DNA of 49,321 nucleotides from assembly GCA_017429525.1 (NCBI GenBank), contig JAFROT010000053.1:1-49321 (forward strand). The letters are read 5' to 3'. The notes beneath the pieces were generated by a model that saw only the letters and a program-made list of their open reading frames with translations, searched no databases and was not told the origin of the DNA. The position numbers and the translations under genes were made by a program. This document shows, piece by piece, positions 1-49,321 of the stretch. Positions within the stretch are counted from its first letter, which is position 1. Each line of letters opens with the position of its first letter. The DNA comes from Bacteroidaceae bacterium (GTDB lineage: Bacteria > Bacteroidota > Bacteroidia > Bacteroidales > Bacteroidaceae).

Positions 1-49
1 AAAAAAGCCGTAAAAAAAGGCAGAATAAGCACATAGAAAACATGAGCCC

Positions 50-93
50 ATAAAAAGCAAATGGCGTGTAACTCATTGAGCTACACGCCATTT
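50..93 (-). terminator. Rho-independent terminator of dnaK
   Basis: A perfect 12-bp stem (59-70 paired with 82-93) is followed on the minus strand by GCTTTTTA. It lies 34 nt past the dnaK stop codon. The loop can pair further (CTC with GAG), making a compact hairpin. The remaining bases 1-49 are A-rich and show no gene. Confidence 0.85.
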
Positions 94-126
94 GATAGTG
101 TTTTGTTATGTCTTTACTTATGCGTC

Positions 127-2076
127 TCATTTGACCTCCTCAAAGTCGGCGTCCTGGATGTTGTCGCCTTGCTGGCCGCTGTTCTGCTGACCGCCCTGGG
201 CACCGCCGTTGAAACCGGCTCCGCCTTGAGGACCGGCCTGACCGTTGAAGCCTGCGCCGGGCTGGCCGGCACCTGCCTGCTGGGCGGCAGCGTACATCTT
301 CTGGGCTGCATTATTGAGCTCGGCAGTGGCGGCGTCAATGGCTGCGAGGTCCTGTGCCTTGTGGGCATCGCGGAGCTTCTGGAGGGCAGCCTCGACCTCG
401 GCCTTTACGTCGGCAGGCAGCTTGTCGCCGCTTTCCTTGAGCATGTTCTCGGTCTGGAAGATCATCGAGTCGGCCTGATTGAGCTTGTCGATCTTCTCAC
501 GCTCCTTCTTGTCGGCATCAGCGTTAGCCTCAGCCTCAGCCTTCATGCGCTCGATCTCTTCCTTGGAGAGGCCGCTGGAAGCTTCGATGCGAATGGCCTG
601 CTCCTTGCCGGTTGCCTTATCCTTGGCGCTGACCTTCAAGATACCGTTGGCATCGATATCGAAGCTAACTTCAATCTGAGGTACACCACGACGTGCGGGA
701 GCAATGCCGGTGAGGTTGAACTGACCGATGCTCTTGTTCTGCGAGGCCATAGGACGCTCGCCCTGGAGCACGTGGATGGTCACTTCGGTCTGGTTGTCGG
801 CTGCGGTGGAGAAGACTTCGCTCTTCTTGCAAGGGATAGTGGTGTTGGCCTCAATGAGGCGAGTCATCACACCACCAAGGGTCTCGATACCCATCGACAG
901 AGGCGTCACGTCGAGCAGCACGATGTCGCCCACGCCGCTTTCCTTGTTCAGGATAGCGCCCTGAATGCTGGCGCCTACGGCCACTACCTCATCGGGGTTG
1001 ACGCCCTTGGACGGAGCCTTGCCGAAGAAGTCCTCGACGAGCTTCTGGATGGCGGGGATACGAGAACTACCGCCCACGAGGATGACCTCGTCGATATCGC
1101 TGTTCGTAAGACCTGCATCCTGCATAGCCTTCTGGCAGGGAACCTTACAAGCCTGGATGAGGCTGTCGGCCAGCTGCTCGAACTTGGCACGGGTGAGGGT
1201 CATGACGAGGTGCTTAGGCACGCCGTTGACGGCTGTGATATACGGCAGGTTGATTTCGGTAGAGGTACTGGAGGACAGCTCAATCTTAGCCTTCTCGGCA
1301 GCTTCCTTCAGGCGCTGCAGGGCCATGGGGTCTTGCTTGAGGTCAACACCTTCCTGCATACGGAACTCATTAGCCATCCAGTCGATGATGACCTGGTCGA
1401 AATCGTCGCCACCGAGGTGGGTATCGCCGTTGGTCGAGAGGACCTCGAACACACCGCCGCCGAACTCCAGGATGGAGATATCGAATGTACCGCCACCGAG
1501 GTCGAAGACAGCAATCTTCATGTCCTTGTTTGCCTTGTCAACGCCATAGGCCAGGGCAGCCGCAGTAGGCTCGTTGACAATACGCTTGACCTCGAGGCCT
1601 GCAATCTGACCGGCTTCCTTCGTAGCCTGACGCTGAGAGTCGGAGAAGTAGGCAGGCACGGTGATGACGGCATCCGTGACTTCCTGTCCGAGGTAGTCCT
1701 CGGCGGTCTTCTTCATCTTCTGAAGAATCATGGCGCTAATCTCCTGCGGAGTGTAGAGGCGGCCGTCGATGTTGACGCGCGGCGTGTTGTTATCGCCACG
1801 GTCTACCTGATAAGGTACGCGGCTGATCTCCTTCTGCACCTGGTCATAGGTCTCGCCCATGAAGCGCTTGATCGAGAAAATCGTATTCTTCGGGTTGGTG
1901 ATAGCCTGACGCTTGGCGGGGTCGCCCACTTTGCGCTCACCATCCTTCATGAAGGCTACGATAGAAGGCGTAGTGCGCTTGCCCTCGCTGTTAGCAATCA
2001 CGACAGGCTCGTTGCCTTCGAAAACGGATACGCACGAGTTGGTCGTACCCAAGTCAATTCCAATAATCTTTCCCAT
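127..2076 (-). CDS. dnaK: Molecular chaperone DnaK (Hsp70)
   Basis: This 649-residue protein is the ATP-dependent cytoplasmic Hsp70 chaperone that folds and protects proteins with DnaJ and GrpE. The N-terminal actin-like ATPase begins GIDLGTTNS at residues 6-14 and later carries the phosphate loop [12 protein letters not shown]. The interdomain linker and start of the substrate domain read [17 protein letters not shown]. The tail is rich in Gly and Gln and ends DADFEEVK, as in most bacterial DnaKs. The frame stays open upstream, but the family start [14 protein letters not shown] fixes the ATG at 2074-2076. No dnaJ or grpE is adjacent; a terminator follows directly, so it appears monocistronic. 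No clear TAnnTTTG element was found before it. Length and motifs are normal. Confidence 0.98.
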
Positions 2077-2218
2077 AGTTGTATTGTTTTTAAAGTTTGT
2101 CATTAAATTACAGTCTCGGATGTCCATGCGGACACATCTTCTATCGAGCAAACAGTATGCCAAAACACTCATTTGCCCGCCTCGATACAATTATATTGAA
2201 AAAAGAAGGGCTGTTTTC

Positions 2219-2249
2219 TTGCCTATTCCCGCCAGAACGACTACCTTTG
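2219..2249 (+). promoter_or_regulatory. Bacteroidetes-type promoter of the small lipoprotein gene
   Basis: TTG at 2219-2221 and TACCTTTG at 2242-2249 are separated by 20 nt. This matches the Bacteroidetes primary sigma consensus, TTTG or TTG, 19-21 nt, then TAnnTTTG. The predicted transcript start is about 2256, which favours the ATG at 2290 as the start codon. Confidence 0.75.
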
Positions 2250-2289
2250 CAGTCGAAAGACTGACAAATTGGCACAATCAAGACCTCCA

Positions 2290-2730
2290 ATGATACACAA
2301 CAAGAACAATCATCGCGCCAAGCACAAACGGCCTTTGCTCCAGTTCATCGCGCATACATTCCTGACGGCCATGCTGCTGGCCCTCGTGGTCGCGTGCTCT
2401 GATCTCTCGCGTGAGCAGCGTCGTCTGCGGCATGCTGCCGAGCGCGACTACGAGTTGCTGATGAAAGGCAAATACGAGAAGTTTGTCCATGAGATAGCCT
2501 ATTCCGACTCGATGAGCGAGGACTATAGATCACAGATGACAGACCTCTTGCGCGAGCATGCCTCCACGCTCGAGCAACAGCATGGTCGCATGACAACGGT
2601 CAAGGCCGTTAATGACATTATCAGCGACGACCAAGCCCACGTATTTCTTCAGGTTTGCTTTGCCGACAGCACATGCGAAGAGATAGGCCTGCCCATGGTC
2701 AAAGTGGGCAAAAAATGGAAGATGCAATGA
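2290..2730 (+). CDS. Small lipoprotein, possibly DUF4878-like
   Basis: The 146-residue product begins with a basic stretch (NHRAKHKR), a hydrophobic segment and the lipobox LVVAC with Cys36, so it should be a lipid-anchored envelope protein. The mature part is mostly helical and charged (EQRRLRHAAERDYELLMKGKYEKFV). It ends in a strand-rich section with FADSTCEEIGLPMVKVGKKWKM. That pattern resembles the small cone-shaped (NTF2-like) lipoproteins of Bacteroidetes such as DUF4878, but the assignment is tentative. An in-frame TTG at 2269 would add seven residues; ATG at 2290 suits the promoter better. It stands alone between dnaK (opposite strand) and the oadA-like gene, which has its own promoter element. 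Confidence 0.75.
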   Translation: MIHNKNNHRAKHKRPLLQFIAHTFLTAMLLALVVACSDLSREQRRLRHAAERDYELLMKGKYEKFVHEIAYSDSMSEDYRSQMTDLLREHASTLEQQHGRMTTVKAVNDIISDDQAHVFLQVCFADSTCEEIGLPMVKVGKKWKMQ

Positions 2731-2770
2731 TTATTTTTGGCAAAAAGGCTCAGAATTCCAAAATAATCCG

Positions 2771-2778
2771 TACTTTTG
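2771..2778 (+). promoter_or_regulatory. -7 element before the oadA-like gene
   Basis: TACTTTTG fits TAnnTTTG and lies 54 nt before the start codon. No convincing TTG sits 19-21 nt upstream, so only the -7 element is supported. Confidence 0.5.
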
Positions 2779-2832
2779 CAGACCTAAAGACATCAAATCC
2801 CTACAAATAGACTCATCAAACCAGCATAAACA

Positions 2833-4620
2833 ATGAAAAAGAGAATCCAATTCAGCCTCGTCTATCGCGACATGTGGCAGAGCTCTGGCAAGTTCCAGCC
2901 CCGCAAGGACCAACTGGAACGCGTAGCCCCTGCCATCATTGATATGGGCGTCTTCGACCGTGTAGAGACCAATGGCGGTGCCTTCGAGCAGGTGAACCTG
3001 CTTGCCGGCGAGAATCCTAACGCTGCCGTGCGTGCATTCTGCAAGCCCTTCAATGAAGTGGGCATCAAGACACACATGCTCGACCGCGGTCTGAACGCCC
3101 TGCGCATGTACCCCGTGCCCGACGATGTCCGAGAACTGCAATACAAGGTTAAGCACGCCCAAGGCGTCGACATTCCCCGCATCTTCTGCGGCCTGAATGA
3201 CGTCCGCAACATCATCCCGTCTGTGAAGTGGGCCAAGGCTGCCGGCATGACGCCGCAGGCCACCCTCTGCATCACGACCTCGCCCGTACACACCGTGGAG
3301 TACTACTCCGAGATTGCCGATCAGGTCATCGCCGCCGGTGCTGAAGAGATCTGCCTCAAGGACATGGCAGGCATCGGACAGCCCGCTCTGCTTGGTGCGC
3401 TCACGAAGGCCATTAAGACCAAGCACCCCGACATCATCATCCAGTACCACGGCCATTCAGGCCCAGGCCTGTCGATGGCTTCCATCCTCGAGGTCTGCAA
3501 CAACGGAGCCGACGTCATCGACACCGCTATTGAGCCGCTGTCATGGGGCAAGGTCCATCCCGACATCATCAGCGTCCAGTCGATGCTGAAGAACGAAGGC
3601 TTCGAGGTAAAAGAAATAAATATGAACGCGTACATGCGTGCACGCGCGTTGACGCAGGAATTCATCGACGACTGGCTCGGCTACTTCATCAACCCGGGCA
3701 ACAAGCACATGTCCTCCCTCCTGCTTGGCTGCGGCCTGCCTGGCGGCATGATGGGCTCCATGATGGCAGACCTGGCCGGCATCCACGGCGTAATCAACAA
3801 CACGCTGAAAGCTAAGGGCGAGCCCGAGCTCTCGACCGACGAGATTCTCGTCAAGCTGTTCGACGAAGTGGCCTACGTCTGGCCGCGCGTCGGTTATCCT
3901 CCATTGGTCACGCCTTTCTCGCAGTACGTCAAGAACATCGCCCTGATGAACCTGCTCACGATGGCTCAGGGCAAGGGTCGCTTCGTCATGATGGACGACT
4001 CGATGTGGGGCATGATCCTCGGCAAGAGCGGCAAGATTCCCGGCACGATCGACCCCGAGCTCGTGGAGCTGGCCAAGAAGCAGGGCCGCGAGTTCACCAC
4101 CGCCGACCCGCACACGCTGCTCAAGAATGCCCTGCCCGATTTCATCCGCGAGATGGAAGAGAACGGTTGGGATCGCGGTCAGGACGACGAAGAGCTCTAC
4201 GAACTGGCCATGCACCCCGAGCAGTACCGCAACTACAAGAGCGGACAGGCCAAGAAGAACTTCCTCGCCGACCTGGAGAAGGCCAAGGTGGCCAAGCTGC
4301 AAGCTGCAGGCGGACCGAAGCTCACGCCCGAGCAGATAGCCGAGTTCAAGCACGCCAAGGCCGACGCCATCGTGGCACCGGAGAACGGGCAGATCTTCTT
4401 CGAGATCACAGGCGACGCCGGCGTCATGCGCTGCGCTGAGCCCGCTATCGGCGAGACCTACAAGGAGGGCGATTTCTTCTGCTACATCCAGACGCCCTGG
4501 GGCCACACGCTGCCCATCAACGCCGCCCTCGGCGGCAAGCTCGTAGACGTGACCGTGCGCCAAGGCCAGAAGGTGCTGAAGGGGCAGGCCATCGGCTGGA
4601 TTGAGCGCCAGACGAAGTAA
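2833..4620 (+). CDS. OadA-like carboxyltransferase with a degenerate biotinyl domain
   Basis: This 595-residue protein belongs to the oxaloacetate decarboxylase alpha / pyruvate carboxylase subunit B family, which moves carboxyl groups between biotin and a 2-oxoacid. Residues 1 to about 300 form the HMGL-like TIM barrel with YRDMWQ (Arg12, Asp13, Gln16), the lysine that is carbamylated in the family in EEICLKDMAG (Lys176), and the metal pair HGH (His206, His208). A conserved carboxylase region follows. The last 80 residues look like a biotinyl/lipoyl beta-sandwich, but the AMKM motif is replaced by TPWGHT near residues 554-559, with Trp where the biotinylated lysine should be. Either a separate carrier protein is used or the function has changed. 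No beta or gamma subunits are adjacent. The gene is monocistronic with its own terminator. Family placement is sure; the exact reaction is not. Confidence 0.85.
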   Translation: MKKRIQFSLVYRDMWQSSGKFQPRKDQLERVAPAIIDMGVFDRVETNGGAFEQVNLLAGENPNAAVRAFCKPFNEVGIKTHMLDRGLNALRMYPVPDDVRELQYKVKHAQGVDIPRIFCGLNDVRNIIPSVKWAKAAGMTPQATLCITTSPVHTVEYYSEIADQVIAAGAEEICLKDMAGIGQPALLGALTKAIKTKHPDIIIQYHGHSGPGLSMASILEVCNNGADVIDTAIEPLSWGKVHPDIISVQSMLKNEGFEVKEINMNAYMRARALTQEFIDDWLGYFINPGNKHMSSLLLGCGLPGGMMGSMMADLAGIHGVINNTLKAKGEPELSTDEILVKLFDEVAYVWPRVGYPPLVTPFSQYVKNIALMNLLTMAQGKGRFVMMDDSMWGMILGKSGKIPGTIDPELVELAKKQGREFTTADPHTLLKNALPDFIREMEENGWDRGQDDEELYELAMHPEQYRNYKSGQAKKNFLADLEKAKVAKLQAAGGPKLTPEQIAEFKHAKADAIVAPENGQIFFEITGDAGVMRCAEPAIGETYKEGDFFCYIQTPWGHTLPINAALGGKLVDVTVRQGQKVLKGQAIGWIERQTK

Positions 4621-4641
4621 CCCTCTCGCTTCACGAACAAT

Positions 4642-4679
4642 AAAACCTGCCTTGGCCTACAAAACCTTGGCAGGTTTTT
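4642..4679 (+). terminator. Rho-independent terminator of the oadA-like gene
   Basis: AAAACCTGCC at 4642-4651 pairs perfectly with GGCAGGTTTT at 4669-4678 and runs into a T tract. Its distal arm overlaps the promoter of the next gene. Confidence 0.85.
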
Positions 4680-4708
4680 GGGTCTATAGAAATAAATATG
4701 TAACTTTG
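4677..4708 (+). promoter_or_regulatory. Promoter overlapping the preceding terminator
   Basis: TTTG at 4677-4680 and TAACTTTG at 4701-4708 are spaced by 20 nt. The TTTG lies inside the T tract of the upstream terminator, so termination and initiation signals share bases. Confidence 0.7.
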
Positions 4709-4822
4709 TGCCGAGAAAAGCGAACGTTTTCGTTAAGCCAGATGAGCAGAATGATGCTCGCATCAATTCGGCCATGGCGAGAAAAGGTCGGATGAAACAT
4801 GAAATCCAAAGCATAGCAGAAC

Positions 4823-5512
4823 ATGGTTATTTGGACTATACTCATAGCAATTATCGCCATTCCCTTGCTGGCGCAAGCCTTCGCCAAGAACAGCAAGGAG
4901 CAGGCGAATAGCAGGAGCCAGGCGGAGGCGCCCGAAGCCTCAGCACGACAGGCCGAGCCGCCTGTCAGCGAGCAGTCGGAAGCCGCCATAGAGACAGAGG
5001 CAGTTCCCACGCCCGTCGAGGAGGCACCCGCACCCGTAGAGACCGCTTACGGGCAGACACCTGCAGCTCATGCACAGCCCAACTCGAGGCAGCTGTTCGT
5101 CGACACGCTCCTGAAGATTGGTTGTCAGTACGAGATCGACAACGACGGCCGCATCCTCTTCGCCTATCAGGGAGAGCGCTTCGTCGTCGGCGCCAGCAAC
5201 GACCATGCCTACGTCTCCATTTGGGACTACTGTTGGAAGAGCGTCGAGCTCGATGATATCGACGAAATAGCACGCCTGCGCAAGACCATCAACGAGGCCA
5301 ACCTGAACTGCTCAGTGAAGACCGTCTTCACCATCGACAACGAAGGCAATACGATGGACGTCCACTGCCACACGATCATCTTATTCATCCCTGAGATTCC
5401 CCATATCGAGGACTATATGCGCTTGGAGCTGAACGAGTTCTTCCGCGCCCACCTGACCGTAGAGACTGAACTGTCCAAGCTCCGCGAGAAGGAGAGCCAG
5501 CTTGACACGTAA
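4823..5512 (+). CDS. Membrane-anchored protein of unknown function, YbjN-like fold possible
   Basis: The 229-residue product starts with a hydrophobic segment (about residues 2-20, WTILIAIIAIPLLAQAF). A Glu/Ala/Pro-rich linker of about 65 residues follows. The globular C-terminal domain starts near QLFVDTLLKIGCQYEIDNDGRILFAYQG. Its alternating strands and closing helix (MRLELNEFFRAHL) recall the YbjN/type III chaperone-like fold, a weak match by eye. It is probably tethered to the inner membrane with the domain in the periplasm, though orientation is uncertain. The long leader (about 110 nt after the -7 element) shows no obvious structure. It has no operon partner. No function is assigned. 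Confidence 0.75.
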   Translation: MVIWTILIAIIAIPLLAQAFAKNSKEQANSRSQAEAPEASARQAEPPVSEQSEAAIETEAVPTPVEEAPAPVETAYGQTPAAHAQPNSRQLFVDTLLKIGCQYEIDNDGRILFAYQGERFVVGASNDHAYVSIWDYCWKSVELDDIDEIARLRKTINEANLNCSVKTVFTIDNEGNTMDVHCHTIILFIPEIPHIEDYMRLELNEFFRAHLTVETELSKLREKESQLDT

Positions 5513-5706
5513 TGCCCCTCCTCTTTTTCAAGGCCTCCCGCAAGGAGCAGCTGACGCATGAATGGTCAGACCTGCCTGTTGCCAGATTCCTTTCTGCAGG
5601 TGTGGTCTTGGTAGAAAAAGCTGCGGCGCTTCCATTCGAAAATGCGGGACAGCATGACCATTTTCGGGGCATCATCGTTATTATCAGCTTGAATCCATTG
5701 CTCATT

Positions 5707-5739
5707 GGGGGCCTGCCGTATATGCGGGGCCCCCTTTTT
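5707..5739 (+). terminator. Probable Rho-independent terminator
   Basis: GGGGGCC at 5707-5713 pairs with GGCCCCC at 5728-5734 and is followed by TTTTT. It lies about 195 nt past the stop of the membrane-anchored unknown, so that transcript may have a long 3' end. Confidence 0.6.
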
Positions 5740-5797
5740 CGTTATTCCCAACGAGTCATGCATCCTCTGCCAGTCCCCGTTTCATCTATATGAAATC

Positions 5798-5865
5798 TTT
5801 GACCCATGCGCATTGAACAATGGACCCATGCGTATGGGTCCATTGTTCAATGCGCATGGGTCAAA
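5798..5865. repeat. Near-perfect 68-nt palindrome
   Basis: Arms of 32 nt (5798-5829 and 5834-5865) are exact reverse complements around the 4-nt loop GCGT. Each arm contains GACCCATGCG-type sequence at both ends and an internal small palindrome (CATTG AA CAATG). There is no T tract, so it is not an ordinary terminator. It may be a REP-like element, a mobile-element remnant or a recombination site. Confidence 0.9.
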
Positions 5866-6130
5866 CGCCACATCAGCAAGCTCTGCGCAACAGGAATAGT
5901 CGCTTAAGGCATTTTATCTATATGTGTTGAGCCACGCATACGGTTGAACCATTTGAGTTGACTGCCCATGATTGTGTTGATGAACAGTGGTGATCCATTT
6001 GAGATTAATTGTCATTCACGTCGGCTCAAGCACATCTTCGCGCAAAGCACGCTGCAGTTTTCCGCCCAGATTATGTTAAAAATTATTTATGGCGCATAAC
6101 ATTTTAGGCGGCCATACGTTTTAGAATTGT

Positions 6131-6640
6131 ATGACACCTGCAGAATTCACCTCTATCGCTTCATCGCTGCGCCCTCGGCTGTTGTCCCTGGGACGCAGTT
6201 TCTTCGGCGATGCCGAGCCAGCAGAGGATGCCGTGCAGGAGGCGCTGATGCGGCTGTGGACGACTTGGACGCAACTGCCGACAGCAGCTGACGCCGAGCG
6301 CCTGGCGGTGCGATTGACCAAGCACGCATGTGTCAGCGGGCTGAGGCGTCAACACAAAGGGATTTTCGTGCCCTTGGTGCAGCAATCTGCGCCAGAAGTC
6401 AGCAGTAGTGTCGCCGCCAGCGATTTGCTGCACGAGCACGAATTGCGAGAGGCCCTGTCGCAGGCCATCGGGCATCTGCGTCCATCTGAGCGCCGTCTGT
6501 GGATCATGTTTGCCGAAGCGCAGATGGACGCCGCACAGATAGCGGCAGCCACAGGAATCGGCGTGCGAACCGTCAGCAGCATGCTCAGCTCAGCGCGCAA
6601 CAAAATCAAGAACGAATTGAAGAAAGGAGGGATTCTATGA
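6131..6640 (+). CDS. ECF-type RNA polymerase sigma factor
   Basis: The 169-residue product has the two-domain layout of extracytoplasmic-function sigma-70 factors. Region 2 spans about residues 8-75 (LLSLGRSFFGDAEPAEDAVQEALMRLW). Region 4 spans about 108-160, with a helix-turn-helix (MDAAQIAAATGIGVRTVSSMLSSARNKIKNEL). It would direct polymerase to a small set of promoters when released from its anti-sigma factor. The next gene overlaps it by 4 nt (ATGA) and encodes a single-pass membrane protein, the usual arrangement for a sigma/anti-sigma pair. Two secreted proteins follow and may belong to its regulon. No SusC/SusD genes are nearby, so it is not an obvious glycan-uptake regulator. Confidence 0.93.
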   Translation: MTPAEFTSIASSLRPRLLSLGRSFFGDAEPAEDAVQEALMRLWTTWTQLPTAADAERLAVRLTKHACVSGLRRQHKGIFVPLVQQSAPEVSSSVAASDLLHEHELREALSQAIGHLRPSERRLWIMFAEAQMDAAQIAAATGIGVRTVSSMLSSARNKIKNELKKGGIL

Positions 6641-7371
6641 AGGGGAAAATGGACAATGGAAAATGGACAATGGATAATGGACAATGGACAATGGACGATG
6701 GAGACATTCTGTCTTCGTTGGACCGCTATCTGGCAGGCGAGCAGCCCTTGCAAACGGAGCGGATAGGACTGCCGAGCGATGAGGAACTGGACGCAGCCGA
6801 AGCGGAGTTCGACCGCATCACAGCAGAACGTAAGTCACCGCGACGAAGAATAATGCGCTGGTGGCCCTTGGCTGCTACCGCTGCTGTACTGGTGCTGGTT
6901 TTCATCGCCATAAGCGATCAATTCAAGGGGCCTTCAGACACACTCCCCTCCCCTCCCATCAGGGAGAGAGCAGTCAGTATTGACGACAGTCATCGCTCAT
7001 CAAGTCAAACCGCTTCTGCAAGCGCTCATGAAGATGATTCAAAAGCGGAACTGACCGCTCAGACGGCTCAACCTGCGAAAGAATCTTCGATTGCAAGTAC
7101 GCAGCCATCGAAGGCAACCGCTCCCTCCCTTACGGGAAAGGCGGGAGGAGAGTCGTCTTCTGCCACCTCCGACAGCCTTCGCTACTACCTCGCCCGCCTC
7201 GAAGCGGAGATGCAAATCGTGGACGATAGTATGGCCCGAGAGCACCTGGAACAGCTCATCGCCACCGACGTCCAACTGCAACAGCTGGTGCAACGCATCG
7301 TCCACGCTGAAGTGGAGACTGCCATGAACACGGTTTCAGCCGACAGCACGGCCAACTACTTGAATTTCTAA
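6637..7371 (+). CDS. Membrane-anchored probable anti-sigma factor with repeat-derived inserts
   Basis: The 244-residue product overlaps the sigma gene (ATGA) and has a strong AGGAGGG site 8 nt before its ATG, unusual in this phylum. Residues 5-22 come from a nucleotide repeat and read MDNGKWT MDNGQWT MDDG. An acidic helical section follows (about 23-68), the likely sigma-binding part, then one membrane helix (about 74-92, WWPLAATAAVLVLVFIAI). The periplasmic part has a Ser/Thr/Ala-rich linker and a C-terminal helical region (LRYYLARLEAEMQIVDDSMAREHLEQL). The linker holds two G/C-rich repeat copies (about 6941-6972 and 7121-7155) resembling inserts in the primase and Fe-S genes of this window. 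It has no zinc-binding anti-sigma signature. The role is inferred mainly from gene order. Confidence 0.8.
   Translation: MKGKMDNGKWTMDNGQWTMDDGDILSSLDRYLAGEQPLQTERIGLPSDEELDAAEAEFDRITAERKSPRRRIMRWWPLAATAAVLVLVFIAISDQFKGPSDTLPSPPIRERAVSIDDSHRSSSQTASASAHEDDSKAELTAQTAQPAKESSIASTQPSKATAPSLTGKAGGESSSATSDSLRYYLARLEAEMQIVDDSMAREHLEQLIATDVQLQQLVQRIVHAEVETAMNTVSADSTANYLNF
6647..6701 (+). repeat. ATGGACAATGG-type tandem repeat inside a gene start
   Basis: Imperfect copies of ATGGACAATGG, grouped as 21-nt units, are repeated in frame directly after the start codon of the probable anti-sigma factor. Every unit supplies another ATG. Confidence 0.85.
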
Positions 7372-7397
7372 TAACGGACATTAAAAACACAGCATAA

Positions 7398-9134
7398 ATG
7401 AAGAAGTTATCTACACTCGCAATCCTCTGCCTCCTCACGGTAGGAGCATGGACGGGGACCGCCCTGCACGCACAAGAGAACCCGCACGCCGCCAAACTGC
7501 ACGAAGCCCTCGTGCGCACCATCTTTTATGAAAGAATGGACCCTAAGAGCAAGCCCTATGACGAAGCCTACTGGGAGCCGCTGGATGGAGGCGGATTGGT
7601 GCCGAAGGAGAAATGTCATACCATCCTGCTCTCCAAGACGAAAAGCAACGTGACCGCAAATGTCGGTCCGCTGTACCTTGACGGCCATCACTTCGACTTC
7701 AAGGGGGTGGTCGCAGATGCCACGCTGCCCCTGCGACCGCTGCTCAACGCCTTCGAGCAGGAAGCCCCCTACAGCACCAGCTACTATTGCTACAACGGCA
7801 ACGACCCGCAGACGGCTTTCCCGGGCGTGAACCTCCATTTCGGTGAGGGTGCCTGGACCTTTCCGCTGCGACTGAACCCGGACTTGAAGGTCCGCATCAT
7901 CGGCTTCAAGGACGACGACGGTTTCCGCTCCACGTTCCTCGTGGCCTGGAAAGCCAAGCAGACAGGCAAGCAGACGGCAAAGCGTGGGCGTGAGGTGCCT
8001 GTCTATGACGTCTCGGGGTTCGTCTATGAGAGTTGCTGCCCGCAAGTTCAATCGTCAGCGCCAACTGAGAGCGAGGCTCCGCAGAAGTACCACGACCGCA
8101 GCAGTGCCCCACGCAGCACGGCCCACGCTCTCGTGCGCGATTTGCAGAAGAACGATCCCGCCCGCGCTGCCACCTTGGCCGCAGACACGCTCTTAGAGGC
8201 TCGCCTCTATCCGTTCGCGCAGATGAAGGCTGATCTCTACGGAGAGACCACGCACCCAGACCTCCATGCTACCTACGAGGCCCTGCACGCCAAGGTGCAG
8301 CGAGCCATGGAACTCTGTCGCACGGCATCGACTACGGAACTGAGCGCCATCCGCCTCACGCTGCAACGCGAAGTCAGCCAATATCCCTTCCAGCTCCCTA
8401 ACCGCCAGCTTGATAAATTGAACGAGATGTGGTACCAGGTGAGAGACGAGAGGAAAGAGGAACTATGGCCGGTTCAAGAATCATTCCTCAAAATATTCCA
8501 ACCTCTACAGAACCTGACAGAGGAGAATGACAGTTTGCATCAGGACGACCAAGACTTCCTTTGCCGCAACCATCTCGCCCTCTCGCATAAGCCTGTGGAC
8601 TATGAACACGTCCGCTTCACCGCCTGCGGCGAGCATCCTTCTGGCGAGAGAAAGGAAGCTTACCTTGAAGTCAGCCGCGAGGCGGCTGGGCAGGACTTCC
8701 ATGTGGAGAACACGCTGCATGATCTTACTCCTGGCCGCTATCGGCTGCTGGCGGCCGTTCGTGCGGCTGAGGCCGAGCACTCTGGCGTAAGCCTCTTCTG
8801 TAAGGCGGAGGATGAACCCTCCTCGCTCAGGACGGTCGAGGTGCCTGCCGCAGGACGGACGGGAGGAAACATTTGGTACTCAGCTACCTTGCGCTATGAG
8901 AATCGAGATCCGAGCAAGACAACGAGCGTGCCTGGCAATGACCTCAACCGATTGTACGTCAATGAAGGACGGGGCTACGGATGGAATCGATTAGTCATCG
9001 ACAACATCCGCGTGGGCAGCAGCGGATGCCTCACCTACGGCATCACGACTCGTCCCGAGATAACGGGTTTCACGGCCCTTGGCAGCGAATGGTTTTCGGC
9101 CTGCGAATTCGTGGTACAGCGCATCGGAGATTGA
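7398..9134 (+). CDS. Secreted protein of unknown function
   Basis: The 578-residue product starts with a signal peptide (about residues 1-25, ending ALHAQ). Residues 30-200 contain many aromatic and Gly residues (YSTSYYCYNGNDPQTAFPG). A helical middle section spans about 235-375. The C-terminal 180 residues look like a beta-sandwich (EHVRFTACGEHPSGERKEAYLEV, GRYRLLAAVRAAEAEHSGV), as in carbohydrate-binding or jelly-roll modules. I recognise no catalytic motif. It starts 26 nt after the anti-sigma gene and is probably cotranscribed with the sigma pair, which suggests it is either an output of that pathway or the sensor for it. Confidence 0.75.
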   Translation: MKKLSTLAILCLLTVGAWTGTALHAQENPHAAKLHEALVRTIFYERMDPKSKPYDEAYWEPLDGGGLVPKEKCHTILLSKTKSNVTANVGPLYLDGHHFDFKGVVADATLPLRPLLNAFEQEAPYSTSYYCYNGNDPQTAFPGVNLHFGEGAWTFPLRLNPDLKVRIIGFKDDDGFRSTFLVAWKAKQTGKQTAKRGREVPVYDVSGFVYESCCPQVQSSAPTESEAPQKYHDRSSAPRSTAHALVRDLQKNDPARAATLAADTLLEARLYPFAQMKADLYGETTHPDLHATYEALHAKVQRAMELCRTASTTELSAIRLTLQREVSQYPFQLPNRQLDKLNEMWYQVRDERKEELWPVQESFLKIFQPLQNLTEENDSLHQDDQDFLCRNHLALSHKPVDYEHVRFTACGEHPSGERKEAYLEVSREAAGQDFHVENTLHDLTPGRYRLLAAVRAAEAEHSGVSLFCKAEDEPSSLRTVEVPAAGRTGGNIWYSATLRYENRDPSKTTSVPGNDLNRLYVNEGRGYGWNRLVIDNIRVGSSGCLTYGITTRPEITGFTALGSEWFSACEFVVQRIGD

Positions 9135-9196
9135 ATGGACAAGCCGGCCACTCACTCTGAAGAAAGTTTAATTGATGCGAAGAAATGGTAAAAGGA

Positions 9197-9227
9197 TTGG
9201 TCAGCTGAGCTAAAAGTACTACTTTTG
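9197..9227 (+). promoter_or_regulatory. Promoter directly before a start codon
   Basis: TTG at 9197-9199 and TACTTTTG at 9220-9227 are spaced by 20 nt. The ATG at 9233 lies only 5 nt past the -7 element, so the transcript should begin at or within a base or two of the start codon. Confidence 0.75.
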
Positions 9228-9232
9228 CCTCA

Positions 9233-9655
9233 ATGTTGACAATTCTTTTGTCTTTAGTCCTCATCAGTGGTAATCCGATGACTCCAGCAGATACGCTGCG
9301 CAACGAGGCGGATTCCATTCCCACCGACACAATGCACGAAGTGACGGTGAGGGCGGGACGTATATTGCCAACCAACGGATTCCCACTCTCCGGCAAGCCC
9401 AATGTTCCCATCGCCTTGCCTCCACCTTCGCTTGGCGACATTCTTGGAAAGATCATCCCCGATTTCAACGACAAAGCCACACACCCCTTTGCCATCAAGC
9501 AACGCAAGAAGGAACGGCGGCGCAAGCGGGCCATGAAAGCGTTGGAAAACCTCGACCGCGTAAGAACGTTCGACGAACTGCTTCGCGAAGCCTATGAGCA
9601 ACAGATGCTCGAGGACTCCCTTGAGGCGGTGAAGAAAGGGAGGAACATGGAATAG
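9233..9655 (+). CDS. Small secreted protein, unknown function
   Basis: The 140-residue product has a short hydrophobic N-terminus (MLTILLSLVLISG), then a Thr/Asp-rich section and a Pro-rich stretch (IALPPPSLGDILGKIIPDF). A very basic segment (KQRKKERRRKRAMKAL) and an acidic helical tail follow. It is probably periplasmic or membrane-tethered. The promoter sits almost on the ATG, implying a leaderless mRNA; the next in-frame ATG at 9278 would remove the signal segment. I do not recognise the family. Confidence 0.65.
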   Translation: MLTILLSLVLISGNPMTPADTLRNEADSIPTDTMHEVTVRAGRILPTNGFPLSGKPNVPIALPPPSLGDILGKIIPDFNDKATHPFAIKQRKKERRRKRAMKALENLDRVRTFDELLREAYEQQMLEDSLEAVKKGRNME

Positions 9656-9707
9656 CTAAGAGTTCTTTGCAAGAGTCAAAGGGTTATATTTGACCTTGAA
9701 AGTAAAT

Positions 9708-9790
9708 AAAGTAAATGCGGAGTTAATTTCTTCCAGATAATGACATAGGTCTTATGTTTTTTTCGAAATTATTAACTCCGCATTTACTTT
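9708..9790. terminator. Long inverted repeat between convergent genes, probable bidirectional terminator
   Basis: A 20-nt arm at 9708-9727 is an exact reverse complement of 9771-9790. A nested hairpin (ACATA/TATGT) lies in the 43-nt loop. The stem can continue past a 3-nt bulge. It sits midway between the small secreted protein gene (+) and cysK (-). Confidence 0.65.
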
Positions 9791-9814
9791 TGTGACAGAA
9801 GCCATAAGCTCCTT

Positions 9815-10756
9815 TTAGAGCGGGTAATCCTCGAAGGCGTAGAGTTGCGTCGAGAGGTAGCGCTCACCCGTGTCGGGCAGCAGGGCGACGATGCGCTTGC
9901 CTACATTCTTGGGCCGACGTGCTACCTGAGCAGCGGCATAGACAGCAGCGCCTGCCGAGATGCCGACGAGCAGCCCTTCCTGCTGAGCCAACTGACGACT
10001 GGTGCGGAGGGCATCGTCGTTCTCCACGTCGAACACCTCATCGACAATAGCGGCGTCGTAGGTCTTGGGCACGAAACCCGCGCCGATACCTTGGATCTTA
10101 TGCGGACCGCTGGGCTGTCCGTTCAGTACAGCCGACGATTTAGGCTCGACTGCCACCACCTTCACTTGCGGATTCAACTCCTTCAGCCGTCGGCCTACGC
10201 CCGAGACGGTACCGCCGGTGCCTACGCCTGCCACGAAGATATCTACTGTACCCTCGGTCTGCTGCCAGAGCTCAATGCCCGTGGTCTCATAGTGGCGGCG
10301 CGGGTTGGCGGCGTTCTCGAACTGCTGCAGGATGACGCTGCCCGGAATGCTGTCGCGCAACGCTTCAGCCTCGCGGATAGCACCCGCCATGCCGTCCTTG
10401 CCTGGCGTGAGGCGCACCTCTGCGCCATAGGCTTTCACCAAGTTGCGGCGCTCGACGCTCATCGTCTCAGGCATGGTCAGGATGAGATGGTAGCCGCGTA
10501 CGGCACTCACGAGTGCCAGCCCCACGCCCGTGTTGCCGCTGGTGGGTTCGATGATGGTAGCGCCGGGCGTGAGTACGCCTCGATCCTCGGCATCCTCGAT
10601 CATAGCAAGGGCGATGCGATCCTTCACGCTACCACCAGGATTGAAGAATTCCACCTTCACCACGAGCGGCGTGGTAAGACCTTGTGCTGCAGAGAAACGA
10701 TTCAATTCGAGCAAGGGCGTATGACCAATCAGGTCTGTCAATTGTTTAGCAATCAT
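9815..10756 (-). CDS. cysK: Cysteine synthase A (O-acetylserine sulfhydrylase)
   Basis: The 313-residue enzyme joins O-acetylserine and sulfide to make cysteine in the cytoplasm, using pyridoxal phosphate. The cofactor lysine lies in NPGGSVKDRIA (Lys45). The substrate loop PTSGNTGVG is intact, the glycine-rich phosphate loop is GVGTGGTVSG, and ISAGAA is near the C-terminus. Length is typical. A strong AGGAGGG site ends 9 nt before the ATG and is preceded by a 6-bp hairpin (10776-10793). The neighbouring upstream gene on the same strand is the O-acetylhomoserine sulfhydrylase, so both routes of sulfide fixation are side by side. A -7 element at 10836-10843 gives it its own promoter. Confidence 0.97.
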   Translation of the reverse strand: MIAKQLTDLIGHTPLLELNRFSAAQGLTTPLVVKVEFFNPGGSVKDRIALAMIEDAEDRGVLTPGATIIEPTSGNTGVGLALVSAVRGYHLILTMPETMSVERRNLVKAYGAEVRLTPGKDGMAGAIREAEALRDSIPGSVILQQFENAANPRRHYETTGIELWQQTEGTVDIFVAGVGTGGTVSGVGRRLKELNPQVKVVAVEPKSSAVLNGQPSGPHKIQGIGAGFVPKTYDAAIVDEVFDVENDDALRTSRQLAQQEGLLVGISAGAAVYAAAQVARRPKNVGKRIVALLPDTGERYLSTQLYAFEDYPL

Positions 10757-10835
10757 AATCTTGAGCCCTCCTATTAGTCCCTTCTGCGGGACTGACCGAG
10801 CGAGGGCGCGGGTCTATGTCTGTGTGTTTGTGTTG

Positions 10836-10843
10836 CAAAGATA
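10836..10843 (-). promoter_or_regulatory. -7 element of cysK
   Basis: The minus strand reads TATCTTTG about 80 nt before the start codon. A matching TTG at the right distance is not evident. The leader between it and the gene contains the hairpin AGTCCC/GGGACT at 10776-10793. Confidence 0.5.
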
Positions 10844-10891
10844 CTGTTTTTTCGCGAGAATGCGGTAATGAAAGCCCTAAAATGTGCGTCT

Positions 10892-12184
10892 TCAGATCTT
10901 GTCGAGGGCCTGAGCGAGGTCGTCTAGGATGTCGTCAATATGCTCCGTACCGATGGACAGCCTGACGGTGGCTGGCGTGATGTGCTGCTCGGCCAGTTCC
11001 TGCGGGCTCATCTGCGAGTGGGTGGTGGTATAGGGGTGGATGACGAGGCTCTTCACGTCGGCCACATTCGCCAGCAAAGAGAAAATCTGCAGCGCATCGA
11101 TGAAGCGCCAAGCCTCTTCTTGTCCGCCTTTGATCTCGAAGGTGAAAATGCTGCCGCCGCCATTGGGGAAGTAGCGGTTGTAGAGGGCATGGTCGGGGTG
11201 GTCGGGCAGGCTCGGATGGTTGACTTTGGCCACCTTCGGGTGATTCTTGAGGAAATCGACTACCTTCAGCGCATTCTCTACGTGGCGCTCAACACGCAGG
11301 CTGAGCGTCTCTACACCCTGCAGGAGGATGAAAGCGTTGAATGGCGAGATGGTAGCGCCCGTGTCGCGCAGGATGACCGCACGGATGCGGGTCACGAAAG
11401 CCGCCGCCCCCGCCACATCTGCGAAGATGGCACCGTGATAGGAGGGATCGGGCTTGGCCAGCGATGGGAACTTATCGGGATTGGCTTTCCAGTCGAACTT
11501 GCCTCCATCGACAATCACGCCGCCGAGCGAGCTGCCGTGGCCACCCAGGAACTTCGTAGCTGAATGGACCACGATGTCGGCCCCATGCTCAATCGGACGA
11601 ATCAGGTAAGGCGTGCCGAATGTGTTGTCGATGATGAAGGGGATGCCATGTCGATGCGCCACAGCAGCTACGCCCTCGATATCGGTCACATCGGAATTGG
11701 GATTGCCGAAAGTCTCAGCGTAGATGGCCTTCGTGTTGGGTTGTATAGCGGCCTCGAGGGCAGCCAGGTCATTGACCTTGACGATGGTATTCGTGATGCC
11801 CTGCGTAGCCAACGTGTGCGTGATGAGGTTGAACGAGCCGCCATAGAGGTTGTCGGCAGCCACGATGTGATCGCCCGCCTGTGCAATGTTCTGCAGAGCG
11901 TAGGTGACGGCTGCAGCACCTGAGGCCACAGCCAGCCCGGCGACGCCCCCCTCGAGAGCAGCCACGCGATCTTCGAAGACGCCTTGCGTAGAGTTGGTCA
12001 GACGGCCGTAGATATTGCCGGCATCGCGCAGACCGAAGCGGTCGGCCGCATGCTGCGAGTTGCGGAAGACGTAGCTCGTCGTCTGATAAATAGGTACCGC
12101 ACGTGCATCGGTAGCGGGGTCGGGCTGTTCTTGTCCAACATGCAGTTGGAGCGTCTCGAAGCGGAGTTTCTTTTCTTTTGCCAT
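10892..12184 (-). CDS. metY: O-acetylhomoserine aminocarboxypropyltransferase (homocysteine synthase)
   Basis: The 430-residue protein is a pyridoxal-phosphate enzyme of the Cys/Met metabolism family. It makes homocysteine from O-acetylhomoserine and sulfide. The cofactor lysine lies in VVHSATKFLGGHG and the N-terminal Tyr-rich entry region reads FETLQLHVGQEQPDPATDARAVPIYQTTSYVF. The length (about 430) fits MetY rather than the shorter MetB/MetC (about 390). It sits upstream of cysK and is divergent from an Lrp/AsnC regulator with back-to-back promoters, so control by that regulator is likely. The leader between promoter and start contains the hexamer repeat at 12218-12267. Confidence 0.93.
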   Translation of the reverse strand: MAKEKKLRFETLQLHVGQEQPDPATDARAVPIYQTTSYVFRNSQHAADRFGLRDAGNIYGRLTNSTQGVFEDRVAALEGGVAGLAVASGAAAVTYALQNIAQAGDHIVAADNLYGGSFNLITHTLATQGITNTIVKVNDLAALEAAIQPNTKAIYAETFGNPNSDVTDIEGVAAVAHRHGIPFIIDNTFGTPYLIRPIEHGADIVVHSATKFLGGHGSSLGGVIVDGGKFDWKANPDKFPSLAKPDPSYHGAIFADVAGAAAFVTRIRAVILRDTGATISPFNAFILLQGVETLSLRVERHVENALKVVDFLKNHPKVAKVNHPSLPDHPDHALYNRYFPNGGGSIFTFEIKGGQEEAWRFIDALQIFSLLANVADVKSLVIHPYTTTHSQMSPQELAEQHITPATVRLSIGTEHIDDILDDLAQALDKI

Positions 12185-12217
12185 AGTTGTTATTGTTTAG
12201 TGATTAATGATTAGCGT

Positions 12218-12267
12218 TTGTTATCGTTTTCGCTGACGTTTTCGTTATCGTTTTCGTTAACGCTTAT
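12218..12267. repeat. Hexamer-type repeat in the metY leader
   Basis: Read on the minus strand, units ACGATA and ACGAAA alternate. The 23 nt at 12237-12259 are the exact reverse complement of 49106-49128. The repeat lies in the metY 5' untranslated region. Confidence 0.85.
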
Positions 12268-12282
12268 ATCTGTTTTGCGCTG

Positions 12283-12315
12283 CAAAGGTACGACTTTTTG
12301 GAAATATCCTCCAAA
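12283..12315 (-). promoter_or_regulatory. metY promoter
   Basis: The minus strand has TTTG (12312-12315) and TACCTTTG (12283-12290), spaced by 21 nt. The leader to the ATG is about 95 nt. Confidence 0.75.
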
Positions 12316-12319
12316 TGAT

Positions 12320-12350
12320 TTTGCAAACTCAGAAAACAACACTAAATTTG
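12320..12350 (+). promoter_or_regulatory. Promoter of the Lrp/AsnC gene
   Basis: TTTG at 12320-12323 and TAAATTTG at 12343-12350 are spaced by 19 nt. Its upstream element is only 4 nt from that of the divergent metY promoter, so one bound protein could affect both. Confidence 0.75.
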
Positions 12351-12420
12351 CAGCGCGTTAGAGAATAAACAAACTAAAGCCATTCATTCAAAGGCTCTTT
12401 CACAGAAAAATATTCTAAGC

Positions 12421-12882
12421 ATGGAACAATTCGACCGCATCGACCTCGCCATCCTACGCACGTTGCAAGACAACTCCAAGCTGACAACCAAAGAGTTAGC
12501 CGCTGCCGTCCACCTCACACCGACACCTGTCTTCGAGCGTCTGAAGCGCTTGGAACGCCAGGGCGTCATCAAGAAATACGTGGCTGTGCTGGATGCGCAG
12601 AAACTCAACCGCGCGTTTGTGGTCTTCTGCAGCGTCAAGCTCTCGCGCATGAACCACGATATAGCCCTCGACTTCACGCGCCGCATACGCGAAATCCCAG
12701 AGGTAACCGAGTGCTACAACATATCGGGCGACTTCGACTACCTCCTGAAGATCAACGTTCAGGATATGGCGCAATACCAACAGATCCTGCTCGACAAGTT
12801 AGGCACCATCGAGAGTTTGGGTTCGCTGAAGAGTTCGTTTGTCATGGACGAGGTCAAACACTGCTACGGCATCAGCCTCTGA
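12421..12882 (+). CDS. Lrp/AsnC-family transcription regulator
   Basis: The 153-residue protein has an N-terminal winged helix-turn-helix (about residues 5-60; DRIDLAILRTLQDNSKLTTKELAAAVHLTPTPVFERLKRLE). A C-terminal ligand-binding RAM domain follows (about 65-150), with VTECYNISGDFDYLLKI as the usual glycine-containing core. Such proteins form octamers and respond to amino acids. It is divergent from metY, so a sulfur amino acid is a reasonable ligand, which is inference. It ends 9 nt from the end of the convergent primase gene. Confidence 0.95.
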   Translation: MEQFDRIDLAILRTLQDNSKLTTKELAAAVHLTPTPVFERLKRLERQGVIKKYVAVLDAQKLNRAFVVFCSVKLSRMNHDIALDFTRRIREIPEVTECYNISGDFDYLLKINVQDMAQYQQILLDKLGTIESLGSLKSSFVMDEVKHCYGISL

Positions 12883-12891
12883 AGCCGTCTG

Positions 12892-15057
12892 TCAGGCGAA
12901 AACACGATCGCCCCGCAGACGCCCCAGCTCGCCCTGCACCTGCTTCAGCTCCTGATAACGCTGAATAAGGTTGATATAGGCGTCCTTGTCGGCGAGCACA
13001 ACAGGGTCGCGCATCTGCTGCATCAGCCCTTTCAACTCATCGTCCACGAGGGCCAGTTTGTAGTCGGCGATGAGGTGAGGCAGCAACTCCATGAGTCGCT
13101 CTTCCTCGGGCTTCACTGGGATGCCCTTCTCGTGTATGCGGCTGAGTGTCTCGGAGTCATGGGCCAGTTCGGTGGCCAACTCGGCAACAGGCAGGTCTGG
13201 ATGGTTCTCGAAGTAACGAGCACAGCGGAAGCCCTCCTCGCGGAAGTGCTGCAACGCCTCGTCGAGAATCTGACGATGCAGGGGAGCCCTCAGCTCCAAA
13301 TTGTCCTGCGCCAGCGCGTACTGCACGAACTCCACCACCGTCAGCGGACGTTGGCCGCCCTGCTCATCGGGTAACTCGCACATCACCTTCTCGCCATGCC
13401 GCACGATCATCTGTACGAGCAACGCCTCGGTCTGAAGGACTAAAGAGGGAGAAGCCCCTGCTGCAGGCCTCTTGCTCACGTCCGCCCCCGCAAGGGAAAG
13501 GGGATCCACATCTGAATCTCTCTGCGAGGGGAAACTGCCGACAGCAGCAGGTTCTGAAGAAGCCTCTTCGCCATGCCCCTGCTGTACGCCTGCCTCATCC
13601 CTTCCCTGATGAATAGCTGAGGAGTCTGGCGATTGACTTGTCGGCTGTTCGCCAGTTTCCCCTCCTCCCTGGAGGGAGGGGTTGGGGATGGGCCTTTCAG
13701 CGCTGGCCCTTTGCCGTTCGCGCTCACGCTGTCGCTCCTCACGCATCCGCTGCCTCTGCTTGGCGACCGCGTTAGTGATGATGCTCTCACTAAGCGCCAG
13801 CATCTGCGAGGTCTCTTTAATATAAAAGGTACGCGTGATCTCGTCGGGGATGACAGCCAAACTGTCGACGATGTTATTGACCAATCGCGAAAGCCTGATG
13901 GGGTCGCCCTGCGCCTCGTTGAGCAAAAGGTCAGTCTTGAAGCGGATGAAATCTACTTGATGCTCTTTCAAATACGACTGGTACTCGGTGGCCGTATGCT
14001 TGCGGGCGAAGCTGTCGGGGTCGTCGCCATCGGGCAGCAGCAGCAGGCGCACACTCATGCCTTCGGCCAGCAGCATGTCGATGCCTCGCTGCGAGGCCTT
14101 AATGCCGGCTGCATCGCCGTCATAAATGACCACGATGTTCTCCGTGAAACGATGAATGGCGCGAATCTGCTCGTTCGTCAGCGCCGTACCGCTGGAGGCC
14201 ACCACGTTCTCCACCCCCATCTGATGCATGGCCATCACGTCCGTGTAGCCCTCCACCAGATAGCAGAGGTCCTCCCTCACGATGGCTTTCTTGGCGAAGA
14301 AGAGGCCGTAGAGCTCGCGGCGTTTCGAGTAGATAGCGTTTTCTGGCGAGTTCTGATACTTAATGTTGACACCTTTCGTGCGACTATCAAGCACACGTCC
14401 GCCAAAGCCCACGACTTTGCCTGAGAGCGTGTGGATGGGGAAGATGACTCTATTGCGGAAGCGGTCGTAGGTGCGTCCCGCCTCGTTACGGATGCAGAGG
14501 CCCGTCTTCAGGATGTAGTCCTCGTTGAAGCCCTCGGCCTTGGCAGCCTGCCACTGCGCATCGTACTTGTCGGGACAGAAGCCCAACTGGAACCGCTTGA
14601 TAATGTCGTCGCGGAAGCCGCGCTGGCGAAAATAAGCCAGGCCCACGGCACGACCGTCCACCGTCTCATTCATCTGTCGTTGGAACCACTCGTTGGCCCA
14701 TTCGTTGACCACGAACAGGCTCTCGCGCTCGCTCTGCTCCAGTTTTTCCTCGTCGGTCAGCTCGCGCTCCTGCACCTCAATATGGTATTTCTTGGCCAGA
14801 TAGCGCAGCGCCTCGGGGTAGGTCAGCTGTTCATGCTCCATGATGAAGTGCACAGGCGTCCCCCCCTTGCCGCAGGCGAAACACTTGCAGATGTTCTTCG
14901 AAGGCGAGACCATGAACGAGGGCGTGCGGTCGTCGTGGAACGGGCACAGCCCCTTCAAGTTCGCTCCAGCGCGCTTGAGGGTTACGAAGTCCGAGACGAC
15001 ATCCACGATGTTCGCCGCGTCCAGAATTCTATCGACAGTCTGTCGGTCTATCATCAT
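12892..15057 (-). CDS. dnaG: DNA primase with a repeat-expanded linker
   Basis: The 721-residue protein makes RNA primers at the replication fork. The N-terminal CHC2 zinc ribbon has Cys38, His41, Cys59 and Cys62 (CPFH and CKCFAC). The Toprim catalytic core follows, with LVEGYTDVMAMHQ and IYDGDAAGIKA. The C-terminal helicase-binding region spans about residues 560-715. Between core and C-terminus is a linker of about 100 residues (about 450-550). It is rich in Arg/Glu, then Ser/Gln/Gly/Pro, and is longer than is usual for the family. Two sections, about 456-469 (PIPNPSLQGGG) and 515-539 (DPLSLAGADV, PAAGASPSL), are encoded by G/C-rich repeats like those in two other genes here. Start is ATG at 15057 or the adjacent ATG at 15054. 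Confidence 0.96.
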   Translation of the reverse strand: MMIDRQTVDRILDAANIVDVVSDFVTLKRAGANLKGLCPFHDDRTPSFMVSPSKNICKCFACGKGGTPVHFIMEHEQLTYPEALRYLAKKYHIEVQERELTDEEKLEQSERESLFVVNEWANEWFQRQMNETVDGRAVGLAYFRQRGFRDDIIKRFQLGFCPDKYDAQWQAAKAEGFNEDYILKTGLCIRNEAGRTYDRFRNRVIFPIHTLSGKVVGFGGRVLDSRTKGVNIKYQNSPENAIYSKRRELYGLFFAKKAIVREDLCYLVEGYTDVMAMHQMGVENVVASSGTALTNEQIRAIHRFTENIVVIYDGDAAGIKASQRGIDMLLAEGMSVRLLLLPDGDDPDSFARKHTATEYQSYLKEHQVDFIRFKTDLLLNEAQGDPIRLSRLVNNIVDSLAVIPDEITRTFYIKETSQMLALSESIITNAVAKQRQRMREERQRERERQRASAERPIPNPSLQGGGETGEQPTSQSPDSSAIHQGRDEAGVQQGHGEEASSEPAAVGSFPSQRDSDVDPLSLAGADVSKRPAAGASPSLVLQTEALLVQMIVRHGEKVMCELPDEQGGQRPLTVVEFVQYALAQDNLELRAPLHRQILDEALQHFREEGFRCARYFENHPDLPVAELATELAHDSETLSRIHEKGIPVKPEEERLMELLPHLIADYKLALVDDELKGLMQQMRDPVVLADKDAYINLIQRYQELKQVQGELGRLRGDRVFA
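13441..13692 (-). repeat. G/C-rich palindromic elements within dnaG
   Basis: Two sections of the linker (13441-13510 and 13651-13692) contain CCCTCC...GGAGGG-type short palindromes and CCCTTGCGGG. They match the style, and partly the sequence, of insertions in the anti-sigma factor and Fe-S genes. They are read in frame. Confidence 0.6.
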
Positions 15058-15384
15058 TCACTGTTTCGGAGAGCAAAAGTAGCGCAATTCAGCCGAACCG
15101 CCAAACAATTCCGCAAAAAAGTAATGAGAAACACCATTCGGGCCTCCGGTCTCAGCCGGACAACAGCCTCAGCCCTGCTTGGAGAGAGAAGATGGCTTTT
15201 GAGGCTGGGCGTGCTGATACAATCGGCAAAAACGGGACGGAAACTGAGAATACGTTCTTCAGTCAGTTGCCTGAACGAAGACTGAGAATTCGTTCGCACT
15301 CACTTGTCATGGCAATAAAACAAGAGTGGAGGCTACAAGCATAGCCCCCACTCGGATGACGATCTGCAGTGGTCGGATATTCGA
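15058..15384. other. Intergenic stretch upstream of dnaG
   Basis: No gene is seen. It contains the terminator of the GH105 gene (15313-15353) and an imperfect direct repeat, ACTGAGAATWCGTTC, at 15243-15257 and 15281-15295 (38 nt apart). No clear TAnnTTTG for dnaG was identified. Confidence 0.5.
15313..15353 (-). terminator. Rho-independent terminator of the GH105 gene
   Basis: On the minus strand a 12-bp stem with one G-U pair (15342-15353 with 15324-15335) and a 6-nt loop is followed by TTGTTTTATT. It lies 31 nt after the GH105 stop codon. Confidence 0.8.
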
Positions 15385-16857
15385 CTACTTGACGGCTTCG
15401 CCCTGACCGTCCTCAGTGAGATAGAATAGGGGCGAGGGGTTCTTCTGTTCCTGCTCGTAGTAGTGGAGTCCGCTGTCGTTGGTGCGTGGATACCACTCGC
15501 CGAGGAGGTTGATCATCTCAGCAGCAGCCCAAATGACGGGTCCGTAACCGTGAGCAGCGGCGGCGCTGACGGGACGATAGTAGTAGAAAGCGGGATCGAA
15601 GGCCATACCTGTGCCTACGCAAGTGCCAGCGACCTTGCCCTCGTCGGTAATCTTCGTGCTGATGGCATGCCAGGCGAGCTGGGCCACGCCGCCGTAGGTG
15701 ATGCCTTCAATCCAACCCTTACGGATGGCGTGGGCGATGGCGTAGCAGTAAATGGCCGTGGCCGATGTCTCGAGGTAGCTGTCGTTGCGGTCGAGGAGCT
15801 GATGCCAGAAGCCTTCACTGGACTGCAGGGCACACAGGCCTGCGATATGTTCGCGCAGCTGGTTCAGGATGAACTCGCGGTCAGGGTGGGACTCGGGCAA
15901 CATGTCGAGGAGCTCGACGGTGGTCAGCAAGGCCCAGCCGTTGGCACGTGCCCAATGGTAAGTGGGCTGCTGTGCGAGACCTTCGACATAGCCGTGGCGG
16001 TAGATGCGCTTCTCAGGCACCCACATGCGCTTGACGAAGTTCTTGTACATCGTAGCAGCCTCGTCGAAGTACTTCGGGTCGCTGAAATAGATGCCTGCAT
16101 AGGCTATGGTCGGGATGCCCATGTACATATCATCAAGCCAGACGGTGTTGTGCTGCGGACGATGACGGGCGAACAGTCCGTCCTCGAGGCGGTACTGGCC
16201 GTGCTCTACGAACTGGAAGTAGTTGTTGATGAGGGTGTCGATAGACACTATGGTGCCGCTCGGATGGCGCGGGGCGTTGTTACGTACGTCGGGGGCGACA
16301 GTAGCGTATTTCATCATGGCCGTGCACATCGTGCCGCAGTCGTCGAGGGCACGAGGGTGAATCACCTGTTCCATCTGTGCGTCCTCAATCTCGGCCTTGG
16401 CCATATCACGCTGCTTGAAGAGCGGGTAAGCCGTTCGCAGCAGGCCCATACAAGCGCCGACGTAAGCCTCATATTTATCTTCGCCCGTAACGGCTTTGGC
16501 GGCCAGCAATGCCTGATACGTGATGCCCCATTCGTAGCTGCCGATACGGAAGGCCCCGCGCTGGAGTGTAGCGCCTTCGGGGAAATAGTCGCCAGGCAAT
16601 TCTGTCAGTTCCTTGCCATCCTTGTCGAGAATGGCAGACGGACATTCGTTATCGATATAGTTATAGATGCGGTCGAGGGCGGCCTTGACGGAGTCGGCCG
16701 AGAGCTCGCCATAAGGTACTTTGTAGTCGGGCTTCAGCAGGTGAAGCGGCGTAGTGGAGTCATTGACCTCGTCGGTCTTCTGCGGTGTAGAGGTGCAAGC
16801 AGCAACGATCAGGGATGCCGCTGCGACAAAGGAAAGACGAATGAGATGAGTGAGCAT
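15385..16857 (-). CDS. GH105/GH88-type unsaturated rhamnogalacturonyl hydrolase, lipoprotein
   Basis: The 490-residue protein belongs to the (alpha/alpha)6-barrel hydrolases that remove 4,5-unsaturated uronic acid from oligosaccharides left by pectin lyases. A signal peptide ends in the lipobox IVAAC (Cys21), so it is membrane-anchored. Family hallmarks are the aspartates in DDCGTMCTAMMKYA and WLDDMYMGIP (about residue 240), HWARANGWALL (about 305), and the C-terminal AAAAHGYGPVIWAAAEMINLL. It follows the DUF362 gene (77-nt gap) and faces the divergent PL26-like lyase pair, so it probably finishes the products of that lyase. Confidence 0.92.
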   Translation of the reverse strand: MLTHLIRLSFVAAASLIVAACTSTPQKTDEVNDSTTPLHLLKPDYKVPYGELSADSVKAALDRIYNYIDNECPSAILDKDGKELTELPGDYFPEGATLQRGAFRIGSYEWGITYQALLAAKAVTGEDKYEAYVGACMGLLRTAYPLFKQRDMAKAEIEDAQMEQVIHPRALDDCGTMCTAMMKYATVAPDVRNNAPRHPSGTIVSIDTLINNYFQFVEHGQYRLEDGLFARHRPQHNTVWLDDMYMGIPTIAYAGIYFSDPKYFDEAATMYKNFVKRMWVPEKRIYRHGYVEGLAQQPTYHWARANGWALLTTVELLDMLPESHPDREFILNQLREHIAGLCALQSSEGFWHQLLDRNDSYLETSATAIYCYAIAHAIRKGWIEGITYGGVAQLAWHAISTKITDEGKVAGTCVGTGMAFDPAFYYYRPVSAAAAHGYGPVIWAAAEMINLLGEWYPRTNDSGLHYYEQEQKNPSPLFYLTEDGQGEAVK

Positions 16858-16933
16858 GTTGAGTTAAGAGTTTAGAGTTGAATGGTCAGGGTCCTTCGCA
16901 GCGCGAGGCGAACAAGGTCGAACGCCAAGGCGA

Positions 16934-17881
16934 CTACTTGATGGTAATGAGTTTATATTTCTTGCTTCCGAGACCTATCTTCTCGGCATGGTCGACGGTG
17001 TGGGTGCCATGGCGGGTACTGATGCGCTCAATGAGGGGCTTGTTGTCATCGCCAGCCTGAGCCTGATGATTGAACACTTTATCGAGGCATGCCTGATCGA
17101 GGGCTACGGGATCGGTGGAAGCGAGGATGCCCATGTCCTTCAGGAGAGGAGCCGCCGCATTGCCGTCGCAATCGCAGTCGACGCTCATATTGTTCATCAC
17201 GTTGATGTACAAGATATTCTGCCCGTGTCCGAAGTACTCATGGACGGCCTGTGCGGCGGCGGCCATCGACTCGAGGAAAGCATCCTGAGGTTGGGTGTGC
17301 TGCCAGCACTCCGAGGGGTCGTCGGTGATGCCATGACTATGGATGTAGGCCTTGCCTGCGGTCGAGGCGACGCCGATGCTGGCGTTCTTGAGCACGCCAC
17401 CGAAGCCGCCCATAGTATGCCCCTTGAAATGAGCAAGGTTGATCATGAAGTCGTAAGCACCGAGATGGTCGCCCACAATGTCATACTTAATGTGGCGGCG
17501 GTCCTTGACGGGGATGCGCATCTGCCCAAATTCGTCCATGAGATCGACAGCAAAAATGCTGTCGAAGCCATGCTCGTGAATGGTTTGCCAATGCTTGGCC
17601 TTGTCCTGCCGAGTGCCGCCATAGGCCGTGCAACACTCGACGATAGTGCCGTTCACTTCCTCGACGAGGTCGCGGATGAGGGTGGGCTTCAGGTAGTGCC
17701 GGTTGCCTCCTTCGCCCGTGCTGATCTTCACCGCCACGCGACCATGGGCTTCGCGACCGACAGCCTTATAGATCTTCACCAACGACTCGGGTGAAATTTC
17801 CTCGATGAAATAAACCTTAGACTGCGCCAAAGCGCCCACTGAGAGGAGCATAGCAAGGGTAGCAAAGAATATTTTATGCAT
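16934..17881 (-). CDS. Secreted DUF362 protein
   Basis: The 315-residue product has a signal peptide (about residues 1-20, ending VGALAQ). The rest is a DUF362 domain: HFKGHTMGGFGGVLKNASIG, the cysteines of VDCDCDGNAAAPLLKDMGI, and STDPVALDQACLDKV. DUF362 proteins often occur with ferredoxins and are of unsettled function; the CDCD section could bind metal. Upstream in-frame codons exist, but MHKIFFATL begins the signal peptide, so the ATG at 17881 is chosen. It precedes the GH105 gene on the same strand. Its role in a pectin locus is not clear. Confidence 0.88.
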   Translation of the reverse strand: MHKIFFATLAMLLSVGALAQSKVYFIEEISPESLVKIYKAVGREAHGRVAVKISTGEGGNRHYLKPTLIRDLVEEVNGTIVECCTAYGGTRQDKAKHWQTIHEHGFDSIFAVDLMDEFGQMRIPVKDRRHIKYDIVGDHLGAYDFMINLAHFKGHTMGGFGGVLKNASIGVASTAGKAYIHSHGITDDPSECWQHTQPQDAFLESMAAAAQAVHEYFGHGQNILYINVMNNMSVDCDCDGNAAAPLLKDMGILASTDPVALDQACLDKVFNHQAQAGDDNKPLIERISTRHGTHTVDHAEKIGLGSKKYKLITIK

Positions 17882-17911
17882 ATTAAGGGGAATTAATGGG
17901 TTTTGTGGCTG

Positions 17912-17919
17912 CAAATTTA
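17912..17919 (-). promoter_or_regulatory. -7 element of the DUF362-GH105 pair
   Basis: The minus strand reads TAAATTTG 30 nt before the ATG. No well-spaced TTG was found. Confidence 0.5.
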
Positions 17920-17962
17920 GCAAATAATCTGCAAATGGCGCATCGTTTTCTTATTTTTATGC

Positions 17963-17970
17963 TATCTTTG
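17963..17970 (+). promoter_or_regulatory. -7 element of the PL26-like gene
   Basis: TATCTTTG lies 13 nt before the ATG at 17984 and 25 nt before the ATG at 17996. It is divergent from the DUF362 element 43 nt away. Confidence 0.5.
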
Positions 17971-17983
17971 TGCCATAAAAAGC

Positions 17984-20599
17984 ATGAATCGTGATATGAA
18001 GCACCTGTTTACAGTCCTATTCCTGTGCTGCTCGGCAGCTATATATGCAGCCCCGACAGCCAGACTCCATTGGATAGGCAAGACGCCGGCGACGGCCAAG
18101 CCTGTCAGTTTCGGTATTCCCTTCCTCAAAGGCGAGATGAAGCCTACGGACGGCTTTCGTCTGACGACGGACAAAGGCGAAATCATCGCCGCCGACTTCT
18201 GGCCGACAGCCTACTGGCCCGACGGCTCGGTGAAATGGGGCGGTTTCGCAGCCGTGGTGCCCGGCAGCACGGAAAGCGTGAGCTTCCAAAAAACGAAGAA
18301 AGCGAAGACGAAAGGCAGAGCCACCACAGGAGCATTGGTTGTCAGCGAGAGTGACCGCCAGATCAGCATCAACACGGGCAGCCTGCAGGCATATATCGCG
18401 AAGGACGGCAATGCCTTCATCGACAGTCTGGTGCTCGGCGGCACGAAAGTGGCTGGCAGCGGACAGCTGGTTTGCGCAATGCAAGATCAGCCCTATGCCG
18501 AGGACCTCAGCGCCATCCATTTCAGCCACTACGCCTCGGAGGTCCAGCATATAGAAATAGAACGCGCGGGCGACGTGCGCGCCGTGGTGAAGATTGAAGG
18601 GAAGCTTAAGCCCCTCGCTGGAGGGTCAGCCCTTCTGCCCTTCACCATCCGCCTGTACTTCTACGCCGGCTCGGAACAAGTGAAAATGGTGCACACATTT
18701 ATCTATGACGGCGACCAGAACCACGACTTCATCCGCTCGCTGGGCGTGCGCTTCGAGGTGCCGATGCGCGAGCAGGCCTACAACCGGCATGTCGCCTTTG
18801 CTACGCAGGACGGCGGCGTTTGGACGGAGAGCGTGCAGCCCCTCAGTGGACGCCGCATCCTCACGAAGGGGACGGACATGAGCTTCGAGCTGAAGCAAGT
18901 GGCGGGTGAGCGCATCCCCGAACCCGACTTTTTCGACGAGAAAGGACGCGACCTACTGCACCATTGGGCACGCTGGAACATCTATCGGCTCTCACAGCCC
19001 AACGATCAAGGTTACACCATCAACAAGCGCGCCCATGCCAACAACCAATGGATAGGCACTCATGCAGGAAAACGTGCTGACGGCTACGCCTTCGCAGGCG
19101 ATGTCAGCGGCGGACTCGGCGTCAGCGTCAAGGACTTCTGGCAGAGCTATCCCGCCTCGTTGCAGGTGGACAGCGCCACGCACGACACGGCCTTCCTGAC
19201 GGCTTACCTCTGGAGTCCTGAGGGCGGAGCCATGGATCTACGCCACTACGACAACGTGGCCCACGACCTGAACGCGTCCTACGAGGACGTGCAAGAAGGG
19301 ATGTCTACGCCCTACGGCATCGCACGCACCAGCACGCTTACCCTCATTCCCGAGCGTGCCTACCCTGGCAAGGCCGCCATCGCACAGCGCGCACAGCAAC
19401 AGGCCGAAGATGCGCCCCTCGTCTGCACGCCCGAATACCTGCATGATGCCCACGCCTTCGGCATCTGGAGCCTACCCAGCAGCAATCCCCGCCATGCAGC
19501 CGTGGAGCGCCAACTGAGCGAATACCTGGACTTCTACAGGCAGGCCGTCGACGAGCACCACTGGTATGGCTTCTGGAACTATGGTGATTTCATGCACCAG
19601 TACGACCCTGCGCGCCACGAATGGAAGTACGACGTCGGCGGCTTCGCGTGGGACAACACAGAACTGGGCTCAATCTCATGGCTGTGGTACTCGTTCCTGC
19701 GTACGGCGCGTCCTGACGTATGGCGCATGGCCGAGGCGATGACGCGCCACTGTATGGAAGTAGACGTCTACCACATCGGGCCCTATGCGGGCTTGGGCAG
19801 CCGCCACAACGTCAGCCACTGGGGATGCGGAGCCAAGGAGGCCCGCATCTCGCAGGCCGCATGGAACCGCTTCTACTACTACTTGACCACAGACGAGCGC
19901 ACGGGCGACCTGATGACAGCCGTAAAAGATGCCGACCAGATGCTCTACACCATCGACCCTATGCGACTGGCACAACCACGCGAGAAATATCCCTGCACCG
20001 CACCAGCCCGCCTGCGCATAGGTCCCGACTGGGTGGCCTATGCAGGCAACTGGATGACAGAATATGAGCGCACGCGCGACGAGAAATACCTGAAGAAGAT
20101 CAAAGCTGGCATGAAGAGTATCGCCGCCTTACCGCACGGCCTGTTCACAGGGCCTGGCGTACTCGGCTACGACCCTGCTACAGGTGTTCTCAGCTACGAG
20201 GGCGACACCGCCATGACGAACACCAACCATTTGATGCTCATCATGGGCGGCTTTGAACTGATGCACGAGATGCTGGAGATGGTGCCCGACAAAAAGTTCG
20301 AAGCGGCCTACCTCGACCATAACGCGCGCTATCACGTCGTGACGAAGAACCGCTTCCGCATCAGCCGCCTCAAGGGTTATGGCGCGGCCAAACTGGGCGA
20401 CAAGGCTATGGCCGAAGAGACGTGGAAGGACATGTGGCGCTACAGCGGACCCGAGCAGCACTATCGTTTTGACCCGCACCCACTGCTGCCGCCCGAGGTG
20501 CCTCAGCCGCTCACCGAGAGCGTCGAGACAACTACCAACGACTGCGCCCTCTGGAGCCTCGACGCCATCTATCTGCTGGAGGTCATACCGCAAGAGTGA
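17984..20599 (+). CDS. PL26-like exo-rhamnogalacturonan lyase family protein
   Basis: The 871-residue secreted protein (signal peptide to about residue 23, IYAAP) has the layout of the PcRGLX/YetA-like family. An N-terminal beta domain (about 25-115; DGFRLTTDKGEIIAADFWPTAYWPDGSVKWGGF) is followed by a large beta-sandwich (about 115-480). A C-terminal alpha/alpha toroid (about 480-860) includes HHWYGFWNYGDFMHQYDPARHEWKYD and GLGSRHNVSHWGCGAKEARIS. Members cleave rhamnogalacturonan I by beta-elimination from the chain end. MKHLFTV at residue 5 is an alternative start. The DUF4861 gene follows by 92 nt and GH105 lies on the other side. No SusC/SusD or endo-lyase is present here, so it may use pre-cut oligosaccharides. 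Confidence 0.85.
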   Translation: MNRDMKHLFTVLFLCCSAAIYAAPTARLHWIGKTPATAKPVSFGIPFLKGEMKPTDGFRLTTDKGEIIAADFWPTAYWPDGSVKWGGFAAVVPGSTESVSFQKTKKAKTKGRATTGALVVSESDRQISINTGSLQAYIAKDGNAFIDSLVLGGTKVAGSGQLVCAMQDQPYAEDLSAIHFSHYASEVQHIEIERAGDVRAVVKIEGKLKPLAGGSALLPFTIRLYFYAGSEQVKMVHTFIYDGDQNHDFIRSLGVRFEVPMREQAYNRHVAFATQDGGVWTESVQPLSGRRILTKGTDMSFELKQVAGERIPEPDFFDEKGRDLLHHWARWNIYRLSQPNDQGYTINKRAHANNQWIGTHAGKRADGYAFAGDVSGGLGVSVKDFWQSYPASLQVDSATHDTAFLTAYLWSPEGGAMDLRHYDNVAHDLNASYEDVQEGMSTPYGIARTSTLTLIPERAYPGKAAIAQRAQQQAEDAPLVCTPEYLHDAHAFGIWSLPSSNPRHAAVERQLSEYLDFYRQAVDEHHWYGFWNYGDFMHQYDPARHEWKYDVGGFAWDNTELGSISWLWYSFLRTARPDVWRMAEAMTRHCMEVDVYHIGPYAGLGSRHNVSHWGCGAKEARISQAAWNRFYYYLTTDERTGDLMTAVKDADQMLYTIDPMRLAQPREKYPCTAPARLRIGPDWVAYAGNWMTEYERTRDEKYLKKIKAGMKSIAALPHGLFTGPGVLGYDPATGVLSYEGDTAMTNTNHLMLIMGGFELMHEMLEMVPDKKFEAAYLDHNARYHVVTKNRFRISRLKGYGAAKLGDKAMAEETWKDMWRYSGPEQHYRFDPHPLLPPEVPQPLTESVETTTNDCALWSLDAIYLLEVIPQE

Positions 20600-20691
20600 A
20601 AGAGCGAGAAGCGAATAATAAAGATTACCTATGAAGTAGGTGAAAACGATAGAGAGAAGTGAATCAGTGAACCTAAAACGACGTTGCAAAA

Positions 20692-21933
20692 ATGAATAAG
20701 ACAAAGCTCTGTGTTTCCTTATTATTATGGGGAATGGCAATGATGGCAAGCGCACAGACGTTTACCGTCAAAGTGAGCAATCCCACGACATTAAGCCGGA
20801 CGGACGTTCCCGTTGTCGTCGACCTGAAAAAGACGCTCGGCAAGAAGGTCCTTACCCTGCTGTCGGCCGAGGTATATGCCCCCCACTCCACTGAGAGGAG
20901 CCTGCCCGTGCCCAGCCAACTCGACGACCTCGACGGCGATCTCATCCCCGACGAACTGGCTTTCGTAGCCGACATGCCGTCGCACTCCTCACTCACCTTC
21001 ACGGTCAAGTGCTCTGCAGCACCATCGCAACGGCAATACCCCCCGCGAACGTCGGCTTTCATGAAGGTTTGGGACCGCAAGTACCGCTACCCCTACATCA
21101 ATTCAATTGAATATCAAGGGCGCAACGACCCATTGGCCACCTACGATGCCATCTACGGGCATGGCGCGCAATGGGAATCGGAACTCGTGGGCTTCCGCGT
21201 CTACATGGACCATCGACAAAGCATCGACATCTACGGCAAACCGACTCCGCAACTGGTGCTGGACCGCACGAATTTCTACTCTACGCGCGAGGATATCGCC
21301 GAGGGACGCGGCTGCGACATTCTGTTTGCCGGGCCCAGCGTAGGCGCAGGCTCCTTCCGTGGTTACGTGAAAGGGCAACCCACCTACGTCGACAATGTCG
21401 AAGCCCGCGGACAGCGCGTCATCGCCAGCGGCCCCGTGCGTGCCATCGTCGAAGTGACCGACAAGAACTGGCTCTACAACGGCAAGACGCTGCAGATGCG
21501 CCAGCGCTACATCATCTACGCAGGGCACCGCGATGTCGAAGTGAACATCGACCTTGCAGGTCTCGGCGTCAACGAAGAGACGTTCTGCACAGGCGTCCAG
21601 AAGCTGGAAATGGAGAACCAAGGCCTCATCACGCCCCGCAGCGGGCTTGTCGGTTCATGGGGCAAGAACGTCCCCGACAAAGCGGCTACAGACCTCGTCG
21701 AAGGTGTAGGACTGGGCGTGTATGTAGGCCCGAAATACCTCCGTTCCACCAAAGAGGACGACTACAACTACCTGACCATCCTGCAGCCCCGCGAGGGACA
21801 TATTCGTTACCATCTGGCCATCTGCGCGCTGATGGAGCAGAAAGGCTTCAAGGACGCCAAGGGCTGGTTCGACTGGCTCGACAAATGGAAGAAAGCACTC
21901 GACCGCCCCTGCACGATTCATGTGAAGCGGTAA
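20692..21933 (+). CDS. Secreted DUF4861 protein
   Basis: The 413-residue product has a signal peptide (about residues 1-22, MMASAQ). The rest is almost entirely beta-rich: VSNPTTLSRTDVPVVVDLKKTLG at the start, SQLDDLDGDLIPDELAFVADM, then long strands to the end. This is the DUF4861 family, which recurs in pectin and uronate loci of Bacteroidetes and is thought to act on, or bind, oligosaccharides; the activity is not established. It follows the PL26-like gene on the same strand and is followed by a terminator. Confidence 0.85.
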   Translation: MNKTKLCVSLLLWGMAMMASAQTFTVKVSNPTTLSRTDVPVVVDLKKTLGKKVLTLLSAEVYAPHSTERSLPVPSQLDDLDGDLIPDELAFVADMPSHSSLTFTVKCSAAPSQRQYPPRTSAFMKVWDRKYRYPYINSIEYQGRNDPLATYDAIYGHGAQWESELVGFRVYMDHRQSIDIYGKPTPQLVLDRTNFYSTREDIAEGRGCDILFAGPSVGAGSFRGYVKGQPTYVDNVEARGQRVIASGPVRAIVEVTDKNWLYNGKTLQMRQRYIIYAGHRDVEVNIDLAGLGVNEETFCTGVQKLEMENQGLITPRSGLVGSWGKNVPDKAATDLVEGVGLGVYVGPKYLRSTKEDDYNYLTILQPREGHIRYHLAICALMEQKGFKDAKGWFDWLDKWKKALDRPCTIHVKR

Positions 21934-21955
21934 GCCCACCTTTTTAATAAGCCCA

Positions 21956-21975
21956 CCTCTTTAAAAAGAGGTTTT
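21956..21975 (+). terminator. Rho-independent terminator of the PL26-DUF4861 pair
   Basis: CCTCTT pairs with AAGAGG and is followed by TTTT. The preceding 20 nt repeat AAGCCCACCT twice. Confidence 0.7.
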
Positions 21976-22318
21976 ACGCAAGAGATTTCTGACAACTTGC
22001 TGGACGACTTCTGCCTCGTTTTGCCGACATTTGTGGCATTTTCGAGGTACGAACTACACTTTTGCACCCTAAATTACACCCAAACTGCACCATTATTAAG
22101 ACGATTATCACATTGATAATCACACGAATGAGCATAAAAGAGTGCTAAAGTGTAGGTGCTCGCAAAACTTTTCTCGTGCGCATGCGCGCGCGGAAGAGCA
22201 CCGAGGCCGAGAACACGCCAAGGGGAGGAAGGAGGTCGGCCGACAGGACAACAGAGGAGAAAGCTCTATTCGTGCAGGGCAGGTTATCTGCAAGAATCTG
22301 AGATTTGACATAGAGAAC

Positions 22319-22348
22319 TTCGTTATTCGGTCGCGACCGAATAACGAA
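22319..22348. repeat. Perfect 30-bp palindrome
   Basis: The sequence is its own reverse complement over all 30 bases, centred on GGTCGCGACC. It shares CGGTCGCG with the 22-bp array at 34.6 kb and lies 33 nt before the related array here. Confidence 0.95.
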
Positions 22349-22381
22349 CACATATAGTCGTGCAGGGCTTAACGTCCGTAT

Positions 22382-22491
22382 GTGAAGGGCGTCACGAATG
22401 GACGCGAAGGGGCGAGCGAACAGACGCGAAGGGGCGAGCGAACGGACGCGAAGAGGCGAGCGAACGGACGTGAAGGGCGATGAGAACGGAC
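22382..22491. repeat. Tandem array A: five copies of a 22-bp unit
   Basis: Five contiguous 22-nt units cover 22382-22403, 22404-22425, 22426-22447, 22448-22469 and 22470-22491. The middle copies read GCGAAGGGGCGA then GCGAACGGAC. The two outer copies are more diverged. The shared core CGAACGGACGCG also marks the array at 34591-34848. The unit length is not a multiple of three and there are no spacers. Confidence 0.95.
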
Positions 22492-22642
22492 CGACGACGA
22501 ATGATGCACTCGGACCTGCTCGCTTGACCCTTCAAGAACTACGAACATGAACGACTGCCCATGGAGATGGGGAATGCGCTGACTATTCAGCCTATGATGA
22601 CCTCATGAGCTTTCAGGGAGCACCCCATAGGCCTTATAACCA

Positions 22643-22673
22643 AGAAAAAGGCTGCCCCGAAAGGAGCAGCCTT
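22643..22673 (-). terminator. Rho-independent terminator of the outer-membrane protein gene
   Basis: On the minus strand an 11-bp stem (AAGGCTGCTCC with GGGGCAGCCTT, one mismatch) and a TTTC loop run into TTTCTT. It lies 33 nt past the stop codon. Confidence 0.85.
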
Positions 22674-22705
22674 CAACGTATCTATGATTTTTCGAGAGAG
22701 AGCAA

Positions 22706-23215
22706 TCAGAAGCGATAGACGATGCCGAGAGCGAAGTGAGCGCGGTCGAAGTCGTTGACATACTGATAGACAGCCTCGAAGTTGGCAAAGATGCTTTCCG
22801 TGATATCATACTGCAGGCCGCCGCCGATGTTGAATCCGAAATGGCCATCGCGCTCTGTATCATAATCAGGGACAGCCACCTTCGTATGCACGAAAGTCAA
22901 ACCAGCGACAGGATATACGCTCAGGCCGTACTTCATCGGGATCACATAAGGATGAACGTTCAGGTTGACATCCCACACGGTGGTATAATCCTTCTTGATG
23001 AAATACTCATACGTGAACTCGGCGCGTGTGTGGCCCGTGAAGTAATACATCAACTTCGGCAGTTGGAAACCAAAGTCCGTAAAGCCACTGCCCGAACCCA
23101 TGGTGAGACCGAAACCTACGCCCCAGTCGCCGCCTTCGGCACTGTCATAGTAATCCTGAGCAAAAGCTCCCGTGCCCATCAGCGTCAGGCACAATGCAAG
23201 TAATAGTTTTTTCAT
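22706..23215 (-). CDS. Small outer-membrane beta-barrel protein
   Basis: The 169-residue product has a signal peptide (MKKLLLALCLTLMGTGAFAQ) and alternating amphipathic strands to the C-terminus. It ends in the aromatic outer-membrane signature FALGIVYRF. Examples of strands are GDWGVGFGLTMG, YYFTGHTRAEFTYEYFI and GFNIGGGLQYDITESIFANFEAVYQYV. Size suggests an eight-stranded OmpX/OmpA-like barrel. The ATG at 23215 is chosen over one four codons upstream because it begins the signal peptide. It is monocistronic, with a -7 element at 23259-23266. A specific role cannot be given. Confidence 0.85.
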   Translation of the reverse strand: MKKLLLALCLTLMGTGAFAQDYYDSAEGGDWGVGFGLTMGSGSGFTDFGFQLPKLMYYFTGHTRAEFTYEYFIKKDYTTVWDVNLNVHPYVIPMKYGLSVYPVAGLTFVHTKVAVPDYDTERDGHFGFNIGGGLQYDITESIFANFEAVYQYVNDFDRAHFALGIVYRF

Positions 23216-23258
23216 TTTACAGAACAATTTTAGGGTTAATAATTTGCCTTTCTGCGTG

Positions 23259-23266
23259 CAAATATA
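23259..23266 (-). promoter_or_regulatory. -7 element of the barrel protein gene
   Basis: The minus strand reads TATATTTG about 43 nt before the ATG. Confidence 0.45.
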
Positions 23267-23330
23267 ACGAATTATTCACCAACAAGCATAATTTAACGAA
23301 AATAATCACATCTTTTTCGACTTTTCTTTC

Positions 23331-23338
23331 TATTTTTG
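23331..23338 (+). promoter_or_regulatory. -7 element of the tat operon
   Basis: TATTTTTG lies 43 nt before the tatA ATG. A well-spaced TTG was not found. Confidence 0.45.
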
Positions 23339-23381
23339 CACCACAAATGAACCCAAAACATAAAAAAACCAGATTATCACT

Positions 23382-23567
23382 ATGAACTTAGGTACTCCTG
23401 AAATCCTGCTAATTGCTCTCGTCGTGCTGTTGCTCTTCGGAGGCAAAAAGATTCCTGAACTCATGAAAGGCCTTGGCAAGGGTGTCAAGAGCTTCAAAGA
23501 TGGCATGAAAGGCCTGGACGACGAGGTCAAGGACGCTACCACCTACGACAAGAACGAGGCGAAGTGA
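23382..23567 (+). CDS. tatA: Twin-arginine translocase subunit TatA
   Basis: The 61-residue protein has the TatA/E layout: a short hydrophobic helix ([22 protein letters not shown], about residues 5-26), the Phe-Gly hinge, then an amphipathic helix ([22 protein letters not shown]). TatA forms the pore-like assembly that lets folded proteins cross the inner membrane. Its stop overlaps the tatC start (TGATG). It heads an operon with tatC, a polytopic Fe-S protein with an internal twin-arginine segment, and a Tat-dependent aldo/keto reductase. No separate tatB is seen, as is common when one TatA serves both roles. Confidence 0.96.
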
Positions 23568-24370
23568 TGGAAGAGCAGATGACCTTCTGGGACCATCTCG
23601 ACGTGCTCCGGGGCAGCATCATACGCGTACTCGTATCGGCTGTTGTCATGGGGATCGGCGTCTTCTTCCTGAAGGACTGGCTCTTCGACATCGTCTTGTG
23701 GCCACGCGACAGCAATTTCCCCACTTACCGTCTGCTCGGAGCCGAACCTTTTCAGCTGCATCTGATCAACACCGAGCTGACTGAGCAGTTCATGATCCAC
23801 ATGAAAGTCTCGCTCATTTCGGGATTGCTGGTGGCTTCGCCCTACATCATCTACGTTTTGTTCCGCTTCATCTCGCCTGCTCTCTACGACAACGAACGGC
23901 GAGCCAGCTACCGACTCGTGGGAGCGGCTTATGGGATGTTCATGGTCGGCATCGTCGTGAACTACTTCCTCATCTTCCCGCTGACGGTGCGCTTCCTGGG
24001 CACATACAGCGTCAGTTCGGAGGTCGAGACGATGCTCACGCTATCCAGTTACGTCGACACGCTCTTGCTGATGAGCCTGGTTTTCGGCATCGTCTTCGAG
24101 ATACCTGTCATCGCCTGGCTGTTGGCGCGCTTCGGGATGCTCAAGCACACGTGGATGTCGATGTACAGGCGTCACGCCATTGTTGCCATCCTCGTTCTCG
24201 CCGCCATTATCACCCCGACGGCGGACATCATGACGCTCATCGTCGTCTCGCTACCCATCTGGCTGCTCTACGAACTGAGCATCTGGATTGTGCGCTTCAC
24301 CAACGCTAAAGAGCAGCAAGAAAGCGAAGAGACAGACGAACGGACCGAGGACACGGCGACGGCAACGTAA
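23567..24370 (+). CDS. tatC: Twin-arginine translocase subunit TatC
   Basis: The 267-residue protein is the polytopic Tat receptor that binds twin-arginine signals. It has the conserved N-terminal MTFWDHLDVLRGSIIR, six predicted membrane helices and ALYDNERRASYRLVG between helices 2 and 3. The C-terminal section holds AIITPTADIMTLIVVSLPIWLLYELSIW. The tail after the last helix is acidic (EQQESEETDERTED). The ATG at 23567 overlaps the tatA stop by one base; a GTG one codon earlier is possible. The next gene begins 154 nt later; that gap is C-rich and shows nothing else. Confidence 0.97.
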   Translation: MEEQMTFWDHLDVLRGSIIRVLVSAVVMGIGVFFLKDWLFDIVLWPRDSNFPTYRLLGAEPFQLHLINTELTEQFMIHMKVSLISGLLVASPYIIYVLFRFISPALYDNERRASYRLVGAAYGMFMVGIVVNYFLIFPLTVRFLGTYSVSSEVETMLTLSSYVDTLLLMSLVFGIVFEIPVIAWLLARFGMLKHTWMSMYRRHAIVAILVLAAIITPTADIMTLIVVSLPIWLLYELSIWIVRFTNAKEQQESEETDERTEDTATAT

Positions 24371-24524
24371 ACCGACAGCCCGACAGAGGCCTCAGTGCCC
24401 CCTGCCCCCGCTGAAGACGCTGAACCGATGGGCGATGCCGACTACAGCTACAATCAAGGGGCAACAAACGACGATTCAACACATTCAGAAATGTAACCAC
24501 AGACTCCATTCAAAACGACTTTTT

Positions 24525-26090
24525 ATGTTAAGAAGAATCCGCATCTGCCTTGCTACGCTTGTCTTCATTGGTATTACGCTCTTGTTCTTAGACGTCACGG
24601 GCGTGCTTCATTCCTACCTGGGCTGCCTGGCCAAGATCCAATTCCTGCCCGCCGTGCTGGCGCTAAACGTGGGCGTCATCATTGCGCTGCTGGCGCTGAC
24701 GTTGATTTTCGGGCGAATTTACTGCTCAATCATCTGTCCGCTGGGCATCCTCCAAGACTTGCTCGCGCGCCTGCGCCCGCGTAAGAATAAAAAGGTGGGG
24801 CGCTACAGCTACTCGCCCGAAATGAAGTGGCTGCGCTATCCTGTGCTCGCCGTTTTCATCGTGGCCATCATAGCTGGCATAGGCTCCTTCGTAGCCCTAC
24901 TGGCGCCCTACAGCAGCTTCGGGCGCATCATCACGAACCTGTTCCGCCCGCTCTATGAGCTCGCGAACAACGGGCTCGCCGCCATTGCCGAGCACTATGA
25001 GAGCTACGCTTTCTACAGCACGGAGGTATGGGTGCGCAGTCTGCCCACCTTCATCATCGCCGCCGCGACACTCATCGTGCTGGCTGTGCTCGCATGGGTA
25101 GGAGGCCGCACCTACTGCAATACCATCTGCCCCGTCGGCACCGTCCTCAGTTTCTTCTCCCGCTACTCGCTGCTGAAAATCAATTTCGACGAGGAGAAGT
25201 GCCGCAACTGCAGCGCCTGCACCAAGGCCTGCAAGGCTTCTTGCATTGACTTCAAGAACCATCAAGTCGACTACTCACGTTGCGTCGTCTGCGGCAACTG
25301 CTTGGAGAGTTGCAAGTTCGGGGCACTGAAATATGGGAAGGCCCTCGGCTCTCCCTCCGTCCTCCCGGTTAGTGAGGACGCGGCTACCTTTAAACGTGAG
25401 AGTCCTCAGCCTTCAGATAATTCTGCTCCCTCCCTTGGGAAGGCGGCGACGGAGCCTACTTCCCGCCGTGCTTTCCTCATTGGGGCAGGCATAGCCACCA
25501 CTACTGCTGTTTTAGCGCAAGAGAAGAAAGCGCTCAAGGTGGACGGCGGCTTAGCTGACATCGAAGACAAGATTGCCCCCGAGCGCCAGACGCCCATCAC
25601 GCCTCCAGGCTCTCTCTCGGCCAAGAACTTGGCCAGCCACTGCACAGGCTGCCAGCTCTGCGTAGCCCAATGTCCGAACGGCGTCCTGCGTCCGTCGACA
25701 GGACTGATGACGCTGATGCAACCCGTGATGAGCTATGAGCACGGCTACTGTCGTCCCGAGTGCAACCGCTGCTCGGAGGTCTGCCCTGCTGGTGCCATAC
25801 GCCCCATCACCACCGAAGAGAAATCCAGCACTCAGGTCGGTCATGCCGTATGGATCAAGAAGAACTGCCTCCCCGTCAGCGAAGGCGTAGATTGCGGCAA
25901 CTGCGAACGCCACTGCCCGACTGGAGCCATACAAATGGTGCCCCTCGACCCCGAAGACGAACTCGGCGCTTACGTCCCTGCCATCAACGAGGCCAAATGC
26001 ATCGGCTGCGGAGCCTGCGAGAACCTCTGCCCCGCCCGCCCGTTCTCGGCCATCTATGTCGAAGGGCACGAGGTACACAAGACGGTTTAA
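24525..26090 (+). CDS. NapH-like polytopic ferredoxin fused to a NapG-like domain through an internal Tat-like segment
   Basis: The 521-residue protein looks like two redox proteins joined. Residues 1 to about 210 hold several membrane helices with the CxxxCP motifs of NapH/NosR-type quinol oxidases (FGRIYCSIICPLGIL and GGRTYCNTICPVGTV). Two ferredoxin sites follow (CRNCSACTKACKASC and CVVCGNCLESC). A low-complexity linker then leads to SRRAFLIGAGIATTTAVLA (about residues 313-331), a twin-arginine-like segment in mid-protein. The C-terminal domain has at least four more Cys motifs (CTGCQLCVAQCPNG, CNRCSEVCPAG, CGNCERHCPTG, CIGCGACENLCPARP). It probably carries electrons from the quinone pool to the periplasm, with the Tat lipoprotein downstream as a candidate partner. 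The linker is encoded by G/C-rich repeat elements. Confidence 0.88.
   Translation: MLRRIRICLATLVFIGITLLFLDVTGVLHSYLGCLAKIQFLPAVLALNVGVIIALLALTLIFGRIYCSIICPLGILQDLLARLRPRKNKKVGRYSYSPEMKWLRYPVLAVFIVAIIAGIGSFVALLAPYSSFGRIITNLFRPLYELANNGLAAIAEHYESYAFYSTEVWVRSLPTFIIAAATLIVLAVLAWVGGRTYCNTICPVGTVLSFFSRYSLLKINFDEEKCRNCSACTKACKASCIDFKNHQVDYSRCVVCGNCLESCKFGALKYGKALGSPSVLPVSEDAATFKRESPQPSDNSAPSLGKAATEPTSRRAFLIGAGIATTTAVLAQEKKALKVDGGLADIEDKIAPERQTPITPPGSLSAKNLASHCTGCQLCVAQCPNGVLRPSTGLMTLMQPVMSYEHGYCRPECNRCSEVCPAGAIRPITTEEKSSTQVGHAVWIKKNCLPVSEGVDCGNCERHCPTGAIQMVPLDPEDELGAYVPAINEAKCIGCGACENLCPARPFSAIYVEGHEVHKTV
25345..25460 (+). repeat. G/C-rich repeat elements in the Fe-S protein linker
   Basis: Two sections (about 25350-25385 and 25424-25452) contain CTCCCTCC-type runs and short palindromes. 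GCTCCCTCCCTT at 25427-25438 also occurs at about 7120 in the anti-sigma gene, followed in both by a GGGAA..GGCGG section. They encode the Ser/Pro-rich linker before the internal twin-arginine segment. Confidence 0.6.
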
Positions 26091-26098
26091 AGGCCACG

Positions 26099-26150
26099 GG
26101 ATTTAAGGATTTAAAGGTTTAAGGATTTAAAGACTTGAGGGTTTAAAGGT
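26099..26150 (+). repeat. GGATTTAA(A)-type repeat between two Tat-related genes
   Basis: Imperfect 8-9 nt units (GGATTTAAA, GGTTTAA) fill most of the 78-nt spacer between the Fe-S protein and the aldo/keto reductase. Five to six units can be counted. Confidence 0.75.
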
Positions 26151-26168
26151 TATTAAGAATCAACTCGC

Positions 26169-27602
26169 ATGATGAATAAGGAAATTTCTCGCCGTAACTT
26201 CTTGAAATATCTGGCCGGCAGCACAGCAGCTGTAGCTCCCGCTGCTGCCTTCCTGGCCTCTTGCAAAGGAAAGGACGCGCAAAGTCAAGCCGACGGACTG
26301 TCGGAGATGACGATGCGCACCAACCCCAACACGGGTGATGTCGTTAGCCTGCTTGGCTACGGAATGATGCGTTTGCCACAGCTGCCAGAGGGCACGCCCG
26401 ATGACCCGAAGACGGGTCCCTTCGATCAGGAGATGATCAACCGACAGGTTGACTACGCCCTCGAACACGGAGTCAACTACTTCGATACGAGCCCTGTCTA
26501 CTGTCGCGGCCTCTCGGAGCGCTGCACGGGCATCGCCCTCAAGCGTCATCCGCGCGACAAGTACTTCATCGCTACCAAATTGTCGAACTTCGGCAGCGAG
26601 CAATGGAAGCTCGAAGCCTCGCAGGAGATGTTTGAGAACTCGCTGAAGGAACTGCAGACCGACTATATCGATTACCTTCTGCTCCACAGCACAGGCAACG
26701 GAGGACGTGATGCTGAAGGCAACGACCTCAGTGGCCTCGACGCCTGCAAAGCACGATTCATCGACAACGGGCTCATGGACTGGCTGGTCGAGCAGAAAGA
26801 GGCTGGCCGCATTCACAACCTCGGGTTCTCGTGGCATGGCGACTACCGCGCTTTCGAGTACCTGCTGCAGTTGCACGACGAGGGCCGCTATCACTGGGAT
26901 TTCGTACAGATTGAGTTGAACTACCTCGACTGGTTCTATGCCAACGAAATCAGCGACGGGAACATGGATGCCGTTACACTTTACGGCGAACTACACAAAC
27001 GCGGGATTCCTGCCGTCATCATGGAGCCGCTGCTTGGCGGACGCTTAGCGAACGTCAACGACGAAATTGCCGCAGAGCTCAAGCAGCGCGACCCCGAAGC
27101 CACCATCGCGTCCTGGGCCTTCCGCTTTGCCGGCACGCCCGAGGGCGTGCTTACCGTGCTGAGCGGTATGACGTTCATGGAGCATCTGCAAGAGAACGTG
27201 CGTACCTACTCACCGCTCCATCCGATCAGCGACGAGGAGCACGAGTTCCTGATGCATATCGCAGAAGAAATCTTCGGTCAGAAAGAAGTGCCTTGCACGG
27301 CTTGTCAGTACTGCATGCCTTGTCCCTATGGCATTGACATCCCCGCCAACTTTGCCCATTATAACCGTTGCATACGCGAGGGCAATACGCCTCAGAGTAG
27401 CGGCAGCCCTACCTACCGTAAGCAGCGCCGTGCCTTCCTCGTAGGCTACGACCGCAGCGTCCCACGCCTGCGCCAAGCCAGCCACTGCATCGGCTGTGGA
27501 CAATGCACCGTCCACTGTCCACAGCAGATTGACATTCCACGTGAACTGCGCCGAATTGATGAGTACGCTGAGAAATTGCGCCGCGAAGGAGGCCCCCTGT
27601 AA
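26169..27602 (+). CDS. Tat lipoprotein aldo/keto reductase with two ferredoxin clusters
   Basis: The 477-residue protein starts with a twin-arginine signal (ISRRNFLKYLAGS) that ends in a lipobox-like LASC (Cys32). It is therefore probably exported folded and then lipid-anchored. Residues 55-370 form the aldo/keto reductase barrel with the full catalytic tetrad: Asp106 and Tyr111 in YFDTSPVY, Lys137 in FIATKLS and His173 in YLLLHS. The C-terminal 110 residues carry two 4Fe-4S motifs (CTACQYCMPCPYG and CIGCGQCTVHCPQQ). This family is common in anaerobes, substrate unknown. It is fourth in the tatA-tatC operon, directly after the membrane Fe-S protein that could feed it electrons. ATG at 26172 is an equal alternative. 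Confidence 0.9.
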   Translation: MMNKEISRRNFLKYLAGSTAAVAPAAAFLASCKGKDAQSQADGLSEMTMRTNPNTGDVVSLLGYGMMRLPQLPEGTPDDPKTGPFDQEMINRQVDYALEHGVNYFDTSPVYCRGLSERCTGIALKRHPRDKYFIATKLSNFGSEQWKLEASQEMFENSLKELQTDYIDYLLLHSTGNGGRDAEGNDLSGLDACKARFIDNGLMDWLVEQKEAGRIHNLGFSWHGDYRAFEYLLQLHDEGRYHWDFVQIELNYLDWFYANEISDGNMDAVTLYGELHKRGIPAVIMEPLLGGRLANVNDEIAAELKQRDPEATIASWAFRFAGTPEGVLTVLSGMTFMEHLQENVRTYSPLHPISDEEHEFLMHIAEEIFGQKEVPCTACQYCMPCPYGIDIPANFAHYNRCIREGNTPQSSGSPTYRKQRRAFLVGYDRSVPRLRQASHCIGCGQCTVHCPQQIDIPRELRRIDEYAEKLRREGGPL

Positions 27603-27638
27603 GTCCTGAGATTGACACAGATAACTTAAAACGCGCAA

Positions 27639-28064
27639 ATGGAAGATCTTATACAGCAGCTCCACTCATCGCCTGCCATTCATGGCCTGGCGCGCTCTGC
27701 CGACGGGCAGATGCGCGAGTTTCATCGCAAAGGCGTCGTAGACCTCTACGACCTTATTACCGACGAGCCCTCGTTCCTCACGGGCGGCCAACTGGCTGAT
27801 CGCATCATCGGACGTGGGGCAGCCCTGTTGGCAGTCAAGGGAGGTGTCGCCAGCGTCCATGCCGACCTCATCAGCGAGCCTGCCCTTCAAGTGCTGACTG
27901 ATGCACAAGTGCCCCTGACCTACGATCGTCTGGTCCCGCATATCATCAACTGGACAGGCGACGGTATGTGTCTGGTCGAGGCCCTGACCTTGGATATCAA
28001 CGACCTTGACGAAGCCCATCGCCTCATAGGCGAGTTCCTTCAGCCCCGACGCGCTACGCTGTAG
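27639..28064 (+). CDS. DUF1893 protein
   Basis: The 141-residue product fits DUF1893 (TM1506-like), a small cytoplasmic domain with a deaminase-like fold but unknown activity. Visible features are SFLTGGQLADRIIGRGAALLAVKGGVASVHADLIS and a C-terminal LIGEFL. It starts 36 nt after the aldo/keto reductase and is probably the last gene of the tat operon. No signal peptide is present. Confidence 0.8.
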   Translation: MEDLIQQLHSSPAIHGLARSADGQMREFHRKGVVDLYDLITDEPSFLTGGQLADRIIGRGAALLAVKGGVASVHADLISEPALQVLTDAQVPLTYDRLVPHIINWTGDGMCLVEALTLDINDLDEAHRLIGEFLQPRRATL

Positions 28065-28104
28065 TCGGAGGCTATGCCAAGAAGAGAAGAATAGAATCTA
28101 CAAG

Positions 28105-28140
28105 CAGAGACACGGAGTTGAGAAATCCTCCGTGTCTCTG
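28105..28140 (+). terminator. Hairpin ending the tat operon
   Basis: A perfect 13-bp stem (28105-28117 with 28128-28140) has a 10-nt loop. The downstream tract is only weakly T-rich (TGTATTTA), so termination here may be partial; a second hairpin lies 90 nt on. Confidence 0.6.
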
Positions 28141-28233
28141 TGTATTTATGCCCTACATGTTCAAGGGTTGCAACAGCATTGAAGTCGAAGCTGCCTGAAA
28201 AAAACAGCTATTCAAAGCTAACTGATATACCTA

Positions 28234-28271
28234 AAAAAGCAGTTGACACCAGAACGTGCCAACTGCTTTTT
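28234..28271. terminator. Bidirectional terminator between tat operon and protease gene
   Basis: AAAAAGCAGTTG pairs perfectly with CAACTGCTTTTT. T tracts follow on both strands. It serves the protease gene (stop 17 nt away) on the minus strand and backs up the hairpin at 28105 on the plus strand. Confidence 0.85.
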
Positions 28272-28287
28272 CGAGTATGTAGGTCTC

Positions 28288-31200
28288 TTAACGAACCACT
28301 TTCTTGCCGCCTTGGATGTAGATGCCCTTCCTGACGGAAGTCTTAGCATTCACCTTACGACCACCGAGGTCGTAGATCGCATCCTTGTCAGCGCTATCAT
28401 CAGCCACCCCTCGAATGCCGACGGGATCAACGATGGACAGCTTACCGGAGATGTAGTTGAACTCATAGTTCTGAGCCTCAGCGCCTGAGACACGAATCTC
28501 GTAGACGCCAGCCGTGTTGGAATCCTTGGCATCACATTCAACGACGGGTTCCTTCAGCAGGACATCGGCTATCTTCTCGCGGTTACGGAGGCTGGAATAG
28601 GTGATTGCGAACTCAGGAAGAGTCTCTCCTACGTTAATCGTATAGGACTTAGCCGTGACATTAACGGGTGCAGGCTCAATTGTCAGGACTCCGTTCACGC
28701 AAACCAGTCCTTCGCTGGTAATCGTGCCAGCCTCAAGGACAATCGGATAATCGCCAACGGGAGAAGCAGCGTCAGTCTCTGCCGTGAGCGTAGGTTCGCC
28801 ATTGATAGGAGCACCCGTGACGGCATACGTGAACTTGCCGTTAGCACGACCATACTGGCGGCTCGAAGGCTCGCCCGTGATCGTAGGCACGCCCGTGTAC
28901 TCAAGAATGGTATATTCGCCCCAAACCTCATCGGCCTCGTAGGCAGCGATCATATTCTTTGGCACGAAGACGGTCAGGTTGCGCATGGGCAGACCTGCGT
29001 TCTCAGCCGTAACGACCTGCTTGTCATTGAGCAGCGCCAGGTACTTCAGGTTGGTGCAACCCGTAAAGGCGTGTTCGCCAACCTTGGTGATGCCGGCAGG
29101 CAGGATAGCCGAAACCATCGTCGAATTGGAGCGGAAGCCTTCAGCGGGAATCTCGGTCAGACCCGTGAAGTGACGCAAATCCTCGAGGCTCTTGAGGCCC
29201 GTGACGCCGCGCAGTGCCGCGCCAATGCTCTTGACCGCAGCTGCCTCTTCCTTGCTGAGTTCATCGTCCTCGTCGTTATCCCAGGTATTGACACATGCGG
29301 TCTTGGCACGGTTGTCGATGAAAACGATGTAGTCCAGCTTAGCACGCACGGAGAGGATGGCGTTGCTGATCTCGTCCTCGGTGCTATCGAAGTTATCATA
29401 GACGGCATGCTCGGCAGCGACGTCAAGATTCTTGTTGTCGGCCTTGACCAACAGCTTGCGCAGCTGCTCGGTCAGATCGTAGAACTCCTGTGCAGCCCTG
29501 GCTTCTTCTACGCTGATGAAGGCCCACTGGCAGGCTTCGGGATCTGAGTCGTAGTTGATGTCCCAATAGAGGCCACGCGTGGTATAATCAACATCGGTCT
29601 GATGAGAGTAGTCGGTACCGAGGTACTCACCTTCGACGTATGTAGCATCCTTGGCCGGGACCTGGAAGGTGTAGACATTCTCCTTACCCTCTACCGGCAC
29701 CACGTGCCAATAAGCAGCCGACGAGAGCGTGCCATCGACGAAGCAAGTCTTGACGCCCTTACCGACCTTGGAGTCTTCACTCGTGCGGAAGAGGACCTTG
29801 TTTTCCTTGCCCGTCTGGTCGGAGTAGAGGTAGTAGACATCCTTGGCCATCGTCGTGCTGCGACGGAGCTGATAGACGAGTCCAGCCTTGTCGACGACTG
29901 CCTGCGTACCATAAGCCTCGCCATGGTTGATTGAACGACGCATGCCCAGGTTGTAGACGTAGACATCCGTATTGGCAGCCAAGGGGACAAAGGTAGGCTG
30001 CTTCACCGCACGCATCTCGCGAATCTCGCCGAAGTTCTTCCATACGGAGGCATTGGCATACAACTCCTTCGAGCCCTGCGGCACGTAGAGCACTGCGTTG
30101 GCCACCTTCACGTTCGTGAAGATGCCAGTCCCCAGATCAATCAAAGCGGGATCGGCCACGGGAACGTAAAGTTCCTTGAGAGACGTACAGCCATAGAAAG
30201 CATTGTCGCCGATATACTCAAGATTAGAGGACAGATGAACGCTCTCCAACTTATTGCAATTGAGGAATGCACGATAGTAGATATTCACGACGCTGTTGGG
30301 CAGGGTGAGCTCGGTCAGCTTCTTATTATCCTTGAAGCCATTGCCTTCGATGGCCTGCACGTGAGTGAAGTAGACCAGCTCGGGGAAAGCCGTGATGGCG
30401 CTCTGCTCGGAGAACCAGGAGCCCAGTTCTGCGATGGCAGCAGCTTCGCTGATACTGACCTCATCGTTAAGGTCCATATCGTAGTGAGCGACGCAGATCT
30501 GGCGAACGGTCTCGTCCTCGAAATGGATGAAGTTCAGCTTCTTGCGCAGACGGCGGCAAGCCTTCTGAAGGTCTTCTTTCGTGCTGTTCAGGTTGGAGTA
30601 GACTTCCTGCTCGGTAGAGACATCAATGCGCTTGCTCTCGCCCAGGGCGATGAGGTTCTTCAGTTGGAGTGACTGGCCGTAGACCTCCGTCGGACCCTCT
30701 TCGTAGGGGACGAGCATCCATTGGCAGTTGAGCGCATAATCGTCATAGTTGATATCGCTGTAAGCGCCATAGGTGGGCGACGCGGCATTGCTGTCATGCG
30801 ACGGCTGAATGCCCAGGAAGTTGGTAGCGACGTAGCCCGATACGTTGCTGGGCGTCTGGAGCGTGTAGACGTTGTCCGTGCCCTCGACCAGAGCGACTTG
30901 CCAATAGGCCGAGCGGTCGGTCAGCTTGGACGAGGCGCCGTCGACGAAGCAAGCCTTGACACCCGAACCCACGCGGCCGTCGGTGCTCGTGCGGAAGAGG
31001 TAGTGGTTGGCATTGCCCGTGTCCTCGGAGTAGAGCGAATAAACGCCTTCCGTACTGGTCGAGCGGAACTCGAAGCGCATAGGCGATGCCGTGTTCGCTA
31101 CGACAGCCTGCGTATTGTAGGCCTCGCCACGAGTCAGGTAGTAGCCCGTCCCGACGTTATAAAGGTAGTAGGCTTTCTTCACTTCGAGCTTGTCGAACTG

Positions 31201-33033
31201 TCCGCGTGCGAGCGTGCGCTGCTCGTTGATGGTGCCGAAGTCGCGCCATTGAGCCGTCTGACGGAAGTAGTCGCCAGTGCCCTGCGACACATTCAGCGTT
31301 GCTGCGGTGAGGTCAGTGCCTTCGAATACGCTCGCGTCGAGTTTGATCTGCTGAGGCGTCACGCTCTTGACCGTCACGCTTGTGAGCTTAGAGCAGTCAG
31401 CGAAAGCCTTGCTGCCAATATGAGTGAGGCCCAGGGGCAGTTCGACTTCGGTGAAGGCGAGGCAGCCCTCGAACGTGTTAGCCTCGATCGACTTCAAGCC
31501 TTCGGGCAGGGTCAGCCCCGTCAAGTTGCGGCAGCCCTGGAACGCACCTTCGCCGATGGACGCCAGCTCATCGGGCAACTGCAAGGTCTTCAGGGCACGA
31601 CATTCGGCAAAGGCGTTGGCGCCGATATGCTTCAAGCCCTTCGGCAGTTTGACATTGTTCAGCTTAATGCAGCCCTCGAAGGCATGGTCATCGAGCTCCG
31701 TAAGGCCCGTGAAATAGTAGAGTTCGGGGAATGAGGTGAAGCCCTGCCCCTTGAAGGTATCGCCCAGCGACTTCACGGCTGCGACCTCGCCATAAGTGAG
31801 GACGCCATTGCCGTCGGCATCGAAGGCGGCCGTGCACAGTTTCTTGGCCGAGGAGTTAGCGATAGGAATAGCCTTCTCCATATAATTGGCCGGTTCGCAG
31901 CCGATGACAGCCTCTTGGCTGCCGCTGTAGCCGCCGTCCGAACCGCCGATGCCCTGCGAGCCGGGCTTCATCTTCGTGAGCAGGAAGTAGCCGTCGCTCG
32001 AGCCGCCCCAGCCCCAGTTGATATGGAAACATTGGTTGCCATCGTAGCCATCGCCCACGAAAGCGTGACCGCCCTCGCCATCATTACCGCTGAGGTAGAA
32101 CGGGCGACCCTCGGCCAGCTCTTTGTAGAGGAGCGCATCCCAGGCTTCGTCGGAGTAGTTGCCCTTGTAGGCATACTTGGCAGCTGAACCATAGCCGAAA
32201 TAGTTGTTGAGCGCATCGGGGACGTTGGACGAATAAGCGCCCGAGCTGCTGTTGGAATAGCCCATTTTCACAGACACGCCGCAGTACAGCATCAGATCGG
32301 CAACAGCTTTCTTCGACTTGGCCGAACTACTACTGCTGTAGGTGTCCGTCATATTGTCCCAGTCAATGAATGAACCTGCGGGGATGCCATTGACGGTCAT
32401 CGTGCCGTAGTTCTGGTCGGTAAGCGTATAGCTGGGCATGTCGGCCTGCGTCTCTGAGGGCGACTTGGCGCGCTGATAATAGAGGATCTGAGCCATAGCG
32501 GTGGCTACGCATCCCGTGACCGAGCGTCCCTGATGGAAGTAGTCGGGGCACGACTGGTTGTAGGGGTCGCCTTGGTTCCATTTCGTGGTCACCATCGGTG
32601 CGATGGCGGGATGGACAGGCGCTTTCGAGGGCGATGCGCTGGGCGTGCGCTGAATGTAATCGACATAGTCGGCATAGTCGTCGAGCCACTCGCGCATAGC
32701 ATCGGGGATGTTCTGATAGTCGAACTCGCCCGAATCGGTATAACCGAGGAAGGTGTCGAACTTATCGTCGCCAGCCACAATCACGTAGCCTTCGCTCGCA
32801 CCACGATTGAAGACGTAGTAGAGTTCCGTAGCCTCGGCCTTCTTGGTCTTGGTCCCGACGCGGCCTGGGGCGAGCTTCTTCTGGTTGGTGACAGGGGCCA
32901 GGCGGCGACTGCCGCTCTTGTTCTGCAGCCATTGCTCAGCTTTCTTCTGGGCTTCGCTGCGAGTGATAGGATCTGCGCTGACTGTCAGGGCAGCCATGAG
33001 GCAGAGCGCCATCAGTGCGAATCGTTTCGTCAT
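28288..33033 (-). CDS. Multidomain C10 (streptopain-like) cysteine protease with leucine-rich repeats
   Basis: The 1581-residue secreted protein has a signal peptide (1-20), a propeptide (about 21-135) and a C10 peptidase domain. Catalytic residues are Cys175 in RSVTGCVATAMAQ and His323 in GGHAFVGDG, with INWGWGG after it. Three modules follow. Each starts with an EF-hand-like acidic loop (first is FDADGNGVLTYGE at 403-415) and continues with leucine-rich repeats of the BspA type (HIGANAFAECRALKTL). The first two modules lead into a beta-rich section starting YLYN or YVYN. The C-terminus has an MBG-type repeat and a sorting-domain-like end (YDLGGRKV, KGIYIQGGKKVVR), which suggests type IX secretion. 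The ATG at 33033 begins the signal peptide. It is monocistronic and probably degrades or binds host or dietary proteins. Confidence 0.9.
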   Translation of the reverse strand: MTKRFALMALCLMAALTVSADPITRSEAQKKAEQWLQNKSGSRRLAPVTNQKKLAPGRVGTKTKKAEATELYYVFNRGASEGYVIVAGDDKFDTFLGYTDSGEFDYQNIPDAMREWLDDYADYVDYIQRTPSASPSKAPVHPAIAPMVTTKWNQGDPYNQSCPDYFHQGRSVTGCVATAMAQILYYQRAKSPSETQADMPSYTLTDQNYGTMTVNGIPAGSFIDWDNMTDTYSSSSSAKSKKAVADLMLYCGVSVKMGYSNSSSGAYSSNVPDALNNYFGYGSAAKYAYKGNYSDEAWDALLYKELAEGRPFYLSGNDGEGGHAFVGDGYDGNQCFHINWGWGGSSDGYFLLTKMKPGSQGIGGSDGGYSGSQEAVIGCEPANYMEKAIPIANSSAKKLCTAAFDADGNGVLTYGEVAAVKSLGDTFKGQGFTSFPELYYFTGLTELDDHAFEGCIKLNNVKLPKGLKHIGANAFAECRALKTLQLPDELASIGEGAFQGCRNLTGLTLPEGLKSIEANTFEGCLAFTEVELPLGLTHIGSKAFADCSKLTSVTVKSVTPQQIKLDASVFEGTDLTAATLNVSQGTGDYFRQTAQWRDFGTINEQRTLARGQFDKLEVKKAYYLYNVGTGYYLTRGEAYNTQAVVANTASPMRFEFRSTSTEGVYSLYSEDTGNANHYLFRTSTDGRVGSGVKACFVDGASSKLTDRSAYWQVALVEGTDNVYTLQTPSNVSGYVATNFLGIQPSHDSNAASPTYGAYSDINYDDYALNCQWMLVPYEEGPTEVYGQSLQLKNLIALGESKRIDVSTEQEVYSNLNSTKEDLQKACRRLRKKLNFIHFEDETVRQICVAHYDMDLNDEVSISEAAAIAELGSWFSEQSAITAFPELVYFTHVQAIEGNGFKDNKKLTELTLPNSVVNIYYRAFLNCNKLESVHLSSNLEYIGDNAFYGCTSLKELYVPVADPALIDLGTGIFTNVKVANAVLYVPQGSKELYANASVWKNFGEIREMRAVKQPTFVPLAANTDVYVYNLGMRRSINHGEAYGTQAVVDKAGLVYQLRRSTTMAKDVYYLYSDQTGKENKVLFRTSEDSKVGKGVKTCFVDGTLSSAAYWHVVPVEGKENVYTFQVPAKDATYVEGEYLGTDYSHQTDVDYTTRGLYWDINYDSDPEACQWAFISVEEARAAQEFYDLTEQLRKLLVKADNKNLDVAAEHAVYDNFDSTEDEISNAILSVRAKLDYIVFIDNRAKTACVNTWDNDEDDELSKEEAAAVKSIGAALRGVTGLKSLEDLRHFTGLTEIPAEGFRSNSTMVSAILPAGITKVGEHAFTGCTNLKYLALLNDKQVVTAENAGLPMRNLTVFVPKNMIAAYEADEVWGEYTILEYTGVPTITGEPSSRQYGRANGKFTYAVTGAPINGEPTLTAETDAASPVGDYPIVLEAGTITSEGLVCVNGVLTIEPAPVNVTAKSYTINVGETLPEFAITYSSLRNREKIADVLLKEPVVECDAKDSNTAGVYEIRVSGAEAQNYEFNYISGKLSIVDPVGIRGVADDSADKDAIYDLGGRKVNAKTSVRKGIYIQGGKKVVR

Positions 33034-33064
33034 ATTTATGATAGATTTAGTTAGTTTTGCGGTG

Positions 33065-33072
33065 CAAAGATA
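33065..33072 (-). promoter_or_regulatory. -7 element of the protease gene
   Basis: The minus strand reads TATCTTTG about 31 nt before the ATG. Confidence 0.5.
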
Positions 33073-33280
33073 CAAAAAATCGATGAATTACCGCCTATGA
33101 AAAGCCAACTATTTTCCACTTTCACCTTCATCTTAACATTCATAAGCAATCCTCGCTCCGTCCAGCTGTCATTTCGCTGATGAATAGTGGACCGCATGCG
33201 AGCACTCATGCGAGAGCCTAACAAAAGGTAAAAGATGCAAAAAAAAGCCTTCGCCGGGCCCTCCGTTCAAGGATTATGCT

Positions 33281-33288
33281 TACCTTTG
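33281..33288 (+). promoter_or_regulatory. -7 element adjoining a start codon
   Basis: TACCTTTG ends 4 nt before the ATG at 33293. This predicts a leaderless transcript. The -33 TTG is not evident. Confidence 0.6.
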
Positions 33289-33292
33289 CGCC

Positions 33293-33943
33293 ATGGTTGA
33301 GTATACCGCACATGAAGACCGCATCAACGCGTGGAGCCACGCGGCTGGCATAGCGCTCGGTGTCGTCGTAGGCATCATTTTCATCATCTGGTGCATACGC
33401 GCCGACGACGGCTGGGCCACGACGGCCGTCAGCCTCTATCTCGTCGGGATGCTCGCCAGCTACGTCACTTCGACCGTCTACCACGGCCTGCCCGCCCATT
33501 GGCCGTCACGTCAAGTGTGGCGGCGGTTTGACCATGCCGCCATCTACTGGCACATCGCAGGCTCCTACTCGCCCGTCACCCTCATCGCGATGCGCGACGC
33601 CGGCCTCTGGGGATGGGGGCTCTTCTGCTTCGTCTGGCTCGCCGCTATCGCAGGAACCGCCGTCAGTCTGGTCCGGCTGAGCGAGCATAGTTACCTCGAG
33701 ACGGCCTGCTTCGTCCTCATGGGCCTCTCGGTGCTGGTAGCCTTCGGGCCGCTCATGCAATGCGTCGAGCCCGTGGCCATCGGCTGGCTCATCGCCGAGG
33801 GCATTTGCTACGTCACGGGAGCCGTCGTCTACGCTTTCTCGCCCGGACGGCCCTACGTCCATTCCGTCTTCCACTTCTTTGTCCTGGCCGGTTCTGTGTG
33901 TCATATTCTTTGCGTCTGGCACGTACTTATGCAGTATCTCTGA
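33293..33943 (+). CDS. Hemolysin III / PAQR-family membrane protein
   Basis: The 216-residue protein has seven predicted membrane helices and the family's metal-site residues: ED near the N-terminus (HEDRINAWSHAAG), STVYHG in the second helix and HSVFHFFVLAGSVCHILCVWHV at the end. Members are related to eukaryotic progestin/adiponectin receptors and may act as membrane metal-dependent hydrolases; bacterial roles are unclear. It stands alone, divergent from the protease gene. The promoter is placed almost on the ATG. Confidence 0.93.
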   Translation: MVEYTAHEDRINAWSHAAGIALGVVVGIIFIIWCIRADDGWATTAVSLYLVGMLASYVTSTVYHGLPAHWPSRQVWRRFDHAAIYWHIAGSYSPVTLIAMRDAGLWGWGLFCFVWLAAIAGTAVSLVRLSEHSYLETACFVLMGLSVLVAFGPLMQCVEPVAIGWLIAEGICYVTGAVVYAFSPGRPYVHSVFHFFVLAGSVCHILCVWHVLMQYL

Positions 33944-34019
33944 GCCGCCCCAATAGCCCGAAAACGATTCATTTTGAAATTTTTTCGCCATTTTTTGATG
34001 GCGGAATGAATATTCTTTG

Positions 34020-34027
34020 TATATTTG
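34020..34027 (+). promoter_or_regulatory. -7 element of the DUF4332 gene
   Basis: TATATTTG is preceded by TTTG at 33994-33997 with a 22-nt gap, one base longer than the usual range. The leader to the ATG is about 85 nt. Confidence 0.55.
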
Positions 34028-34115
34028 CGCAGGATTAAGCGGATTTAGGCCGCTCAGACGCCCAAAGAGACCGCCACAAACAACCTTATTCACTAACCCT
34101 TATAAACAAACAACT

Positions 34116-34523
34116 ATGGCTTACAAGATTATTGACATCGAAGGCGTAGGCGAAGTCTACGCTGAGAAACTGATTGCCGCTGGTATCATCAAGGTCAGCG
34201 ACCTGCTCGTGAAGTGCGCTACGCCCAAGGGCCGCGCTGCCCTCGCCGAGGAGACGGGCATTAGCGACAAGCTCATCCTGCGTTGGACCAACCACGCCGA
34301 CCTGTTCCGCATCAAGGGCGTAGGTCCCCAGTTCTCTGAGCTGCTCGAAGCTGCCGGCGTCGACACCGTTAAGGAGTTCCGTCACCGCGTTCCCGAGAAC
34401 CTCCAGCCCAAGCTCGAGGAGACGAACGCCGAGAAGCACCTCGTACGTCGCGTGCCTTCGCTGAAGGAGGTCATCAAGATGGTAGAGCAAGCTAAGCAGC
34501 TCGAACCCGTCGTCACCTACTAA
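34116..34523 (+). CDS. DUF4332 helix-hairpin-helix protein
   Basis: The 135-residue product has two helix-hairpin-helix-like motifs (IEGVGEVYAEKLIAAGI and IKGVGPQFSELLEAAGV) separated by about 60 residues. This is the DUF4332 pattern. Such motifs bind DNA backbones without sequence preference in other proteins. MAYKIIDIEGVGE is the family start; the longer frame upstream lacks similarity. It is cytoplasmic and monocistronic. A 22-bp tandem array begins 67 nt after its stop codon. Confidence 0.88.
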   Translation: MAYKIIDIEGVGEVYAEKLIAAGIIKVSDLLVKCATPKGRAALAEETGISDKLILRWTNHADLFRIKGVGPQFSELLEAAGVDTVKEFRHRVPENLQPKLEETNAEKHLVRRVPSLKEVIKMVEQAKQLEPVVTY

Positions 34524-34590
34524 GCAACAACGCATTTGTTGGCCAACACCTGCTGAATGCAGGCTCGGTTTTGAGACGAGCAAGTTCAAG

Positions 34591-34848
34591 CGAACGGTCG
34601 CGTGAGCCTTAACGAATGGTCGCGCAAGACTTAGCGAATGGTCGCGCAGGCTTTAACGAACGGTCGCGTGAGCCTTAACGAACGGTCGCGCAGGCCTTAA
34701 CGAACGGACGCGTGAGCCTTAACGAACGGTCGCGTGAGCCTTAACGAACGGTCGCGTGAGCCTTAACGAACGGTCGCGTGAGCCTTAACGAACGGTCGCG
34801 CAAGACTTAGCGAATGGTCGCGTAAGCCTTAACGAACGGACGTGAAAG
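34591..34848. repeat. Tandem array B: eleven copies and a partial of a 22-bp unit
   Basis: Eleven contiguous units run from 34591 to 34832 at an exact 22-nt period, then a partial copy to 34848. The commonest unit reads CGAACGGTCGCG followed by TGAGCCTTAA. Variants have CGAATGG, CGGACGCG or GCAAGACTTAG endings. The final partial copy begins CGAACGGACGTGAA, identical to the sequence at the end of array A (22461-22474). Confidence 0.97.
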
Positions 34849-34875
34849 TGCCCCCATTCCCGACTTTCGCCTCAA

Positions 34876-34953
34876 ACGTATCAATCTTCAGGCCTTAAGG
34901 TTGAAATCTTCAACGCATAGGATTTTGACCTTAAGGCCTGAAGATTTATACGT
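34876..34953. repeat. Long inverted repeat after array B
   Basis: Arms of 26 nt (34876-34901 and 34928-34953) match as reverse complements with one mismatch. Pairing can extend inward about 10 bp more with two mismatches, leaving a short loop. It has no T tract and could act as a bidirectional transcription barrier or REP-like element. Confidence 0.9.
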
Positions 34954-35372
34954 GCAGACGGGGGCGTTCGCCGGTACGCCCCTCATCCGATTTTTCAGGA
35001 TTCCCGTTCGTTCGCTTTTACAATTTCTGCCGAATGGACGCTGGCGGAGGAGGACGCGGAGGGGCTGCAGTGCCTCCTCGTTTTTTTGCGGAAAAAAGAC
35101 TTCAAAAAAACAGCTCAAAAAAAAGCAAGTTTCAAGAAAAAAAGAGAAAAGAAGCAAAAGAGAATAAAAAGAAACCTACTACTGCAGCTGTTAACGCGCG
35201 CGAGGGAAAAATTGGCCATCGTCATGCCCATGCCCTAGCGTTTGGCGACAGCCGTAACCGCCCTCAAAGGCGCGAGAGCATCTCGTCTCTTTCGACGCGA
35301 TTCTACCGCGTCGCCTCCCCACAAGCGCGCCCTGCGCTTTCCCTCAAGCAGCCAGCCCATCACCGAGCCGCC

Positions 35373-36275
35373 CTAAATGATCACCTTCTTCTTCTTATAG
35401 TTCTCGCGGAACTCCTTGGGCGAGCAGCCCTTGCGCTGCTTGAACAGCCGGTTGAAGTTCGACAGCGTGTTGAAGCCGCAGTCATAGCAGATCTCAGATA
35501 TCGGCTGCGAGGAATCCACCAACTGACGCGCTGCCGCCCCGATGCGCTGCTCGATGATGTAGTCGGAGAGGCGATGCCCCGTTCGCTGCCTGAAGAAGCG
35601 CGAGAAGGCCACTGGCGTCATCCCCACCAGTTCGGCCAGCGTCTCCAGCCGGACGTCCTCGTGGAAATGAGCTGCGATGTAGCCCTGCACACGTTCTACG
35701 CGGCGGCTCTCATTGCGGGTCTCGACGCGGGCAAAAGCCGATGACGAGAGGGGGCGCGCATCGTCGCACAGCGAGAGCTCATACAGCAATCCCATGAAGG
35801 CCAGGAACGCGGGGAAGCCTTTCTTGCGCGTAGCCAACGCATCCAACTGGTTGTACACCCGCATGATAGCCGGCAGAGGGAATGCCAAGCCGCAGCGCGC
35901 CCGCTCCAGCATCCGACGAATGGATGCGAACTGGTTCTTAACCAACAGGCTCTCGGGTAGGACATCCTCGGTGAATTGAATGGTTATCTCACGGACATCC
36001 GTGCTCACGCAGTCTCCCTGCTCCCAGACGTGCTCGAGATCGGGGCTCGTGATGAGGACGAGGTCATAGTCGCCGACAATCTCCGACGAGTCGCCAACCG
36101 TGCGTCGCACGCCTGCAGCATGAGCCGTGAAATTGAGTTCGTACTCATGATGGCAATGAATGGGGAAGTCGAAGACCGACTTGTGGCGATCGGCGACATA
36201 AAAACAATCGCTGTCCGTCAGCGGCGTAATCTCACGGATGGCAACAGGCTCCTGTTTATAGTCTTGACTGGTCAT
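35373..36275 (-). CDS. AraC-family transcription regulator
   Basis: The 300-residue protein has an N-terminal cupin-like sensing region (about 20-110; FDFPIHCHHEYELNFTAHAAG). The C-terminal double helix-turn-helix spans about 200-300 (VRLETLAELVGMTPVAFSRFFRQRTGHRLSDYI, then ISEICYDCGFNTLSNFNRLFKQRKGCSPKEFREN). It starts 16 nt after the epimerase gene on the same strand and is probably cotranscribed, so it may sense that enzyme's sugar or control its pathway. Confidence 0.95.
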   Translation of the reverse strand: MTSQDYKQEPVAIREITPLTDSDCFYVADRHKSVFDFPIHCHHEYELNFTAHAAGVRRTVGDSSEIVGDYDLVLITSPDLEHVWEQGDCVSTDVREITIQFTEDVLPESLLVKNQFASIRRMLERARCGLAFPLPAIMRVYNQLDALATRKKGFPAFLAFMGLLYELSLCDDARPLSSSAFARVETRNESRRVERVQGYIAAHFHEDVRLETLAELVGMTPVAFSRFFRQRTGHRLSDYIIEQRIGAAARQLVDSSQPISEICYDCGFNTLSNFNRLFKQRKGCSPKEFRENYKKKKVII

Positions 36276-36291
36276 ACAGCTTCAGTTTTTG

Positions 36292-37503
36292 TCATTTGCG
36301 GCGGCCGAAACGTTCCATAATCTCCAGGCACATTCGGCTGTTGTGGTAAGGGCATTTCCAAGGGCCTGCGTGATCGTCGTCAAGATTCACGCTACCATCG
36401 GCACGGACGCTCCAAAACCATTCTCCACGCTCACGATCAATGAGATGCGCCTTGACATAATCCCAGCAGCGGAGAGCTTTTGCCAAGGCCTCTTCATCAC
36501 CGAAATATTGATAGAGATTCACGAAGCCCACCACCGTTTCGGCTTGCACCCACCAGTGGCGGTCGGCATCACCGCTCTCATAGACCATCGAGCCGTCGGT
36601 CTGCAAACCGCCTTCGCTGGCTGCAGCTACAGCCTTCACGATAGGTTCGATCTGCGACAGGAGTCCGGCGTCGCCCACAACCAATGCAGCCTCATGCAAC
36701 AGCCACGAACATTCGATGTCGTGCCCATAGCTGGCCGTTGTGCTCATGCGCGTCCAATCCAAGTCGAAGAAGAGGTCAAGATGGTGAGTCTCGGGATTCA
36801 AGATGCGATGGGCAAAGAGGTCGATCAGTCGCCTTACGGCCTTCTCCACTCGCTCCGTCACAGCTTGCTCGCCGCTCCGTCCACGCTCTTTCAGCACGCG
36901 CAGCAGGTTGGTATAGGGCTCGATGACATGCAGATGCGTGTTCTGACTCTTCGGCCAGTTGTCATCCTTGGCCGAGAGGCGCATGTCGGCCAACGGCTGC
37001 CAGTCGCGAGTGAAGGCTTCAAGATAGCCACCATATTCGGGTTCCCAAGCATGCTCCTCAATGACATCGAACAGACTGAGCGCAACGTCCAACGCGTGGT
37101 CGTCGCCCGTAGCCCGTGCATACTCCGAGAAGCCGTACAGCATGAAGCCGATGGCATAAGTCTGCTTCTTCGTGTCGAGTGGCGCCCCTTCTGCAGTCAC
37201 GCTCCAATAAGAGCCTCCATACTGGTGGTCCATGAAAAAGCGTTCGATGTAGTCCTTCGCCCGTGATGCCGCCTCGAGCAACGCCCCGTCATGCATTACA
37301 CGGTAGGCCGCGCTGAACGTCCACAGCAGACGAGCATACAAGACTCCTCCGCGTTCAGCGTCCTTCTGCAATTCTCCACGGCCGGTCATACGTCCATACC
37401 AGCCGCCGCGCTCGACGTCGCGCATCTGCTCCAACCAGAAGGGCAGGATGTTCTGCGTCAAGCATGCCTGAGCCTCGCCCAGGAGGTTTGTCAGTTTCTC
37501 CAT
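36292..37503 (-). CDS. AGE-family epimerase, probably cellobiose 2-epimerase type
   Basis: The 403-residue protein has the (alpha/alpha)6 barrel of N-acylglucosamine/cellobiose 2-epimerases. Family features are GGWYGRMTGRG near residue 33, SQNTHLHVIEPYTNLLRV with the central histidine, SYGHDIECSWLLHEAA and RHWWVQAETVVGFVNLYQ. Such enzymes turn the reducing-end glucose of beta-1,4-disaccharides into mannose, or epimerise related sugars. No signal peptide is present, so it is cytoplasmic. The ATG at 37503 fits the family start. It leads the operon with the AraC gene. The exact substrate is not known. Confidence 0.88.
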   Translation of the reverse strand: MEKLTNLLGEAQACLTQNILPFWLEQMRDVERGGWYGRMTGRGELQKDAERGGVLYARLLWTFSAAYRVMHDGALLEAASRAKDYIERFFMDHQYGGSYWSVTAEGAPLDTKKQTYAIGFMLYGFSEYARATGDDHALDVALSLFDVIEEHAWEPEYGGYLEAFTRDWQPLADMRLSAKDDNWPKSQNTHLHVIEPYTNLLRVLKERGRSGEQAVTERVEKAVRRLIDLFAHRILNPETHHLDLFFDLDWTRMSTTASYGHDIECSWLLHEAALVVGDAGLLSQIEPIVKAVAAASEGGLQTDGSMVYESGDADRHWWVQAETVVGFVNLYQYFGDEEALAKALRCWDYVKAHLIDRERGEWFWSVRADGSVNLDDDHAGPWKCPYHNSRMCLEIMERFGRRK

Positions 37504-37530
37504 CGATGATTTGTTTTGCGTTTTCGGCGG

Positions 37531-37538
37531 CAAAGATA
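37531..37538 (-). promoter_or_regulatory. -7 element of the epimerase-araC operon
   Basis: The minus strand reads TATCTTTG 27 nt before the ATG. Confidence 0.5.
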
Positions 37539-37729
37539 AGCAAAAACGAAACAAACGATTTCCTTTTTCTTAACTTTTTCTACAACTCTACTCATCCCAC
37601 CCCCTCCTGAACGTAAGAAAAACGAACGTTCAGCCAAAAAGACGCCCTCTTCGCAGTTTGTATCATCGGTTTGAACCATTTGTTGCCAAAAATGGCGAGT
37701 GTTTTGCCACCTTTTCTCGTGAAAGAGCG

Positions 37730-37737
37730 TACCTTTG
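37730..37737 (+). promoter_or_regulatory. Unassigned -7 element
   Basis: TACCTTTG is preceded by TTTTG at 37702-37706 with a 23-nt gap, longer than usual. It lies 168 nt before the next -7 element of the same strand and could drive a small RNA or a second operon transcript. Confidence 0.4.
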
Positions 37738-37782
37738 CACCACATTCAGACATCGTTTTTTAACGCTAAAACAAAAGAACTC

Positions 37783-37845
37783 ATGATACATCCCCGTCTT
37801 CCCATTTCGCCTCGCCACAACGGGCACAAATTGTTTAACGAATAA
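37783..37845 (+). CDS. Possible 20-residue peptide
   Basis: ATG to TAA encodes MIHPRLPISPRHNGHKLFNE, 45 nt after an unassigned -7 element and followed by an A-run. There is no clear ribosome site. It may be a real small ORF, part of a small RNA, or chance. Confidence 0.2.
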   Translation: MIHPRLPISPRHNGHKLFNE

Positions 37846-37874
37846 AAAAAAATCGCACTATTTAGGCCTTTCTA

Positions 37875-37905
37875 TTGCTGCATTGGCATAAAAAAACTAT
37901 CTTTG
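37875..37905 (+). promoter_or_regulatory. Promoter of the rightward 3-keto-sugar operon
   Basis: TTG at 37875-37877 and TATCTTTG at 37898-37905 are separated by 20 nt. Confidence 0.75.
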
Positions 37906-37952
37906 CAGCAACTAAAGACAAAATCAAGCCTAACACCATTTCAGACATCCAG

Positions 37953-39050
37953 ATGCAACACATGGAAATCACTGTGGCCATTATCGGATTCGGACGCATG
38001 GGGCGTTGCTACCTCAAGGCGTTTCAGGCTGATGCGCGCTACCGCGTGACTCACATCTGCGACCCCAGCCCCGAGTGCAGGGCCTTGGCGGCACAGCTGG
38101 CACCCACGGCGCACATCGATGCCGACGAACAGGCGGCCATGACCGATCCCAACCTACAAGTCGTGTGCCTCTGCGCACTTGCAGACGTACGACAACAACA
38201 AATACAGCAAGCTATCCAGAACGGCAAACACGTCATCACCGAGAAACCGATTGCCGATTCCACCGAGCACGAATGGCAAGTCGTAGCTGCTGCCGAAGAG
38301 GCTGAGCGACGAGGCGTGTTCACCACCGTCAACATGTATCTGCTCAACTCTTGGTATCACCACGAAATGCGGCGCATCGTCGACAGCGGCGAGCTCGGCG
38401 AACTGGCAATTATGCGCATCTGCCATATGACTCCGGGCCTCGCACCTGGCGAAGGACACGAAGCCGAAGGCCCGTCCTTCCACGACTGCGGAATGCACTA
38501 CGTCGGGCTGGCACGGTTTCTCTCGAAGAGCGAGTACAAGACGTGGCACGCACAGGCGCTGCGCATGTGGTCATGGAAAGACCCATGGTGGCTGCAGGCT
38601 CACGGCACGATGCAGAACGGCGTCGTATTCGACATCACGCAAGGCTTCGTGTACGGACAACTGTCCAAGGACCAGACGCACAACTCCTACGTCGAGCTCA
38701 TCGGCACGCAAGGCTTCTGCCACATGACGCACGACTTCAAGACTGCAGTCATCGACCTCCACGGCGTCAATGTGACCGAACACATCGAGCGTCCACATGG
38801 AGGCAAGAACGTCGATGTGCTCATCAGCCAGATGGCCACCACCATCCTTGAGAAACGCCGCCATCCTGACATGCCCCGCCTGCGCGACTCCGCCATCGCA
38901 TCGGAGTATGCCTGGAAGATGCTCGATGACGCACGCACCCACGAGATGCCGGCCATCGGCAACCTCGACGAACTCGAACGCATACGCGAACGCCGCCGCA
39001 ACCTCAAGGACGGCTACGGGCTCCTGCCTCGCAACAACAAGAATGTATAA
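37953..39050 (+). CDS. Gfo/Idh/MocA-family oxidoreductase, cytoplasmic
   Basis: The 365-residue protein has an N-terminal Rossmann fold (VAIIGFGRMGRCYLKAF) and the family signature KHVITEKPIADS with intact Glu-Lys-Pro. The C-terminal substrate domain includes GPSFHDCGMHYVGLARFL with the expected histidine. Members oxidise or reduce sugars with a nicotinamide cofactor. It lacks any export signal, unlike the other three family members in this window. It could act on the final product after uptake, for example reducing a 3-keto sugar. It heads the operon. Start may be this ATG or the one at 37962; the frame upstream overlaps the promoter. Confidence 0.9.
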   Translation: MQHMEITVAIIGFGRMGRCYLKAFQADARYRVTHICDPSPECRALAAQLAPTAHIDADEQAAMTDPNLQVVCLCALADVRQQQIQQAIQNGKHVITEKPIADSTEHEWQVVAAAEEAERRGVFTTVNMYLLNSWYHHEMRRIVDSGELGELAIMRICHMTPGLAPGEGHEAEGPSFHDCGMHYVGLARFLSKSEYKTWHAQALRMWSWKDPWWLQAHGTMQNGVVFDITQGFVYGQLSKDQTHNSYVELIGTQGFCHMTHDFKTAVIDLHGVNVTEHIERPHGGKNVDVLISQMATTILEKRRHPDMPRLRDSAIASEYAWKMLDDARTHEMPAIGNLDELERIRERRRNLKDGYGLLPRNNKNV

Positions 39051-39087
39051 ACAACCCTTAACCAATAACCTCTAAAAAAGAACCACT

Positions 39088-40569
39088 ATGGCAGACCTTT
39101 CAAGAAGAGACTTCCTCAAGCGCGGCTCGGCTGCGCTGGCGGGCATGATCGTTGCCCCCACCATCGTTCCTAACACCGTACTCGGCGCCAAAGCTGGCAA
39201 GAAAGCCCCGTCCGACAAGATGAACATCCTCGGCGTCGGCGTCGGCGGGCGCGGCGCTGCTGACATCGCAGAGATGGCTAAGACCGAGAACATTATCGGC
39301 CTCTGCGACGTCGACTGGAAATACGCCAAGCACGTCCTCGACAAGTACCCCGATGCCAAGAAGTACAACGACTATCGCAAGATGTTCGACGAGATGCTCA
39401 AGTCGGCCGACGGCGTCATGGTTGCCACTGCCGACCACACTCACGCTATCATCGCTGCCGATGCCATCCAGGCTGGCAAGCACGTCTACGTCGAGAAACC
39501 GATGACCCTGTACGCTTACGAGAGCCGTCTGCTCACCAAACTCGCCGCTAAGTATAAAGTCGCGACCCAGCAGGGCAACCAAGGTGCCTCCAGCGCAGGC
39601 TCGCGCAAGGCCCTCAACTGGCTGTGGAACGGTGAGATCGGTGAGGTCACCCGAATTGAAGCCTTCACCAACCGTCCCATCTGGCCCCAAGGCATGGAAG
39701 CTCCGAAAGCGGCACAGGCTGTGCCCTCGACCATGAACTGGGAAGCTTTCATAGGCCCCGCCAAGATGCGTCCTTACAACGAGGTCTACACGCCCTGGAA
39801 CTTCCGCGGCTGGTGGGACTTCGGCTCTGGCGCGCTCGGTGATATGGCCAACCACATCCTCGCTGTTGCCTTCACCGGCTTGAAGCTCGGCTCGCCATCG
39901 GCCATCCTCGGCAGCTCAACAATGCTGATGCCCGACGCCTGCCCCTCTGCCCAGAAGGTAACTTACCGCTTCCCCGCTCGCGACAACCTGCCCAAGCTGG
40001 CCTTGCCCGCATGCGAACTGACGTGGTACGACGGCGGTCTGCGCCCCAACATCCCGTTCGACATGCCCGAAGGCAAGCACTTCGATGGCAACGGCGTCTG
40101 CATCTTCTACGGAACCAAGGACATCATGGTCGTTGGCACCTATGGCTACAATCCGTTCCTCGTCAGCGGACGTGAGCCCGTCGTGCCCGAACTCTGCCGC
40201 ATCGTCAAGGACGACAACCATCAGCAGGACTGGATCCGTGCTTGCAAGGAAAGCGCCAGCAGCCGCGTTCCCGCCAGCTCCGACTTCTCCATCTCCGGTC
40301 CCCTCAACGAGAACATCGTCATGGGCGTAGCTGCCGTGCGTCTGCAGGAGCTCGACCAGTGGCTCAAGTGGGACGGCGAGCGCATGCGCTTCACGAATAT
40401 CGCTGCCGATGCCAAGCTGCACGTCTCCAACGCCATTGCCTTCGAGATTCACGACGGTCATCCCTCGTTCGACTCGGCCGACAAGGTCCTCATTGATGCC
40501 AACGAGTACGCAGCCCGACTCATCAAGCCCGTCTATCAGAACGGCTACAAACTCCCCGAACTGCCGTAA
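39088..40569 (+). CDS. Gfo/Idh/MocA-family oxidoreductase with Tat signal
   Basis: The 493-residue protein begins with a twin-arginine signal (LSRRDFLKRGSAALAGMIVAP) and so is probably exported after folding with its cofactor. The Rossmann domain has ILGVGVGGRGAADIAEM, the motif KHVYVEKPMTLYAYE, and the substrate domain FGSGALGDMANHILAVAF. Related exported enzymes oxidise C3 of glycosides or act in nearby steps. It lies between a cytoplasmic relative and two DUF1080 genes. The catalytic role as 3-oxidase is inferred from the neighbours. Confidence 0.92.
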   Translation: MADLSRRDFLKRGSAALAGMIVAPTIVPNTVLGAKAGKKAPSDKMNILGVGVGGRGAADIAEMAKTENIIGLCDVDWKYAKHVLDKYPDAKKYNDYRKMFDEMLKSADGVMVATADHTHAIIAADAIQAGKHVYVEKPMTLYAYESRLLTKLAAKYKVATQQGNQGASSAGSRKALNWLWNGEIGEVTRIEAFTNRPIWPQGMEAPKAAQAVPSTMNWEAFIGPAKMRPYNEVYTPWNFRGWWDFGSGALGDMANHILAVAFTGLKLGSPSAILGSSTMLMPDACPSAQKVTYRFPARDNLPKLALPACELTWYDGGLRPNIPFDMPEGKHFDGNGVCIFYGTKDIMVVGTYGYNPFLVSGREPVVPELCRIVKDDNHQQDWIRACKESASSRVPASSDFSISGPLNENIVMGVAAVRLQELDQWLKWDGERMRFTNIAADAKLHVSNAIAFEIHDGHPSFDSADKVLIDANEYAARLIKPVYQNGYKLPELP

Positions 40570-40662
40570 TCCGCAATTGTGTCAAATCTGCCACGGAGGT
40601 TGCAGGGCAGACGTGTTCCGCTCAATCTGCAACATCCGTGGCTATCCCCCAAAAATATAGTC

Positions 40663-41472
40663 ATGAAGAAAATACTGATCACATGCGCCTTCTTCGCGCT
40701 TACGGCGCTTTCGGCTGTAGCACAGAAGACTGCCACCATCGTTTGTTCTCAAGGTTTCCAAGGCCCTGAGCTCTGGGACCGCCACCAGTTGCCCGTCGAC
40801 AAGAACGGCTTCATCACCATCTTCGGCGGCAAAGATACTGGAGGGTGGCGCGGATATGGCAAGAACTACTTGCCTTCAAAGTGGAAGTTAGAAGACGGTT
40901 GCCTTCACCTCGACAGCAAAGCTAAGGGCGATGGCGGCGATATCATTTTCGCTCACCAATTCGGCCCCAATTTCGAGTTTGAGATGGAGTGGAAGATCTC
41001 CGAAGGCGGCAACTCAGGCATCTTCTATCTTGCCCAGGAGACCGCGAATGCCGACCGTTCCGGCCTCGAACCCATCTACATCTCATGCCCTGAGTGCCAA
41101 GTGCTCGACAACGAGCGTCACCCAGACGCTAAACTCGGCAAGGACAACAACCGTCAGGCCGGGTCGCTCTATGACATGATTCCCGCCAAGCCGCAGAACG
41201 CCAAGCCAGCAGGACAATGGAATAAGATACGCGTGCGCGTGAAGGACGGCGTCGTCACCCACTTCCAGAATGGCGTGCAAGTGCTCCAGTACAAGCTATG
41301 GACGCCCGAATGGACCGCCCTGCTGCAGGACAGCAAGTTCAGCGAGAAGGCATGGCCCGCAGCCTTCCGTCTCCTCGACAACTGCGGAGGCCCCGAACGT
41401 AAGGGATTCATCGGCATGCAGGACCACGGCGACGACGTCTGGTACCGCAACATCCGCGTGAAAGAGTTGTAA
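40663..41472 (+). CDS. Secreted DUF1080 protein (3-keto-disaccharide hydrolase family), copy 1
   Basis: The 269-residue protein has a signal peptide (MKKILITCAFFALTALSAVAQ) and one DUF1080 beta-sandwich domain. Hallmarks are [50 protein letters not shown] and the final MQDHGDDVWYRNIRV. The family is annotated as 3-keto-disaccharide hydrolase; in Bacteroides it acts after glycoside C3 oxidation to break the glycosidic bond. The ATG at 40663 is chosen because it begins the signal peptide. It is a tandem paralogue of the next gene. Confidence 0.92.
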   Translation: MKKILITCAFFALTALSAVAQKTATIVCSQGFQGPELWDRHQLPVDKNGFITIFGGKDTGGWRGYGKNYLPSKWKLEDGCLHLDSKAKGDGGDIIFAHQFGPNFEFEMEWKISEGGNSGIFYLAQETANADRSGLEPIYISCPECQVLDNERHPDAKLGKDNNRQAGSLYDMIPAKPQNAKPAGQWNKIRVRVKDGVVTHFQNGVQVLQYKLWTPEWTALLQDSKFSEKAWPAAFRLLDNCGGPERKGFIGMQDHGDDVWYRNIRVKEL

Positions 41473-41504
41473 ACCAACCTGTTTACTTGTAAACCTAACC
41501 AATT

Positions 41505-42380
41505 ATGAAAAAATTTCTTTTAAATCTCATCTTTGCTCTCATCATCTTTGCTGCAGGAGCATGGGTCGGTGACAAGTATGGCCTGCCTTGCTGCAACAAG
41601 TCCTGCGAGGCTCCTGAATCTGCAGGTGAGAGTCTCGTGGCTCTCGTAGCCGACGGCCCCAATATCGACATTTCTACCCTCCCCGTTGACGAGGAAGGCT
41701 TCATCACGCTCTTCGATGGTCAGACGCTCAACGGCTGGCGAGGCTATGGTATGGACGTCCCGCCCACCAGTTGGGAAGTAGCCGACGGCGCCATTCATCT
41801 GAAAGGCTCCGGCACGGGTGAGGCACAGGCCGAAGGTGGCGGCGACCTCATCTTCGCTCACAAGTTCCAGAACTTCGAACTCCAACTGGAGTACAAGATC
41901 TCCGAAGGCGGCAACAGCGGTATTTTCTACCTCGCACAAGAGGTTAAGGACGCCGAAGGCAAAGAGTATCTGCCTATCTGGCAGTCCTGCTCTGAGTACC
42001 AAGTTCTTGACAACGCCAAGCACCCCGATGCTCAGCTCGGTATCGACGGCAACCGTCAGGCGGCTTCGCTCTACGACATGATTCCTGCCAAGCCCCAGAA
42101 TGCCAAACCCGCAGGCGAATGGAATCAGGCCAAAATCATGGTCTACAAAGGAACGGTCGTACACGGTCAGAATGGCACCAACGTCCTCGAGTATCACCTC
42201 TGGACACCCAAATGGACGGAGATGCTGCAAGCCAGCAAGTTCGCCGAAGGTGGCGAATTCCCCTATGCATTCAACCTCCTCAATAACATCGGCGGTGAGA
42301 ATCACGAGGGCTATATCGGCCTGCAAGACCACGGCGACGATGTCTGGTATCGTAACATCCGCATCAAATTGATGGAATAA
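41505..42380 (+). CDS. Envelope DUF1080 protein, copy 2
   Basis: The 291-residue protein has an N-terminal hydrophobic segment (FLLNLIFALIIFAAGAWVG) without a clear cleavage site, so it may stay membrane-anchored. A Cys-rich spacer (GLPCCNKSCEAPES) follows. The DUF1080 domain has the same hallmarks as copy 1 (ISEGGNSGIFYLAQE, YQVLDNAKHPDAQLG, SLYDMIPAKPQNAKPAGEWN, LQDHGDDVWYRNI). The two copies probably arose by duplication and may differ in location or linkage preference. Its stop is one base before the next ATG. Confidence 0.92.
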   Translation: MKKFLLNLIFALIIFAAGAWVGDKYGLPCCNKSCEAPESAGESLVALVADGPNIDISTLPVDEEGFITLFDGQTLNGWRGYGMDVPPTSWEVADGAIHLKGSGTGEAQAEGGGDLIFAHKFQNFELQLEYKISEGGNSGIFYLAQEVKDAEGKEYLPIWQSCSEYQVLDNAKHPDAQLGIDGNRQAASLYDMIPAKPQNAKPAGEWNQAKIMVYKGTVVHGQNGTNVLEYHLWTPKWTEMLQASKFAEGGEFPYAFNLLNNIGGENHEGYIGLQDHGDDVWYRNIRIKLME

Positions 42381-42381
42381 G

Positions 42382-43269
42382 ATGAAAAAAGCAATGATCA
42401 TACTGGCAGCGCTTCTCCTGGTGCTGCCCGTTTCAGCCAAGCCGAAGAAGGAGATGGCACTTCAGCTCTATAGCATCCGTGAGGTCATAGGCTCTCCCGA
42501 GAATTATGCTAAGAACCATGTCGAGGTGTTCAAGAAGCTTCATGACTGGGGCTATACAGCCGTCGAAGCTGCCAGCTACGATCAAGGGCGCGGCACGTTT
42601 TACGGAGTCTCGCCCCAGCAGTTCCGGGCAGACTGCGAAGCAGCCGGTCTGGAGTGCTTGAGCAGTCACACCACTCGCGGACTCGACGAGAACGAACTGA
42701 AGAATCACGATTTCACCGAAGCTCTGAAGTGGTGGGACAAAGCAATTGCCGACCACAAGGCCGCAGGCATGAGCTATATCGTGACCCCCGGATGGGGCGT
42801 GCCTAAGACGCTCGTTGAAGCACAGACGATGTGCGACTACCAGAATGCGATCGGACGCAAGTGTGCCGCCGCTGGCCTCAAGTATGGCTACCACACGCAC
42901 TCACATGAGTACCAGAAGGTTGAAGGCGTACGTTGGATTGACTTCATGATGGAACACACGGACGCCAATGTCTTCTTCTGGCAGATGGATACCTATTGGT
43001 GTGTAATGGGACAGCAATCGCCCGTGCAGTTCTTCAAGAAGTATCCTGGGCGCTTCCGTATGCTGCACATCAAGGACCTCTACGAACTGGGCGCAAGTGG
43101 TATGCTGGGCTTCGAGGCTATTTTCAATGCTGCCGACACGGCTGGACTTGAATATTACGTCGTAGAGATGGAAGGCACCGATGGTACAATCGACATCATG
43201 GAGGGTGTGCGCCGCTGTGCCGAGTACCTCAGCAAGTCGAAATTCGTACGCAAGAGCTATCGCAAGTAA
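42382..43269 (+). CDS. Secreted sugar isomerase/epimerase-like TIM-barrel protein
   Basis: The 295-residue protein has a signal peptide (MKKAMIILAALLLVLPVSAK). Its AP-endonuclease-2/xylose-isomerase-like barrel shows metal-ligand candidates in YHTHSHEYQ, FFWQMDTYW, LHIKDLYE and VVEMEGTDG. In the related Bacteroides pathway a protein of this type hydrates the unsaturated keto-sugar left after elimination, and that role is plausible here. It is the last gene of the rightward operon and is followed by a terminator. Confidence 0.88.
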   Translation: MKKAMIILAALLLVLPVSAKPKKEMALQLYSIREVIGSPENYAKNHVEVFKKLHDWGYTAVEAASYDQGRGTFYGVSPQQFRADCEAAGLECLSSHTTRGLDENELKNHDFTEALKWWDKAIADHKAAGMSYIVTPGWGVPKTLVEAQTMCDYQNAIGRKCAAAGLKYGYHTHSHEYQKVEGVRWIDFMMEHTDANVFFWQMDTYWCVMGQQSPVQFFKKYPGRFRMLHIKDLYELGASGMLGFEAIFNAADTAGLEYYVVEMEGTDGTIDIMEGVRRCAEYLSKSKFVRKSYRK

Positions 43270-43292
43270 TCGGACATCCGCTAATAAACGAA

Positions 43293-43328
43293 GGGGCTAC
43301 GCCAAGCAAATGGCATAGCCCCTTTTTT
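43293..43328 (+). terminator. Rho-independent terminator of the rightward 3-keto-sugar operon
   Basis: GGGGCTA-GCCA pairs with TGGC-TAGCCCC across one mismatch, with a 6-nt loop and TTTTTT after it. Confidence 0.9.
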
Positions 43329-43406
43329 GATAAGATCCGAAGCTAAGTCATAAGAAATTCTAATGCATGCTTCCTACGTGAGAGCTACGGCAGTGAAAGG
43401 TCTGAG

Positions 43407-44177
43407 CTATAAGCTCGTTTTCAATAGCGTAGCAATAGAGCGTATCTCACCTTCGACAGCATCGGCAGTGGTGACAGAGACCTGACACGCGCCCTCAATA
43501 AAAGCTCCCGTAAGGGGGTTACGGATGTGACGACGCTCGGCAGTAGCATTGCCAGAAGTTGTAAGGACATAGCCCGATGGAATGTCTGAAGGATTGTTGC
43601 CAATAGACAGGATAGAACTGTTGCCGAGGTTGACGAGTGCATCACGAATCCCTAATGCTGACAGGAGGAGACGCACACGTTCAAGCGCATAGCCCTTGAG
43701 AACTCCTGAAAGATCAATGATAATACCTTCACGATGGAGGCACAGACTGCCACCAGCCGTTCCCCGCTCACCGCGCTCAGTGGTATTGTCGCGGGGGATC
43801 GCGTTCTTCAGTTCGACCGCATTGATGAGCCCCGGCTCAAAGCGAGGCGAATTGACCGTGATATCAAAGAGCCCATCTGTCTCAGAATTGGCAAGCAGGC
43901 ATCTCTCCAACAAGCCAAAGAGCTCTGCACTTATCGGTATTGGTTGGCCTAATGCCTGAGAGGCAGAGCGTACGGCTTGAGAGAGTTCGCTCTGAGGGTC
44001 GAAACGATTGCCCATCGCGGCTACCTGATCCAGGCACACAAGCACCTCCTCCTCTACCCTCTCGAAGCCTGTTTCATCAAGATTCCCGAATAGCAATAAG
44101 TCTACTCGAGTATGCAAGGCTTCAAACCAGGCATAGTAGCGATGCTGTGGAGACGAAGGGTAAAAGAGGTGGGGCAA
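43407..44177 (-). CDS. Short ApbE-like FMN transferase
   Basis: The 256-residue protein resembles FAD:protein FMN transferases, which attach FMN to threonines of envelope redox proteins. Visible family segments are RFDPQSELS, GLFDITVNSPRFEPG, IIIDLSGVLKGYALERV, DALVNLGNSSIL and VSVTTADAVEG. It has no signal peptide or lipobox, unlike most ApbE proteins. It ends soon after the conserved Asp/Thr section, so the usual C-terminal part is missing. It is the last gene of the leftward operon, 29 nt after the double-DUF1080 gene. Activity is uncertain; it may be a diverged or cytoplasmic form. Confidence 0.75.
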   Translation of the reverse strand: MPHLFYPSSPQHRYYAWFEALHTRVDLLLFGNLDETGFERVEEEVLVCLDQVAAMGNRFDPQSELSQAVRSASQALGQPIPISAELFGLLERCLLANSETDGLFDITVNSPRFEPGLINAVELKNAIPRDNTTERGERGTAGGSLCLHREGIIIDLSGVLKGYALERVRLLLSALGIRDALVNLGNSSILSIGNNPSDIPSGYVLTTSGNATAERRHIRNPLTGAFIEGACQVSVTTADAVEGEIRSIATLLKTSL

Positions 44178-44206
44178 AGGAAGAACAATTTAGGTGAAAA
44201 GAGAGC

Positions 44207-45640
44207 TCACGGACGCTGACCACGTTGGCGATTGCCACGCTGACCATTACGACGGCCCTGGAAACGCTGCATCTGCTCATCACTGATTTCACGAATCTTG
44301 ATATTCTTGAACCAGACCTCATCGCCATGGTCTTGCAGTAGGATATGCCCTTCTGCGGCATTACCGAAATTGGGCCAATCGCGATACTTGCTGTAAGCCA
44401 CGAGAGCATTCCATTCCTGATCATCACGATTGTATTCCAGCAACTTTTCCCCATTGAGCCAGTGTTCTACATGCCGACCACGAACGACGACCACAGCCGT
44501 ATTAAACTCATTGATATTGAATGGCTTCTTCTCGGGCGCTGGGATGAGATCGTAGAGCGAGCCAAGCTTGCGATTGCCCTTAACGCCGAGTTTAGCATCG
44601 GGATGGCGTTCGTCATCAAGAATCTGGAATTCACAGCCGATAGCTGAGCCCGCGCCTTTATTCAAAGTAGGATCAACGAAATATTTGATACCGCTATTGG
44701 CGCCTTTAGTGATCTTGAAATCAACCGAGAGGACAAAGTTCTTATATGTGCGTGTCGTGACGATATCACCGCCATTCGTGCTCTCGCCGCCATTGCCTTT
44801 CAGCACTTTTAGAATACCATTCTCTACGATCCAACCTTTTTCGGGGAAGGCATCGAGCTTGGCTCCACGCCAGCCCTCAGTGGTCTTGCCGTCCCACAAG
44901 AGTTTCCAACCTTCAGCCTGTTCGCGTGCAGAGAGGGTGTTGTCGATGGCATTCACCTGTGGCGTGCGACGGTCTTCGGGCGAAGCATAGCGCGCGACAT
45001 CTTTTGTGCAGATGCGGATATTGCGCCAAGCTACGGTCTTCCCCTCTTTCGAAGCGTCACTACCAATACTGTGTACCTGCAAGGCAATGAAACCTTTGAG
45101 GTCGACATCGTCGATGAGGTCTGCACAAGCTACGCCATTGACCCACGTACGGATGTTGTTACCAATGGCCTCGATGCGCGCACGATTCCATTCATTATTC
45201 TTGAATGCCGTCTGTGCAGCAGGATTCTTGGTCATCGGGTAGAGCCAACCACGCCGCGCCTCGTCATAGATACCACCTGACCAGGCACGCTTACTGGGAT
45301 CTATCTCAAACTGATAGCCGTGAACGCGGCCGTTCTGATAGCTCTTCATACTGGTGCTACGCAACTGAACACCTGAATTAAGGCTATCATCAACACGGAA
45401 TTCAAACTCGAGAATGAAATCGCCGTAGTCCTTCTTCGTGCAGAGGAAACTGTTTTCGGTGTTCAACTTCGTATAGCCCACAATGGTTCCATTCTCGACC
45501 TTATATTCGGCCTTCCCACCACGCTGCGTCCAACCACTTAGGCTCTTGCCATTGAAGAGTGAAGTCCATTCCTGAGCGGAGACTGACAAAGAGGTAAGAA
45601 AGAAAAGAGTAGAAAAAAGGAATAAATGATTGCGTTTCAT
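44207..45640 (-). CDS. Secreted protein with two DUF1080 domains
   Basis: The 477-residue protein has a signal peptide (ending SLSVSAQ) and two different DUF1080 domains. The first (about 25-205) is of the type with [26 protein letters not shown] and ALQVHSIG. The second (about 235-455) is like the single-domain copies ([39 protein letters not shown]). A basic tail ([18 protein letters not shown]) may bind an acidic surface or polymer. It probably acts on 3-keto glycosides in the periplasm together with the Gfo/Idh/MocA enzymes upstream in the same operon. Confidence 0.9.
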
Positions 45641-45713
45641 AATGCTGGAGATGTTATTAATCTGACTAATAGCTTAATGGTATGAAAACCAACAGAAGCC
45701 AATTTTACATGTT

Positions 45714-47156
45714 TCATTTCAACGAATAAAACTCTTCCCATCCCTTACGCGGCGGCAGGCCACCTGCGAGGAGGGCATTGGCAAAGGCATTGTTGGTGAA
45801 CTGTTTCGTACGGGGATCGAAGAAGAGCTGCGTGTTCAGACGCTGCGCGATGACACCCAAGCAGAAGACCTGCGAGAGCACGCCATTGATTTCGAATGGC
45901 GAACGCGTTTTCTCACGGCCCATGCAAGCCAGTAGGAAGTTCTCGGCATGATTGCTTGGGCTCTTCGGGACCTCGGGCAGACGGCTCTGCATCTCACGTG
46001 CTTTCTCTTCGGGGATAATCGAGAGCGTGCTGCCATGACTACCGCCCTTGAAGATGAGGTCACGCGAATAAATAATCTTGCCAGGATTAAGCTGAGCTCG
46101 AGGAGTTTCTCCTTGATTCGTAGATGGAATGTTGGCATTGTATTCCGAACCGCCATAGCCCGCCGGCAATGGCGGCAGGTTGTCGAGACCGTCATACCAC
46201 GTGATGTCCACAGGAGGCATATTGCCACGAGCGCCAAAGCGGAAAAGAATGGTGCTGGAGTAAGGGAAGAAGAAGTCATTGTGCGCCTTCTGGTTCAGAA
46301 GAGTGACTTCATAGGGCAGACCGAGGTCAAGGAACTCATGTACAGTGTCAAGGATGTGAGCACCCCAGTCGCCTAAGGCACCCATCCCAAAGTCATACCA
46401 TGAGCGCCATTCACCCTGGTGATATTTCTCAGAGTAGTCGTGCCACTGCGCAGCTCCCAGCCACGTATCCCAGTCCATGCCTTGAGGAAGCGGCTGAGCA
46501 TCAGGCAGATGCTTCATATTCGGGTCGAACTTATGCCAACGACGACTATTGTTCATGTGCGCAGTCACGGCTGTGACATCCTTGATAATGCCGGCTTCCT
46601 GCCATGCCTTGAACTGGAAATAGTTGGCTTCAGAATGTCCTTGGTTACCCACTTGAGTGGCTAACTCTGGATGACGACGAGCCATCTGCATTAGCAGTTC
46701 AGCCTCGTAGAACGTACGCACCATCGGCTTCTCCAGATAGATATGCTTACCATGGGCGAGGGACATCATGGCAATGGGGAAATGGATGTGATCGGGAACA
46801 GCAACCACGACGGCCTCGAAATCCCCTGATCCCTTCTCGAAGAGTTCGCGGAAGTCGCGATAGCGCTTTACTTTGGGGAATTTGTTGAGCACCTTCTGAC
46901 ATTGTTTGCCATCAAGGTCTACATCACAGAGAGCTGCGACTTCTACCATATTGGTTCGAAGGAAGTCATCGAAATCCTGTTCTCCACGATTACCGATGCC
47001 GATAAAGGCCACTTTCACCTTGTCCTTCTTCGCATCAGCGGTCTCGCGAGAGGTCATCAAATGAGGTGTAGCAGCACCTAAGTTTTGTACACCGCCGAGA
47101 GCCAGGCCTGCAACGCCTGCGCCCATCGTCTTGAGGAAATTTCTACGGGTTGTCAT
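45714..47156 (-). CDS. Gfo/Idh/MocA-family oxidoreductase with Tat signal
   Basis: The 480-residue protein begins TTRRNFLKTMGAGVAGLALGG, a twin-arginine signal. It has a Rossmann core (VAFIGIGNRGEQDF), the intact signature KHIYLEKPMVRTFYE and the substrate-domain motif FGMGALGDWGAHILDTVHEFL. It is similar in plan to the enzyme at 39088. It lies between a small membrane protein and the double-DUF1080 gene in the leftward operon, consistent with periplasmic glycoside oxidation. Confidence 0.92.
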   Translation of the reverse strand: MTTRRNFLKTMGAGVAGLALGGVQNLGAATPHLMTSRETADAKKDKVKVAFIGIGNRGEQDFDDFLRTNMVEVAALCDVDLDGKQCQKVLNKFPKVKRYRDFRELFEKGSGDFEAVVVAVPDHIHFPIAMMSLAHGKHIYLEKPMVRTFYEAELLMQMARRHPELATQVGNQGHSEANYFQFKAWQEAGIIKDVTAVTAHMNNSRRWHKFDPNMKHLPDAQPLPQGMDWDTWLGAAQWHDYSEKYHQGEWRSWYDFGMGALGDWGAHILDTVHEFLDLGLPYEVTLLNQKAHNDFFFPYSSTILFRFGARGNMPPVDITWYDGLDNLPPLPAGYGGSEYNANIPSTNQGETPRAQLNPGKIIYSRDLIFKGGSHGSTLSIIPEEKAREMQSRLPEVPKSPSNHAENFLLACMGREKTRSPFEINGVLSQVFCLGVIAQRLNTQLFFDPRTKQFTNNAFANALLAGGLPPRKGWEEFYSLK

Positions 47157-47172
47157 GTCTTATAAGGGATTG

Positions 47173-47457
47173 TTAATAAGAACGATAAAGATGGTGAATG
47201 CGTTGGCGGTTGCTGTGCCGGGGACGACGCCCAATGAGACGCAAGAACCCATAGACGAGCAACCGAATGATTACCCAAACAACATAAAGCACACCTGTTG
47301 CCATCAGCACATAGAGGATGGACGAGAGCAGTTCGATTGCAGGCGCCTCATAATGAATGATTGCATAAACGTTTAATGCATTGGCTATCAAGAAACAGAC
47401 AAACAATGCAAGGAGCTCGGTACGAAGTCTCTGCTCGGGAATATGAATAGTTGGCAT
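47173..47457 (-). CDS. Small two-helix membrane protein
   Basis: The 94-residue product has two hydrophobic helices (LLALFVCFLIANALNVYAII, about residues 15-34; and ILYVLMATGVLYVVWVIIRLLVYGFL, about 47-72). The C-terminus is very basic (RRPRHSNRQRIHHLYRSY). It sits between two Tat-dependent oxidoreductase genes on the same strand with short gaps (16 and 69 nt). Function is unknown; an anchor or helper for the exported enzymes is possible. Confidence 0.7.
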   Translation of the reverse strand: MPTIHIPEQRLRTELLALFVCFLIANALNVYAIIHYEAPAIELLSSILYVLMATGVLYVVWVIIRLLVYGFLRLIGRRPRHSNRQRIHHLYRSY

Positions 47458-47526
47458 CCAGGTAAATGATTAATAAACGTATAGAAATGAGTTAATATAG
47501 GATTGAAAGTTGTTCAGCACGAGCTC

Positions 47527-48804
47527 TCATTGAGCGCTCTTGGTGCCATATGGTTCATAGTCAATCTTCATCGAATCGGGGAATGGAAGTGCCGTGCCCT
47601 GGACGATGGCTTCATGACCAATCAGACAAAGTTGCGTAGCATAATAGCCCTCCTCTGCAATACGAGGTGGTTGCTTCTGCGTACAGACGGCTTCCACGAA
47701 CGCCTCCGTGAGCAGCGAAGTACCATCTGCGTCGGGAGCCTTGCCCAAGATGAACTCACCTGGATTGATGCGTGCCACCTCGGGATCCCAGCTACTGCCA
47801 GCAAAGGTATTGACACCCCAAATCTTATCCTCCCACTCCATGAGCATCTGGACGAAAGCCGGTGCTGGAGCAGGACCATAGTCCTCGAAATAGAACTTCC
47901 CGCGCTCTGGTTCAACAGTGCCTTTATTACCGAGAATCTGCTCTTCCAAACCATAGAATTTATTACTGATGACAGAAGCATAGGTCATCTGCTTTCCATT
48001 CTCGAATTCGTAGATACAATGGACATTGTCGTACACCTCACGTCCATCCTTCCAGAAGGTAATTGCACCAGAGCCCATCACGCGGCTGGGCAACATGCCG
48101 AGCGCCCAAGTGCCGACCTGCAACTGATGGCAAGCCAGCTCCGTCATCAAACCTTTCGATGACTCACTGTAAAGGCGCCAGTTGATCAGACGTTCCAAGT
48201 CGGGTGACGGTACCTCACGACGCCAGTCACCATTACGGTTCCAGAAAGCATGAACTGCTGCGACTTCACCGAAGAGACCTTGGTGCACCAACTCCATTAC
48301 CTTGATGTAACGAGGATCAAAAAGACGTTGCTGACCCGTGAAGAAAACCTTTCCCGTCTCTTGATGACGTCGGTAGAGCGCCAACGTCTGCTCCATCGTA
48401 TAAGCGATAGCTTTCTCGCAATAGACATGCTTACCCGCATCAAAAGCATCCATCGCAATTTGGAAATGGGTATTTAAGGGCGTAGCGATTACAACGCCAT
48501 CAATGCTCTTGTCTTCCAACAGTTTGCGATAGTCCTTATACGCTTTAGCCGTTGGTACCATTTTCAACGCTTCATCCAACGAAGGCTGATAAATATCAGC
48601 AAACGCTACAATCTCACATTTAGGATTCTGCGAAAGGAAACTGAGCAGGAAGCGTCCACGCGAACCAGGGCCAATCATACCCAGTCGACAGCGTTCATGC
48701 GCACTATCATCAACAGAAGCGAACGTCGAAAGCCACGGACTTGTGGCCGCCAGAACGCCCGTACCCATCAGTCCGAGACGCTTAAGGAAATGTCTTCTAT
48801 CCAT
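47527..48804 (-). CDS. Gfo/Idh/MocA-family oxidoreductase with Tat signal and altered EKP motif
   Basis: The 425-residue protein begins DRRHFLKRLGLMGTGVLAA, a twin-arginine signal. The Rossmann domain has CRLGMIGPGSRGRFLLSFL. The family signature reads KHVYCEKAIAYTMEQ, with Ala in place of the usual Pro. The substrate domain has GLMTELACHQLQVGTWAL with a histidine at the expected place. It is the first gene of the leftward operon. Its sequence differs in layout from the enzymes at 39088 and 45714, so it may catalyse a different step. Confidence 0.92.
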   Translation of the reverse strand: MDRRHFLKRLGLMGTGVLAATSPWLSTFASVDDSAHERCRLGMIGPGSRGRFLLSFLSQNPKCEIVAFADIYQPSLDEALKMVPTAKAYKDYRKLLEDKSIDGVVIATPLNTHFQIAMDAFDAGKHVYCEKAIAYTMEQTLALYRRHQETGKVFFTGQQRLFDPRYIKVMELVHQGLFGEVAAVHAFWNRNGDWRREVPSPDLERLINWRLYSESSKGLMTELACHQLQVGTWALGMLPSRVMGSGAITFWKDGREVYDNVHCIYEFENGKQMTYASVISNKFYGLEEQILGNKGTVEPERGKFYFEDYGPAPAPAFVQMLMEWEDKIWGVNTFAGSSWDPEVARINPGEFILGKAPDADGTSLLTEAFVEAVCTQKQPPRIAEEGYYATQLCLIGHEAIVQGTALPFPDSMKIDYEPYGTKSAQ

Positions 48805-48859
48805 CTATGAAACGTAAAAAAACGACGTAAGTTAACGCCTTAAATAAAGATTTTCACGG

Positions 48860-48867
48860 CAAAGATA
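48860..48867 (-). promoter_or_regulatory. -7 element of the leftward 3-keto-sugar operon
   Basis: The minus strand reads TATCTTTG about 55 nt before the ATG at 48804. Confidence 0.5.
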
Positions 48868-49090
48868 GCTATTTCTGCGCATTAAACGCATGAAATACGT
48901 ATCAATTTTGAACAAATATAAGTCAAAAACAAAAGATGGAGGAATTATTTCACTCATCAGCCCGTAATAAAGTAGTAATAACCTCTCGAGAAATCGAAAT
49001 ATCGGAATAACGACATTCCGAAATCCCGGAACGGCTCACCCTCACCTCAATCCTTTCCTCTCCCCTCACTCCGGCACACAGGCACGGAGA

Positions 49091-49140
49091 CGAAAACGAT
49101 AACGATAACGAAAACGATAACGAAAACGGAGACGAAGGCG
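49091..49140. repeat. Hexamer-type repeat near the rRNA operon
   Basis: Units ACGAAA, ACGATA and then GGAGAC/GAGACG-like repeat in tandem. The 23 nt at 49106-49128 are the exact reverse complement of 12237-12259 in the metY leader. Confidence 0.85.
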
Positions 49141-49162
49141 GAGACAGACACGGATAGGAAGA

Positions 49163-49192
49163 AGCCCCGACATCCTTTCAGACGTCGGGGCT
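49163..49192 (-). terminator. Terminator of the rRNA operon
   Basis: AGCCCCGAC pairs perfectly with GTCGGGGCT around an 11-nt loop. On the minus strand TCTTCCT follows. It lies just past the 5S rRNA. Confidence 0.8.
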
Positions 49193-49205
49193 CTCTCAGA
49201 AAAAG

Positions 49206-49310
49206 TGGCGGCTACCTACTCTCCCACGGGTGTGCAGTACCATCGGCGCAAGCGGGCTTAACTTCTCTGTTCGGGATGGGAAGAGGTGGGACCCCGCCGC
49301 TATAACCGCC
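49206..49310 (-). rRNA. rrf: 5S ribosomal RNA
   Basis: On the minus strand the molecule runs from GGCGGTTATAGCGG to TAGGTAGCCGCC, whose ends pair as the closing helix. It contains the universal 5S segments CCCATCCCGAACAGAGAAGTTAAG and GATGGTACTGC (plus-strand complement at about 49225-49285). Ends are accurate to a few bases. It should be the last gene of an rRNA operon whose 23S lies beyond the right edge. Confidence 0.95.
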
Positions 49311-49321
49311 TTGAATAAGAC

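Follow-up and report, generated by a model that had tools for sequence, protein, structure and literature searches.

The window, the whole stretch of 49,321 nt analysed here, carries two tandem arrays of 22-nt units, A and B. Each of them lies between two convergent genes, as an earlier note had read from the sequence and as our gene calls bear out; the calls come from a custom codon-usage script and not from curated annotation. TRF reports array A with period 22 at 22395-22491 (4.4 copies, 5% indels) and array B with period 22 at 34591-34839 (11.3 copies, 0% indels). The note had placed array A at 22382-22491; the array is real there, but its phased extent covers the six units given in Table 1, and the partial copy of the unit after 22482 is broken. 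Along the arrays recurs a box of about 10 bp with the dyad-symmetric consensus CRWMYRKWYG, 22 bp centre to centre.

The period and the core that the note described as common to A and B are upheld by TRF, by core counts and by a survey of the genome that holds the window. Specifically, CGAACGGACGYG with at most 2 mismatches matches 35 times in the window against 10.5 expected, a count that 0 of 100 shuffles reach, and a two-unit pattern (at most 2 mismatches) matches 107 times in this genome (3.30 Mb, 56 contigs), while the reversed-pattern control gives 0. As the note also held, the second ten bases of the unit are unlike, reading AAGGGGCGAG in array A and TGAGCCTTAA in array B. Both unit halves recur and drift, which does not agree with the near-identical repeats and unique spacers of a CRISPR array. 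For A and B a plasmid iteron origin does not agree with the neighbours either, as no Rep gene stands beside A (DUF4861, OMP) or B (DUF4332, AraC). Elsewhere in the window lie a 1595-aa ORF (28288-33075, minus strand) with C10 peptidase, Spi inhibitor, leucine-rich repeat and MBG domains, and two other short tandem repeats, GGACAAT x8.4 (6644-6702) and ACGAAA x7.8 (49090-49136).

Table 1 Features around arrays A and B (positions in the window; stretches and loci carry L handles, genomes G handles)
Feature	Positions	Strand	Remarks
DUF4861 protein gene	20692-21933	+	Left neighbour of A; start called by the script 20740
Stretch absent from the orthologous G106 gap	21934-22640	.	~700 bp, limits approximate
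Leader of the class-I element	22019-22190	+	82% identical to the leader query; alignment
Leader inverted repeat, CTACACTTTTGCAC / AGTGCTAAAGTGTAG	22054-22067 / 22141-22155		
Perfect 24-bp palindrome GTTATTCGGTCGCGACCGAATAAC, class I	22322-22345	.	Upstream of array A, in register
Array A	22351-22482	+	Six 22-nt units, diverged units scored; TRF and position matrix
Terminator-like hairpin of the converging OMP gene	22647-22674	-	Outside the element; counterpart kept in G106
Outer-membrane beta-barrel protein (OMP) gene	22706-23227	-	Right neighbour of A
DUF4332 protein gene	34017-34523	+	Left neighbour of B; start called by the script 34116
Array B	34591-34854	+	Twelve 22-nt units; TRF and position matrix
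Diverged unit, in register	34855-34876	+	Between array B and its hairpin; counterpart in G106
76-nt hairpin of array B	34877-34952	.	Inverted pair of units on the 22-nt grid of array B
AraC-type regulator gene	35373-36275	-	Right neighbour of B

Leader, palindrome and array, and the same sites in relatives

Array A forms the right-hand portion of an intergenic element that is dispersed in the genome and consists of a leader, a 24-bp palindrome and the 22-nt array. The palindrome at 22322-22345 folds as DNA with -8.2 kcal/mol (z -4.9), and 22 bp separate its centre from that of the first box in the array. With up to 3 mismatches this class-I palindrome occurs in 33 copies in the genome (reversed-pattern control 0), as a dispersed short extragenic palindrome in the sense used for REP/BIME sequences, and the copies are one family rather than 33 independent events. 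A leader of ~340 nt to the left of the palindrome is common to 17 of the 33 copies, three of which are cut by a contig end. A leader probe gives 24 matches in the genome, some without the palindrome, and the inverted repeat of the leader, CTACACTTT(A/T)GCAC / GTGCTAAAGTGTAG, is also found alone elsewhere. A second, unrelated leader is common to L067 and L070 of this genome, L126 (G011) and L131 (G035); with two unrelated leaders joined to it, the palindrome-array part is therefore modular. No long ORF is common to the copies, by which an upstream gene ending at the palindrome was rejected.

The leader hairpin with CTACACTTTAGCAC ends also occurs alone, as an element of roughly 110 bp (L060, L116). 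Inverted pairs of it, at L060 7637-7740 and 10185-10295 and at L116 4808-4912 and 7400-7505, enclose a 748-aa ORF, and an array plus a 414-aa ORF. These segments resembled an autonomous element, but no transposase was recognised in their ORF lists. Similar small proteins starting MEKK(T/K)YSKP..ERFEPQEY adjoin two arrays (L062, upstream of 1414; L116, 5218-5658 and 8189-8665). Additionally, a 263-nt stretch that is 91% identical between L075 (7639-7899) and L082 (7636-7898) holds the end of an ORF of unclear kind, followed by an array. Window positions 21990-22500 gave no plasmid or phage match at the distant setting, and the exact palindrome pattern gave none in viral_contigs; a mobile origin stays compatible with both results.

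At site A, the positions of G106 (contig C224) that align to 21932 and 22648 of the window are just 20 nt apart. The DUF4861 genes of the two genomes are 85-86% identical, and G106 has a terminator hairpin ~20 nt past the DUF4861 stop and lacks the element. The element is absent from the A site of G010 and G011 too. Most simply, it would be a gain in the lineage of this genome, the alternative being a loss in three lineages. Any target-site duplication has just the ~20 nt of diverged G106 spacer for comparison. The absence from the three relatives, together with the dispersed class-I copies, supports the part of the note that spoke of a replicating element.

At site B, the anchor is present in G106 too, as is a 76-nt hairpin that follows the same grid. 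In this genome the boxes of the hairpin start at 34877, 34899, 34921 and 34943, and its DNA fold has a z of -11.0. Anchor and hairpin lie 302 nt apart in this genome and 60 nt apart in G106, a difference of exactly 11 x 22. The two hairpins differ at 27 of 76 bases with no indel; nine of the 38 pairs have changed on both sides and are still paired, and four are paired in one genome only. Nine double compensatory changes compare with a null mean of 2.0 and a maximum of 6 in 2000 shuffles; hairpin-templated repair could likewise yield them. L122 and its copy in G017 share 94.5% identity over 1786 nt, with no indel in the array. In one G106 contig (L133, G106:C203) the flank left of L115 and the flank right of L080 meet inside the element, by recombination between copies or by misassembly at the repeat.

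Register, placement and dyads

A position matrix trained on the units gave 60 chains with 305 units, against 1 chain in control sequences; the stretches of this genome were mostly picked for containing arrays or palindromes, with one further set picked by place. In the unfiltered chains 243 of 245 steps equal 22 nt, one is 21 and one 23. A filter for at least 3 units and a score over 35 drops 7 of the 60 chains, including the two low-score 2-unit chains that hold the steps of 21 and 23, and leaves 53 arrays with 290 units, in which 237 of 237 steps are 22 nt. Neighbouring units in these steps show 1608 base differences in total, or 6.8 of 22 bases per unit (31%).

Since the chaining permitted steps of 21-23 only, boxes around the 33 palindromes were counted unchained as well. 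To the right, 172 boxes lie in register and 12 are spread over the other 21 phases, with 0 at +/-1; to the left, 19 are in register and 5 elsewhere. Of the distances from one box to another, 197 equal 22 nt and 15 equal 44 nt; a further 12 take other values of at most 60 nt. At +22, +44, +66 and +88 from the palindrome centre a box is present in 32, 30, 32 and 30 of the 33 copies (0.97, 0.91, 0.97 and 0.91).

Gaps were counted in the 17 leader-sharing copies, with the three contig-end cuts and L076 removed for arrays of unequal length, and with L115, which has an extra piece of roughly 22 nt in its leader, also left out for equal stretches (12 copies). On equal stretches the gap events per mismatch are 0.009 in the phased part and 0.048 in the unphased leader at gap-open -7 (66 pairs), and 0.032 and 0.075 at gap-open -5, at similar identity (leader 0.78, phased part 0.75). 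Arrays of unequal length in free gapped alignment give 0.065-0.069, against 0.083 for the leader. Gaps thus persist even on equal stretches and occur in unequal arrays, so the depletion of indels rests on the register counts.

The letters are looser than the spacing. The first 12 positions of the unit carry 0.75-1.66 bits and the last ten 0.24-0.95 bits, so that the core is better conserved, though not invariant; the constant features are the 22-nt register and the dyad centres. CGAACGGACGTGAA is indeed present at 22461 and 34833, in the end copies that the note took to be shared, but this looks like coincidence: only two of the 53 arrays, A and B, have it as their final unit, and it also turns up in 10 of the 237 units that are not last, by which a constant edge motif was rejected.

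Nearly all arrays (52 of 53) are outside called genes, the exception being a three-unit chain in L113. Among the 47 arrays with a called gene on both sides, a count that leaves out 6 of the 53, 21 are convergent, 16 tandem and 10 divergent, against 28 convergent, 152 tandem and 48 divergent of 228 array-free gaps of at least 100 nt in the same stretches. Convergent gaps are enriched for arrays (Fisher p = 1.6e-6). With 26 of 47 arrays not convergent, the placement is therefore an enrichment, and the rule that such arrays always lie between convergent genes was rejected. An all-against-all comparison of the 94 flanking proteins linked at most about four arrays in one group, and no shared neighbour gene was found.

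Taken as a whole, the view of the earlier note, in which selection acts on the core letters and a replicating element has a fixed edge between convergent genes, draws on the better conserved first 12 positions and the convergent enrichment; the edge and placement counts make it very improbable in that form. What stands of it is one family formed by A and B, for which the sequence does point to a spreading element under constraint, without the fixed edge.

The enrichment in convergent gaps also fits an action at the RNA level, in which hairpins transcribed at gene 3' ends serve as bidirectional terminators or transcript stabilisers and the array is a spacer. The compensatory changes of the B hairpin fit as well, and the RNA fold of its region has a z of -3.6, which none of 100 shuffles equals. 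On the minus strand, the palindrome of A is listed as a terminator-like match with a weak tail, in a region with 2 such matches against 0.8 expected. However, the B hairpin is absent from the terminator-like matches (2 found there, 1.9 expected), and the terminator of the OMP gene lies outside element A. Box orientation shows no bias relative to tandem genes (8 same, 8 opposite), and ten of the 47 arrays are between divergent genes. As RNA, the palindrome with array A reaches a z of -1.6, and 12 of 200 shuffles fold equally well. Rfam gave no match at gathering score for six loci, and sub-threshold generic hairpins only in window positions 21800-35400. We regard an RNA-level role as unlikely.

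A search for 24-bp dyads near the arrays, made de novo with no sequence model, placed 36 of 40 in register. They comprise 29 of class I, 5 of class II (GGTGGATCACC(A/T)TGGTGGTCCACC) and 2 of class V (AGTTTTCCAA..TTGGAAAACC), which are three unrelated sequences. The other four are off register: the B hairpin and L123 stand at half register, and two more are odd-centred. In the reverse test, which starts from every 24-bp dyad (at least 11/12) in 1.12 Mb, the 24 class-I dyads have 118 boxes in register and 7 out, the 3 class-V dyads, all in stretches picked by place, have 9 in and 1 out, and 6 other palindromes have 0 in and 2 out.

Covariation of the dyads within units is weak, with excess mutual information at the inner two of the five pairs that is no higher than at some neighbouring positions. 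In the palindrome alignment just two pairs have changed on both sides, a number that 304 of 500 shuffles reach; by contrast, 7 of 500 shuffles match the covariation score and the pairing. At the palindrome pair that varies most, four distinct rows show G-T and four more lack a standard pair (A-C), with no strand preference, which speaks for DNA rather than RNA as the level of action.

Mutation bias is a further candidate: hairpin-templated repair (quasi-palindrome correction) would give double changes without selection, and hairpin slippage would set the step. Such a process would yield compensatory pairs and several palindrome sequences with no partner protein. It leaves unexplained why palindromes that differ in sequence keep phase with imperfect boxes as far as 110 nt off, and we hold it to be rather improbable.

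The period in the genus

A lag scan from 10 to 45, again with no sequence model, was run on nine genomes of the genus. Lag 22 or 44 accounts for 15 of 36 tandem loci in 400 kb of this genome picked by place, for 23 of 39 in G011 and for 59 of 139 pooled over the nine genomes, where it is the commonest period. Lag 14 is commoner than 22/44 in G099 and G017, and 22/44 arrays are few in G099 (2 in 200 kb) and G133 (1 in 140 kb). The stretches of G011, G106, G130, G017, G133 and G088 were partly picked around earlier matches, and those of G099 and G015 are contig starts. Unit sequences vary by locus and species, as in the CTCTATAGAG, GACCGGTC and CCAACCTAAT blocks of G011. Two compound arrays of G011 (L216 3902-4253 and L202 7948-8190) contain three blocks of unrelated 22-nt units, whose order is the same when the two arrays are read on opposite strands; on visual inspection, two of these blocks have a common dyad phase.

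The pooled dyad score of period-22 consensus units is 4.19, against 3.58 in shuffles (sd 0.08; 0/300). For other periods it is slightly raised, at 3.45 against 3.24 (sd 0.09; 8/300). Tests on single arrays are weak (1/15, 10/54, 3/23 and 1/2 at p<=0.05), and the pooled test is clear. The core with at most 1 mismatch occurs in 8 of 139 genus genomes, this one included, with 3 matches of the reversed control, all in G099. The palindrome with at most 3 mismatches occurs in 16 of 139, with 0 for the control among the matches listed. Of 19 stretches found in a search of named genomes, Bacteroidales-type MAGs account for 7; the 12 from other groups are taken as chance.

A reading of the arrays and known repeat systems

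The data demonstrate dispersal, an exact register, palindromes in that register, presence and absence at site A, and, at site B, the 11-unit difference and the compensatory changes of the hairpin. The explanation that we favour, at a probability of about one half (0.48), is that the arrays are dispersed non-coding elements which are constrained as DNA, as dyad sites every two helical turns, and which have spread non-autonomously. Arrays A and B would then be members of a large intergenic family of dyad boxes, often with a longer palindrome or inverted units on the grid. A would be a leader-palindrome-array copy gained between DUF4861 and OMP, and B an older array-plus-hairpin whose length changes by whole units. 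The copies may have spread by means of a transposase from elsewhere or by recombination between copies.

The strict phase, the loose letters and the equal strands favour an action on duplex DNA, and such base tolerance within a strict 22-bp phase would not suit one sequence-specific signal. The elements might provide phased sites for a dimeric, oligomerising protein, with a dimer or filament at intervals of two turns, or might extrude as in-phase hairpins. Neither a binding protein nor a transposase for the elements was found, and the variation of box sequences between arrays and species, which is hard to reconcile with one sequence-specific protein, counts against our reading. A bolder version, which we offer tentatively and consider doubtful, is a genus-wide phased-dyad scaffold, kept by a genus of uncultured Bacteroidales in many intergenic arrays, in which dyad symmetry and the exact 22-bp register are kept while the letters turn over; it might be read by shape or by an oligomerising protein, and might organise gene ends or serve a mobile element. 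If the register is selected, the arrays would be the footprint of an unknown nucleoprotein or mobile-element machine that is detectable by its spacing alone.

Among known systems, iteron arrays and the end sites of TnsB and MuA consist of protein sites spaced about 22 bp apart, and an inverted repeat of the iteron core can serve as a Rep operator. In contrast, the present arrays occur by the dozen in one genome, and neither Rep nor transposase genes adjoin A or B.

Short dispersed extragenic palindromes that form clusters, with GTAG at some ends, recall the GTAG- and CGTC-tagged palindromes of REP/BIME sequences, of which the CGTC type is reported in Bacteroidetes in the accessible part of the source (PMC3733652). 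An origin of this kind would have GTAG-tagged palindromes multiplied by a Y1 transposase and the array grown from palindromes. In this genome 5 of 66 palindrome ends directly adjoin GTAG (4 of 33 palindromes: L111, L120, L121, L122); in relatives, 4 of 30 ends do so (3 of 15 palindromes). The expectation is 1 in 256 per end, so REP ancestry of some copies is possible. The GTAG copies (L111, L120, L121, L122, L125, L128, L130) are mostly arrays with TATATACG-type units. The genome also holds one weak Y1-transposase match, an ORF at L075 7959-9080 (minus strand), 66 bp from an array (7805-7892). Against this, the match is at the family cut-off and no class-I palindrome was found in its stretch, 29 of 33 palindromes are without GTAG, and CGTC is at none of the 66 ends here or the 30 in relatives; commonest at the ends in this genome are CTTC (17), GTTC (11) and ATTC (8). 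With most copies untagged and the palindromes tied to a 22-nt box grid, a REP/BIME-like origin of the family appears distinctly improbable.

PINSR of Prevotella intermedia and nigrescens, a 188-bp intergenic repeat said to have some part in rearrangement, resembles the family in being intergenic, high in copy number and lineage-restricted; compared by description, as far as the accessible part of the source goes, it is one 188-bp repeat with no 22-nt grid described (PMC4755523). The literature, with subscription journals thinly covered, gave no report of 22-nt arrays with in-register palindromes. Tandem direct repeats of 22, 23 and 41 nt are mentioned for P. gingivalis W83, their exact locations not being identified in the accessible text (PMC4596501), and the first of these is, by description, likewise a 22-nt tandem repeat in a Bacteroidales genome.

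Closest in architecture is BrickBuilt, a MITE of Porphyromonas gingivalis with a 23-nt minisatellite and 19 dispersed copies in ATCC 33277. According to the accessible part of its description, it is intergenic, consists of leader, tandem units and tail, has one unit half more variable than the other, and changes by whole units between strains (PMC4596501). The leader-array layout, the dispersal, the intergenic placement and the whole-unit length change are shared with the present family. They fit our strongest rival, an ordinary minisatellite in a MITE-like element, in which the register has no function and slippage and whole-element copying hold the period at 22. Likeness between units fits as well: across loci, unit 1 is closer to unit 1 (0.59) than to units 3-4 (0.47), and within loci units 3 and 4 agree at 0.70, a pattern of copied order and local homogenisation.

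A function-free minisatellite does not sit well with neighbouring units that differ by 31% without a change of length while the leader of the same copies gathers indels, or with a period that is kept by other unit sequences in other species. We judge it possible and somewhat doubtful, and prefer dyad sites constrained as DNA because a minisatellite fails to predict unrelated palindromes on one grid and exact steps at that divergence. BrickBuilt itself also differs: its period is 23, against 22 here (237/237 steps; 243/245 unfiltered), and it has an IS5-like terminal repeat, GAGACCWTTGCA, which with at most 1 mismatch occurs 0 times within 600 nt of the 33 palindromes and 0 times in the window; a search by eye for any other terminal inverted repeat of the whole element found none. 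An in-register palindrome and a genus-wide period, which do not appear in the accessible BrickBuilt description (PMC4596501), are present here. The 11-unit length difference and the unrelated palindromes on one grid make it directly testable whether bacterial minisatellites are mere slippage junk.
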